From Nevskia soli (GTDB lineage Bacteria; Pseudomonadota; Gammaproteobacteria; Nevskiales; Nevskiaceae): 39,003 nt of DNA. The translations under genes and the position numbers were made by a program. The stretch's first letter is position 1, and every line of letters starts with the position of its first letter. Where the stretch lies: positions 1 to 39,003 of the forward strand of contig JAMFRN010000239.1 in NCBI GenBank assembly GCA_026224805.1, given 5' to 3'. This document shows, in pieces, positions 1 to 39,003 of this stretch. The notes under the pieces were generated by a model that did not search any database, had not been told where the DNA came from, and was given only the letters and a program-made list of their open reading frames with translations.

Positions 1-1
1 C

Positions 2-373
2 GACACCACCGCCGCCATCGCCGGAGCCCTGACCGGCGCCCTCACCGGCACCCTCACCGGCACCTCAGAATTACCCGCCCAGGCTCGCACCCTCGTGCAC
101 GGCGGCGACTGGACCGGGCGCCGCTGGAGCAGTTTTGCCGCTTTATCGGTTGAGGGCCGCGGCGGAAGGTCTGGTGTCGACAAGACGCCAGACCTTCCAC
201 CAGGCCCGGCTTCAGAACTGATAGCTGACGCGCAGCGTCACTTCACTGGCGTAGTCGAAGGTCGACAATGCATTGTTCGTTGGCGTACCCAGATGGCCGT
301 TGATGTAGTTGTAGAACCCTTCCACGGTAAAGCTGTTGTTCGGCTTCCAGCGCAGCGCAGGTTGCAGCAGTAG
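2..373 (+). CDS. C-terminal part of an ADP-ribosylglycohydrolase-like protein (5' end outside window; true end uncertain)
   Basis: The reading frame is open at the left edge and starts with D-T-T-A-A-I-A-G-A-L, which matches the metal-binding C-terminal motif of ADP-ribosylglycohydrolases; that family removes ADP-ribose from proteins or small molecules using two Mg ions. The next residues contain a short repeat, A-L-T-G, encoded by roughly 12-base tandem repeats. After about residue 48 the frame stops looking like protein: it runs through a 15-bp hairpin at 164-198 and overlaps 162 bases of the convergent DUF1302 gene before its stop at 371-373. The neighbouring frame stops at 151-153, just before the hairpin, where a gene end would be expected. 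A small frameshift near 115-140 is therefore possible. The family call rests on one motif. Confidence 0.4.
   Translation, partial: DTTAAIAGALTGALTGTLTGTSELPAQARTLVHGGDWTGRRWSSFAALSVEGRGGRSGVDKTPDLPPGPASELIADAQRHFTGVVEGRQCIVRWRTQMAVDVVVEPFHGKAVVRLPAQRRLQQ
164..198. terminator. Hairpin between convergent genes, likely bidirectional terminator
   Basis: Arms 164-178 and 184-198 pair over 15 bp with one G-T pair around a 5-base loop. The hairpin lies between a rightward gene end and the stop of the leftward DUF1302 gene at 212. Neither side has a T-run, so its strength as an intrinsic terminator is doubtful. Confidence 0.5.
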
Positions 374-2056
374 GCCGCCCTTGGGATCGTAGAGCGCGGC
401 GAAATCGGCGCGCCAGATCAGGTTCGGAAAGGGCTGCTGCAGGGCGAAGGCGATGGCGTTGTAGCCGCCGCCGTAGCCGGGAGCCGGCTTGCTCACATCG
501 CCGCCCATACCGCCGAGGTAGCGGCCGAACAGGTCGCTCTCGGTCTTGTGCAGCCACTGGAACACCATATAGGTGGCGGGCAGGTCGGCCGAGAAGCGCT
601 GGTACTTTTCCATCACCAGGGCAGTGGTCCATTCATGCTTGCGCAGGTAGTCGGCGCCCAGCGACGGGTCGGTGAAAGTGCGGTCCGGTACATACAGGGC
701 TTCGACGTTGATGATGAGCTGGTCCAGCAGCGAGCCCGGCGCGGCGGAAACGACGTAGCTGGCGCCGCCGCCCAAGTCGGTTTCGGCGCGGTAGGCGCGG
801 GCGATATGTCCGCGCAGGCCGCTGCCGGAGGCCTGGAAGAAAGTGTCCAGCTCCTCGCGGGCCAGGCCATAGGTCGGCACTTGCGCCGCGCCGAGGGCGG
901 CCGCGGCGGGGAAGTCGCGCACCGCCGCATTGAGGCCCTCCAGCCCGTTGAGCCGCGCCATGCCGGCGTAGGTGAACCACTCGGCCGAGCTCCATACGCC
1001 GGTGGGGTCCACTTCGAAAGGCGTCTGTGCCAGCACCGCGCCCGATCCGGGTGCGCCCGGCAGGTCGCGGTTCACCCCGGATGCGGTCCAGCGGTACACC
1101 CCATCCGGGTTGTAGCGCCGCACGGCGATGCCCTGCAGGCCGATGTCGCCGTAGTCGCCCTTGACGCGCATGCCGTAGTCCATCTTGCTGTCGTAGTTGG
1201 CATAGGTGTCGTGTACAGTGAACTGCGAGGGGATGGCGTTGTACTGTGTATTCGGATTGCCGTAGACGGCGGGCTGGAATTTCTGCGTGTAGAGGTCGGT
1301 CAGCCAGTGGTCGCTGATCTGGTACAGCACCCGCACCGCCGGCGCCGGCACGCGCTTGTCCGAGAACTCCTCGGTGGCGTAGTCCAGCACCGAGTGACGC
1401 CGCAGGTCCAGGCCGTCGGGCACGTCGAGCACGCGGAAGAAGATGGCCTGGCCCCAGGCGATCTGCTGGTTGCCGATGCGCACGTCGAGCGGCCCGTTGC
1501 TGTATTCGAGGAACAGCGCCGGGAAGTAGATCTGGTAGTTGCGGCCAGCCCACTCCAGTGGCTGCGGATGGGCGCTGCCCTGCACGTCGTACTTGAAATA
1601 GTTGGGCTGGCCGTAGACTGCGCCAGCCGCCTGGCTATCGACCCGGGCAGGATCGTATTCGTGATACAGGGCAGGATCGAAGGCACCGCGCAATTTCGCC
1701 GTCAGGCTCAGCTCGGAGGAAAAGCGCAACGAGGCGTCCAGCTCGGTACGCAGCAGGGCCAGATCGAGGGTGTTGTCGGTCGGTACGCCGTCGCGTGTCG
1801 TGACATCGGTTGCGGTAAAGCTGGTGCGCTGCACCGCCACACCGTTGAACAGGTTGCCGCGCTGGTTGAACGGATTCTCGCGGCCCGAGGTCTTGATCGC
1901 GATATCGGGCCTGATGTAGCCGCTGAGGGACAGCCAGTCGGGCAGACTGAAGCCTGCCGGGGGCGGCGCGGGTGTGTCGTCCGCGTGCGCGGTCGCGCCC
2001 AGGATCAGACAGGCGCACAAGGCCGTCCGCCAACGTGATGCGTTTGATTGTTTCAT
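212..2056 (-). CDS. DUF1302 family outer-membrane protein
   Basis: This 614-residue protein has a Sec signal peptide (about residues 1-25, ending A-T-A-H-A) and a mature part rich in alternating aromatic and polar residues, which suggests an outer-membrane beta-barrel. It ends in Y-Q-F, a typical terminal aromatic of barrel proteins. The N-terminal part (S-G-Y-I-R-P-D followed by an R-G-N-L-F-N segment) and the I-G-N-Q-Q-I-A-W-G-Q stretch are typical of DUF1302. Family members are often found beside DUF1329 proteins and lipid or steroid catabolism genes, but the substrate is not established. No DUF1329 gene is nearby; the next gene is an acyl-CoA dehydrogenase on the same strand upstream. The ATG at 2054-2056 follows an A-G-G-G-T-G ribosome-binding sequence. 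A second DUF1302 protein lies at 31201-33150. Confidence 0.85.
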   Translation of the reverse strand: MKQSNASRWRTALCACLILGATAHADDTPAPPPAGFSLPDWLSLSGYIRPDIAIKTSGRENPFNQRGNLFNGVAVQRTSFTATDVTTRDGVPTDNTLDLALLRTELDASLRFSSELSLTAKLRGAFDPALYHEYDPARVDSQAAGAVYGQPNYFKYDVQGSAHPQPLEWAGRNYQIYFPALFLEYSNGPLDVRIGNQQIAWGQAIFFRVLDVPDGLDLRRHSVLDYATEEFSDKRVPAPAVRVLYQISDHWLTDLYTQKFQPAVYGNPNTQYNAIPSQFTVHDTYANYDSKMDYGMRVKGDYGDIGLQGIAVRRYNPDGVYRWTASGVNRDLPGAPGSGAVLAQTPFEVDPTGVWSSAEWFTYAGMARLNGLEGLNAAVRDFPAAAALGAAQVPTYGLAREELDTFFQASGSGLRGHIARAYRAETDLGGGASYVVSAAPGSLLDQLIINVEALYVPDRTFTDPSLGADYLRKHEWTTALVMEKYQRFSADLPATYMVFQWLHKTESDLFGRYLGGMGGDVSKPAPGYGGGYNAIAFALQQPFPNLIWRADFAALYDPKGGLLLQPALRWKPNNSFTVEGFYNYINGHLGTPTNNALSTFDYASEVTLRVSYQF

Positions 2057-2398
2057 GGTTCACCCTTATCTCGATTGCCAGACTTCGCCTTACGCGGGCC
2101 CTGAGCTAGCAATGCTTTTTTATAGCGGGCGATCTACATCAAAACGGCGCACCCCACGATGGCCACGCCCACCTGCACTGGGTGGGCACCTCGCGGCGCC
2201 AGTTCTTGTTCTCCTCGCAGACCCAGACTAGGGCCGGCAGGGATGTTCCAACCCGACCCGAACGGGTAGGCGGAATACCGCTGGCGGGGTCATTTCCTAC
2301 CGTACAGCCAGAATGCGCGCTTGCTTCGCGCCGGGCCGAAATGAAAACGGCGGGTCGGAAACCGGCCCGCCGCAAGCTGCCGCTGCCGCCGGCGCGAC
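2057..2398. other. Intergenic region between acyl-CoA dehydrogenase and DUF1302 gene
   Basis: This 342-base gap holds no convincing gene; its open frames lack protein-like composition. It should contain the promoter of the DUF1302 gene on the minus strand. The only structure I can support is the hairpin at 2349-2371, listed separately. A short C-C-C-G-A-A-C-G-G-G inverted repeat near 2260 is weak. Confidence 0.5.
2342..2371 (-). terminator. Intrinsic terminator of the acyl-CoA dehydrogenase gene
   Basis: On the minus strand a 10-bp GC-rich stem (2362-2371 with 2349-2358, one G-T pair, 3-base loop) is followed by G-T-T-T-T-C-A-T-T-T. It lies 28 bases after the stop codon of the dehydrogenase, so that gene probably ends its own transcript here and is not cotranscribed with the DUF1302 gene. 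Confidence 0.65.
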
Positions 2399-3568
2399 TT
2401 ATGCCAGCGAGCGCGAAATCACTTCCTTCATGATCTCGTTGGTGCCGCCGTAGATGCGCTGCACGCGCGAGTCGGCGAACATGCGGGTGACCAGGTACTC
2501 GTTCATGTAGCCGTAGCCGCCGTGCAGCTGCACGCATTCATCCAGCATCTGCTGCTGGGTGTCGGTGATCCAGTACTTGGCCATCGAGGCGGTGGCGGTA
2601 TCGAGCTTGCCTTCCAGGTGGTCCTGGATGCAGCGGTCGATGAAGACGCGGGCGATGCGGGTGTGGGTGGCGATCTCGGCCAGCTTGAACTTGGTGTTCT
2701 GGAATTCGGCGATGGTCTTGCCGAAGGCCTTGCGCTCGCGCACGTACTGCTTGGTTGCCTCCAGTCCGCCCTCCATCGCGGCGACGCCGCCGAGCGCGAC
2801 GATCAGGCGCTCATAGGGCAGGTCGGACATGAGCTGGAAGAAGCCCTGGCCTTCGCGGCCGCCGAGCAGGTTGTCCGCCGATACGCGTACGTCCTCGAAG
2901 AATAGTTCCGAGGTGTCCTGCGCCTTCATGCCCATCTTGTCGAGGATGCGGCCGACACGGTAGCCCTTCAGCCCCGGCGTCTCCACCAGGAAGATCGAGG
3001 TGCCTTTCGCGCCCTGGCTCGGGTCGGTCTTGGTCACCACGATCATGATCTCGGCCAGGTAGCCATTGGTGATGAAGATCTTGGAGCCATTGATGATGTA
3101 GTCGTCGCCGTCCTTCACTGCCTTGGTGCGGATGCCCTGCAGGTCGGAGCCGGCGCCCGGCTCGGTCATGGCGATGGCGCCGACCAGCTCGCCGCGGGCC
3201 ATGCGTGGCAGGAAACGCTGCTTCTGCTCCTCGGTGCCGTGGTTGAGGATGTAGTGGGCGCAGATGCTGTGCACGCCCTGGCCGAAGCCGCTGAGGCCGC
3301 GGCGCTGGGTTTCCTCGTACACCACCGCCTCGTGGCGGAAGTCGCCGCCGGCGCCGCCGTATTCGGCCGGGATGTCGGTGCAGAGCAGGCCTTGCGCGCC
3401 GGCCTTGCGCCAGATCTCGTGCCCGACATGCTTTTGATGCCGCCACTGTTCGTCGTGCGGAACCATCTCGGCTTCGGCGAAGCGCGAAACGGCGTCGCGG
3501 AACATGGCGAGGTCTTCGTCCATCCAGGGGGAGACGTAGGGACGGGTCGGGGCGGGTGAGGAGCTCAT
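2399..3568 (-). CDS. Acyl-CoA dehydrogenase, long-chain/isovaleryl type
   Basis: The 389-residue flavoprotein would catalyse the first step of beta-oxidation, forming the 2,3-double bond of an acyl-CoA and passing electrons to ETF. All three family domains are present: N-terminal helices (10-130), the FAD-binding middle part (A-M-T-E-P-G-A-G-S-D at 133-142, then F-I-T-N-G) and the C-terminal helices (R-K-A-F-G-K, Q-L-H-G-G-Y-G-Y). At the place of the catalytic Glu of medium-chain enzymes the sequence is I-Y-G-G-T-N-E-I-M-K with Gly374, while Glu253 in L-P-Y-E-R-L sits where long-chain and isovaleryl-CoA dehydrogenases carry their base. This supports a long- or branched-chain substrate. The ATG at 3566-3568 gives the normal family length; a longer frame to 3865 adds only a non-homologous, Pro/Arg-rich stretch. 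Confidence 0.93.
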   Translation of the reverse strand: MSSSPAPTRPYVSPWMDEDLAMFRDAVSRFAEAEMVPHDEQWRHQKHVGHEIWRKAGAQGLLCTDIPAEYGGAGGDFRHEAVVYEETQRRGLSGFGQGVHSICAHYILNHGTEEQKQRFLPRMARGELVGAIAMTEPGAGSDLQGIRTKAVKDGDDYIINGSKIFITNGYLAEIMIVVTKTDPSQGAKGTSIFLVETPGLKGYRVGRILDKMGMKAQDTSELFFEDVRVSADNLLGGREGQGFFQLMSDLPYERLIVALGGVAAMEGGLEATKQYVRERKAFGKTIAEFQNTKFKLAEIATHTRIARVFIDRCIQDHLEGKLDTATASMAKYWITDTQQQMLDECVQLHGGYGYMNEYLVTRMFADSRVQRIYGGTNEIMKEVISRSLA

Positions 3569-3702
3569 GGATAGTGGGGAGTGCGTATGGCGTGGTGGAA
3601 GAGGTAAACCTTCGCCGATTTTATCGCGCCACGCCTCGTCTCCGCAGATGAGCGGTAATCCTGCTTGTCCTGTGCTCGTTCCGGGATCGGGCCAGACCGC
3701 GT

Positions 3703-4599
3703 TCAGGCGGCTGGATCGGTTTCCAGAATCTGCTCCGCTGCTTCCTCCGGCGCGGGCCATTCTTCCGTCCCGATCGGCTGGAGATCGACTGACGGTCCGC
3801 TGCCGTTGTCGCTGAAGCGGAGCCGATAACGTTCTCCCAGCTGGGGCTGCGGCCCATCCGGCCACAGGGTACGGAAGCTGGTGCTGTCGGTGAACACGGA
3901 AGGCAGGGTTTCGACCTGCTCGATCCGCTGTCCCGGCCGCGGCCGCCTGCGGGCCGCGTCGGCCAGTGCGTACGGCAGCGCGAACTCGACCCGCGTGCCG
4001 GGCTGGATGAGGATGCGGTGACGCACGCGCCGGCCGTCGGTGCGCCCCGGGCCGCCCGGTTCCGAACTCAGCGCGGGCCTGAATTCAAGACCGCCCAGGA
4101 TACTCAGCTCCCCGGCCTTGCTGACCGAGGCGATGCGGCAGCCGAGCACCGTGAGTTGGCCGGTGACGCGCCGGGTTTTCGCGGCTGTATTGAGATTGAT
4201 CCTTGCTTTCACCGGGCGCGGCGAGGAGCTGGCGAACTCGAACAGGGCGGCAGCCACCGCCGCGGCATCGAGTCCTTCGCTGTACTGGGTGGAAGCTTCC
4301 AGCGCGGAGGTGACGACCGAGGCTTCGCCGCGCAGGGCAGTGCGGTCGCAGCGGTCGAGCGAGTAGGGGCTGGTGCCGCGGATCACCAGGTGCGCATTGG
4401 CCCAGGGATAGGCCAGCCACGAGGGATACAGCGAGTAGTTGCACTCGCGGAACGCAAAATTCCGGTCCACGACTTGCAGCCGTAGCTCTGGCAAGGCCGG
4501 GCGAACCCCGCCGGCGGTGTGATTCTTCGCATGCACTGCATCGTTCCCTGGGCCAGCAACCGCACGCGCCCCTGGCGGGCGCCCCTTTTGTGTGGCCAT
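3703..4599 (-). CDS. Uncharacterised protein
   Basis: I do not recognise this 298-residue protein. It has no clear signal peptide or membrane helix. The start is Arg/Pro/Gly-rich and the middle (about 40-250) alternates beta-strand-like segments, including L-R-L-Q-V-V-D-R-N-F-A-F-R-E, T-G-Q-L-T-V-L-G and G-T-R-V-E-F-A-L-P-Y. The last 50 residues are acidic and Pro-rich. The ATG at 4597-4599 is preferred over a TTG four codons upstream. It is divergent from the MbnP gene and shares a 376-base upstream region with it, so a common regulator is possible. The codon pattern looks genuine, but a function cannot be assigned. Confidence 0.65.
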   Translation of the reverse strand: MATQKGRPPGARAVAGPGNDAVHAKNHTAGGVRPALPELRLQVVDRNFAFRECNYSLYPSWLAYPWANAHLVIRGTSPYSLDRCDRTALRGEASVVTSALEASTQYSEGLDAAAVAAALFEFASSSPRPVKARINLNTAAKTRRVTGQLTVLGCRIASVSKAGELSILGGLEFRPALSSEPGGPGRTDGRRVRHRILIQPGTRVEFALPYALADAARRRPRPGQRIEQVETLPSVFTDSTSFRTLWPDGPQPQLGERYRLRFSDNGSGPSVDLQPIGTEEWPAPEEAAEQILETDPAA

Positions 4600-4975
4600 G
4601 TAATAGCGCAAGCTGGGCTGCGGAAAAAATGCTGTGCGCGTCTATGCATATAACAGGCTGGCAGGTGCAAGCCCGCGGACCGCGCGCGACGGAAGACAGG
4701 CGCCGCCGCGCCTGTGCTCACGGATCCGGCGCATTTCCGGAATCGCCAATGTTTACAGCACCTTTCGCTGCCCATCGCGCCCGCGGCGGATGCGTACGTG
4801 CTGCCGGTTCGTTCTATCGCCGAGGCTTTGCCTCATCGATGCGGCCGGTGTGCCGCTGCGTAAACCATCTATGAATAGCCCGATTCGATCTCGAAAACCG
4901 GTGTTTGCCGTGCGACGGCCAAACCTATGATTGCATGCCGCGCGCATGTCGCCGGCAGTGGCTCAGGAACCGAAC
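4600..4975. promoter_or_regulatory. Divergent intergenic region upstream of the MbnP/MbnH locus
   Basis: These 376 bases separate the leftward unknown gene from the rightward MbnP gene and must hold both promoters. Parts are AT-richer than the surroundings (for example 4625-4655 and 4745-4765), as expected of promoters. I see no CueR-type or other recognisable metal-regulator site, and no confident -35/-10 pair. An A-G-G-A ribosome-binding sequence at about 4965 decides the MbnP start. Confidence 0.4.
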
Positions 4976-5773
4976 ATGAAAAGAAAGATGAATCTGGCGG
5001 CGCGCCGGTTGGCCGCTGCATGGCTGTTGTTGCTCGCCGGTTGCGGTCATGGCGCAGCGCAGGGCGGCTTGCCGCTGCGTATCGAGATCAGCCATGTGGT
5101 GGGCGATGCGCCGTTGCAGCTTGGCGACAGTTACAAGACCGCCGCCGGCGATGTATGGAGCGCCGAGCGCCTGCGCTATTACCTGAGCAACTTCCGCCTG
5201 CGCCGCGCCGACGGCAGCTGGTTCGTCAATCCGCAAAGCGCGGACAGCAGCCGCGGCTATTTCCTGGTGGACGAGGCGGATGCGGCATCGAAGCAGTTCC
5301 AGATCGGGCCACTGCCGGCGGGAACCTATAGCGGCATCGAGTTCCTGGTCGGCGTCGATGCGACGCGCAACGGCGCCGGCGCGCAGACTGGCACGCTCGA
5401 TCCGGCGCGCGGCATGTTCTGGACCTGGAACACCGGCTATATCTTCTTCCAGTTCGAGGGACATTCGCCGCAGTCCAGCGATGCCGAGCATGCGCTGACC
5501 TGGCACGTCGGTGGCGGCACGGGTGCACCGGCGCGCAGCGTATTCCTGCAATTCCAGTCGCCGGTGGAGATTAGCGCGGAGAACAGCGCGGAACTGCACT
5601 TGCATGCCGATCTGGCGCGGCTGTTCGACGGCGCGCATGTGCTGCATCCGGCGACGCAGCCCACCGCCATGGATGCGGCTGCCTCGGCCGAGGTTGCGGA
5701 CAACAGCGCTGGGCTGTTCCGCATCGACCATGTGCACAAGCTGCCGAAAGCGGGGCTCGCGGCGGGCCTGTGA
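4976..5773 (+). CDS. mbnP: MbnP family copper-binding lipoprotein
   Basis: The 265-residue protein has a lipoprotein signal with lipobox L-A-G-C (Cys23), so it is probably membrane-anchored in the periplasm. Family features are R-L-R-Y-Y-L-S-N-F-R-L (65-75), the G-x-L-P-A-G-T-Y-like turn (111-118) and G-M-F-W-T-W-N-T-G-Y (146-155) followed by F-E-G. In studied MbnP proteins one Trp is oxidised to kynurenine by the partner MbnH and then helps bind Cu(I) with two histidines. Candidate Trp residues here include W61, W149, W151 and W176; which one is modified cannot be read from the sequence. The stop overlaps the GTG start of the MbnH gene (GTGA), a sign of coupled translation. The ATG at 4976 has a ribosome-binding site; an upstream ATG at 4931 would spoil the signal peptide. 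No methanobactin precursor or mbnB/mbnC gene is present. Confidence 0.85.
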   Translation: MKRKMNLAARRLAAAWLLLLAGCGHGAAQGGLPLRIEISHVVGDAPLQLGDSYKTAAGDVWSAERLRYYLSNFRLRRADGSWFVNPQSADSSRGYFLVDEADAASKQFQIGPLPAGTYSGIEFLVGVDATRNGAGAQTGTLDPARGMFWTWNTGYIFFQFEGHSPQSSDAEHALTWHVGGGTGAPARSVFLQFQSPVEISAENSAELHLHADLARLFDGAHVLHPATQPTAMDAAASAEVADNSAGLFRIDHVHKLPKAGLAAGL

Positions 5774-6801
5774 AGCGACCGGCGCTATGGTTGCTGGGGG
5801 TGCCGCTGCTCGTCGTGGTGATGGCCGCGCCGTTGGCGCGCGCCATGATCGCGGCGCACGCCACCCCGCGCCTGCAGGTGCCGCAAGGCTGGCCCGCACC
5901 GCGTTACGACTTCGCCGGCAACCCCGTGACTGCGGCCGGCTTCGCCCTCGGGCGCCGCCTGTTCTACGACCCCATCCTGTCGCGCGACGGCAGCGTCGCC
6001 TGCGGCAGCTGCCACCAGCAGTTCGCCGCGTTCGCGCACCTGGATCATCGCGTCAGCCATGGCATCGGCGGCGTCAACGGCAAGCGCAACACGCCGGGCC
6101 TGTTCAATCTGGCCTGGCAGCCGGACCTGATGTGGGACGGCTCGGTGCATCACCTGGAAATGCAGCCGGTGGCGCCGATGAGCAATCCGGTTGAGATGGG
6201 CGGCAGCTTAGCACTGGCGGTGGACAAGCTGCGCCGCGATGCGCGCTATCCCGAATTGTTCGCGCGGGCTTTCGGTTCGCCGGGCGTGGATTCGCAGCGC
6301 CTGCTGCGCGCGCTGGCGCAGTTCACCGGCACCCTGGTATCGGCGGATTCGCGCTACGACCGCTATGTGCAAGGGCGGGAAGCCTTCACTCCGCAGGAGC
6401 ATGAAGGCCTGGACCTGTTCCGCCAGCATTGCGCCGCTTGCCACCGCGAGCCACTGTTCAGCGATTTCAGCTATCGCAACAACGGCCTCGATGCCGCGCC
6501 GCGCGATGCCGGGCGCGCGGTCATCAGCGGCCGCGCCGAGGATCAGGGCCGCTTCCGCGTGCCCTCGCTGCGCAATGTGGCCCTGACCGCGCCGTATATG
6601 CACGATGGCCGCTACGAAACCCTGGAGCAGGTGCTCGATCATTACGCCGCCGGCATCCAGCCTTCGCCCACGCTCGATCCGTTGCTAGCCCATGGTGTTC
6701 CCCTCACCGCCGGGGAACGCGAAGCGCTGCTGGCCTTCCTCGACACCCTGAGCGATGAAAATTTCATTCACGACCGGCGTTTTGCCGAGACCCACGATTG
6801 A
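5770..6801 (+). CDS. mbnH: MbnH-like di-haem MauG/cytochrome c peroxidase family enzyme
   Basis: The 343-residue protein has an N-terminal hydrophobic segment (6-25) and two c-type haem motifs, C78-G-S-C-H82 and C221-A-A-C-H225, in the order and spacing of bacterial di-haem peroxidases and MauG. The G-R-x-L-F-Y-D-P-x-L-S region (61-71) and the T-A-P-Y-M-H-D-G-R loop near residue 268 are typical of this family. In known cases MbnH forms a high-valent bis-Fe(IV) state and converts a Trp of MbnP to kynurenine. The GTG start overlaps the MbnP stop, and the stop (TGA, 6799-6801) is 5 bases before the next gene's ATG, so the genes form one operon. A peroxide-detoxifying role is a less likely alternative because of the MbnP partner. 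Confidence 0.9.
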   Translation: MKRPALWLLGVPLLVVVMAAPLARAMIAAHATPRLQVPQGWPAPRYDFAGNPVTAAGFALGRRLFYDPILSRDGSVACGSCHQQFAAFAHLDHRVSHGIGGVNGKRNTPGLFNLAWQPDLMWDGSVHHLEMQPVAPMSNPVEMGGSLALAVDKLRRDARYPELFARAFGSPGVDSQRLLRALAQFTGTLVSADSRYDRYVQGREAFTPQEHEGLDLFRQHCAACHREPLFSDFSYRNNGLDAAPRDAGRAVISGRAEDQGRFRVPSLRNVALTAPYMHDGRYETLEQVLDHYAAGIQPSPTLDPLLAHGVPLTAGEREALLAFLDTLSDENFIHDRRFAETHD

Positions 6802-6806
6802 CTGTC

Positions 6807-7367
6807 ATGACCAAGTCCGGCGCTGCCTTGTCGTATCTGCTTGTCCTCTCACTGTGCTGCGCAGCGGGCGCGGTATCAGCGCACGAAGGCCATCACGAGG
6901 CCGAGCCCGAAGCGGCTGCTGTTCCCGCAGCACCGCCGGCTCCGCGTGCGACGCTGGATACGCCGCAGGTCGAGCTGGTCGTGCAGCGTGAGGGCGGCGA
7001 CATCGTGCTGTACCTCGACGACTACGCGACGAATGCGCCCTTGAACGGCCTGCTGCTCAGCGTGCGCAGCGGCACGCTGACGCTGCAGGCGGCGCAGAGC
7101 GGCGAGGGCGCCTACCGCATCGCGGGCGATCTGATCGATGGCCGCGGCGAACAGCCCCTGGAGATTTCGGTGCATGGGGGCGGCATCGACGCGCAGTTGC
7201 AGGCCGTGCTGCCCGCCGCCGTGCAGCCCGGCGGGGCGCCTGAAGCGGCTCCGCACAACGCCTGGTGGCTCGCCGCCGTGCCGGCAGCCCTGATCCTGCT
7301 CGGCGGGGGGTGGTTGCTAAGGCGCAGGCACGAGAGGCGCGTGGCGCCAGGATTCGGCAACGCCTGA
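6807..7367 (+). CDS. Membrane-anchored periplasmic protein with His-rich N-terminus
   Basis: I do not recognise a named family. The 186-residue protein has a signal peptide ending A-V-S-A, after which the mature chain would begin H-E-G-H-H-E. A Pro/Ala-rich linker follows, then a beta-rich domain of about 85 residues (roughly 45-130), another linker, and a C-terminal helix (about 152-173) with a positively charged tail, giving a periplasmic domain tethered to the inner membrane. The ATG at 6807 is preferred; a TTG at 6798 would overlap the MbnH stop. Its stop overlaps the RND permease start (ATGA). The position between MbnH and the pump suggests a metal-delivery or adaptor-like accessory role; this is inference. 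Confidence 0.75.
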   Translation: MTKSGAALSYLLVLSLCCAAGAVSAHEGHHEAEPEAAAVPAAPPAPRATLDTPQVELVVQREGGDIVLYLDDYATNAPLNGLLLSVRSGTLTLQAAQSGEGAYRIAGDLIDGRGEQPLEISVHGGGIDAQLQAVLPAAVQPGGAPEAAPHNAWWLAAVPAALILLGGGWLLRRRHERRVAPGFGNA

Positions 7368-10300
7368 TGTTCGCCCATATTGTCGAAGCCAGCCTGCGTG
7401 GCCGGGTGCTGGTGCTTGCCGCTGCCCTGGTCTTGCTGGCGCTGGGCGTGCGCGCGGCGCGCGAGCTGTCGGTCGATGTATTACCGGACCTGACGCGGCC
7501 GATGGTGATGGTGCAGGCCGAGACGGCGGGTCTGGCGCCCGAAGACGTGGAAAGCCTCGTCACCTTTCCTATCGAAACCGCCCTGAGCGGTCTGCAGGAT
7601 GTAGCGCGGATCCGTTCGGTGACCAGCCCCGGCCTGTCGGTGGTCTATGCCGATTTCGACTGGAACAGCGATCCCTGGCGCGATCGCCAGCTGGTGGCCG
7701 AGCGCATCGACGCGATCCGCTCGCAGCTGGCGCCGATCGCCGAGCCGCGCATCGGTCCGCTCACTTCGTTGATGGGTGAAATCCTGCTGGTATCGCTGCA
7801 ATCCCGCAATGGCGACACCAGCCCGCAGCGCCTGCGCGAACTGGCCGACTGGACCCTGCGGCCCAAGTTGCTGGCCCTGCCCGGCGTGGCGCAGGTGCTG
7901 GCCATCGGCGGCGAGGTCAAGCAATACGAGATCCACCCCGATGCGCAGCGCATGCACCTCGACAACATCAGTCTGACGCAGATCAACGAGGCGGCGCGCG
8001 GCTTCGGCAACAACACCGGCGCCGGCGTCTCCTTTGCCGGCGGTAGCGAGTACGCCATCCGCGGCATCGGCCGGCCGTTCCGGCTGGAGGACCTGGCGCA
8101 GGCCGCGGTGGCCTGGCGCGGCAACGGCCCGATCCGTCTCGGCCAGGTGGCCGACCTGGCGGTCGGTGCGCGGCTCAAGCGCGGCGACGCCGGTTTCAAC
8201 GGCAAGCCGGCGGTGATCCTGTCGATCCAGAAGCAGCCCGGTGTGGATACGCTGCAGCTGACCCAGGCGGTGGCCGCGGTACTCGCCCAGCGCGAGGGAC
8301 GCCTGCTGCCGGACGATGTGCAGGCGGTCAATGTGTTCCGCCAGGCCGATTTCATCGAAGAATCGATTGCCAACGTGCGCCAGGCCTTGTTCCATGGCGC
8401 CCTGATCGTGGCGTTGACGCTGCTGCTGTTCCTCGCCGGCGGGCGTGCCACGCTGGTCTCGCTGGCGGCGATTCCGTTGAGCGTTGCCGCCGCCATCCTG
8501 GCTCTGGGCCTGTTCGGGCTTTCGGTCAACACCATGACCCTGGGCGGGTTGGCCATCGCCGTCGGCGAACTGGTGGATGATGCCGTGGTGGGCGTGGAGA
8601 ACGTCATTCGCCGCCTGCGCGAGAACGCCCTCAGGCCGGTGCCGGAGCCCGCCGCGCGAGTCATCGCCAGCGCCACGGTGGAAGTGCGTTCCGGCATTCT
8701 CTACGCCACCCTGCTGATCGTGCTGGCCTTCGTGCCGCTGTTCGCCTTGCAGGGGGTGGAGGGGCGCCTGTTCGCGCCGCTGGGTGTGGCCTATATCGCG
8801 GCCATTCTCGCCAGCCTGGTGGTGGCGGTGACGCTGACCCCGGCGCTGAGCTATTTCGCTTTTGCGCGCCGCGCCGCGCTGCCGCAGGAGCGCGGCTGGC
8901 TGCATGCGCTGAAGGCACGCTACGTCGGCGCGCTGCAAGCGGTACTGAGGTTTCCGCGCATTCCCCTGCTGCTCACCGCCCTGCTGTTGCTCGGCGCGCT
9001 GCTGGCGGGCTGGCAATTGCCGCGTGCCTTCCTGCCGGCGTTCAACGAGCGCACCCTCACCCTGAACCTGCTGTTGCAGCCGGGCGTATCGCTGGATGCA
9101 TCCAACGAGATCGGCCTCGCGGCCGAGCGGCTGGTGCTGGGCGTGCCGGAAGTGGCGAGCGTGGGCCGCCGCACTGGCCGCGCCGAGCAGGACGAGCATG
9201 CCGAGGGCCTGCATTACTCGGAGTTGGACATCGCCTTGCGTCCCGGCGGGCGGCCGCGCGCACAAGTGGTTGCGGATCTGCGCTCGCGCCTGTCGGCGCT
9301 GCCGGCGACGCTGATCTTCGGTCAGCCGATCTCGCACCGCCTGGATCATCTGCTGTCGGGTGTGCGTGCGCCGCTGGCGGTGAAGCTCTATGGCGACGAT
9401 CTCGGCCAGTTGCGTCAGCTGGCGGACCAGGTGGTGGAGCGGCTGCGCGGCATCGCCGGACTCGCCGATGTGCAGGCCGAGCCGCAAGCGGAAACACCGC
9501 AGCTGCGGGTACGGCTGGATCCGCGCCGCGCCGCGCAATACGGTGTGTCGCCGCCGCGGGTGCAGGACGCGCTGGGCGAACTCACCGTGGGTGGCACGGT
9601 ATCGCGCATCGTCGAAGGCGAGCGCCGCTTCGACCTGGTGGTGCGCCTGCCGCAGGCCTCGCTCGATCCCGCCACCATCGGCGACATTCCCATCGACACG
9701 CCGGCCGGCGCGGTGCCGCTGCGCTGGCTGGGCGACATCGAAGCGGGCAGCGGCCCCAACCAGATTCTGCGCGAAGACCTGCGCCGGCGCATCGCCGTTG
9801 CCGCCTATCCGGGCGCGGGCCGTTTCGACCAAGCGGTACAGACGGCGCGCGAGCGTCTGGCCGATCTGCCGCTGCCGGCCGGCTACGAACTGCACCTGGA
9901 GGGAGAATTCCAGGCCCAGGCCGCTGCCGCGCAGCGCATCGGCGGGCTGGCGCTGTTGTCCCTGTTGCTGATGCTGGCGGTGCTGTATGCGCGATACCGT
10001 TCGCTGCGTTTCAGCTTGATCATTCTCGGCAACGTGCCGCTGGCCATGATCGGCGGCGTCGCCGCCCTGGCGCTGACGCATACGCCGCTGTCCGTCGCCA
10101 GCATGGTCGGCTTCGTCGCCCTGGCCGGCATCGCCGCGCGCAACGGCATCCTCAAGCTGAGCCGTTACCTGCAACTGGCGCGGCAGGGCGAGCCCTTCGG
10201 CGATGCGCTGATCCTGCGCGGCTCGAGCGAGCGCCTCACGCCGGTGCTGATGACCGCCCTGATCGCCGCCGCGGCCCTGCTGCCCCTGCTCGGCTCGGCC

Positions 10301-10468
10301 GATGCGCCGGGCAAGGAAATCCTGCACCCGGTGGCACTGGTGATTTTCGGCGGACTGATCAGCGGCACCTTGCTGGACAGCTTCATCACGCCGCTGCTGT
10401 TCCGGCGCTTCGGCGCGTTGCCCTTGCGGCGTCTGCTGGGCGATACCGAGGCGGCAGCCGCGGATTGA
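7367..10468 (+). CDS. Heavy-metal RND efflux permease, CzcA/CusA family
   Basis: The 1033-residue protein has the full RND layout: TM1 (about 11-30), a periplasmic loop, TM2-6 (about 340-510), a second large loop and TM7-12 (about 865-1020). It lies in the inner membrane and would use proton import to drive export of metal ions or a similar substrate. The TM4 segment G-G-L-A-I-A-V-G-E-L-V-D-D-A-V-V-G-V-E-N carries acidic residues E401, D404, D405 and E411 where heavy-metal RND pumps hold their proton-relay carboxylates. I did not see the methionine ladder that marks CusA copper/silver pumps, so the cargo is open. The ATG at 7367 overlaps the previous stop and gives normal length. No outer-membrane factor gene is adjacent; the two adaptors lie 5 kb downstream. 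Confidence 0.93.
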   Translation: MFAHIVEASLRGRVLVLAAALVLLALGVRAARELSVDVLPDLTRPMVMVQAETAGLAPEDVESLVTFPIETALSGLQDVARIRSVTSPGLSVVYADFDWNSDPWRDRQLVAERIDAIRSQLAPIAEPRIGPLTSLMGEILLVSLQSRNGDTSPQRLRELADWTLRPKLLALPGVAQVLAIGGEVKQYEIHPDAQRMHLDNISLTQINEAARGFGNNTGAGVSFAGGSEYAIRGIGRPFRLEDLAQAAVAWRGNGPIRLGQVADLAVGARLKRGDAGFNGKPAVILSIQKQPGVDTLQLTQAVAAVLAQREGRLLPDDVQAVNVFRQADFIEESIANVRQALFHGALIVALTLLLFLAGGRATLVSLAAIPLSVAAAILALGLFGLSVNTMTLGGLAIAVGELVDDAVVGVENVIRRLRENALRPVPEPAARVIASATVEVRSGILYATLLIVLAFVPLFALQGVEGRLFAPLGVAYIAAILASLVVAVTLTPALSYFAFARRAALPQERGWLHALKARYVGALQAVLRFPRIPLLLTALLLLGALLAGWQLPRAFLPAFNERTLTLNLLLQPGVSLDASNEIGLAAERLVLGVPEVASVGRRTGRAEQDEHAEGLHYSELDIALRPGGRPRAQVVADLRSRLSALPATLIFGQPISHRLDHLLSGVRAPLAVKLYGDDLGQLRQLADQVVERLRGIAGLADVQAEPQAETPQLRVRLDPRRAAQYGVSPPRVQDALGELTVGGTVSRIVEGERRFDLVVRLPQASLDPATIGDIPIDTPAGAVPLRWLGDIEAGSGPNQILREDLRRRIAVAAYPGAGRFDQAVQTARERLADLPLPAGYELHLEGEFQAQAAAAQRIGGLALLSLLLMLAVLYARYRSLRFSLIILGNVPLAMIGGVAALALTHTPLSVASMVGFVALAGIAARNGILKLSRYLQLARQGEPFGDALILRGSSERLTPVLMTALIAAAALLPLLGSADAPGKEILHPVALVIFGGLISGTLLDSFITPLLFRRFGALPLRRLLGDTEAAAAD

Positions 10469-10797
10469 GCACGAACTGCGGGCAACTGCGTTTTCAATAA
10501 CCGGATGGCATGTGTTCAGTACCAAAACGCAGGTGCCGTAATGACTTTTTATCGCGACACCGTGCAGTCGACTGCATCAATCCGGCGGCACCGATCATGG
10601 AGCGATGCGCTAGTTCCTCAAGGTATTAGCCGCTGCGGAAAAAGTCTAAAAACGGGGCCTCGTCATTTGCCCTGCCTGTGTATTGTCAATGCTCTGCGGA
10701 TGCTGCATTGATCCGACGGAAAGGGGAGGGGGCCCGGCGCCTGGGATTTTGTCGCAGTCCTCTCTTACACAAGGGACATATGCTCAGGAGCAGGACT
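10469..10797. promoter_or_regulatory. Intergenic region upstream of the 951-residue secreted protein gene
   Basis: The 329-base gap after the permease gene is AT-richer in its first 170 bases and holds a 14-bp perfect palindrome (10563-10576). It probably contains a promoter for the large secreted protein gene. A strong A-G-G-A-G ribosome-binding site lies at 10786-10790. I see no convincing gene. Confidence 0.45.
10563..10576. repeat. 14-bp perfect palindrome, possible operator
   Basis: TGCAGTCGACTGCA is a perfect dyad in the only long gap of the metal locus, about 220 bases upstream of the next start codon. It has no loop, so a binding site for a dimeric regulator is more likely than an RNA hairpin. 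The regulator is unknown. Confidence 0.4.
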
Positions 10798-13653
10798 ATG
10801 AATTCGCCCTCTCGCAAGAGAACGCGATCGCTTGGACGTTGGCTGGCCGCTTGCGCCGCCGCGGTTTTATTTGGAGCCGCGGGTGCGGCATCGGCACAAA
10901 CCGGCAGCACCATACTGGGTGATCTGACCGGCTCGAGCGGACTGGCCAGCGATGTTGGCGGCACGGTGACCAACCTGCTCGGCAGTGTCGAGAACATTGC
11001 GACCACCGCGCTTGGCGTCAAGACCACGGCAGCCGCTGTCTCCGGCGCCCCGGCTGCCATCAACAAGTACACTGGCCAGATCATCCAGAACGGTGCCGTG
11101 CTGCTGGTGTGGACCGGTGACGGCTGCTCCACCCCGCTGTGCGATCCGACTACCAGCCAGGACTTCCTGGCGGTGGTGGACGCAGAGCCGAACTCGACCA
11201 CCTACGGCAACGTCATCTGGACCGCGGAGCTGCCGAACGTCCTGGTGTCCGATGTCGCCGGCAATCTACTGGGCGCGCTCGGTTCGGATTCGCATAACGA
11301 TCCGCACCATATGCTGAGCTACACCTCCTACATCTCCGGCGGCGGCGACGGCCTGATCCAGGGCCACAAGTACACCTTCGCCGGCGGCGTGATCAGCAAG
11401 AACGTGTTCCGCTTCGACATTTCCAGCGTACGCAATATCTCGAAGGCGGCAATCGCGGTGTGTGGCACGCAGCCGCGCCGCTCCTCCCTGACCGACGACT
11501 TCGTGGTCATGCCGGCTCCAGGCGCCAACCACAAGATCATGTACACCTACATGAGCAACTATGTGTACGGCCCCGGCGGCACGGTCACGGAAATCGATCC
11601 GGGCCGCAATGCGCCGACCCTTCTGGGTCTGTGCGTCGCCTCGATCCCGGCACCGGTGCCGCTGCTGCAGAGTTCCGAGCAGCTGGGCCTGGTCGGCGAG
11701 CTGACGGCCGGCCTGGACGGCCACCCGGACAACAATGCGCTGCTCGGCCACGTGGGCATCACCGAATATCCCGGTATGGTCAAGACCAACCAGGTGCGCA
11801 ACCCCACCGAGTACACCAGCTATCCGGATACCCGCCTGTCGCGCTCGTTCAACGAAGGCGTGTTCTATTTCGGCAACAAGGACATCGGTCTGGAAGCCCT
11901 GCCGCACGGCATGGCGCTGACCTATGACGGCAAGTATCTGGTGCAGTCCGACTACGCCGTTGCCGCCAGTATCGGCGCCGCCGCCATCAATGGTGCGCTG
12001 CGCGGCCTGTGCAACCAGGAGCCCCTGGTCACCGGCGGCCAGAGCATCAGCGCCGGCCCGCTCGGCGTCTGCGGTTCCACCTTCGGCAGTTCGGTGCGCG
12101 TCTACCCCACCAGCAACAGCTACACCAACGGCAAGACCATCGACTCGCTGACCCAGGCCGGCATCTATGCCAGCAATCCCTACATCCGCTCGGTCAGCGC
12201 CGTGCCGGACGGTCCGCGCCACGAGGAAGTGATCTTCCACGAGGAAAACGAGGGCCTGATGGCGTTTGGCCTGCCGCATCAGTCGCATCACGTGATTGGC
12301 CAGAAGGGCTGGGTCAATCTCAGCGACCCCAGCTTCGACAAGGCGGTCTCCAGCGCCGGCGTGGCGGCCAATGCCGCTTCCAAGGTCACCGTGACCAGCG
12401 CCGCCCCCGGCACCGCCGACTACGTGCCGCATGACGGCGCCTTTTCCGCGGCGATGTGCGGCGGCGTGCTGTTCTACAGCCCCGACATCACCCTGGACGG
12501 CAATACGCCCAACGTCTACGGCGGCACGGGTCCGTACTGGCGCGCGGTGTATGACGTCGGCCCCTGCACCGGCGTGTCCTATTTCAACATCACCGATGAC
12601 GACCGCTTCCTGGTCCTGCCGATCTCCGGCATCGAAAGCCCCGCTTCGATCGATGCGGACGGCGCGGTGGAGTTCGATCGCGACTACCCGCGTGAGCACA
12701 GCCGTCGCGTGCTGACGGTGGACATCCGTCCGCTGATTTCCAAGGGGCATGCCGATACCGCGGCCACCAAGATCCAGTGCGACTTCGAAGCACCGGATGC
12801 GAACCGCACTGCCAACACCACCCTGGGTCTGCCGGCCACGCGTGCCGACGAATCCGGCGGTGTCAGCGCCGTATTCAACATCCTGCGGCACAACAACGAG
12901 GCCGATGATTGCCCGCGTATCCGCGGCGCCGTCGGCCAGTTCGAAACCGGCCCGCTCGGCACCGGTCTGGCAACGACGGAGTCGTCCAACACCAGCGAGT
13001 CTGGCGTCGGCTACTACCGTCTGGGCCAGACCATCCAGGAACTGGAGTCCGGTACCCCGGGCAACATCTTCCTCGATGCGGCGCAGGTGGGCGGCGAGCC
13101 CTCCGGCACCACCGGCGGTGGCCCGGGCAGCGGCAACCTCAACTCGATCCAGAACCTGTACACCCATGGCGGGCCGCATTTCACCGTCATCGACCGTATT
13201 GGTTACCAGCCGACGCCTGCGGGCCAGGGTGGTTATCTGGATCTGACGCCGCTCAACGACGGTACCGGCCTCAAGGGCGTGCCGCGCGATACCGTGGTAG
13301 GCCAGCAGCCGGCCACCAACACCGAGCGCTATGCCTTCATCCAATACTTCGTCGAGCTGAACCACGTGCCGCTGCCGGGTACCGGTTCCGACGGCGACCG
13401 TACGGTTTGCCTGGGCAAGGTCGATCGCGCCACGGGTGCGACGGTGCTGGATACGTCCTTCACCGATGAAATCCTTGGCACGCCCTGCCTGGACTTCGAC
13501 AGTGCGGCGCGCGATGCCTGGCTGTGGCCGGGTGCACGCGGCGCCAAGGGCGCGGCCAAGCCGCACTCGGCGATCTTCGAACGTGATGGCGCGGCGCTGT
13601 TCGGTCCCGGCTACTACCCGTCGGCTCCGCTCAACCTGAGCACCACCAACTGA
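10798..13653 (+). CDS. Large secreted protein, SBP56/methanethiol-oxidase-like beta-propeller (tentative)
   Basis: The 951-residue protein has a clear Sec signal (A-G-A-A-S-A, cleavage near 33). Several stretches resemble SBP56-type propellers: a D-F-L-A-V-V-D-A-E-P-N-S-T-T-Y-G-N-V-I segment like the family's repeated L-A-V-V-D-x-D-P-x-S-x-x-Y start, a D-P-H-H-M box, H-G-M-A-L-T-Y-D-G-K-Y-L-V and D-D-D-R-F-L-V. It is about twice the usual SBP56 length, with inserts around 360-420 and at the C-terminus. A bacterial SBP56 member is a copper-dependent methanethiol oxidase whose gene lies near SCO1 and MauG-like genes, which fits the MbnP/MbnH neighbours. The start at 10798 has A-G-G-A-G eight bases upstream; an in-frame ATG at 10780 is possible. 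Two hairpins follow the gene. The family call is by eye and could be wrong; another propeller family is the main alternative. Confidence 0.6.
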   Translation: MNSPSRKRTRSLGRWLAACAAAVLFGAAGAASAQTGSTILGDLTGSSGLASDVGGTVTNLLGSVENIATTALGVKTTAAAVSGAPAAINKYTGQIIQNGAVLLVWTGDGCSTPLCDPTTSQDFLAVVDAEPNSTTYGNVIWTAELPNVLVSDVAGNLLGALGSDSHNDPHHMLSYTSYISGGGDGLIQGHKYTFAGGVISKNVFRFDISSVRNISKAAIAVCGTQPRRSSLTDDFVVMPAPGANHKIMYTYMSNYVYGPGGTVTEIDPGRNAPTLLGLCVASIPAPVPLLQSSEQLGLVGELTAGLDGHPDNNALLGHVGITEYPGMVKTNQVRNPTEYTSYPDTRLSRSFNEGVFYFGNKDIGLEALPHGMALTYDGKYLVQSDYAVAASIGAAAINGALRGLCNQEPLVTGGQSISAGPLGVCGSTFGSSVRVYPTSNSYTNGKTIDSLTQAGIYASNPYIRSVSAVPDGPRHEEVIFHEENEGLMAFGLPHQSHHVIGQKGWVNLSDPSFDKAVSSAGVAANAASKVTVTSAAPGTADYVPHDGAFSAAMCGGVLFYSPDITLDGNTPNVYGGTGPYWRAVYDVGPCTGVSYFNITDDDRFLVLPISGIESPASIDADGAVEFDRDYPREHSRRVLTVDIRPLISKGHADTAATKIQCDFEAPDANRTANTTLGLPATRADESGGVSAVFNILRHNNEADDCPRIRGAVGQFETGPLGTGLATTESSNTSESGVGYYRLGQTIQELESGTPGNIFLDAAQVGGEPSGTTGGGPGSGNLNSIQNLYTHGGPHFTVIDRIGYQPTPAGQGGYLDLTPLNDGTGLKGVPRDTVVGQQPATNTERYAFIQYFVELNHVPLPGTGSDGDRTVCLGKVDRATGATVLDTSFTDEILGTPCLDFDSAARDAWLWPGARGAKGAAKPHSAIFERDGAALFGPGYYPSAPLNLSTTN

Positions 13654-13675
13654 CAAGCCAATGATGGATGTCCGG

Positions 13676-13709
13676 TTCGGCTTCACGTCATCCGTGACGT
13701 GAAGCCGAA
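13676..13709. repeat. 15-bp perfect inverted repeat downstream of the large secreted protein
   Basis: Arms 13676-13690 and 13695-13709 pair perfectly around a T-C-C-G loop. No T-run follows, so it is not a classic terminator. It may protect the 3' end of the transcript or be a protein-binding dyad. A second hairpin with a T-run lies 20 bases further on. Confidence 0.6.
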
Positions 13710-13729
13710 ACAAATCATGGGATGAGGAT

Positions 13730-13759
13730 GCGCCGCCCGCGCAAGCGGGCGGCGCTTTT
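13730..13759 (+). terminator. Intrinsic terminator after the large secreted protein gene
   Basis: An 11-bp perfect GC stem (13730-13740 with 13745-13755) with a G-C-A-A tetraloop is followed by T-T-T-T-C. It stands 76 bases after the stop codon and 60 bases before the parvulin gene, so the downstream genes need read-through or their own promoter. Confidence 0.8.
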
Positions 13760-13818
13760 CCCGTCCAGGCCATCCAGAAAATTTCGCAACACGATCTGCA
13801 GCACCAATGGAGTAACCG

Positions 13819-14688
13819 ATGTCCGCATTGAAACTGACGCTGGCGCTCGCCGCCCTGATCGCGGCCCAGGCCGCCTACGGTGACGACACGTCCGTCAAAT
13901 CGAATTCCGGCCTGGCCGCCGACGTTATCGTCAACGGCCAGCCGATCAGCCAGAACCATGTCACGCTGATGAGCGCCAACTTCAGCCCCGACAAGACCTT
14001 GCCGGGCCCCGAGGCGAAGTCCGCCGCCCGTTCCGAACTGATCACCGAGGAACTGCTGGCGCAGCAGGCGCGCAAGGAAGGCGTGGACAAGCAGCCGGAA
14101 GTCGCCGACCAGATCGCCTTCCAGGAGCGGGCCATCCTGTCGCGCGCCTACCTGGAAGACTATTTCGCCAAGAACCCCATCACCGAGGAGAGCCTCAGGT
14201 CAGCCTACGAGTGGAATCGCGCCAACGGCAAGATCGTCGAATACAAGGTGCGGCAGATCCTGGTGCCCACGGCCGAGCAGGCCAACCTGGTGATCGAGAA
14301 GCTCAACAAGGGTGAGGATTTCGTGGCACTGGCCAAGGTCTATACGCAGGATCCCGGCGGGCAGACCAATGGCGGCGATCTGGGCTGGTTCCGGCCGGAT
14401 ATCTTCGTCGACCACAATTTCAGCGACGGCGTGGTAGCGCTGAAGAAGGGCGAGTACAACAAGACGCCGCTGCGCACCCGCTTCGGCTGGCATGTCATCA
14501 AGATCGATGATGGCCCGCGCCCCGTACAGAACCCGCTGCCCTATGACGCCCTGGAAGATAACGTCAAGCAGGCTATACGCCAGAAGACCGCGCAGATCCG
14601 GCTGGAAAATCTCACTTCCAGGCTCTCCGCCAGCGCCAAGGTGACCGGCCCTGGAGCCCTTGCCTCAAACGCCAAGTCGGCGCGCTGA
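13819..14688 (+). CDS. Periplasmic peptidyl-prolyl isomerase, PpiC/parvulin type
   Basis: The 289-residue protein has a signal peptide (A-A-Y-G-D-D, cleavage near 21), an N-terminal SurA/PrsA-like helical part beginning V-I-V-N-G-Q-P-I-S, and one parvulin domain at about 135-227 (V-R-Q-I-L-V-P, G-G-D-L-G-W-F, F-G-W-H-V-I-K-I-D-D). Parvulins speed proline isomerisation and act as chaperones for exported proteins. Its place between the large secreted protein and the RND adaptors suggests a dedicated folding helper, perhaps for the former; that is inference. The ATG at 13819 follows G-G-A-G-T about nine bases upstream. Confidence 0.92.
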   Translation: MSALKLTLALAALIAAQAAYGDDTSVKSNSGLAADVIVNGQPISQNHVTLMSANFSPDKTLPGPEAKSAARSELITEELLAQQARKEGVDKQPEVADQIAFQERAILSRAYLEDYFAKNPITEESLRSAYEWNRANGKIVEYKVRQILVPTAEQANLVIEKLNKGEDFVALAKVYTQDPGGQTNGGDLGWFRPDIFVDHNFSDGVVALKKGEYNKTPLRTRFGWHVIKIDDGPRPVQNPLPYDALEDNVKQAIRQKTAQIRLENLTSRLSASAKVTGPGALASNAKSAR

Positions 14689-14719
14689 ATCGACCGTTCC
14701 CCTCACAATGAGCTCAACC

Positions 14720-15388
14720 ATGAAATACGCCCTGAACGCCGCGGCCCTGGCCACCGTGCTGCTGCTTGGCGCTTGCGCCGGATCGGGCGGCAAGCCCGAT
14801 GCGGTTGCCGCCGCGCCTGCGGTCGCAGTCCCTGACGGCTTGTCCGATGAAGACCGGATCACCCTGTTCGTTCACTATGCGCGCAGCGGCGACCTCGAAG
14901 CCGTGAAGAAGAGCCTCGCCGAAGGACGCGTGTCGGTGAATGCCTTCGATTCGCTGGACCAGAGCGCCCTCATCGCAGCCCTCAGCAACAACTCTCTCGA
15001 CGAAGTGAAGTATCTGCTGGCGCATGGGGCAGACCCCAGTCTCCCCGATCATGCCGGTTGGGCGCCGCTGCACTTCGCCGCCTGGTTCGGCAGCAGCTCG
15101 GTGGTGCTGAAGGAACTGATCGATCACGGCGCCAATATCAATGCGCGCAATGACCGCGGCATCACGCCTCTGTATTTCGCCAGCGTTTCGGGGCATGAGG
15201 CGCAGGTCAAGGCGCTGCTGGCGCTCGGCGCCGACCGCAGCCTGGCCTCCAAGACTGGCTATACGCCGCTGCGCGCGGCCCAGGTCAAGGGGTATTACGC
15301 CGTCGTTGCCTTGCTGGATCCCAATGCCGCCAAGGCTGCGCCGGCCGCGGCAGCTGCGCCGGCGTCCGCGGGCGCCGGTACGCACTGA
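14720..15388 (+). CDS. Ankyrin-repeat lipoprotein
   Basis: The 222-residue protein starts with a lipoprotein signal whose lipobox is L-G-A-C (Cys19). About four ankyrin repeats follow (roughly 70-200), seen in the successive G-W-A-P-L-H-F-A-A, G-I-T-P-L-Y-F-A-S and G-Y-T-P-L-R-A-A cores with H-G-A-D and H-G-A-N turns. Ankyrin repeats bind other proteins, so this is probably a periplasmic scaffold or inhibitor. An Ala-rich tail ends the chain. The ATG at 14720 gives a compact signal peptide; an in-frame ATG at 14708 cannot be excluded and neither has a strong ribosome-binding site. It lies 5 bases before the first adaptor gene. Confidence 0.88.
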   Translation: MKYALNAAALATVLLLGACAGSGGKPDAVAAAPAVAVPDGLSDEDRITLFVHYARSGDLEAVKKSLAEGRVSVNAFDSLDQSALIAALSNNSLDEVKYLLAHGADPSLPDHAGWAPLHFAAWFGSSSVVLKELIDHGANINARNDRGITPLYFASVSGHEAQVKALLALGADRSLASKTGYTPLRAAQVKGYYAVVALLDPNAAKAAPAAAAAPASAGAGTH

Positions 15389-15393
15389 CATCC

Positions 15394-16473
15394 ATGACAA
15401 GGACAGGCGCCGCCATCGCGCTGCTGGGCGTGCTGGGCTGCGCTGCCGCGCTGGCCCACCAGCAGGAGGCGGCGCCCCAGGTCTGGCTGGACAAGCCGGC
15501 GCAGCGTCAGGCCGGCATCCGCACCCTGGCACTTGCGGCGGCGTTGCCGTCGATACGGCTGCCCGCGGTGGTGGTGGTGGATCCGCGGCGCGACCTGCGC
15601 ATCGCCGCTTCCCAGGATGGCGTGGTGGAAGCGGCCGGCCCGCAGTTGCCGGTCGCGGGGCAGCGGGTGAAGGCCGGGCAGGTGCTGGCCTGGCTGCGTC
15701 CGGTGCTGTCGCAGCCCGACCGGCGCGATATGGGCGCGGACCTGGCGGTGGCGCAGCGTGATCTCAAGCAGGGGCGCATCCAGATCGACCGCTATAACAT
15801 CGACGAGCATCAGAAACTCGAAGTGAAGCTGTCGACCCCATCGGTCGAGATCATCACCAACTACCACAGCGCCGAAGTGCGCAATGCCGAGTTGAGCGGG
15901 GCGCTGCAGGACCGCCTGCCCCTGCTCGCGCCGCGCAGCGGTACCATCCTGCGCAGTCCGGCTGTCGCCGGGAAGGTGGCGCCGGCGGGGCAGACCCTGT
16001 TCGAGATCAGCGCGCCCGGCGCGCTCGCGGTGGAAGCCGAGTACGTCGACGACGACGTCGATGCCGATGCCGTGCAGCAGGCGCTGACTGTCGACGGCCG
16101 CAGCCTGCCATTGCGTTTTGTGGGCGCCAGCTATGATGCCGCGCTGCGCTCACACCGTGCGCTCTACGCCGTGGCGACGGAGGATGCGGGCCTCAGCGTC
16201 AACCAGCCGCTGCTGCTGGACGCGCCGCGTGAGCGCAGCGGGCCGGCGCAGTACGCCGTGCCCGCGAGCGCCGTGTTCACCCACGACGGACATGCCTGGG
16301 TGTGGCTGCACCAGGATGCGCAGCATTTCGTGGCGCGGCAGGTGGCACTGGTGAATCCGGCCGACGGCGAGAGCGTGCTGATCGAGGGCGGATTGGGCCA
16401 GGGCGAGCGGGTCGTCGCCGAGGGCGTTGACGCCCTCAATGCCGCTGCCCGCACGCCGGAGGGTGCGCCATGA
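15394..16473 (+). CDS. RND periplasmic adaptor subunit (HlyD/CusB-like), first copy
   Basis: The 359-residue protein has an N-terminal signal (A-A-L-A, then H-Q-Q in the predicted mature chain; a weak alternative lipobox V-L-G-C also exists). A lipoyl/barrel-sandwich half (D-G-V-V-E-A-A-G, V-A-G-Q-R-V-K-A-G-Q-V-L-A) is followed by a short helical hairpin (about 110-170) and the second half (L-A-P-R-S-G-T-I, A-P-A-G-Q-T-L-F-E-I). Adaptors bridge the inner-membrane pump and the outer-membrane channel. The hairpin is short, and I see no CusB methionine cluster. Its stop overlaps the start of the second adaptor (ATGA). The likely partner is the permease at 7367-10468. Confidence 0.88.
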   Translation: MTRTGAAIALLGVLGCAAALAHQQEAAPQVWLDKPAQRQAGIRTLALAAALPSIRLPAVVVVDPRRDLRIAASQDGVVEAAGPQLPVAGQRVKAGQVLAWLRPVLSQPDRRDMGADLAVAQRDLKQGRIQIDRYNIDEHQKLEVKLSTPSVEIITNYHSAEVRNAELSGALQDRLPLLAPRSGTILRSPAVAGKVAPAGQTLFEISAPGALAVEAEYVDDDVDADAVQQALTVDGRSLPLRFVGASYDAALRSHRALYAVATEDAGLSVNQPLLLDAPRERSGPAQYAVPASAVFTHDGHAWVWLHQDAQHFVARQVALVNPADGESVLIEGGLGQGERVVAEGVDALNAAARTPEGAP

Positions 16474-17636
16474 TGCGGCGCGCCGTGTTGCTTCTGGGTC
16501 TGAGCGTCGGTTTGCTGGCAGCGGCAACCTGTGCCGCGCATGAGGGCGAGGTGCATCGGGATGAGGGCGGCGCGCTGCCTCTGTCCGCCGCCGCGCTGGC
16601 CGAGCGGCCGCGGCGCCTGCCGGACGGCGAGTTGTTCCTGCCCAAGCCGGCGCAGAGGCTGCTCGGTATCCGCACGGTTGCCTGGTCGGCTGATGTCGCG
16701 GACCAGCCGCTGTCCCTGGTTGCGGAAGTGCAGGCACAACCTGCCGAGGCCCTGACCCTGGCCGCACCCGAGCCTGGGCGGCTGGAGCCGGGGGATGCGG
16801 CCTGGCCGCTGCAGGGCCAAAGCCTGCATGCGGGCCAGGTGCTGGCCTGGCTGCGCCCACAGATCAATCAGCGGGATGCCGCGCGGCGTCGCGCCCAGAT
16901 CGCGGATTTCGACCAGAAGCTGATCATCGCCAATCTCAATGTCGAACGTCTGAACATGCAGAGCGCCGTCAACGGCGACCAGAAGGTCGCCACCGGCAAT
17001 ATCTACCTGGAAGAGGCGGTGGCGGAGCGCGATGCGCTGCTGCATGAGCGCGAGCAGATTGCCGACAGCTTCGAAGATCGGGTGCCTCTGCGGGCGCCGG
17101 TTTCCGGCCGCGTGATCGCCGCGCCGGCCCGCATCGGCGATGTGGTGGCGGCGGGGCAGATCCTGTTCCAGGTCAACGACCCTTCGCACCTGCGTCTGGC
17201 CGTGCTTGGCTTCGACCCCGGATTGGCTCGGCGTCTGCGCTCGGTGCATGCCAATCTCGGTGCTGCCGGCGACGTGGAGCTGGTTTATCGCGGGCAGGAA
17301 CCGCTGTCCGGTGCGCCGGGGTGGCGGCTGTTGTTCGATCCGCTGGAGAAGGGCGGCGCTGCCGCCAGCGATGATGACGCACTCTTGCCGGGGCAACTGG
17401 TGGAGTTGCGCGCGCAGGCCGCCGCGGCGGATAGCGCCACGTTGCCATCCGGTGCCTGCGCCATCGATGCGGGAGGCGTGGCCGTGGTCTGGGTGCACCG
17501 CGCACCCGAACGCTTTGTACCGCTGCGGCTGAAATCCTGCGACTCCGGCATCGCGCCGAGACCCGGCGGTACGCAGCTGGCGCAAGGCGACCGGCTGGTG
17601 ATCCACGGGGCTGGCCTGCTGTCACAGTACCGCTAG
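16470..17636 (+). CDS. RND periplasmic adaptor subunit (HlyD/CusB-like), second copy
   Basis: This 388-residue adaptor has a signal peptide after which the chain would begin A-H-E-G-E-V-H or H-E-G-E-V-H. Biotinyl-lipoyl halves are visible (L-A-A-P-E-P-G-R-L-E-P, H-A-G-Q-V-L-A-W-L-R-P; then L-R-A-P-V-S-G-R-V-I, V-A-A-G-Q-I-L-F-Q-V) around a helical hairpin of about 60 residues (150-210). It shares the Q-V-L-A-W-L-R-P box with the first adaptor, so the two are probably diverged duplicates. Two adaptors beside one permease suggest a mixed or alternating adaptor ring, or one that serves a second pump elsewhere. It is the last gene of the tightly spaced series; 69 bases follow before the next gene. 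Confidence 0.88.
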   Translation: MMRRAVLLLGLSVGLLAAATCAAHEGEVHRDEGGALPLSAAALAERPRRLPDGELFLPKPAQRLLGIRTVAWSADVADQPLSLVAEVQAQPAEALTLAAPEPGRLEPGDAAWPLQGQSLHAGQVLAWLRPQINQRDAARRRAQIADFDQKLIIANLNVERLNMQSAVNGDQKVATGNIYLEEAVAERDALLHEREQIADSFEDRVPLRAPVSGRVIAAPARIGDVVAAGQILFQVNDPSHLRLAVLGFDPGLARRLRSVHANLGAAGDVELVYRGQEPLSGAPGWRLLFDPLEKGGAAASDDDALLPGQLVELRAQAAAADSATLPSGACAIDAGGVAVVWVHRAPERFVPLRLKSCDSGIAPRPGGTQLAQGDRLVIHGAGLLSQYR

Positions 17637-17705
17637 CGCGTTTTCGGTTTAGCCGCCTACATCTCCCGCGTTGGCGAGATCATTAGTTTCCATTCGGAGA
17701 GGCCG

Positions 17706-18419
17706 ATGCAGCGTCACGAAACAAGGGTGCGGACGCTATTGGCTGTGACCACGCTTTGGGGGTGTGCCGGGTTCGCCCTGGCGGATGCGGCGCTTCCGCC
17801 AGACGCCGCGGTGGACCTGATCAATACCAATTCGCCGGCTTTGTCCGCCAGCGTGAATTGCCGGTTTATTTTCGAATACACCGGGAGCGATCAGGCTGCC
17901 GGGAGCGGCGGGGCAGGGACCATCAGCCGAGGAGTCACCTATTCGGGCGCGCTGTTTGACGGAAGGCTTGGATTTTCCGGCGATCGACAGTCGATTTCCG
18001 GACTGGGCCTGGCTTTCGATTTCGACCTGATGAACGACTCCGGGCACGGCCGCATGGCGCGTGAGTCGGGATCGAGCAATGCCGAAGCCGCAATCCGGCT
18101 CGGGAACGTTGCGTCGGCGGGCTTCACCATTGCGGATGTGACGCCGCAAGACAAGTCCATTTCGCTGGACTGGCTGCGGGTCGCGCTTCCACCGGAATCC
18201 TTCTCTTCGCTGGATCGGGTCGCGGGAGAGTACAGGGCAAAGGGATGGAATTCCGGCAGGAATGCCGGCGCCTGCGCCTTGGGCGCCGCGAGGATACTTG
18301 AAGTCCGATGGAACGGTCTCGACGGAAGCCCGGGTAAGACAGACATATTGTGGTCCGGTGATCCGGCTGGGCTTGCGCAAGCGCTCAAGACCATTCTGCA
18401 GTCGGCCGGGAAATCATAG
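17706..18419 (+). CDS. Secreted protein of unknown function
   Basis: I do not recognise this 237-residue protein. It has a signal peptide (C-A-G-F-A-L-A-D-A, cleavage near 27) and a beta-rich mature part with G-V-T-Y-S-G-A-L-F-D-G-R-L-G-F-S-G and L-G-L-A-F-D-F-D-L repeats of polar and hydrophobic residues. A G-G-A-G-A-G-G ribosome-binding-like stretch precedes the ATG. Codon use is less GC-biased than that of the adaptors upstream. It may be the last gene of the metal locus or a separate unit; no terminator is visible between them. Confidence 0.65.
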   Translation: MQRHETRVRTLLAVTTLWGCAGFALADAALPPDAAVDLINTNSPALSASVNCRFIFEYTGSDQAAGSGGAGTISRGVTYSGALFDGRLGFSGDRQSISGLGLAFDFDLMNDSGHGRMARESGSSNAEAAIRLGNVASAGFTIADVTPQDKSISLDWLRVALPPESFSSLDRVAGEYRAKGWNSGRNAGACALGAARILEVRWNGLDGSPGKTDILWSGDPAGLAQALKTILQSAGKS

Positions 18420-18720
18420 TTTGCGGGTTTGAGTGCCAAAGCCTGGACCAGCCCTCCTGCGCACGCAAGCGGATGAAATGACTTGGCATATTGGCTGTCC
18501 GTCATAAATGGTCAATAAATCTGCAACACCACTGTGCAAGGCTCGCACTGCGGATAAATATCGGGCTCGCCCCAGGGGATTTGAATGGTGGAATGCCGGC
18601 ACAGGGCTTCCACATGCGTAGCGGCACGACAAGACTAGCGTCACGCCGATGGCGGGACGAACCCCGGCAAAATTTATCGACGCACCATCCGCTCATCCGT
18701 ATTCAAGAAAAGGCTTTCAA
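18420..18720. other. Intergenic region before the DUF5132/ATPase cluster
   Basis: This 301-base gap is AT-richer than the genes around it, especially 18495-18570, and probably carries the promoter of the DUF5132 cluster. I see no gene, no strong hairpin and no recognised operator. Confidence 0.4.
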
Positions 18721-19158
18721 ATGTCGAAATTCAAAGTGGACAGCACTGTCGGCAACGGCCAGGCGGAACCGGTCGCGCCATCCGCCAACGCCGCGGCTGC
18801 GGAAGCGCCGAAGGTCGAGCAGAATGGCAGCGCCAAGGATGATGGCATCAGCAGTGTCGCCGCCATCGGCATCGTTGCCGTGGGCGCCGCGCTGATCGAG
18901 GCCGCGCTGATTCCCGGTATCGTCATCGGCGTCGCCGCCGCCCTGGCGCCCAAGTATGTCCCGCAACTCGGCGACAAGCTGCGGCCCCTGTTCAAGTCCA
19001 CCGTCGGCGGTCTCTACAAGCTCGGCCAGAAGACCCGTGAAGCCGTCGCCGAAACCCGCGAACGGGTGCAGGATCTGGTGGCCGAAGTCACCGCCGAGCA
19101 GGCCCAGCCCGTAGCCGCAGCCGCGGCTCCCGAAGCCGCCGCCGCGCCGCACGCCTGA
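18721..19158 (+). CDS. DUF5132-like small membrane protein
   Basis: The 145-residue protein has an Ala-rich disordered N-terminus (1-42), one long or re-entrant hydrophobic stretch (44-78: V-A-A-I-G-I-V-A-V-G-A-A-L-I-E-A-A followed by L-I-P-G-I-V-I-G), the P-K-Y-V-P-Q box and a charged amphipathic helix (84-125) that may form a coiled coil. The I-E-A-A-L-I-P-G-I-V-I-G core matches the DUF5132 family, for which no function is known. The ATG at 18721 fits; an in-frame upstream start at 18649 would add a non-homologous stretch. Family members tend to lie beside metal P-type ATPases, as here, so an accessory role in that transporter is a reasonable inference. Confidence 0.78.
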   Translation: MSKFKVDSTVGNGQAEPVAPSANAAAAEAPKVEQNGSAKDDGISSVAAIGIVAVGAALIEAALIPGIVIGVAAALAPKYVPQLGDKLRPLFKSTVGGLYKLGQKTREAVAETRERVQDLVAEVTAEQAQPVAAAAAPEAAAAPHA

Positions 19159-19167
19159 TCAAGCTCG

Positions 19168-19193
19168 CCGCGAGGCGCAGCCGCGCCTCGCGG
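19168..19193. repeat. 10-bp hairpin between DUF5132 and HMA2 genes
   Basis: Arms 19168-19177 and 19184-19193 pair perfectly around a 6-base loop, 9 bases after the DUF5132 stop. No T-run follows. It may partly terminate or stabilise the mRNA so that the small DUF5132 protein is made in excess over the ATPase. Confidence 0.5.
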
Positions 19194-19240
19194 ACGTTCG
19201 TCCCAACGAAATATGCCGGCCGTGCCGGTCTGGAACAACG

Positions 19241-19903
19241 ATGAGACATAAAGCCCACCTCGCGCATCGGACGCACGGCCGGATGCGCATGAAGATCCCG
19301 TCGGCGAAGGGCAACCAGGAACTGCTCAATCAGTATCAGCAGGTATTTTCCGCGCTGCCGGGGGTGGAGAGCGTGGAGGCCCGCGCCGATACCGGCAGCA
19401 TCGTGCTGAATTACGATCCGCAGATGCGGGTGGAGTTCGAGTGCGGCCTGCACGAGTGCTGCGAGGCGCATCACATCGTGCCGCCGCATGCGCATCCCCA
19501 CCATCATCACCACAGCCATCAGCATCAGCAGCAACATGCCGAGGAGCGGCCCGGCGACGAGATTGAGCACATGGCACGGCAGATCCAGGCGGAAGCCGAA
19601 TATCTGGCGGCGCACTCTGAATCGGCCAAGGTGCTGGTCGACTTCTTCAGGGATCTGGATCGCCAGATCAAGGTTTCCAGCGGCAACGCCATCGACCTGA
19701 AGATCGTGCTGGCCGCCGGCCTCACCGCCTTCACCATCCTGGAGATCGGCGCGCACGCGGCGACGCCGATGTGGGTCACCCTGGCAATTTTCGGCCTCAA
19801 TCATTTCGCCGAACTGCACCACCAGCAGCACGCGCACCAACAGCATCAGCAACACCAGCAGCATCCGCTGCACGGCATGGCGGTCGCTGCTCCGGCCCGC
19901 TGA
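19241..19903 (+). CDS. HMA2-domain membrane protein with two His-rich tracts
   Basis: The 220-residue protein begins with a ferredoxin-like HMA2 fold (about 3-60: G-R-M-R-M-K-I-P, L-P-G-V-E-S-V-E-A, T-G-S-I-V-L-N-Y-D) that lacks the usual Cys-x-x-Cys metal site. A Cys/His region follows (C68, C73, C74, then 12 His between 77 and 99), a helical linker, two hydrophobic stretches (about 154-190) and a second His/Gln-rich tail (193-211). The His tracts probably bind Zn, Ni, Cu or Co. The gene stands 34 bases before the P-type ATPase, so it may deliver metal to that pump or act as its regulatory subunit. The ATG at 19241 gives a start directly before the HMA-like fold. Confidence 0.82.
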   Translation: MRHKAHLAHRTHGRMRMKIPSAKGNQELLNQYQQVFSALPGVESVEARADTGSIVLNYDPQMRVEFECGLHECCEAHHIVPPHAHPHHHHHSHQHQQQHAEERPGDEIEHMARQIQAEAEYLAAHSESAKVLVDFFRDLDRQIKVSSGNAIDLKIVLAAGLTAFTILEIGAHAATPMWVTLAIFGLNHFAELHHQQHAHQQHQQHQQHPLHGMAVAAPAR

Positions 19904-19937
19904 ACAAAGCTGAACCAACAAGACAATCTGGTGGGGC

Positions 19938-22073
19938 GTGGACTTTTCGATTCGCCATAGCATTCTCGGGCGGGCGCGGCTGCACGTGCCCGAGCTGAAG
20001 CGGCGCGGCAAGCTGGCCGACAGCCTGCTGCTCTGGGTGCAGGAGCAGAGCGGGGTGCGCAGCGCGCGCCTCAATCACGATTGCGCCTGCCTGGTGATCG
20101 AGTACGAAGCGGCGCAGCCCCTGGTGTTCGTCACCCTGATGCAGCACCTGCGCGATATTCCTGCCAGCGGTTTCCGCGCGCTGGCGGGGCCGCAGAACTT
20201 GGCGTTGAACGGCTCAGGGGCGCTGCAACGCCGCACGCAAGGCTTGGCGCATGCGCCGCGGCGCTGGCCGTTGCTGTGGCCCACCGTGTCGGTGGCGCTG
20301 TCGCTGTCGCGCAGCCCCATGCTGACCACGATCAACATGCCGCTGCTGCTGTGGAACGGACTGCCGATCTTCCGCCGCGCCTGGCGCGTCTGGAGCCGGG
20401 AGCGGCGCCTCAACATCGATTTCCTCGACACGCTGGCGGTGATTGCCTCGCTGTGGCAGGGCAACCAAGTGGCCGGCGCCATCATCGTCTGGCTGATCCA
20501 GCTGGGCGACTGGATTCGCGACCTCACCGCCGCCGGCTCCAAGCGCGCGGTCAAGGATCTGCTGCAATTCCAGGAAAAGACCGCCTGGCTGCTGCACAAC
20601 GGCGAAATCATTTCGGTGCCCACGGCACAGCTGGCACCCGACGATGTGCTGGTGGTCTACCCGGGCGAGATCATGCCGGTCGACGGCGAGGTGCTGGAAG
20701 GCCGCGCCCTGCTGGATCAGAAGACTATCACCGGGGAGGGCCTGCCGGTCACGCGCAGCAAGGGCGAGCCGGTATTCGCCGCTTCGGTGCTGCGCGAGGG
20801 CCAGCTGACGGTACGCGCCATCCGCGTCGGCACGCAGACCATGGCCGGTCAGATCGCCGAACTGGTCGATAGCGCGCCGATCGGCGATACGCGCATGCAG
20901 AACCATGCCGAGCGCTTCGCCGACCGGCTGGTACTCCCGACCCTGGCCCTGGCCCTGGGCACCGCCGGGCTGACGCGCGATTTCAACCGCTTCCTGTCCC
21001 TGGTGATCGTCGATTTTGGCACCGGCATCCGCGTTGCCGCGCCGACCTCGGTGCTGTCGTCGATGACCCATGCCGCGCGCGCCGGTATCATCATCAAAAG
21101 CGGCGGCCACATGGAGCGGCTGGCCCAGGTCGACACCGTGGTGTTCGACAAGACCGGCACCCTCAGCCACGGCACGCCGCATGTGGTGGAGAGCATTTCC
21201 TATAACGCCCACCTCGACGCCGATGCGCTGCTCGGCCTGGCAGTGGCGGCGGAAACCCATCTCAAGCATCCGGTCGCCGAAGCGCTGCGCGCCAAGGCGC
21301 GCGAGCGCGGGATCCAGGTGCCGCGCTGTGACGAGACGGAATACAAAGTCGGCCTGGGTGTGGAAGGGCAGGTGGCGGGGTATTACCTGCACGTCGGCAG
21401 TGCGCGCTTCCTGCGCCAGAGCGGCATCGACACCGCGCGGGCAGACAGCGATCGCGCCAGCTTCGATCACCGCGGCTGCTCCTGCCTGTACATCGCGGTG
21501 GATGGCGTCATCGCCGGCGTGGTGGCCTACGAGGACCAGCTGCGGCCGGAAGCGCCGCTGGTGATCGAGGCCCTGCACGCGCTGGGCATCCGCGACACCA
21601 TCATGCTCACCGGCGACAACGCCGTGGTGGCGCGCGCCGTGGGTCGCAGGCTTGGACTCAGCCGGCAGATCGCGGAGATGATGCCGACGGACAAGGCGCG
21701 GGCCATCCAGGAGCTGCAGCGCGAAGGCCGGGTTGTGGCCATGATCGGAGACGGCATCAACGATTCGCCGGCGCTCACCTATGCCGACGTCGGCATCGCC
21801 ATGAAGTATGGCGCCGAGATCACCCATGAATCAGCGCATGTGGTGCTGATGGAAGATTCACTGTGGAAGGTGGTCAAGGCGGTGGAGATCTCGCGCGATG
21901 CCGTCAGCCTGATCAAGCAGAACTACGGCATCGTGGCGGTGATGAATGCGGTCGCGCTGGGCTTGGCGCTGCCCGGCAACTTGATCACGCCGGAAGTCAC
22001 CGCCCTGATCAGCAACGGTTCCGCCATTCTGGCCAGCATCAACGGCGTGCGTCCGCTGCTGCGGGATCGATGA
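19938..22073 (+). CDS. P1B-like P-type ATPase with a non-canonical transport motif
   Basis: The 711-residue protein has the catalytic parts of an active P-type ATPase: actuator T265-G-E-G, phosphorylation site D404-K-T-G-T, nucleotide-binding H444-P and G604-D-G-I-N-D. It starts with an HMA2-like domain (1-57) without Cys-x-x-Cys but with C49-A-C51. In the helix before the phosphorylation domain, where metal ATPases carry C-P-C, the aligned residues are F360-G361-T362 in V-D-F-G-T-G-I-R-V-A-A-P. The protein therefore lacks the transport cysteines and its cargo cannot be inferred from known subclasses. The actuator Ser is also Gly. The start is GTG at 19938. The stop overlaps the EcsC gene start (ATGA). 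It is expected in the inner membrane, exporting or importing a cation. Confidence 0.9.
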   Translation: MDFSIRHSILGRARLHVPELKRRGKLADSLLLWVQEQSGVRSARLNHDCACLVIEYEAAQPLVFVTLMQHLRDIPASGFRALAGPQNLALNGSGALQRRTQGLAHAPRRWPLLWPTVSVALSLSRSPMLTTINMPLLLWNGLPIFRRAWRVWSRERRLNIDFLDTLAVIASLWQGNQVAGAIIVWLIQLGDWIRDLTAAGSKRAVKDLLQFQEKTAWLLHNGEIISVPTAQLAPDDVLVVYPGEIMPVDGEVLEGRALLDQKTITGEGLPVTRSKGEPVFAASVLREGQLTVRAIRVGTQTMAGQIAELVDSAPIGDTRMQNHAERFADRLVLPTLALALGTAGLTRDFNRFLSLVIVDFGTGIRVAAPTSVLSSMTHAARAGIIIKSGGHMERLAQVDTVVFDKTGTLSHGTPHVVESISYNAHLDADALLGLAVAAETHLKHPVAEALRAKARERGIQVPRCDETEYKVGLGVEGQVAGYYLHVGSARFLRQSGIDTARADSDRASFDHRGCSCLYIAVDGVIAGVVAYEDQLRPEAPLVIEALHALGIRDTIMLTGDNAVVARAVGRRLGLSRQIAEMMPTDKARAIQELQREGRVVAMIGDGINDSPALTYADVGIAMKYGAEITHESAHVVLMEDSLWKVVKAVEISRDAVSLIKQNYGIVAVMNAVALGLALPGNLITPEVTALISNGSAILASINGVRPLLRDR

Positions 22074-22936
22074 ACGCAGGCGACGCTTCCGCGCCGGCCC
22101 CCGCCCATATCGAGGAACTGGCGCGTGCGGTGTTGTTGCTGGAACGTCCCAGCCTGGCGGCGCGGCTGGCCGAGCAGGCCGGCAAGCCGCTGAACCGCAT
22201 CATCCGGCTGCTGCCCCGTGCCGCCAACGACCGGCTGCAGACGGCGGTAAAGCTGGCCATCATGAATTGCCTGAAGATGGCCATCGGTTCGATGAACCTG
22301 CAGGCCGCCCCGCGACCCGCATCCACCTGGATGCCCAAGCTCATGAGCGGCATCACCGGCGGCGTCGGCGGCATCTTCGGCCTAGCGGCATTGCCGTTCG
22401 AGCTGCCGCTGACCACCACGCTGATGTTCCGTTCCATCGCCGAGATCGCGCGCAGCGAGGGCGAGGACCTGACGCAGCTGGAAACGCGGCTGGCCTGCCT
22501 GGAAGTGTTCGCACTGGGTGATCGCCGCTCCGCCGGCAGTCCCGGCATCGGCTACTACGCGGCGCGCACCGTGCTGACCCGGCTCACCAATGACGCCGCG
22601 GCCTATCTGGTGGTCGATCGCGGCGCGCTGGAAGTGTCCTCGCCGGTGCTGACGCGTCTGCTCGGCGAGATTGCCTCGCGCTTTGGCTTCGTCGTCTCCG
22701 AGCGCGTCGCTGCCGGCGCGGTGCCGGTGGTCTCCGCCCTGGGCGGCGCCACGGTCAACCTGATCTTCATGGAGCATTTCCAGAGGATCGCCCGCGGCCA
22801 CTTCACGGTGCGGCGCCTGGAGCGCCAGTACGGCAGCGCGACGATCAGCGAACTCTATGGGCAGCTGTCCGCCGGGCTGGCCTCGGGGCGGACCGCGCCC
22901 CGCGTGCCGCAGGCACTGCGGTCCGAACCTAAGTGA
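22070..22936 (+). CDS. EcsC family protein
   Basis: The 288-residue protein matches the EcsC family: a Gly-rich hydrophobic segment G-I-T-G-G-V-G-G-I-F-G-L-A-A-L-P-F-E-L (88-106) followed by T-T-T-L-M-F-R-S-I-A-E-I-A-R-S-E-G-E-D-L, and a second Gly/Ala-rich hydrophobic segment near 215-245. In Bacillus, ecsC lies beside an ABC transporter operon, but the biochemical role is unknown. Here it overlaps the ATPase gene by four bases and the DUF445 gene by four bases, so the three are surely cotranslated and probably work on the same membrane process. Confidence 0.85.
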   Translation: MNAGDASAPAPAHIEELARAVLLLERPSLAARLAEQAGKPLNRIIRLLPRAANDRLQTAVKLAIMNCLKMAIGSMNLQAAPRPASTWMPKLMSGITGGVGGIFGLAALPFELPLTTTLMFRSIAEIARSEGEDLTQLETRLACLEVFALGDRRSAGSPGIGYYAARTVLTRLTNDAAAYLVVDRGALEVSSPVLTRLLGEIASRFGFVVSERVAAGAVPVVSALGGATVNLIFMEHFQRIARGHFTVRRLERQYGSATISELYGQLSAGLASGRTAPRVPQALRSEPK

Positions 22937-24210
22937 GCACTTCGCCCATGTCCGCCGAAAGTACAGTTCTCTTGATGCCCGGCGGCAACAGTGGGCTGAA
23001 GCGCATGCGCGGCATCGCTACCGGCCTGCTGGTGCTGATGCTGGTGTTGTTCGTCGTCGCCTCGATCCTGCAGGCGCGCTTTCCCTTCCTGGCTTATCTG
23101 CGCGCGTTCGCCGAGGCGGCCACGGTCGGCGCCAGCGCCGACTGGTTCGCGGTGACGGCGCTGTTCCGCCACCCCTTGGGCATTCCAATTCCCCATACCG
23201 CCATCGTGCCGCGCAACAAGCAGCGCATCGGCGAAGCGCTGGGCCGCTTCATCTGCAACAACTTCCTCGCCCCCGAGGCGATCGAGGCCAAGCTCGAGCG
23301 TTTCGATGCCGCCGGCTGGGCGGCGCGCTGGCTGTCCGAGCCCGGTCACGCGGAGCTAGTGGCGGAGCGCCTGTCCGGAGCGCTACCGCTGATGCTCGAC
23401 CTGGTCGGTCACGAGCGCGGCCGCCAGTTCGCGCGGGACATGATTCGCAAGGGCATCGATTCCATCGCCGTGGCGCCGATGACGGCGCGCACCCTGTCGG
23501 TCCTGATGAAGCATGGCCAGGATCAGAAGCTGTTCGACCTGGCGCTCGAGGTGGGTGCCGCCTATTTAAGCCAGAACCAGGACGCGATCCGCGCCACGCT
23601 GTCCCAGCACAGTTCCAGCTGGGTGCCCGAATGGGTCGATGCGCGGTTGGCGGCCAAGCTGATCTCCGGCCTGAGCGCGACCCTGGCGCAGATGCGTGAT
23701 CCGGCCCATCCGCTGCGCGGCGAATTCCAGACCGCCGTCGAGAAATTTATCCGCCGGCTGGCGGACGATGCGGAACTGTACGAGCAATCCGAGCGTATCA
23801 AGGCGGAAGTGCTCGACAACGAAGTGGTGGAGTCCTATCTCGACTGGCTGGCGGCGGAGATCGAGACCTGGATCGCCACCGACAGCGCAGCTGCCGACAG
23901 CCTGCTGCTGCGCGGACTGCAGCATGCGCTGCAGGTCACCGCCAAGTGGCTGGAAGAGGATGAGCGCATCCGCGCCGCCGTCAACCAGTCGATCCGCAAC
24001 GCCGTGCTCACCACGGTGGTGCCGAACCGCGCCGAGATCGGCGACTTCATCGCCAGTGAAGTGGCGCGCTGGGACAGCCGTACCCTGGTCGCCCGCGCCG
24101 AAAACCAGCTCGGCAAGGATCTGCAATACATCCGCATCAACGGCACCGTGGTGGGTGGACTGGTGGGACTGATCATCTTCGTGGCGCAGAGAATCGCGGG
24201 CGTTCACTAA
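22933..24210 (+). CDS. DUF445 family (YjiN-like) membrane protein
   Basis: The 425-residue protein starts at a GTG overlapping the EcsC stop. It has a TM helix at about 27-46, the family box S-A-D-W-F-A-V-T-A-L-F-R-H-P-L-G-I-P-I-P-H followed by R-N-K-Q-R-I-G-E-A-L-G (about 69-105), a long mostly helical middle that may form coiled coils, and a closing TM helix (about 403-422). This layout of a helical domain held between two membrane anchors is usual for YjiN proteins, whose function is unknown. Context suggests a structural partner of the ATPase/EcsC unit. Confidence 0.87.
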   Translation: MSTSPMSAESTVLLMPGGNSGLKRMRGIATGLLVLMLVLFVVASILQARFPFLAYLRAFAEAATVGASADWFAVTALFRHPLGIPIPHTAIVPRNKQRIGEALGRFICNNFLAPEAIEAKLERFDAAGWAARWLSEPGHAELVAERLSGALPLMLDLVGHERGRQFARDMIRKGIDSIAVAPMTARTLSVLMKHGQDQKLFDLALEVGAAYLSQNQDAIRATLSQHSSSWVPEWVDARLAAKLISGLSATLAQMRDPAHPLRGEFQTAVEKFIRRLADDAELYEQSERIKAEVLDNEVVESYLDWLAAEIETWIATDSAAADSLLLRGLQHALQVTAKWLEEDERIRAAVNQSIRNAVLTTVVPNRAEIGDFIASEVARWDSRTLVARAENQLGKDLQYIRINGTVVGGLVGLIIFVAQRIAGVH

Positions 24211-24239
24211 CGTCAGGTCGCGGCAACGGGAGGGATACC

Positions 24240-25352
24240 ATGCAGCACGTCGTGAACGACTTTCAGCTTGGCGACAGGGCCATGCGCTACAGCCTGTTCG
24301 TGCCCAGGCTCTACAACTACTGCCTGTCACTGGGCTTTCAGCGCGCACGCATGATGCCGTCGCGGGCCTTCTGTTCGGACGAAAGTCAGGGCTACCCGGT
24401 GATCCTGCTGATGCAGCACTTCGGCACTTTTCCTTTCGACCATGGACGGGTTGGGGGCAAGGTCGCGATCAACCGGCACGGCCCGCATGCCCATCATGGC
24501 GAGGATCTCATCATCATCCAGGCCAGCCATGTGGGTTACGATCCAGCCAGCCGGCGCTTCGGTGTCTACCAGAGACCGCGGATCGCCGATCGTGGCTTCG
24601 GCGACAACTGCGGCAAGCTTTGCGCGGTGCTGCAGCAGTATCAGCAGGAATATGTCCATGCCCGGCAAAACATCCTGCTTGGCAGGATCAACGGCCAACC
24701 CGCTGTCTTTATCGACAACCACCTGCTCGCATCGAATCGTCCCGAAGGCTTGTTCCTCAAGCTGGATCGGCTGATCGCCGCGGCTGTGGATGAGCCGCTC
24801 AAGATGCTGAGCACCTCGAAAGCCTTTGCCGCGGCAGCGGACCTGGTGACGCGCGTACCGGCCGAGGCCTGGGATGGTGAACGCACGCCGATCGGCGATT
24901 GGCTGGCCGCGGAGATGTTCTTCTACCGCCGCATTCCGATCCAGGGTCCGGAAGGCGACGATCTGCTGGAAGCAGCCCTTGCTCCCGTCATGCCGGCCCT
25001 GGTGACCTCGCCTCGTCCGGCGCTCGATGCCGCCCGCTATCATACCCAGGTCGAATTCGATCGCACCTATCGCAGCATCCAGGGCGAGCCGGCCTATCGT
25101 GGCAAGAACATGCTGTTCATTGCCGGCCTCAATATCGATATCTCGCCGCCTGAAGGCATGCCGTTCCCGCTCACCAAGTTCGTCCCCTGGGCCGCGTACT
25201 GTCAGTTCCGCGATGGCACCGCCATGCTGCTCGAGCAGGATCAGCTGGTCGAGGTTCTGCTGCGCCAATCCACCGTCAATACGGAACAGGTTTCGTTCGA
25301 CGCGGCGATCCAGGCCATGGCCGAAGCCGAGGGCGTCAGCTTGCCAGCCTGA
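24240..25352 (+). CDS. LCIB-like putative beta-type carbonic anhydrase or related zinc protein
   Basis: The 370-residue soluble protein has a potential zinc site of the LCIB/beta-carbonic-anhydrase pattern: A-F-C45-S-D47-E, then A-S-H97-V-G-Y, then C124-G. The segment F-G-T-F-P-F-D-H-G-R-V-G-G-K (61-74) followed by a His-rich G-P-H-A-H-H-G (81-87) resembles the LCIB core. Beta enzymes use a Cys-x-Asp-x-Arg box; here the Arg position is Ser49, so activity is uncertain. The C-terminal half has no clear assignment. A strong G-G-G-A-G-G ribosome-binding site precedes the ATG. It is the last gene of the cluster, 29 bases after DUF445 and before a good terminator. An uncharacterised metal hydrolase is the alternative. 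Confidence 0.6.
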   Translation: MQHVVNDFQLGDRAMRYSLFVPRLYNYCLSLGFQRARMMPSRAFCSDESQGYPVILLMQHFGTFPFDHGRVGGKVAINRHGPHAHHGEDLIIIQASHVGYDPASRRFGVYQRPRIADRGFGDNCGKLCAVLQQYQQEYVHARQNILLGRINGQPAVFIDNHLLASNRPEGLFLKLDRLIAAAVDEPLKMLSTSKAFAAAADLVTRVPAEAWDGERTPIGDWLAAEMFFYRRIPIQGPEGDDLLEAALAPVMPALVTSPRPALDAARYHTQVEFDRTYRSIQGEPAYRGKNMLFIAGLNIDISPPEGMPFPLTKFVPWAAYCQFRDGTAMLLEQDQLVEVLLRQSTVNTEQVSFDAAIQAMAEAEGVSLPA

Positions 25353-25418
25353 ATCGGCCCGTGTCTGCTCCGCCATATAGCAGGCAGCGCCTTCATATCA
25401 TTTTGCAGCTATTGACCG

Positions 25419-25458
25419 GGAAAGCCGCTGCCTCATCCGCCGCGGCTTTCCTGTTTTT
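25419..25458 (+). terminator. Intrinsic terminator closing the ATPase cluster
   Basis: A 10-bp perfect stem (25419-25428 with 25442-25451), a 13-base loop and then T-G-T-T-T-T-T. It lies 67 bases after the LCIB-like gene and just before the convergent small gene, so it separates the two transcripts. Confidence 0.85.
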
Positions 25459-25466
25459 ACAGGCGG

Positions 25467-25667
25467 CTAACTCTGGCGATCACGATGGCTGCCGTTCGCG
25501 ATAACGGCTGCGATCACCGCCACCGCGATGAGCACCAGCAGCAGCCCGAACAGCCCGCCACGCCCTGCGTGGCCAAAGCCGCCGAAGCCATGGGCCTCCG
25601 CCGCAACCGGAATCAGGCTGATCGTCGCCAGAACCGCGTAAATCGATGTCTTCTTCATGACTTTCAT
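25467..25667 (-). CDS. Small Gly-rich exported protein with one membrane helix
   Basis: The 66-residue peptide has a signal sequence ending A-A-E-A, a short G-F-G-G-F-G-H-A-G-R-G-G segment and a hydrophobic helix (L-F-G-L-L-L-V-L-I-A-V-A-V-I-A-A-V-I-A) with a charged end. The mature chain would begin with His. ATGs at 25667 and 25658 are both possible, and a longer frame to 25724 spoils the signal. No function is known; similar small proteins are common and poorly described. Confidence 0.6.
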   Translation of the reverse strand: MKVMKKTSIYAVLATISLIPVAAEAHGFGGFGHAGRGGLFGLLLVLIAVAVIAAVIANGSHRDRQS

Positions 25668-25866
25668 CTTCAGTTGTTGCCGTGACCAAAGGCTAACAAA
25701 CAGGGCTGTACGCATTCTGAACAAGACGCTGGTCCAGGCCGGCTACGCTCAGCTTTACTCTTCTTGATGATTGAGGCTCGATCGCAAGCCGACCCATGCT
25801 CGGGCTAGACATGTCCGGCACATGCGGCCGGCCCAGTGCTAATCGACCCGCATGACACGAGAGGCC

Positions 25867-28368
25867 TCAGCGGAAGTCGCAGGTAAAGGTCAGCCCGTAA
25901 ACCCGTGTCATCCCGGTGTAGGCGAATACCGAGTCGCCCAGCTTGATCACCGAAGTACGATAGAACTCGTTGCCGAGGTTGCGGCCGTAGGCGGTCAGCG
26001 ACCATTTGCGGTCCGGTGGCGTCAGGCCCAGATGCACGTCGTAGAGGCGGTGCGCGTTCATGGCGAACAGGGGGTCGTGTTCCAGCGTGGCGTTGGTGCC
26101 GCCGGTGTAGGTGAAGCTGGTGCCGGGCGACAGGTTGAGGTCCCGGCTCATGGCGAAGGTGTAGTTGGCCAGCAGGCTGGCTTGCAGGCGCGGCGTGTAG
26201 TTGAACGACTGCCCGGCGAAGTCGAAAGCGTTGCCCTGGTCGTTCTTGCCCTCGTATTCGATTACCTTGGTGCGGATATAGGAGCCGGCCGCGGTGAGAA
26301 ACAGCTTGTCCACCGGCACATAGGTGGTGCTCAGTTCCAGTCCTTCGTCCAGCGACTTCGGCACGTTCTGCAGGTATTGCAGGGCGCCGAAGATCGGGTC
26401 CTTGAAATAGGTCAGCAGCTGCTTGTTGGTGTAGTTGTAGTAATAGGCCGCAAAATTCGTTTGCAGGGTTTTGTCGGATGAGGCGAACTTGGCGCCCACT
26501 TCGTACGCATCCAGCTTTTCCTGCACCACCGGGGACAGGCTTTCCTGGTCCACCGAGAACACGGTGGGGAAGCCGCCGGCCTTGTATCCGCGCGAATAGG
26601 AGGCGTAGAGCAGCGCTTCCTGCACCGGCGTCCAGCTCAGCACCGAGCGGTACGACAGATTGTGTTCGGTCAGGCTGTCGATGAACAGGCCGGCATCGTT
26701 GTTCGCATTGAGGCTGCCGCACTGGCCCTGCGGCACCACCGAGTTGCCGCCCTTGAGGAAGCTCGCCGCGGTAAAGAAGGGGAAGGGGATGATGGAGGCG
26801 TTGTCGGACAGCACGTAGGTGCAGCCCGAATAGTCCTGCTTCTCGCGGGTGTAGCGCAGGCCAAGGGTCAGTTTTAGCGTGTCCAGCAATTGCACGTCGC
26901 CGTCGGCGAAGGCGCTGTCGGTCTGCACCTGCGCATCGCTCTTGGCCGCGCCCTTCTGGAAGAACAGCGGCTTGTCCAGCGGCGCGGTATCGCCAAAGAT
27001 CAGCACATTGAGGCTGTTCTCCGAGCCCAGGCCCTCGTCCACCTCGTGGTGTTTGTCATAGTTGCCGTTGACGCCGACCAGCCAGTCGCCACGCTGGCCG
27101 ATCTTGCCGGACAGCCGCACCTCGCCCTGGTAGGTGCGGATGTAGGCGCGCAGCACCTGGTCGATGTCCTCCACATCCATGCCGCCTTGCGGCAGCGAGG
27201 AGCCGTCGGCGCGCATCTGCTGGTAGCTGAACAGGCCGGTCAGGTTGACCGTGTCGCTGATGTCCCAGCTCGGCCGCAGCGAGGCCATCCAGAAATTGTC
27301 GTGCAGGCCGTAAGCGTACTCGGGATTCGGGTTCCAGTCCGCAATCCGCGGATTCTTGTTGTTGGGGATGAAGGGGTAGTTCTTCACCGAGGGATCAAGG
27401 AATATGTTGTTGATGTTGAGGCCGGTGAGCGACTGCAGCAAGCTGGGGAGCTGCGATCCCAGCGGCAGCTCGAATTGCGCCTGCGGCGCCACCGCGTACG
27501 GCGCCTGCGGCTGACTCTTGTCGGTCCAGCCGGAGAGGGTCAGGCGCAGCAGCAGATCGTCGCGCGCCTGCCAGTCGAGGATGCCGCGCGCCGCCTGCTT
27601 GTTGAGCTTGCCCAGGCTGTCGTCCGGGCGGGTGTTGCTGATCTGCCAGCCTTCCTCCGAAGTGGTGCTGCTGGCGGCGAAGCGCGCCTTGAACGACTCG
27701 CCGATCGGCCCGCTGACATAGCCCTCCGCGTCGACCCGGCCGAAGCTGCCGTAGGACACGTCCGCCCCGTCGGTGAAAGACGCGCCGGGCTTGTTGGCGA
27801 TGTAGTTGATGGCGCCGCCGGTGGAGTTGCGGCCGTACAGGGTGCCCTGCGGTCCCTGCAGTACTTCCACCCGCCGCAGATCGAGGTTCGGCCCCTTGCT
27901 CATGATCGGGTAGGCCAGGCTGACCTCGTCGTTGTAGATGCCGACGGTGGAGGTGGTGGAGAAGCTGGAGTCGGCGAAGCCGACGCCGCGCATGGTGTAG
28001 GTCGGCGTGTCGAAGCCGGAATCGGCCGCGGTGAAGCCGGGCACCAGCTTGCCCAGGTCGCGCGTGTCGTACACGCCCATTGCCTGCAACTCCTCGCCGC
28101 GGAAGGAGCTGATCGCCATCGGGATCGAGTTGATCGCCTCGTTGCGCTTCTGCGCGGTCACTACCACCGTCTGCAGGCGGGTGGAGTCGGAAGCTGTATT
28201 GGCCGCTGTGGCGGGAAGGGCAGGGGGTAGGGCAACAGCAACCGGCGGGGCCGCCGCATCGCCCTGCGCAGCGGAAGCATCTTCCGCCGCTGCCGGCAGG
28301 TGCAGGCCCAAGCCCAGCGACGTCACCGCAGCCGCAAACGTCCACAACCCATGAGCCCTGGCCTTCAC
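25867..28368 (-). CDS. TonB-dependent outer-membrane receptor
   Basis: The 833-residue protein has a signal peptide (L-P-A-A-A near 28), an Ala/Pro-rich N-terminal extension, a TonB box-like L-Q-T-V-V-V-T-A-Q-K-R (65-75), a plug domain with R-R-V-E-V-L-Q-G-P-Q-G-T-L-Y-G-R-N-S-T-G-G (165-184) and a 22-strand-type barrel. It should import a ligand across the outer membrane with energy from TonB. The plug style is common among carbohydrate, lipid or aromatic receptors of proteobacteria as well as siderophore receptors, so the ligand is open. The last residues are T-C-D-F-R, so the usual terminal aromatic is one residue from the end. It is divergent from the C13 peptidase gene and shares a 210-base promoter region. 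Confidence 0.92.
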   Translation of the reverse strand: MKARAHGLWTFAAAVTSLGLGLHLPAAAEDASAAQGDAAAPPVAVALPPALPATAANTASDSTRLQTVVVTAQKRNEAINSIPMAISSFRGEELQAMGVYDTRDLGKLVPGFTAADSGFDTPTYTMRGVGFADSSFSTTSTVGIYNDEVSLAYPIMSKGPNLDLRRVEVLQGPQGTLYGRNSTGGAINYIANKPGASFTDGADVSYGSFGRVDAEGYVSGPIGESFKARFAASSTTSEEGWQISNTRPDDSLGKLNKQAARGILDWQARDDLLLRLTLSGWTDKSQPQAPYAVAPQAQFELPLGSQLPSLLQSLTGLNINNIFLDPSVKNYPFIPNNKNPRIADWNPNPEYAYGLHDNFWMASLRPSWDISDTVNLTGLFSYQQMRADGSSLPQGGMDVEDIDQVLRAYIRTYQGEVRLSGKIGQRGDWLVGVNGNYDKHHEVDEGLGSENSLNVLIFGDTAPLDKPLFFQKGAAKSDAQVQTDSAFADGDVQLLDTLKLTLGLRYTREKQDYSGCTYVLSDNASIIPFPFFTAASFLKGGNSVVPQGQCGSLNANNDAGLFIDSLTEHNLSYRSVLSWTPVQEALLYASYSRGYKAGGFPTVFSVDQESLSPVVQEKLDAYEVGAKFASSDKTLQTNFAAYYYNYTNKQLLTYFKDPIFGALQYLQNVPKSLDEGLELSTTYVPVDKLFLTAAGSYIRTKVIEYEGKNDQGNAFDFAGQSFNYTPRLQASLLANYTFAMSRDLNLSPGTSFTYTGGTNATLEHDPLFAMNAHRLYDVHLGLTPPDRKWSLTAYGRNLGNEFYRTSVIKLGDSVFAYTGMTRVYGLTFTCDFR

Positions 28369-28578
28369 TTCATCCCCTAGCCTGAAACTGCCCGGGCTTC
28401 GCGCAGGCGCGGCCGGACCTTATATGGAAAGAAGGTTCACTATGGCGGCGCCGCGGCGCGCTGGAAAATACTGATTAATTTGTTTGATATAGCTCTTTTG
28501 CACAGCCGCTGCGGAAATGGCGCGCGGACTGTGACGCAGACTGCTTCCGGCGCCCGCCGCGTCTCGGCATACTGGGCC

Positions 28579-30132
28579 ATGACCGACACCTCTTCCGGCG
28601 GCGGCTGGCACGACGAGCCGCCGCCACGCGATCCCGTACCGTCCCCCCTGCTGTCCCCGTTGCCGCTCTTGCCGCCGCCCTTGCCGCGGGCCACCTCCGC
28701 CTGGGGCAATTATCTGCGCGTGGTGGGCGCCGGCTGCCGCATCGCCCTGCTGGGGCGGCCTTCGCTGCTGGGCCTGCGCCTGGAGCCGGGCCTGTTCTGG
28801 GCGCTGATGGCGACCAGCCTGCTGCTGGAATGCGGCAGGTCCTGGCTGGCGGTGGAAGCGCCCCGGCAATTCGACCTTGTGGGACTCGAATCGCAGGCTT
28901 TGTTCTTCCTGCCCCTGCTGCTGGCCGGTACGGTGGTGGCGCGGCTGTCAGCGCGGCCGGAACTGCTGTGGCGCTTCGCCGTCCTGATGGTTGCGGCCGG
29001 ATTGCTGAGCGATGCGCTGGCCGACCTGGTCTACCAGCATCTGCTGCCGCATCTGGAGCGGCACAAGACTTTCTGGAACTGGGTGTACTACGTCGCGGTG
29101 CAGTGCTGGACCCTCGCGATCACCTGGCGTTTGCTGTCCCTGCTCGGGGCGTTGCGGTCTGGGGTTGGCCGCGGCCTGGCTGCCCTGGCGGTTACGGGGT
29201 TGTTCGCCGTGCTGTCCTACTGCATGCCGGATACCGATATCTGGGGGACGGACTACAGCGCCGAATACCAGCAGCAGGAGCGCGTGCCGAAGCTGGTGGC
29301 GGAGGAAGTGTTTTCGCGCCAGGACGAGCTGCTGAGCCGGGCGCTCGCCAGTATCGCGCCCACGCGTCCGGGCCGGCCCAGCCTGTATTTCGTGGCCTAC
29401 GCACCGGACAGCGAGCAGGACGTATTCCGCAAGGAGGCGCTGTACGGCACGCACCTGTTCGCCAAGCGCTTCGGCACGGCGCAACGCAGCCTGACCCTGG
29501 TCAACAGCCGCAGCACTGTGGACGAGCTGCCGCTGGCGAGCGCGCTCAACCTGGATCGCGGCCTGCGCGCCATCGGCAGGAAGATGAACCCGCAACAGGA
29601 CATCCTGTTCCTGTACCTGACCAGCCATGGCTCGCGCGACGCCGAGCTGGTGACCAAGCTGCCGGGCCTCAGCTTCACCCCCTTCAATGCGCCGCGTCTT
29701 GCGCAGATCCTCAAGGATTCCGGCATCCGCTGGAAGGTGATCGTGGTCTCCGCCTGCTACAGCGGCAGCTTCATCAACAGCCTCAAGGACGACCACACCC
29801 TGGTCATCACCGCCGCCCGCGCCGACCGCACCTCCTTCGGCTGCTCCGACGACGCCGAATTCACCTACTTCGGCCGCGCCTACCTGGAGCAGGCGCTGAA
29901 CCAGACCACCTCGTTCACCGATGCGTTCGCCAGGGCGCGGACCCTGGTCGACCGCTGGGAAACACGCGACCAGGAAATCCATTCCGAGCCGCAGATCGCG
30001 CAAGGTGTGCTGATCGGCGCCCAGCTGGAGCAATGGCGCGCGACATTGCCGCTGGACACGCCGCCGGGCCTCGCGCTGAAAAGCACGGCAGCCGCCCGAC
30101 CGGATCCGCCGGATTACGTAAACCAACGGTAA
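28579..30132 (+). CDS. Membrane-anchored C13 (legumain-like) cysteine peptidase
   Basis: The 517-residue protein has a Pro-rich cytoplasmic start (1-40), about five membrane helices (71-90, 106-122, 133-152, 165-190, 199-216) and a C-terminal caspase-fold domain (about 265-485). The catalytic pair is His350 in L-T-S-H350-G-S and Cys393 in V-V-S-A-C393-Y-S-G. This matches bacterial C13 peptidases, which cleave after Asn or Asp in the known eukaryotic relatives. The topology places the peptidase probably in the periplasm. The ATG at 28579 is preferred; an in-frame start at 28480 would add 33 residues without resemblance. The substrate is unknown. Confidence 0.88.
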   Translation: MTDTSSGGGWHDEPPPRDPVPSPLLSPLPLLPPPLPRATSAWGNYLRVVGAGCRIALLGRPSLLGLRLEPGLFWALMATSLLLECGRSWLAVEAPRQFDLVGLESQALFFLPLLLAGTVVARLSARPELLWRFAVLMVAAGLLSDALADLVYQHLLPHLERHKTFWNWVYYVAVQCWTLAITWRLLSLLGALRSGVGRGLAALAVTGLFAVLSYCMPDTDIWGTDYSAEYQQQERVPKLVAEEVFSRQDELLSRALASIAPTRPGRPSLYFVAYAPDSEQDVFRKEALYGTHLFAKRFGTAQRSLTLVNSRSTVDELPLASALNLDRGLRAIGRKMNPQQDILFLYLTSHGSRDAELVTKLPGLSFTPFNAPRLAQILKDSGIRWKVIVVSACYSGSFINSLKDDHTLVITAARADRTSFGCSDDAEFTYFGRAYLEQALNQTTSFTDAFARARTLVDRWETRDQEIHSEPQIAQGVLIGAQLEQWRATLPLDTPPGLALKSTAAARPDPPDYVNQR

Positions 30133-30196
30133 AGCTCCCGGGCGGTGCGGGGGATGCCGCTTAGCATTGCCGCCTGAAACCCGGGGGCATCCAGGC

Positions 30197-31063
30197 ATGG
30201 CAGGCATTCCATTGAACCGGTCCGGCAATAACGGTGGTTGGCGTCGCCGCGACATTCTCCTCGGCGGTCTAGCGGCAGCTTTCGCCCTGGCGCGGCCCGC
30301 GCGCGCGGGTGAGGGTGCCGCCCCGGTGCCGGCGTGCATCCTGACCCCGGAGCTGACCGAGGGGCCTTACTACCTGGATCGGCCGAAACTGCGTCGCGAC
30401 ATCACCGAGGGCAAGCCCGGCGTGCCGCTGCTGTTGCGCATCGCCTTGCTCGATGCCGGCACCTGCCAGCCCTTGAGCGGCGCCGCGATCGACATCTGGC
30501 ATTGCGATGCCGGGGGTGTCTACTCCGGCTATGGCAAGCAGGGCGCGCTGCCCTTTCCCAGTCCTCCGCCGGGGCAGGCGATGCCGCCGCCCGGTGGCGC
30601 CGGCGCTGGCCTGCCATTCGGCATGGGTCCGGGGCATCCGGATCATCCGCCGCCCAAGCCTAAAGCCACCAACCATCTGAGCTTTCTGCGCGGGGTGCAA
30701 CTCACCGGCGCGGACGGCGTGGCTGAGTTCCGCACCATCGTGCCTGGCTGGTACGTCGGCCGCGCCGTGCACATCCATCTCAAGGCACACGTCGGCGGCA
30801 AGCCGCGCGGTGGCCGCTATGCGGGCGGCCATGTCTGCCACACCGGACAGTTCGGCTTCGCCGAGGACTTCTACGACACCATCGGCTCGCGGCAGCCCTA
30901 TTCAGGGCATCAAGTGCCGCGCACGCCGCTGGCTCAGGACGGCATCCTCGGCACCGGCGGACCGGTACTGCAACTTTCCCCTTTGGGCACCGGGCCGGAG
31001 CAGGGCTATCTCGGCACCATCGCCTTCGCCGTCGATCCGCAAGGCGTCCCCCGCGTCCGGTAG
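30197..31063 (+). CDS. Tat-exported intradiol ring-cleavage dioxygenase family protein
   Basis: The 288-residue protein has a twin-arginine signal (R-R-R-D-I-L-L-G-G-L at 16-25, A-R-P-A-R-A near 36). The intradiol dioxygenase fold shows T-E-G-P-Y-Y, D-I-W-H-C-D-A-G-G-V-Y109 and P-G-W-Y186-V-G-R-A-V-H192-I-H194; Y109, Y186, H192 and H194 are the expected Fe(III) ligands. The family opens catechol rings between the two hydroxyls. Odd points are export, unlike classical catechol dioxygenases, and a Pro/Gly-rich insert of about 40 residues (118-157). Secreted intradiol-like proteins have poorly known substrates. The ATG at 30197 is chosen because it places the Tat motif early. Confidence 0.9.
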   Translation: MAGIPLNRSGNNGGWRRRDILLGGLAAAFALARPARAGEGAAPVPACILTPELTEGPYYLDRPKLRRDITEGKPGVPLLLRIALLDAGTCQPLSGAAIDIWHCDAGGVYSGYGKQGALPFPSPPPGQAMPPPGGAGAGLPFGMGPGHPDHPPPKPKATNHLSFLRGVQLTGADGVAEFRTIVPGWYVGRAVHIHLKAHVGGKPRGGRYAGGHVCHTGQFGFAEDFYDTIGSRQPYSGHQVPRTPLAQDGILGTGGPVLQLSPLGTGPEQGYLGTIAFAVDPQGVPRVR

Positions 31064-31200
31064 CGGCTCGCTCCACAGGCTGAAAACAAGCGCAACTATA
31101 CGCTTGTTCAATTCCAAGGAAGTCCTACTCACCAATTCGGACGAGGTCCCCCGCACGCCCGCTCGATAAGGTATCGGCACAACAAGTAGGAGGGGAAGCC

Positions 31201-33150
31201 ATGCCCACAGTGCGCGGGGAGCGGTGTTCGTTTGTGCGGAAAAAAGGGACGCGGCTGGCCGCGCTGTTTCTGGGCGGGGCACTGTGCCAGGGTGCGGCAC
31301 ATGCCGGCGAATTCGACCTGTGGGGGGATGCCACGCTGGACTACAAGCTGACGGTGTCCTACGCCGCGGCGATGCGCACCAAGAATCCCAACAACGCGCT
31401 GATCAACGGGCCGGTCGACCAGTTCCAGTCCTACCTGCTGCCGACGCAGGTCCCGGGACAGCCGGCCCAGATCTTCTCCTTCACCCATACCGGCCTGCCC
31501 ACCACCATCAACTACGACGATGGCGACCGCAACTTCAAGGCCGGCAGCCTGATCAACAATCGCGCCACCGCCCTGGGCGAACTCCAGTTCCACTGGGGCA
31601 ACTATGGCATGGAGCTGAGCGGCGACGGCTTCTATGACCAGGTCTACCACCACCCCAACGACAATGACGATCCCAGCACCGTCAACACGATGGGCATTCC
31701 GACCAACAACTGGACCCCGGGCGCCCGCTACTACGACGGTAACCGCTATCGCCTGCTGGACGCCTATGCCTACGGCGACTGGAGCTTCCTCGGCATGAAC
31801 CTCAACGTGCGCGCCGGCCAGCAGCTGGTGGCGTACGGCCAGAGCCTGTTCTTCGAGGGCATCGCCCTGGCGCAGAGCCGCGCCGATGCCACCAAGGCCT
31901 TCGTGCCCGGCGCCGAGATCAAGAGCATTCTGCTGCCGACCAACCAGGTCTCGTTCCGCCTGGGAGCGACCGATGAGCTGTCGGTCGTGGGTTACTACAA
32001 GCTGGCCTTCCGCGCCAGCGAGATCTTCCCCGAGGGCGATTACTTTTCCCCGGCCGACGCGGTCGGCCCGGGCGCCACCTTCGTCTACGGCTCGGCCAAT
32101 CCGCTCTACGGCGGCGCTGGCTCCTGCCAGGGCCTGATCACCAACCTGCACATCGCCAACCTGGGGACGATCACCAACCTGCTCGGCCAGACCGCGGCGC
32201 TGGCCCTGGAAAACACCGTCTGCGCCCTGCTGCAGCCGGTCGGCGCGCTGGCCAACTCTTCCAAGGACATCCTCGCCACGCGCGGTCCGGACCTGCGGCC
32301 CAGCGACGGCGGCCAGTACGGCGGCGGCCTCGAATATCAGGTGGCTTCGCGCACCAACCTGGGCTTCTACTACCTGCGCTACGACGACAGCAACCCCTCG
32401 GTGAACCTCAACGTCGGCTATGCGCCGTTCGGCTATCTGCCGGGCGGCACGCCGGTGACCACGTCGATCATCAACCAGCCGGTACCGGTCAGCTACAACG
32501 TCAAATACTTCGACGGCATCCATCTCTACGGCGGCACCTTCTCCACCGTGCTCGGACCGTTCAACGTCGCCGGCGAACTGAACTTCCGCGACGGCACGCC
32601 GGTGGCGGTGGACTCCACCATTTCCGGCGTGGTCAGCCCGGTGTTCAGCCGCGGCCAGATCAGCCAGGCCCTGGTGTCGGCGATCTACGTCAACAACCCG
32701 AAGTTCTTCTACGACGATTTGGCCGTCACCGCCGAGACCGGTTACATCCACGTCAACGACGTCACCGAGGTTGCGTCGTCGCCCGGCATCATCACCCATG
32801 GCAACGGCGACCAGCTGTTCTACAACCGCAATTCCTGGGGCTTCCAGACCCTCACCATCCCCACCAAGCACAACATCTTCAACGGCTGGGACATGTCCAC
32901 GCCGGTATCCTTCGGCATGATCGTGAAGGGCGATCCCGCCATGGCCGGCGCCTTCGGCGCGCTCTACGGCGCAGGCGACATGCGCCTGGGCGTCAGCGCC
33001 AACTTCCAGTACCTCGGCAATCTCGAAGTCGGCGTCGGCTACAACTTCTTCTTCGGCGATCCCAACAAGCTGATCGGCGACAGCCCGCTGCACGCCAATC
33101 CCTACATGGATCGCGACTACGCCACCTTCCACATCACCTACAACCTCTGA
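31201..33150 (+). CDS. DUF1302 family outer-membrane protein, second copy
   Basis: The 649-residue protein has a signal peptide (G-A-A-H-A-G near 36) and the N-terminal G-D-A-T-L-D-Y-K-L-T-V-S-Y-A start of DUF1302 members, followed by N-N-A-L-I-N-G, D-D-G-D-R-N-F, G-Q-Q-L-V-A-Y-G-Q-S-L-F-F and a C-terminal barrel end T-Y-N-L. It is a likely beta-barrel. Compared with the copy at 212-2056 it keeps the family boxes but differs widely in sequence, so the two are distant paralogues. A strong A-G-G-A-G-G-G-G ribosome-binding site lies at 31188-31195. An intrinsic terminator follows. Confidence 0.88.
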   Translation: MPTVRGERCSFVRKKGTRLAALFLGGALCQGAAHAGEFDLWGDATLDYKLTVSYAAAMRTKNPNNALINGPVDQFQSYLLPTQVPGQPAQIFSFTHTGLPTTINYDDGDRNFKAGSLINNRATALGELQFHWGNYGMELSGDGFYDQVYHHPNDNDDPSTVNTMGIPTNNWTPGARYYDGNRYRLLDAYAYGDWSFLGMNLNVRAGQQLVAYGQSLFFEGIALAQSRADATKAFVPGAEIKSILLPTNQVSFRLGATDELSVVGYYKLAFRASEIFPEGDYFSPADAVGPGATFVYGSANPLYGGAGSCQGLITNLHIANLGTITNLLGQTAALALENTVCALLQPVGALANSSKDILATRGPDLRPSDGGQYGGGLEYQVASRTNLGFYYLRYDDSNPSVNLNVGYAPFGYLPGGTPVTTSIINQPVPVSYNVKYFDGIHLYGGTFSTVLGPFNVAGELNFRDGTPVAVDSTISGVVSPVFSRGQISQALVSAIYVNNPKFFYDDLAVTAETGYIHVNDVTEVASSPGIITHGNGDQLFYNRNSWGFQTLTIPTKHNIFNGWDMSTPVSFGMIVKGDPAMAGAFGALYGAGDMRLGVSANFQYLGNLEVGVGYNFFFGDPNKLIGDSPLHANPYMDRDYATFHITYNL

Positions 33151-33222
33151 CGACGCCGGCTTTGGGCCCAGGCGCCACACATAAGCATCGAAAAGCCTGG
33201 TGATTCAAGTGGCAGTTCAAGG

Positions 33223-33252
33223 CCCGGGAAGAAATTCCCGGGTCATTTTTTT
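33223..33252 (+). terminator. Intrinsic terminator of the second DUF1302 gene
   Basis: An 8-bp perfect stem (33223-33230 with 33235-33242) with a G-A-A-A tetraloop is followed by T-C-A and seven T residues (33246-33252). RHS-like coding sequence begins within three bases of the T-run. Confidence 0.92.
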
Positions 33253-33275
33253 CCGGCTACGATAATTTCAATCGT

Positions 33276-34130
33276 ATGAGCAGCTTTACCGGCAACGGCG
33301 CTACCACTAATTATCTATACAACGGACTGGGGCAACGTGTGGCCAAGTCCGGCGCCGGTGGCGGTTATTCGTACGTCTACGACGCAGGCGGGACGCTGCT
33401 TGCGGAAACCACGCAAAACAGCACAACCATTGGTACCCAGTACATCTGGATGGCTGGGCTTCTGGTGGGCGAGGTCGTCAATAACACGCTCTATTACGTC
33501 CACAACGACCATCTGGGCCGGCCGGACACCGTGACGAACAGTTCGGCCGGAATTGTTTGGGCAGCCGACAATACTGCGTTTGGCCGCACGATCAATACTA
33601 ATTCGATCATGCTGAATATTGGATTTCCCGGCCAGTATTACGATGCGGAAAGCGGGTTGTATTACAACATGAATCGGTACTATGACCCGACGCTCGGGCG
33701 GTACATACATAGTGATCCAATTGGATTGAGCGGCGGTTTGAACACCTATGCCTATGTCGGTGGCAACCCAATTGGTGTTGTCGATCCACTTGGCCTCGAC
33801 TTTCCACAAGAACTTGGCGGCGCACTGCTTATTGCCGGGGGGATAACTATTGCAACCGTTGGACGTTCGCCGATTCTGGGATTTGGAATGGCCCTTGTTG
33901 GAGTTGGAGTGCTCGTATTTGGGGCCACTGACGATGTGACCACGGGCACGGCATTGGGGGTGCAAGGTCAGAACATAGGCAATCAGTACAATCAGAACTT
34001 GAATAACCAACTAAATCAGTTGTACCCGCCCGCCCAAAGCCCGGCGCCCGCCCAAAGCCCGGCGCCTGCCCAAAGCCCGGCAAGCAGTTCCGGAAGTGGT
34101 TCAGGCGGAAGCTGTCCCGCGGGTGGATAG
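33276..34130 (+). CDS. 5'-truncated RHS protein: core end plus variable C-terminal tip
   Basis: The 284 residues correspond only to the last part of a much longer RHS/YD-repeat polymorphic toxin. Visible are Y-N-G-L-G-Q-R-V-A-K (15-24), H-N-D-H-L-G-R-P (76-83), Y-D-A-E-S-G-L-Y-Y-N-M-N-R-Y-Y-D-P (122-138) and the closing core box S-D-P-I-G-L ... G-N-P-I-G-V-V-D-P-L-G-L (146-174). The frame upstream of the ATG still reads G-Y-D-N-F-N-R from 33255, so the homology runs right up to the preceding terminator. The tip (175-284) has two hydrophobic segments (180-195, 199-217), a Gln/Asn stretch and three P-A-Q-S-P-A repeats. It lacks any signal or N-terminal delivery part, so it is probably a silent cassette or relic. 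Base composition is lower in GC than its neighbours. Confidence 0.82.
   Translation: MSSFTGNGATTNYLYNGLGQRVAKSGAGGGYSYVYDAGGTLLAETTQNSTTIGTQYIWMAGLLVGEVVNNTLYYVHNDHLGRPDTVTNSSAGIVWAADNTAFGRTINTNSIMLNIGFPGQYYDAESGLYYNMNRYYDPTLGRYIHSDPIGLSGGLNTYAYVGGNPIGVVDPLGLDFPQELGGALLIAGGITIATVGRSPILGFGMALVGVGVLVFGATDDVTTGTALGVQGQNIGNQYNQNLNNQLNQLYPPAQSPAPAQSPAPAQSPASSSGSGSGGSCPAGG
34031..34081 (+). repeat. 18-bp tandem repeat (2.8 copies) in the RHS tip
   Basis: Units at 34031-34048, 34049-34066 and 34067-34081 differ by a single base and encode P-A-Q-S-P-A. Such short coding repeats can vary in copy number by replication slippage without changing frame. Confidence 0.85.
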
Positions 34131-34139
34131 GAGGGAAAT

Positions 34140-34214
34140 ATGAACGCCGAGTTTCGGATGAATTTCTATCACAAACGCAATTGGCTTAGGTGTTGCAATG
34201 AACTCTACGTCTGA
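34140..34214 (+). CDS. Possible 24-residue leader peptide
   Basis: An ATG at 34140 follows the best ribosome-binding site of this island (G-G-A-G-G-G, spacing about 5) and opens a 24-residue frame that ends at 34214, overlapping the start of the next gene at 34198 by 17 bases. It has no recognisable family. It may couple translation from the RHS stop to the small membrane protein, or be a remnant. Confidence 0.3.
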   Translation: MNAEFRMNFYHKRNWLRCCNELYV

Positions 34215-34524
34215 AACTCCAAATGTTGCTGAACGTGACGCAGCGAAGAACACCGTTATCTGGTGGTGCTTCTTAGCTCTTTTTATCTTCTTGCTGGTTT
34301 TTCAAATTTATTTTGTGTATTTAAAATTCCTTCCTGTAGTGCTTCCGCCGCTTTCCCACGACCCCGATACCTTGCGGCGTGTGAAATTCATTGCTGACGT
34401 ACTAGTGAGAGAATCCTGGCCCTGGATAGGCGCAACTTTTGGAATGCTGATTGGGCAGTTAGTCAAGATTTATTTGCCAAAAAAACGACCAAAATCAACA
34501 GCAGCTGAATTGCCCCGGCTTTAG
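34198..34524 (+). CDS. Small two-helix membrane protein, possible RHS-tip partner
   Basis: The 108-residue protein has one long hydrophobic segment (about 19-46, very Phe-rich) and a second at about 76-93, with a Lys-rich tail (K-I-Y-L-P-K-K-R-P-K). Composition and codons are AT-richer than the rest of the window and match the RHS fragment. Immunity genes sit directly after RHS toxin tips, and a membrane immunity protein would suit the hydrophobic tip; this is position-based inference only. It has no recognised domain. Confidence 0.6.
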   Translation: MNSTSETPNVAERDAAKNTVIWWCFLALFIFLLVFQIYFVYLKFLPVVLPPLSHDPDTLRRVKFIADVLVRESWPWIGATFGMLIGQLVKIYLPKKRPKSTAAELPRL

Positions 34525-34692
34525 CTTGCTGACGAACTTTTCCCGGCAAAAGTGACCCTCTCTTCTACTTGCTGATCATCGCAAGCGAGTTCGGCTTAAT
34601 TGTATTCTTAATGGTTCGTTCATGGCGGCCACGTCATTTCGTCGCCAATCGCGCGAACAGGCACAGCGCCGAGCGACGCGACTTAGCAGCGA

Positions 34693-34769
34693 GGGCGCAA
34701 TAAGCGAAGCGCATTGCGCCAAGCGAAGGACCTTCCAATCCGGCGCAATGCGCTTCGCTTATTGCGCCC
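34693..34769. repeat. 28-bp perfect inverted repeat, REP-like palindrome
   Basis: Arms 34693-34720 and 34742-34769 are perfect reverse complements around a 21-base loop that itself contains a G-A-A-G-G / C-C-T-T-C dyad. Each arm also folds on its own (GGCGCAAT with ATTGCGCC). This nested symmetry is typical of dispersed REP-type elements. The right arm ends 6 bases before the stop of the cytochrome P450 gene, so it may also act as its 3' hairpin. The surrounding 34525-34775 holds no gene I can support. Confidence 0.85.
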
Positions 34770-34775
34770 TACTCG

Positions 34776-36143
34776 CTAATGCCGCAGCCCTCTCACTCGC
34801 ACCTTGAAATCCATGGCCGGCCCTGGCGTCGGCGCGGTCTTGGTCTTGAGGGTGTAATGCGGCGGGTCCAGTTCGAGATCGTACTTGTAGAACAGCCTGG
34901 CCATGGACAGCGCCAGCTGCACCTCGGCCAGGCTCTTGCCCAGGCAGGTGTGCGGGCCGCGCCCATAGGGCGAGTAGGCGCCCGGCTGCATGTGCTCGGC
35001 GCGGGGCTTCTGGTAGCGGTCGATGTCGAACTTTTCGGCGTCGGGAAAGTATTCGTCCATGAAATGCGGCACCACGGCGCTGACGTAGAGCATGTCGCCC
35101 TTGCGGATCGGGTAGCCCTGGAACTCGAAGTCCTGCACCACGGTGCGGATCTGCGCCACCGCGATGGGGTACAGCCGCATGCTTTCCATGATGGCGCCGT
35201 TGAGCGCCGGCAGCCGGTTGAGCAGGCCATCTTCGTCGATCGGGCCGCCGTCGAACAGCGCGTCGACCTCCCGCTCGATGCGTGCGCGCACCTCGGGGTG
35301 CTTGAGCACCATGTAGACCGTCACCGCCGTGGTATTGGCCACCGTGTCGAGCCCGGCGACGTAGGGGCCGGTGACGGCGACGATCAGGTCGTTGGTCGGC
35401 AGCACTTTCGGATCGCGCACGTGCGCGGCCATGATGTCGTCGATCAGGTTTTTCTCCTCGTCCCTGAGCGTGCCGACGCGCTGCTGCGCGGCGGCAATCA
35501 TCTTGTGGCCCAGCTCGACCACCCGCGCGCGGGCGCGCCGGTACTCCGGCGCCCACAGGAAGAAGCGCGGCCGCTGGCGCGTCACCAGCACATTGAGGAT
35601 GTAGAGGATGGCGATGCGGATGTCGCGGATGTACTCGACCGGCGTGGCCCCGGTCAGGAACGGCCCCAGCGTGCCCACCGCCATGTACTGCATCGCCTGC
35701 ACCACCGGCACGGCCGCGCCCGGCTTCCAGTCGCGCGCATAGACCTCGTCGAGTATCCGCACGAACTCGTCGTAGCGTCCCCGGATCGATTCCCTGGAGT
35801 AGCCGCGGCGCATGATGTCGCGCAATTCCTTGTGCGATTCGCCGTCCTCGCTGACCAGCGCGCGGCTGGCGCCGTACTCGGTGAGCAGGCCCTCCCAGAA
35901 CTGGCGCGAGCGCAGGCAGTCCTTGCCGGTGCGCGAGCCGAGCAGGTTGGCGGCCTCGACACCGCCGAGCAGCAGGTAGCGCTGGTTCAGTATCCTGATC
36001 TCACAGACCGGGCCGAATTTGCGGTAGCAGGCGACGAAGAACCGCACTGGATTCCCCGTCAGGGACAGCAGGCTGCCGAGCAGCGGCAGGCCGGGCACCT
36101 TGGGTATGGGCCGCAGGGCGGCACTTGCCGTGGCATTGCTCAT
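34776..36143 (-). CDS. Cytochrome P450
   Basis: The 455-residue enzyme shows the I-helix oxygen-binding box A263-G-L-D-T267, the ExxR motif E320-S-M-R323, and the haem loop P-Y-G-R-G-P-H-T-C400-L-G, where Cys400 is the haem ligand. The N-terminus has a Pro-rich P-K-V-P-G-L-P-L-L-G hinge without a clear membrane anchor. It would hydroxylate an organic substrate with electrons from a reductase or ferredoxin that is not encoded here. The subfamily cannot be named by eye; fatty-acid or steroid substrates are plausible given the organism's genes. The ATG at 36143 fits; a longer frame to 36515 runs into the upstream gene's region. It is 20 bases after the DUF2834 gene in the same operon. Confidence 0.95.
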   Translation of the reverse strand: MSNATASAALRPIPKVPGLPLLGSLLSLTGNPVRFFVACYRKFGPVCEIRILNQRYLLLGGVEAANLLGSRTGKDCLRSRQFWEGLLTEYGASRALVSEDGESHKELRDIMRRGYSRESIRGRYDEFVRILDEVYARDWKPGAAVPVVQAMQYMAVGTLGPFLTGATPVEYIRDIRIAILYILNVLVTRQRPRFFLWAPEYRRARARVVELGHKMIAAAQQRVGTLRDEEKNLIDDIMAAHVRDPKVLPTNDLIVAVTGPYVAGLDTVANTTAVTVYMVLKHPEVRARIEREVDALFDGGPIDEDGLLNRLPALNGAIMESMRLYPIAVAQIRTVVQDFEFQGYPIRKGDMLYVSAVVPHFMDEYFPDAEKFDIDRYQKPRAEHMQPGAYSPYGRGPHTCLGKSLAEVQLALSMARLFYKYDLELDPPHYTLKTKTAPTPGPAMDFKVRVRGLRH

Positions 36144-36163
36144 GGCTTGATCTCCGCTGTGGC

Positions 36164-36610
36164 TTATTGTCCCGACTTGAGCCAGCGCACCTGCCGCTCC
36201 TGCGCGGCCAGGTACAGCCCCATGGCGAAGCCGAAGCTGGTGAACAGGCTCATGACGAAGTAGATCCAGGTCTGTTTCATGCCGCGCCGCGGGCCGTCGA
36301 TGATGGTCCACAGCGGGAACAGGAAGACGTTGGCGGTGAGCAGGTCCTGCGCGCCTGATCCGGCGGCCGGGTTGGTGAATAGCATCTTGGTGTAGTGAAT
36401 CCAGCCCGCTTCCGCCGGGTAGGCGAAGACGTATTTGATATTGAAATACCAGCCGATGCAGACCGAGCCCACGGCGAGCAGGTAGTACAGGGACTCCGTG
36501 AGGGAAATGCCCCATCCCTTCCAGCCCGGCCTGTACAGGTAGGCGTTGAAGCGGAAAAACAAGATGACGGTGACAAGCCCCAGCGATGCGTGAATCAGTA
36601 GCGATGTCAT
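36164..36610 (-). CDS. DUF2834-like membrane protein
   Basis: The 148-residue protein has four membrane segments (about 3-20, 37-57, 91-105, 116-135) joined by short loops. The stretch F-T-N-P-A-A-G-S-G-A-Q-D-L-L-T-A-N-V and the C-terminal M-K-Q-T-W-I-Y-F-V ... F-A-M-G-L-Y-L-A-A-Q-E-R match the DUF2834 pattern. Function is unknown. It stands between a TetR regulator and a P450 gene with short gaps on both sides (25 and 20 bases), so it may help the P450, for instance as a substrate transporter or membrane anchor. Confidence 0.75.
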   Translation of the reverse strand: MTSLLIHASLGLVTVILFFRFNAYLYRPGWKGWGISLTESLYYLLAVGSVCIGWYFNIKYVFAYPAEAGWIHYTKMLFTNPAAGSGAQDLLTANVFLFPLWTIIDGPRRGMKQTWIYFVMSLFTSFGFAMGLYLAAQERQVRWLKSGQ

Positions 36611-36635
36611 GGCTGACTCCTCCTCTTCTGTGGTT

Positions 36636-37352
36636 CTACTTTTGTGTTTCTTTTTTTTGGGTGCGGCTCCCCGGTAGCGGCTCGCCGCGCCGGGCGGCGA
36701 TGCTGGCGACCATGGCTTCGAGTGACTCGCGCCATTGCCCGGAATCGATGTGCAGGTAAGCGGGCAGCGCGCTGCGGATCAGCGGCAGCTCGTTGCGGGA
36801 GCGCCGGGCCAGGGCCTTGCGGACGGATTCTTCATGCGACAGGCCGCCGGCGTAGCCGGATTTCATGGCGATGGCGCTCACCGCGGCGCCGATGGCGAGC
36901 ATCGCCACCGCGTGATGAATGCGGATGCTCTCGGCCGGAGCAAAGCCGTGTCCGGCCATCGCGGCGAGGAATTGCTCGACGAAGTCCATTTCGCCGTCCG
37001 GCCCCAGGGTGCCGTTCATGACTTCGCAGATCAGCTGCGGCTCGGCGACGAACAGCTCGACCATGCCATGGGCGCAGCCCCGCACCAGGTCCGGCCATTG
37101 GCCGCCGCTGCCGCCCGCCTGGGTGCGGTTGAGCGCCAGTTCGATCGCCGCCAGCTTGACGATCTCGTCGCGATTGCGGACGTGCCGGTACAGCGCCGGC
37201 GCGGTCACGCCGAGCCGCTCGGCCACCTGCTTGAGCGTCACGCGCGACAGGCCGATGTCGATGGCGGCATCGACGATGCTCTTGGCATCGACGCGGGAAG
37301 GGCGTCCCGCGCGAGATGTGCGCGTGCGCTGGCGTAGCTCGAGGCCGGTCAT
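36636..37352 (-). CDS. TetR family transcriptional regulator
   Basis: The 238-residue protein has a TetR helix-turn-helix at about 21-69 (S-I-V-D-A-A-I-D-I-G, T-L-K-Q-V-A-E-R-L-G-V-T-A-P-A-L-Y-R-H-V) and a helical ligand-binding half. It is the first gene of the minus-strand P450 unit. An AT-rich dyad directly upstream (37375-37410) is a likely site for autoregulation, so the regulator probably controls itself, the DUF2834 protein and the P450 in response to a P450 substrate. The ATG is at 37350-37352. Confidence 0.9.
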   Translation of the reverse strand: MTGLELRQRTRTSRAGRPSRVDAKSIVDAAIDIGLSRVTLKQVAERLGVTAPALYRHVRNRDEIVKLAAIELALNRTQAGGSGGQWPDLVRGCAHGMVELFVAEPQLICEVMNGTLGPDGEMDFVEQFLAAMAGHGFAPAESIRIHHAVAMLAIGAAVSAIAMKSGYAGGLSHEESVRKALARRSRNELPLIRSALPAYLHIDSGQWRESLEAMVASIAARRGEPLPGSRTQKKETQK

Positions 37353-37374
37353 GGCAGGAGAGGCGGTCCAACCT

Positions 37375-37410
37375 ATTAGTGAACGTAATTAACAAACTAA
37401 CATAACTAAT
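37375..37410. promoter_or_regulatory. AT-rich dyad, probable TetR operator and promoter
   Basis: ATTAGT at 37375-37380 and ACTAAT at 37405-37410 form an inverted pair, with a further ACTAA at 37396-37400, in a stretch that is far AT-richer than its surroundings. It lies 23 bases upstream of the TetR start codon, where a promoter overlapped by an operator is expected. Confidence 0.55.
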
Positions 37411-37545
37411 ATTGCGGCGGCAAACGCAGGGCGGTGCAAAGGGATTCATCGGAAGCTGTGCGGAGCAATCGCCTGGTGTTGCCGGTGCCTTGCGCTTGAT
37501 CCCGCAGCTGCCGGCACCGGACCGATGCGCGGCCTTCGAAGCGGC

Positions 37546-38178
37546 TCAGTAGCGCAGCAGTCGGCTGGTGCGCGGCGCGATGGCGTAGTGCAGCTGGATC
37601 AGCACGATGAAGCCGATGCTCAGGTAGGTGCTGAACAGGCACAGCGCCGCGCCGAAGGCATAGAGCGACTGCGCCACGATGACGCGTCCCAGCATCAGCC
37701 GGTTCAGTTCCGGCGGCGCGTCCTGCTTCACCACGCCATGGCGGCTGGCATAGAGCCAGCTGCCGACCAACATCGCTCCGAGCAGCACGATGTTCAGCCA
37801 GTACAGCAGCAGGGCGCTGCGGTATTCGATGAATTCCGCCAGCAGCGTGGTGGTGAAGGGCAGCAGGGTCACGGCGAAGAGAAAGCCCAGGTGCACCCAG
37901 GCCAGGTTGCGGTCGGCGCGCTCGAAATGGTTGAGCTGGGTCTGCTGCCCCATCCAGAAGATGCCGAGGGTGAGAAAGCTCATCAGGTAGGCCAGCAGGC
38001 GCGGCAGCAGCGGCAGCAGTTTCTGCCACAGCTCGCCTTCGGAGTGGATCGCTTCGGCCGCAGGTGCGTGCAGGTCCAGCACCAGCAGGGTCATCGCCAC
38101 GGCGAAGACCCCGTCGCTCAGCGCCGCGATGCGCTCCAGGCTTTGTCCGGAGATGCGGTTGTAGGCGGTGGTGGGCAT
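37546..38178 (-). CDS. TMEM175-type potassium channel family protein
   Basis: The 210-residue protein starts with R16-I-A-A-L-S21-D-G-V-F-A-V-A-M-T-L-L-V-L-D, close to the R-x-x-x-F-S-D-G-V-F signature of TMEM175 TM1. Six membrane segments can be counted. Bacterial members of this family form tetrameric potassium channels whose selectivity comes from hydrophobic residues in TM1. Here the family Phe before Ser-Asp-Gly is Leu20. It is unrelated in function to its neighbours as far as can be seen. Confidence 0.88.
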   Translation of the reverse strand: MPTTAYNRISGQSLERIAALSDGVFAVAMTLLVLDLHAPAAEAIHSEGELWQKLLPLLPRLLAYLMSFLTLGIFWMGQQTQLNHFERADRNLAWVHLGFLFAVTLLPFTTTLLAEFIEYRSALLLYWLNIVLLGAMLVGSWLYASRHGVVKQDAPPELNRLMLGRVIVAQSLYAFGAALCLFSTYLSIGFIVLIQLHYAIAPRTSRLLRY

Positions 38179-38395
38179 GGGCGCGAGCTTAGCCGGCCGC
38201 CGCCCCGGTGCTCAAGCCGCCGCGTCATGGGCGTGGCTGGCCCCGCCCATGGCGCCGGCGGCGCCAGCTTCCGGGTCTCGGGGCTGAACTTTCAGCCCGC
38301 GGCCCTGACTAATGAAGGCAAAGGTGCTGCAGGACAAGGAGAGCGCGATTCCATCCGCTCGCGTCCAAGGTCGTTAAAGCAAAGGAGATGCGCTT

Positions 38396-38515
38396 ATGCG
38401 CCAGTTCATCCGGATTGCACTCGTCAGTTCCACTCTTCTGGTGGCGGCCCTTACCTCGGGTTGCATCGTGGTTCCCGCCGGGGGGCGTCATTGCGGTCAT
38501 TACCACTGCTGGTAA
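38396..38515 (+). CDS. 39-residue Cys/His-rich lipoprotein
   Basis: A short frame with a textbook A-A-G-G-A-G site 8 bases before the ATG encodes a signal peptide with lipobox T-S-G-C (Cys23). The mature part is only 17 residues and ends R-H-C-G-H-Y-H-C-W. The signal, lipobox and ribosome-binding site together argue that it is real. The closing cluster of three His and two Cys could bind a metal ion; no family is recognised. Confidence 0.7.
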   Translation: MRQFIRIALVSSTLLVAALTSGCIVVPAGGRHCGHYHCW

Positions 38516-38600
38516 TCCAGGTTTTGAATAACGCGTCTGGCCGGGCAGCTTCCAGTGCTGAAGCCGCCGGGTCAGTGGCGCCAACGGGCAAGGAGAACAC

Positions 38601-38936
38601 GTGAAACAATCAACTCATCAATGGCTTGCATGCGCCACCCTGATCGTCGCATCGCTGGGCTTCAGCGGCTGCGCTAACTGGAGCGCCCAGGAAGACCTGC
38701 CGGTGTCGGAGATCAGGCACTTGCAGGCATCGGGCGCGCTGCTGCCGTTCAATCTGCTCAACGCCGACGTCCTCGCCCTGCATCCCGGCGGTCAGGTGGA
38801 ACATGCCGCCCTGGACAAGATCGGTGACCGCCTGCTCTACCAGGCCTCGGTCAGCGATTCCAACAAGATGCAGTGGTTCGTCGAACTCGACGCCAGGAAC
38901 GGCCAGACCGTGACCGACAAGCAGGACCCGCACTAA
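38601..38936 (+). CDS. Small lipoprotein with PepSY-like domain
   Basis: The 111-residue protein starts at GTG after an A-A-G-G-A-G site, with a lipobox F-S-G-C (Cys24). The mature part has a PepSY-like pattern: a helix with H-A-A-L-D-K-I-G-D and then L-Y-Q-A-S-V-S-D-S, M-Q-W-F-V-E-L-D-A-R-N-G-Q-T-V. PepSY domains often inhibit peptidases or bind periplasmic partners. It is 85 bases after the 39-residue lipoprotein and may share its transcript. Confidence 0.72.
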   Translation: MKQSTHQWLACATLIVASLGFSGCANWSAQEDLPVSEIRHLQASGALLPFNLLNADVLALHPGGQVEHAALDKIGDRLLYQASVSDSNKMQWFVELDARNGQTVTDKQDPH

Positions 38937-38968
38937 TCCCAGGCAGGCCAATCGGGTAGGTGCTTGCA

Positions 38969-39003
38969 GCGCGCCACCCTGCTCCCAGAGCAGGGTGGCG
39001 CGC
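38969..39003 (+). terminator. Perfect 15-bp hairpin after the PepSY-like lipoprotein gene
   Basis: Arms 38969-38983 and 38989-39003 pair perfectly around five bases. The window ends at the last stem base, so a T-run cannot be checked. Its place 32 bases after the stop codon suits a terminator. Confidence 0.7.

Follow-up and report, generated by a model that had tools for sequence, protein, structure and literature searches.

The window analysed here (39,003 nucleotides from a contig of Nevskia soli) contains, at positions 4976–17636, a block of nine genes on the forward strand which appears to encode one large secreted protein (LSP) together with its own folding and metal-handling helpers. 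In our best reading of the sequence comparisons, LSP would represent a new family of propeller oxidoreductases, periplasmic and probably dependent on copper, served by a dedicated foldase, a metal relay and an MbnP/MbnH pair. We give about even chances to the proposal that the cluster makes and equips a single periplasmic metalloprotein, namely an LSP oxidoreductase with its maturation and metal supply. An initial annotation, which had placed the nine genes correctly, took the locus for a copper sensor, store or exporter. We read it instead as probably encoding an enzyme along with the means to mature it and to supply its metal, because the best-conserved part of the locus is LSP, an SBP56-like propeller, and neither the pump nor MbnP.

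The distribution of these genes was surveyed in 85 genomes of the order. LSP was found in 27 of them and MbnP of the window type in the identical 27, with one further weak match to the latter outside this set (Fisher p = 2.5e-21 for co-presence, a value which overstates independence because the surveyed genomes are kin). Co-occurrence of the two halves of the locus, named beforehand as a test of the initial annotation, was thus observed, and the view of the block as one system is upheld by gene order: among 26 loci from 25 genomes, 18 spanning the complete block and 8 ended by contig ends, the order and strand of eight genes are kept in all 18 block-spanning loci. The ninth, a small gene, is present in 14 of these 18 and missing from L038, L040, L041 and L046. 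No match at E ≤ 1e-6 was found across the 26 loci, as far as they extend, for the seven window ORFs 3' of the last gene of the block, and the three ORFs upstream of it had matches in L031 only; as the flanking ORFs are not conserved, 4976–17636 is taken as the conserved unit. LSP is the most conserved of the eight proteins compared, with a mean identity of 74.7% over best local stretches (41–65% for the others), and the pairwise distances of the block proteins correlate with r of 0.79–0.94. The metal theme previously proposed for the locus is also supported.

The mbnP and mbnH genes overlap by GTGA at 5770–5773, mbnH (ending at 6801) is followed after 5 bases by the ATG of the small gene at 6807, and the small gene and the pump gene have a single base in common in TGATG at 7365–7369. 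Beyond LSP, the ankyrin gene and the gene of the first adaptor, MFPa, are again spaced by 5 bases (15388 to 15394), and MFPa overlaps the second adaptor gene, MFPb, by ATGA at 16470–16473. Of the tight junctions originally described for the first four genes, the GTGA overlap and the 5-base gap are therefore correct, whereas the ATGA belongs to MFPa/MFPb. LSP has large intergenic gaps on its 5' (10469–10797) and 3' (13654–13818) sides. Two strong RNA hairpins lie in the latter (13676–13755, forward strand; z −5.0 and −4.2), the second followed by TTTT and terminator-like, so that the nine genes are probably transcribed in more than one unit. A scan for sigma-70-like promoters over 4500–18500 found 0 against 1.5 expected, which is uninformative either way. 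Separation of transcripts by hairpins would be in keeping with two groups of genes, one for the metal pump and one for LSP and its foldase, that travel together by co-inheritance only, without a common function, as would locus L085, which consists of LSP, parvulin and ankyrin genes with the first half absent from the 2.3 kb upstream. We consider this very improbable in view of the identical presence pattern across the 85 genomes and the order fixed in 18 of 18 loci; LSP also lies between the pump gene and its adaptor genes, and HME pumps, of another subtype, adjoin distant LSPs too.

LSP (10798–13653, forward strand; 951 amino acids) was identified as a secreted SBP56-like propeller by profile and fold comparisons. 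SBP56 is a family of seven-bladed propellers that includes copper-dependent enzymes such as methanethiol oxidase (PMC5739008). The SBP56-like call made from the sequence alone is weak in Pfam but supported by other comparisons: the score of LSP against Pfam SBP56 (PF05694) is 14.1 bits, under the gathering score of 34, and it is by profile (probability 97.6, E 3.3e-12 against ten SBP56 sequences) and by fold that SBP56 is nearest, with a seven-bladed propeller predicted from the models. The invariant residues of LSP are H170, H171, D233, D234, H370, H794 and H923, and two further His are nearly invariant. Its HH pair and C-terminal His align with residues of methanethiol oxidase that are proposed copper ligands (PMC5739008) or, in the case of the HH, are essential in the human protein (PMC10362175). 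Two of the three motifs proposed to supply copper ligands in SBP56 are kept, the third having Asp for the GPHT His; set against His89, His90, His140 and His412 of Hyphomicrobium, LSP keeps the HH and the C-terminal His and has Asp at the His140 position, short of the full set. Identity of LSP as an ordinary SBP56 protein or methanethiol oxidase was rejected on the sub-cut-off Pfam score and this His to Asp change. The protein would form a seven-bladed propeller in which the conserved His and Asp bind metal, most likely copper, and may act as an oxidoreductase of the SBP56/methanethiol-oxidase type, perhaps on an organosulfur substrate.

Structure prediction gave a model of the window LSP with pLDDT 65 and pTM 0.77, and one of a compact homologue from L100 with pLDDT 76 and pTM 0.81. 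The best Foldseek match of the L100 model is the SBP56 structure 2ECE (E 2.5e-17; the next is 7.6e-11), with which it aligns over 369 residues at Z 32.3 and 19% identity; the window model aligns with 2ECE over 386 residues at Z 21.8. The unrelated propeller 1L0Q comes close to 2ECE by Z (22.2 vs 21.8 for the window model, 30.5 vs 32.3 for L100), and Z alone was not taken as proof because VIA-align gives many unrelated propellers near-equal Z. With the window model, Foldseek ranks 1–6 are N2O reductase and thiocyanate dehydrogenase, weakly matched (E 1e-3 to 9e-3), and 2ECE is not among the best 50 matches listed. N2O reductase holds rank 1 for the window model and is not among the best 50 listed for L100; thiocyanate dehydrogenase is among the matches of both models and was not recovered when the PDB was searched with the LSP profile. 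Nitrous oxide reductase consists of a CuA domain and a seven-His CuZ ring. Pfam gave no CuA or cupredoxin family match in LSP, unlike that enzyme, and with only five invariant and two nearly invariant His, LSP was not assigned as a nitrous oxide reductase. When plasmids were searched with LSP, five Streptomyces records were returned with 27–32% identity over 14–25% of the protein; the one whose surroundings were read sits in a sulfur-assimilation cluster (a hint only).

The gene 3' of LSP encodes a secreted parvulin-type peptidyl-prolyl isomerase (13819–14688, forward strand; Rotamase_3 E 1.6e-17). It is system-specific: of the 27 LSP genomes all but one (26) have a strong orthologue, with at least 59% identity, and none of the other genomes among the 85 does. 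The exception is G009, where LSP stands at a contig end. Export of LSP would probably be by Sec (the twin-arginine scan took in the whole region before the propeller) and folding would be with this dedicated parvulin. The next gene (14720–15388, forward strand) encodes an ankyrin-repeat lipoprotein (Ank_2 E 4.7e-27), a possible scaffold or guard, whose lipobox Cys19 is invariant in 23 of 23 sequences.

The first gene of the block (4976–5773, forward strand) encodes an MbnP-family lipoprotein with lipobox Cys23 and a WxW motif (W149/W151). It scores 167.3 bits against PF20243 (E 4.8e-49), above the cut-off of 27, and 48.5 bits against TIGR04052 (MbnP_like_WxW), under the cut-off of 140; C23, W149, W151 and H177 are invariant in 21 of 21 aligned sequences. 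Its partner (5770–6801, forward strand) is an MbnH-like dihaem enzyme of the MauG type (CCP_MauG E 9.4e-54) with 231.6 bits against TIGR04039, under the cut-off of 362.85, and 6E1C as top PDB match (E 4.9e-48). Two CxxCH haem motifs and Tyr292 are invariant in 21 of 21 sequences, and Tyr292 aligns with a Met of the peroxidase 3O5C at a position which we take to be that of a haem ligand (axial Met in the peroxidase). The PF20243 score, the invariant WxW, the Tyr found where the peroxidase has Met and the match to 6E1C agree with the original assignment of the pair. As the initial annotation also observed, no methanobactin gene is recognised beside it. A methanobactin locus was rejected, since no MbnB-type gene adjoins MbnP/MbnH and the lone PF05114 match in the genome (84% complete) is on a different contig, PF05114 being wider than MbnB. 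The closest plasmid-borne MbnH relative, of Deinococcus radiodurans, occurs with MbnP and adjoins CopC/CopD; in the two further plasmid neighbourhoods read for MbnH relatives, both from Sphingomonas, no copper gene was seen.

Oxidation of Trp by MbnH would give MbnP a kynurenine copper site. The enzyme could instead mature LSP, a Trp of which would be oxidised to a protein-derived cofactor as with MauG and methylamine dehydrogenase, MbnP merely assisting. MauG genes adjoin mtoX, where tryptophan tryptophylquinone has been proposed (PMC5739008), the fold matches of the L100 model include the heavy chain of methylamine dehydrogenase, also in its complex with MauG, and Trp910 of LSP, 13 residues before His923, is kept in 30 of 30 sequences. 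ORFs with two CxxCH motifs also lie between LSP and CusB in the distant loci L090, L092 and L096. However, the single CCP_MauG match among these cytochromes (L090) is sub-cut-off, and the remaining distant loci have no two-CxxCH ORF adjoining LSP (L095 has two ~7.6 kb upstream), yet the Trp is conserved. As the WxW of MbnP does not vary either, MbnH would be expected to act on MbnP, and maturation of LSP by this enzyme is judged quite unlikely.

The small gene (6807–7367, forward strand) encodes a membrane-anchored protein with a signal, a HEGHH stretch, a beta domain and a C-terminal TM segment. HMM comparison relates it to the N-terminal domain of CzcB-type adaptors: an HMM built from 18 sequences, some including fused MbnH, matched the N-termini of two Methylobacterium plasmid adaptors with E 2.2e-22 and 2.5e-20 (four-sequence database). 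In L033, L036 and L047 the domain is fused to the C-terminus of MbnH. When plasmids were searched with the small protein, a single weak match to an adaptor was obtained, which this kinship explains. MbnP and the HEGHH protein may capture periplasmic metal and pass it on.

The pump (7367–10468, forward strand) is of the HME-type RND class, CzcA/CusA-like (PF00873 735 bits), and scores 688 bits against TIGR00914 (HME-RND), just under the cut-off of 701.45. In CusA (HME4, Cu(I)/Ag(I)) the Met triad is M573, M623 and M672 (PMC8092243); alignment to CusA places Asn, Tyr617 and His661 at these positions of the window pump, and the triad is missing from 22 of 22 clade pumps in the family alignment. 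The pump was therefore rejected as a Cu(I) CusA, Cu(I) export being unsupported by the sequence, and its substrate may be other than Cu(I). The adaptors are MFPa (15394–16473, forward strand), of the CzcB/HlyD type (HlyD_3 E 1.3e-10), and MFPb (16470–17636, forward strand), with N-terminal AHEGEVH (HlyD_3 E 7.1e-07); both fall under the RND_mfp cut-off of 94.9, with 69.8 bits (E 1.9e-19) and 38.8 bits (E 5.2e-10), respectively. Together the three would set the periplasmic level of a metal, possibly a divalent ion. A complete HME pump with two adaptors could instead belong to a metal tolerance cassette, exporting a divalent metal with LSP, MbnP and the HEGHH protein as non-catalytic periplasmic buffers. 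The Asn, Tyr and His at the triad positions, surrounded by conserved Asp, Glu and His, fit divalent ions, the N-termini of the small protein and MFPb are His-rich, and one close plasmid-borne pump adjoins a heavy-metal P-type ATPase. We regard such a cassette as unlikely, the most conserved component being LSP rather than the pump, and no outer-membrane factor or metal regulator being recognised in the nine-gene unit by family searches. To our knowledge, a dedicated foldase and a MauG-type enzyme are also unusual in efflux operons.

Distant LSPs were examined at 14 loci that extend 1.5 kb or more past LSP (L058, L088–L093 and L095–L101, some sharing one assembly). CusB and/or CusA occur close downstream of LSP in 13 of them, and at L100 no pump was recognised within 10 kb behind LSP. 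The CusA Met triad is kept in 11 of 11 aligned CusA proteins from distant loci. Upstream of LSP, no pump or MbnP/MbnH was found in L085 (2.3 kb) or L086 (9.6 kb). A PF20243 protein is present in one of seven genomes with distant systems, and as these have CusBA-type pumps and are mostly without MbnP, the MbnP/MbnH pair looks like a clade-specific addition. That LSP is linked with two HME pump subtypes suggests that pumps of this kind can have a part in enzyme maturation as well as in resistance.

The component kinds are already known, and LSP and the nine-gene assembly were not found in the open-licence literature searched; as far as that search reaches, the LSP family is an undescribed branch of its superfamily. 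The mtoX-SCO1/senC-mauG operons, which encode the SBP56 copper-dependent methanethiol oxidase, resemble the block in that a secreted SBP56-fold protein with HH and C-terminal His adjoins a dihaem enzyme of the MauG type as well as a protein that handles copper (PMC5739008). However, LSP is about twice as long, sub-cut-off for SBP56 and carries Asp in place of the GPHT His. SCO1 is not recognised in the block, which has in addition the HME pump with its two adaptors, MbnP, the parvulin and the ankyrin lipoprotein. Thiocyanate dehydrogenase of Thiohalobacter and Guyparkeria, which adjoins CusA and two successive CusB-type adaptors, likewise combines a copper-propeller-type protein with an HME/CusA-type pump and two adaptors, but has a Tat signal and escapes the LSP sequence profile; the main text of that paper mentions neither ankyrin nor peptidyl-prolyl (PMC6504805). 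The pump, with its TM4 Asp, and the CzcB-type adaptors are as in CusCBA/CzcCBA efflux; here, however, the CusA Met triad is missing, no outer-membrane factor is recognised, both adaptors follow LSP and an adaptor N-terminal domain is separately encoded or fused to MbnH.

More tentatively, LSP may be the founder of a new enzyme class, periplasmic propellers with a metal ring. This class would be a sister group of SBP56 and a functional parallel of thiocyanate dehydrogenase and N2O reductase, and its metal centre would be filled in the periplasm by a dedicated RND pump and two adaptors. MbnH-made, kynurenine-type MbnP, tethered to the CzcB-derived HEGHH domain, would donate the copper in this clade; if so, this would define a role for MbnP/MbnH outside methanobactin biology. 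Known members of the superfamily of LSP carry out methanethiol, thiocyanate and N2O chemistry. Pairs of a PF20243 WxW lipoprotein gene and an adjoining dihaem MbnH gene are found in methanobactin operons and elsewhere, and in 2013 their role outside such operons was called unclear, the proteins being 'mysterious partners' (PMC3621798). Unlike those, the present pair is below both TIGRFAM equivalog cut-offs and goes together with LSP and an HME pump; locked to one conserved copper-propeller-type partner, its role becomes testable in one gene cluster. A later paper is, by its title, reportedly concerned with kynurenine-dependent copper binding.

All nine genes that the initial annotation had assigned to positions 4976-17636 were present in the window, all on the forward strand: MbnP, MbnH, a small gene of the HEGHH type, an HME-type RND pump, a large secreted SBP56-like protein (LSP; 10798..13653, 951 aa), a parvulin, an ankyrin lipoprotein and the adaptors MFPa and MFPb. 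The draft assembly to which the window belongs, as contig C119, has 267 contigs and is 84% complete. Within a sample of 85 genomes of the order, 27 carry LSP. All of these also have an MbnP of the window type, which otherwise gave one weak match in genome G053 (29% identity, E 4e-4). Strong orthologues of the system parvulin (at least 59% identity) occurred in 26 of the 27 LSP genomes and in none of the others of the 85; the exception, G009, in which a contig ends at LSP, yielded a generic parvulin only. For comparison 26 loci were taken from 25 of the 27 LSP genomes, with 18 spanning the whole block, and the order MbnP-MbnH-pump-LSP-parvulin-ankyrin-MFPa-MFPb and the single strand were kept in all 18. 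The small gene was found in 14 of these (missing from L038, L040, L041 and L046). The eight loci cut by contig ends agree with the block as far as they run, except L053, in which a 1.65-kb gap separates the two adaptors.

Related loci derive from Nevskia, Solimonas, Hydrocarboniphaga, Panacagrimonas and Stenotrophobium, with a few carrying other group labels, e.g., Verrucomicrobia (L060) and Rhodospirillales (L080, L084), and the block is patchy inside genera (2 of 11 genomes of group g9, for instance). Over best local stretches, pairwise distances of eight block proteins correlate (r 0.79-0.94), LSP being the slowest-changing (mean identity 74.7%), followed by the parvulin (64.6%), MbnH (64.1%), the pump (60.6%), the ankyrin protein (55.2%), MbnP (50.3%) and the adaptors (41-44%). 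Within the stretches that the 26 loci cover, seven ORFs downstream of MFPb had no match and three ORFs upstream of the block matched only the near relative L031; the unit therefore ends where it had originally been placed. In-frame stop codons were seen in LSP of Solimonas aquatica (TAG; L035, L063) and in the LSP pieces of genome G031 (TGA).

The tight junctions were also as first described, apart from the ATGA overlap, which sits between the two adaptors and not at the pump; the pump and small gene overlap by one base (TGATG). LSP is flanked on both sides by longer gaps and RNA folding of the rear one, between the LSP and parvulin genes, gave two strong consecutive hairpins (13676-13755), the second followed by TTTT, so the block probably comprises several transcripts. 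The first hairpin, a 15-pair stem without a T run, could be regulatory.

LSP gave a sub-threshold SBP56 match in Pfam and no match in NCBIfam. A profile of 30 LSP relatives returned a single PDB chain at E<=1, namely 2ECE (SBP56; E 5e-4), and when a profile of 19 relatives was matched to a profile of ten SBP56 proteins drawn from other genomes, the probability was 97.6 and E 3.3e-12. For the window protein, the AlphaFold2 model (pLDDT 65, pTM 0.77) had N2O reductase and thiocyanate dehydrogenase at Foldseek ranks 1-6, all of them weak matches with E between 1.2e-3 and 9e-3 and TM-scores of roughly 0.2-0.3; in VIA-align 2ECE came second at Z 21.8, level with 1L0Q (22.2), an unrelated propeller, the 2ECE alignment being the longest among 50 rows (386 residues, 17% identity). 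For the compact homologue L100 (517 residues; pLDDT 76, pTM 0.81), 2ECE ranked first both in Foldseek (E 2.5e-17; next 7.6e-11) and in VIA-align (Z 32.3, 369 aligned; 1L0Q Z 30.5), with cytochrome cd1, thiocyanate dehydrogenase and methylamine dehydrogenase heavy chain (also in the MauG complex) in lower Foldseek rows.

Residues H170, H171, D233, D234, H370, H794 and H923 (window numbering) are invariant in the 30 relatives, with H545 and H634 nearly so. In methanethiol oxidase the counterparts of the LSP HH pair and H923 are its own HH pair and its C-terminal His, the C-terminal part aligning under relaxed settings only, and D233 stands where that enzyme has the His of GPHT. On these alignments LSP is taken to form a family of its own next to SBP56, its ligand set being altered. 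Those methanethiol oxidase histidines are proposed copper ligands in Hyphomicrobium (available portion of PMC5739008); for the human protein, the accessible text of PMC10362175 gives activity as needing the HH and HxxH histidines and the HH mutation as causing no drop in copper content. A 411-aa lipoprotein-like ORF (L116:1423-2658), with a marginal SBP56 score and the LSP-like C-terminal motifs GPHW, WPHGKTG and AHG, is perhaps a link between the two families. A Streptomyces plasmid (L102:7785-9530) encodes a 581-aa LSP-like protein within a sulfur-assimilation cluster (sulfite reductase, phosphoadenylyl-sulfate reductase, sulfonate transporter), a setting that hints at organosulfur chemistry.

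The twin-arginine pattern is absent from 25 of the 28 LSP relatives with a delimitable N-terminal region, the window protein included, which suggests export by Sec, whereas thiocyanate dehydrogenase has a Tat signal (PMC6504805, in part). The pattern (RRVAL) occurs in L074 and L076, and in L064 only inside an apparently overlong start.

LSP is rare outside the order (3 of 369 genomes of the class sample, the window's own counted), with further loci in Thiohalobacter, other Gammaproteobacteria and one Nitrospirae assembly. Among the 14 distant loci reaching at least 1.5 kb past LSP, which are partly non-independent (L088 and L089 share one assembly) and exclude L087 and L094 as ending too soon, 13 have CusB and/or CusA close downstream, L100 being the sole exception. 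PF20243 was found in one of seven distant LSP genomes, that of L088. As distant LSPs adjoin CusB/CusA but mostly lack PF20243, LSP with an HME pump looks like the older core; MbnP/MbnH and the split adaptor domain appear to belong to the window's branch, with the parvulin also present in L085. That locus has LSP (~42% identical), parvulin and ankyrin genes with no pump upstream; nor has L086 one, its LSP lying at a contig end. Ankyrin proteins are frequent at distant loci too, such repeats matching one another easily, and in L090, L092 and L096 an ORF containing two CxxCH motifs lies between LSP and CusB.

The WxW of the MbnP lipoprotein is invariant. MbnH carries two haem motifs, and the position occupied by Met in a bacterial cytochrome c peroxidase is Tyr in MbnH. 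As both proteins score under the TIGRFAM equivalog cut-offs, they are read, from sequence, as a divergent branch. Three plasmid neighbourhoods around relatives of MbnH were inspected: the one with the closest relative, from Deinococcus radiodurans (L120:5031-8544), has MbnP-MbnH-hypothetical-CopC-CopD in a row, and the two from Sphingomonas have no copper gene. One MbnB_TglH_ChrH-family protein is encoded on a different contig of the window's genome (G000:C223:7571-8353). The small protein, with no family match over cut-off in Pfam or NCBIfam, is related to the N-terminal domain of CzcB-type adaptors. An in-frame fusion in L033, L036 and L047, and probably in L055 (a cut contig) as well, joins its HEGHH-type domain to the C-terminus of MbnH and thereby ties the two together.

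The main warning against a copper reading comes from the pump. It is HME-type and lacks the Cu(I) Met triad of CusA (described in the available part of PMC8092243), having Asn, Tyr617 and His661 at the three places, and so the pump of the window's clade may carry a divalent ion. Its motifs DEHAEG and [S/T/A]HRxDH are kept in 22 of 22 family members. The full triad is present in all 11 aligned distant CusA proteins, the partial CusA of L091 lying outside the alignment.

A copper propeller enzyme stands beside its own copper handling in the mtoX-SCO1-mauG arrangement (PMC5739008) and in that of thiocyanate dehydrogenase with CusA and two CusB (PMC6504805), as far as the accessible text of both papers goes, and the pattern of the block resembles each. 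By analogy with both, LSP is probably an oxidoreductase that uses copper and undergoes maturation in the periplasm; a periplasmic copper sensing, storage or export machine had been proposed initially. Our observations concern the conserved unit, the predicted fold and the conserved residues. We infer the metal, the substrate, the kynurenine and which way metal moves. The component families are already known; in the open-licence literature searched, no description was found of the LSP family, the nine-gene assembly or the fusion of MbnH with the adaptor domain.

Elsewhere in the window, a P-type ATPase (19938-22073) that matches a heavy-metal-associated domain below threshold precedes EcsC and DUF445 genes; no match to it was found within the extent that the related loci cover. 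Further genes encode two DUF1302 proteins (212-2056, reverse strand; 31201-33150, forward strand), a TonB-dependent receptor (25867-28368) and a P450 (34776-36515).
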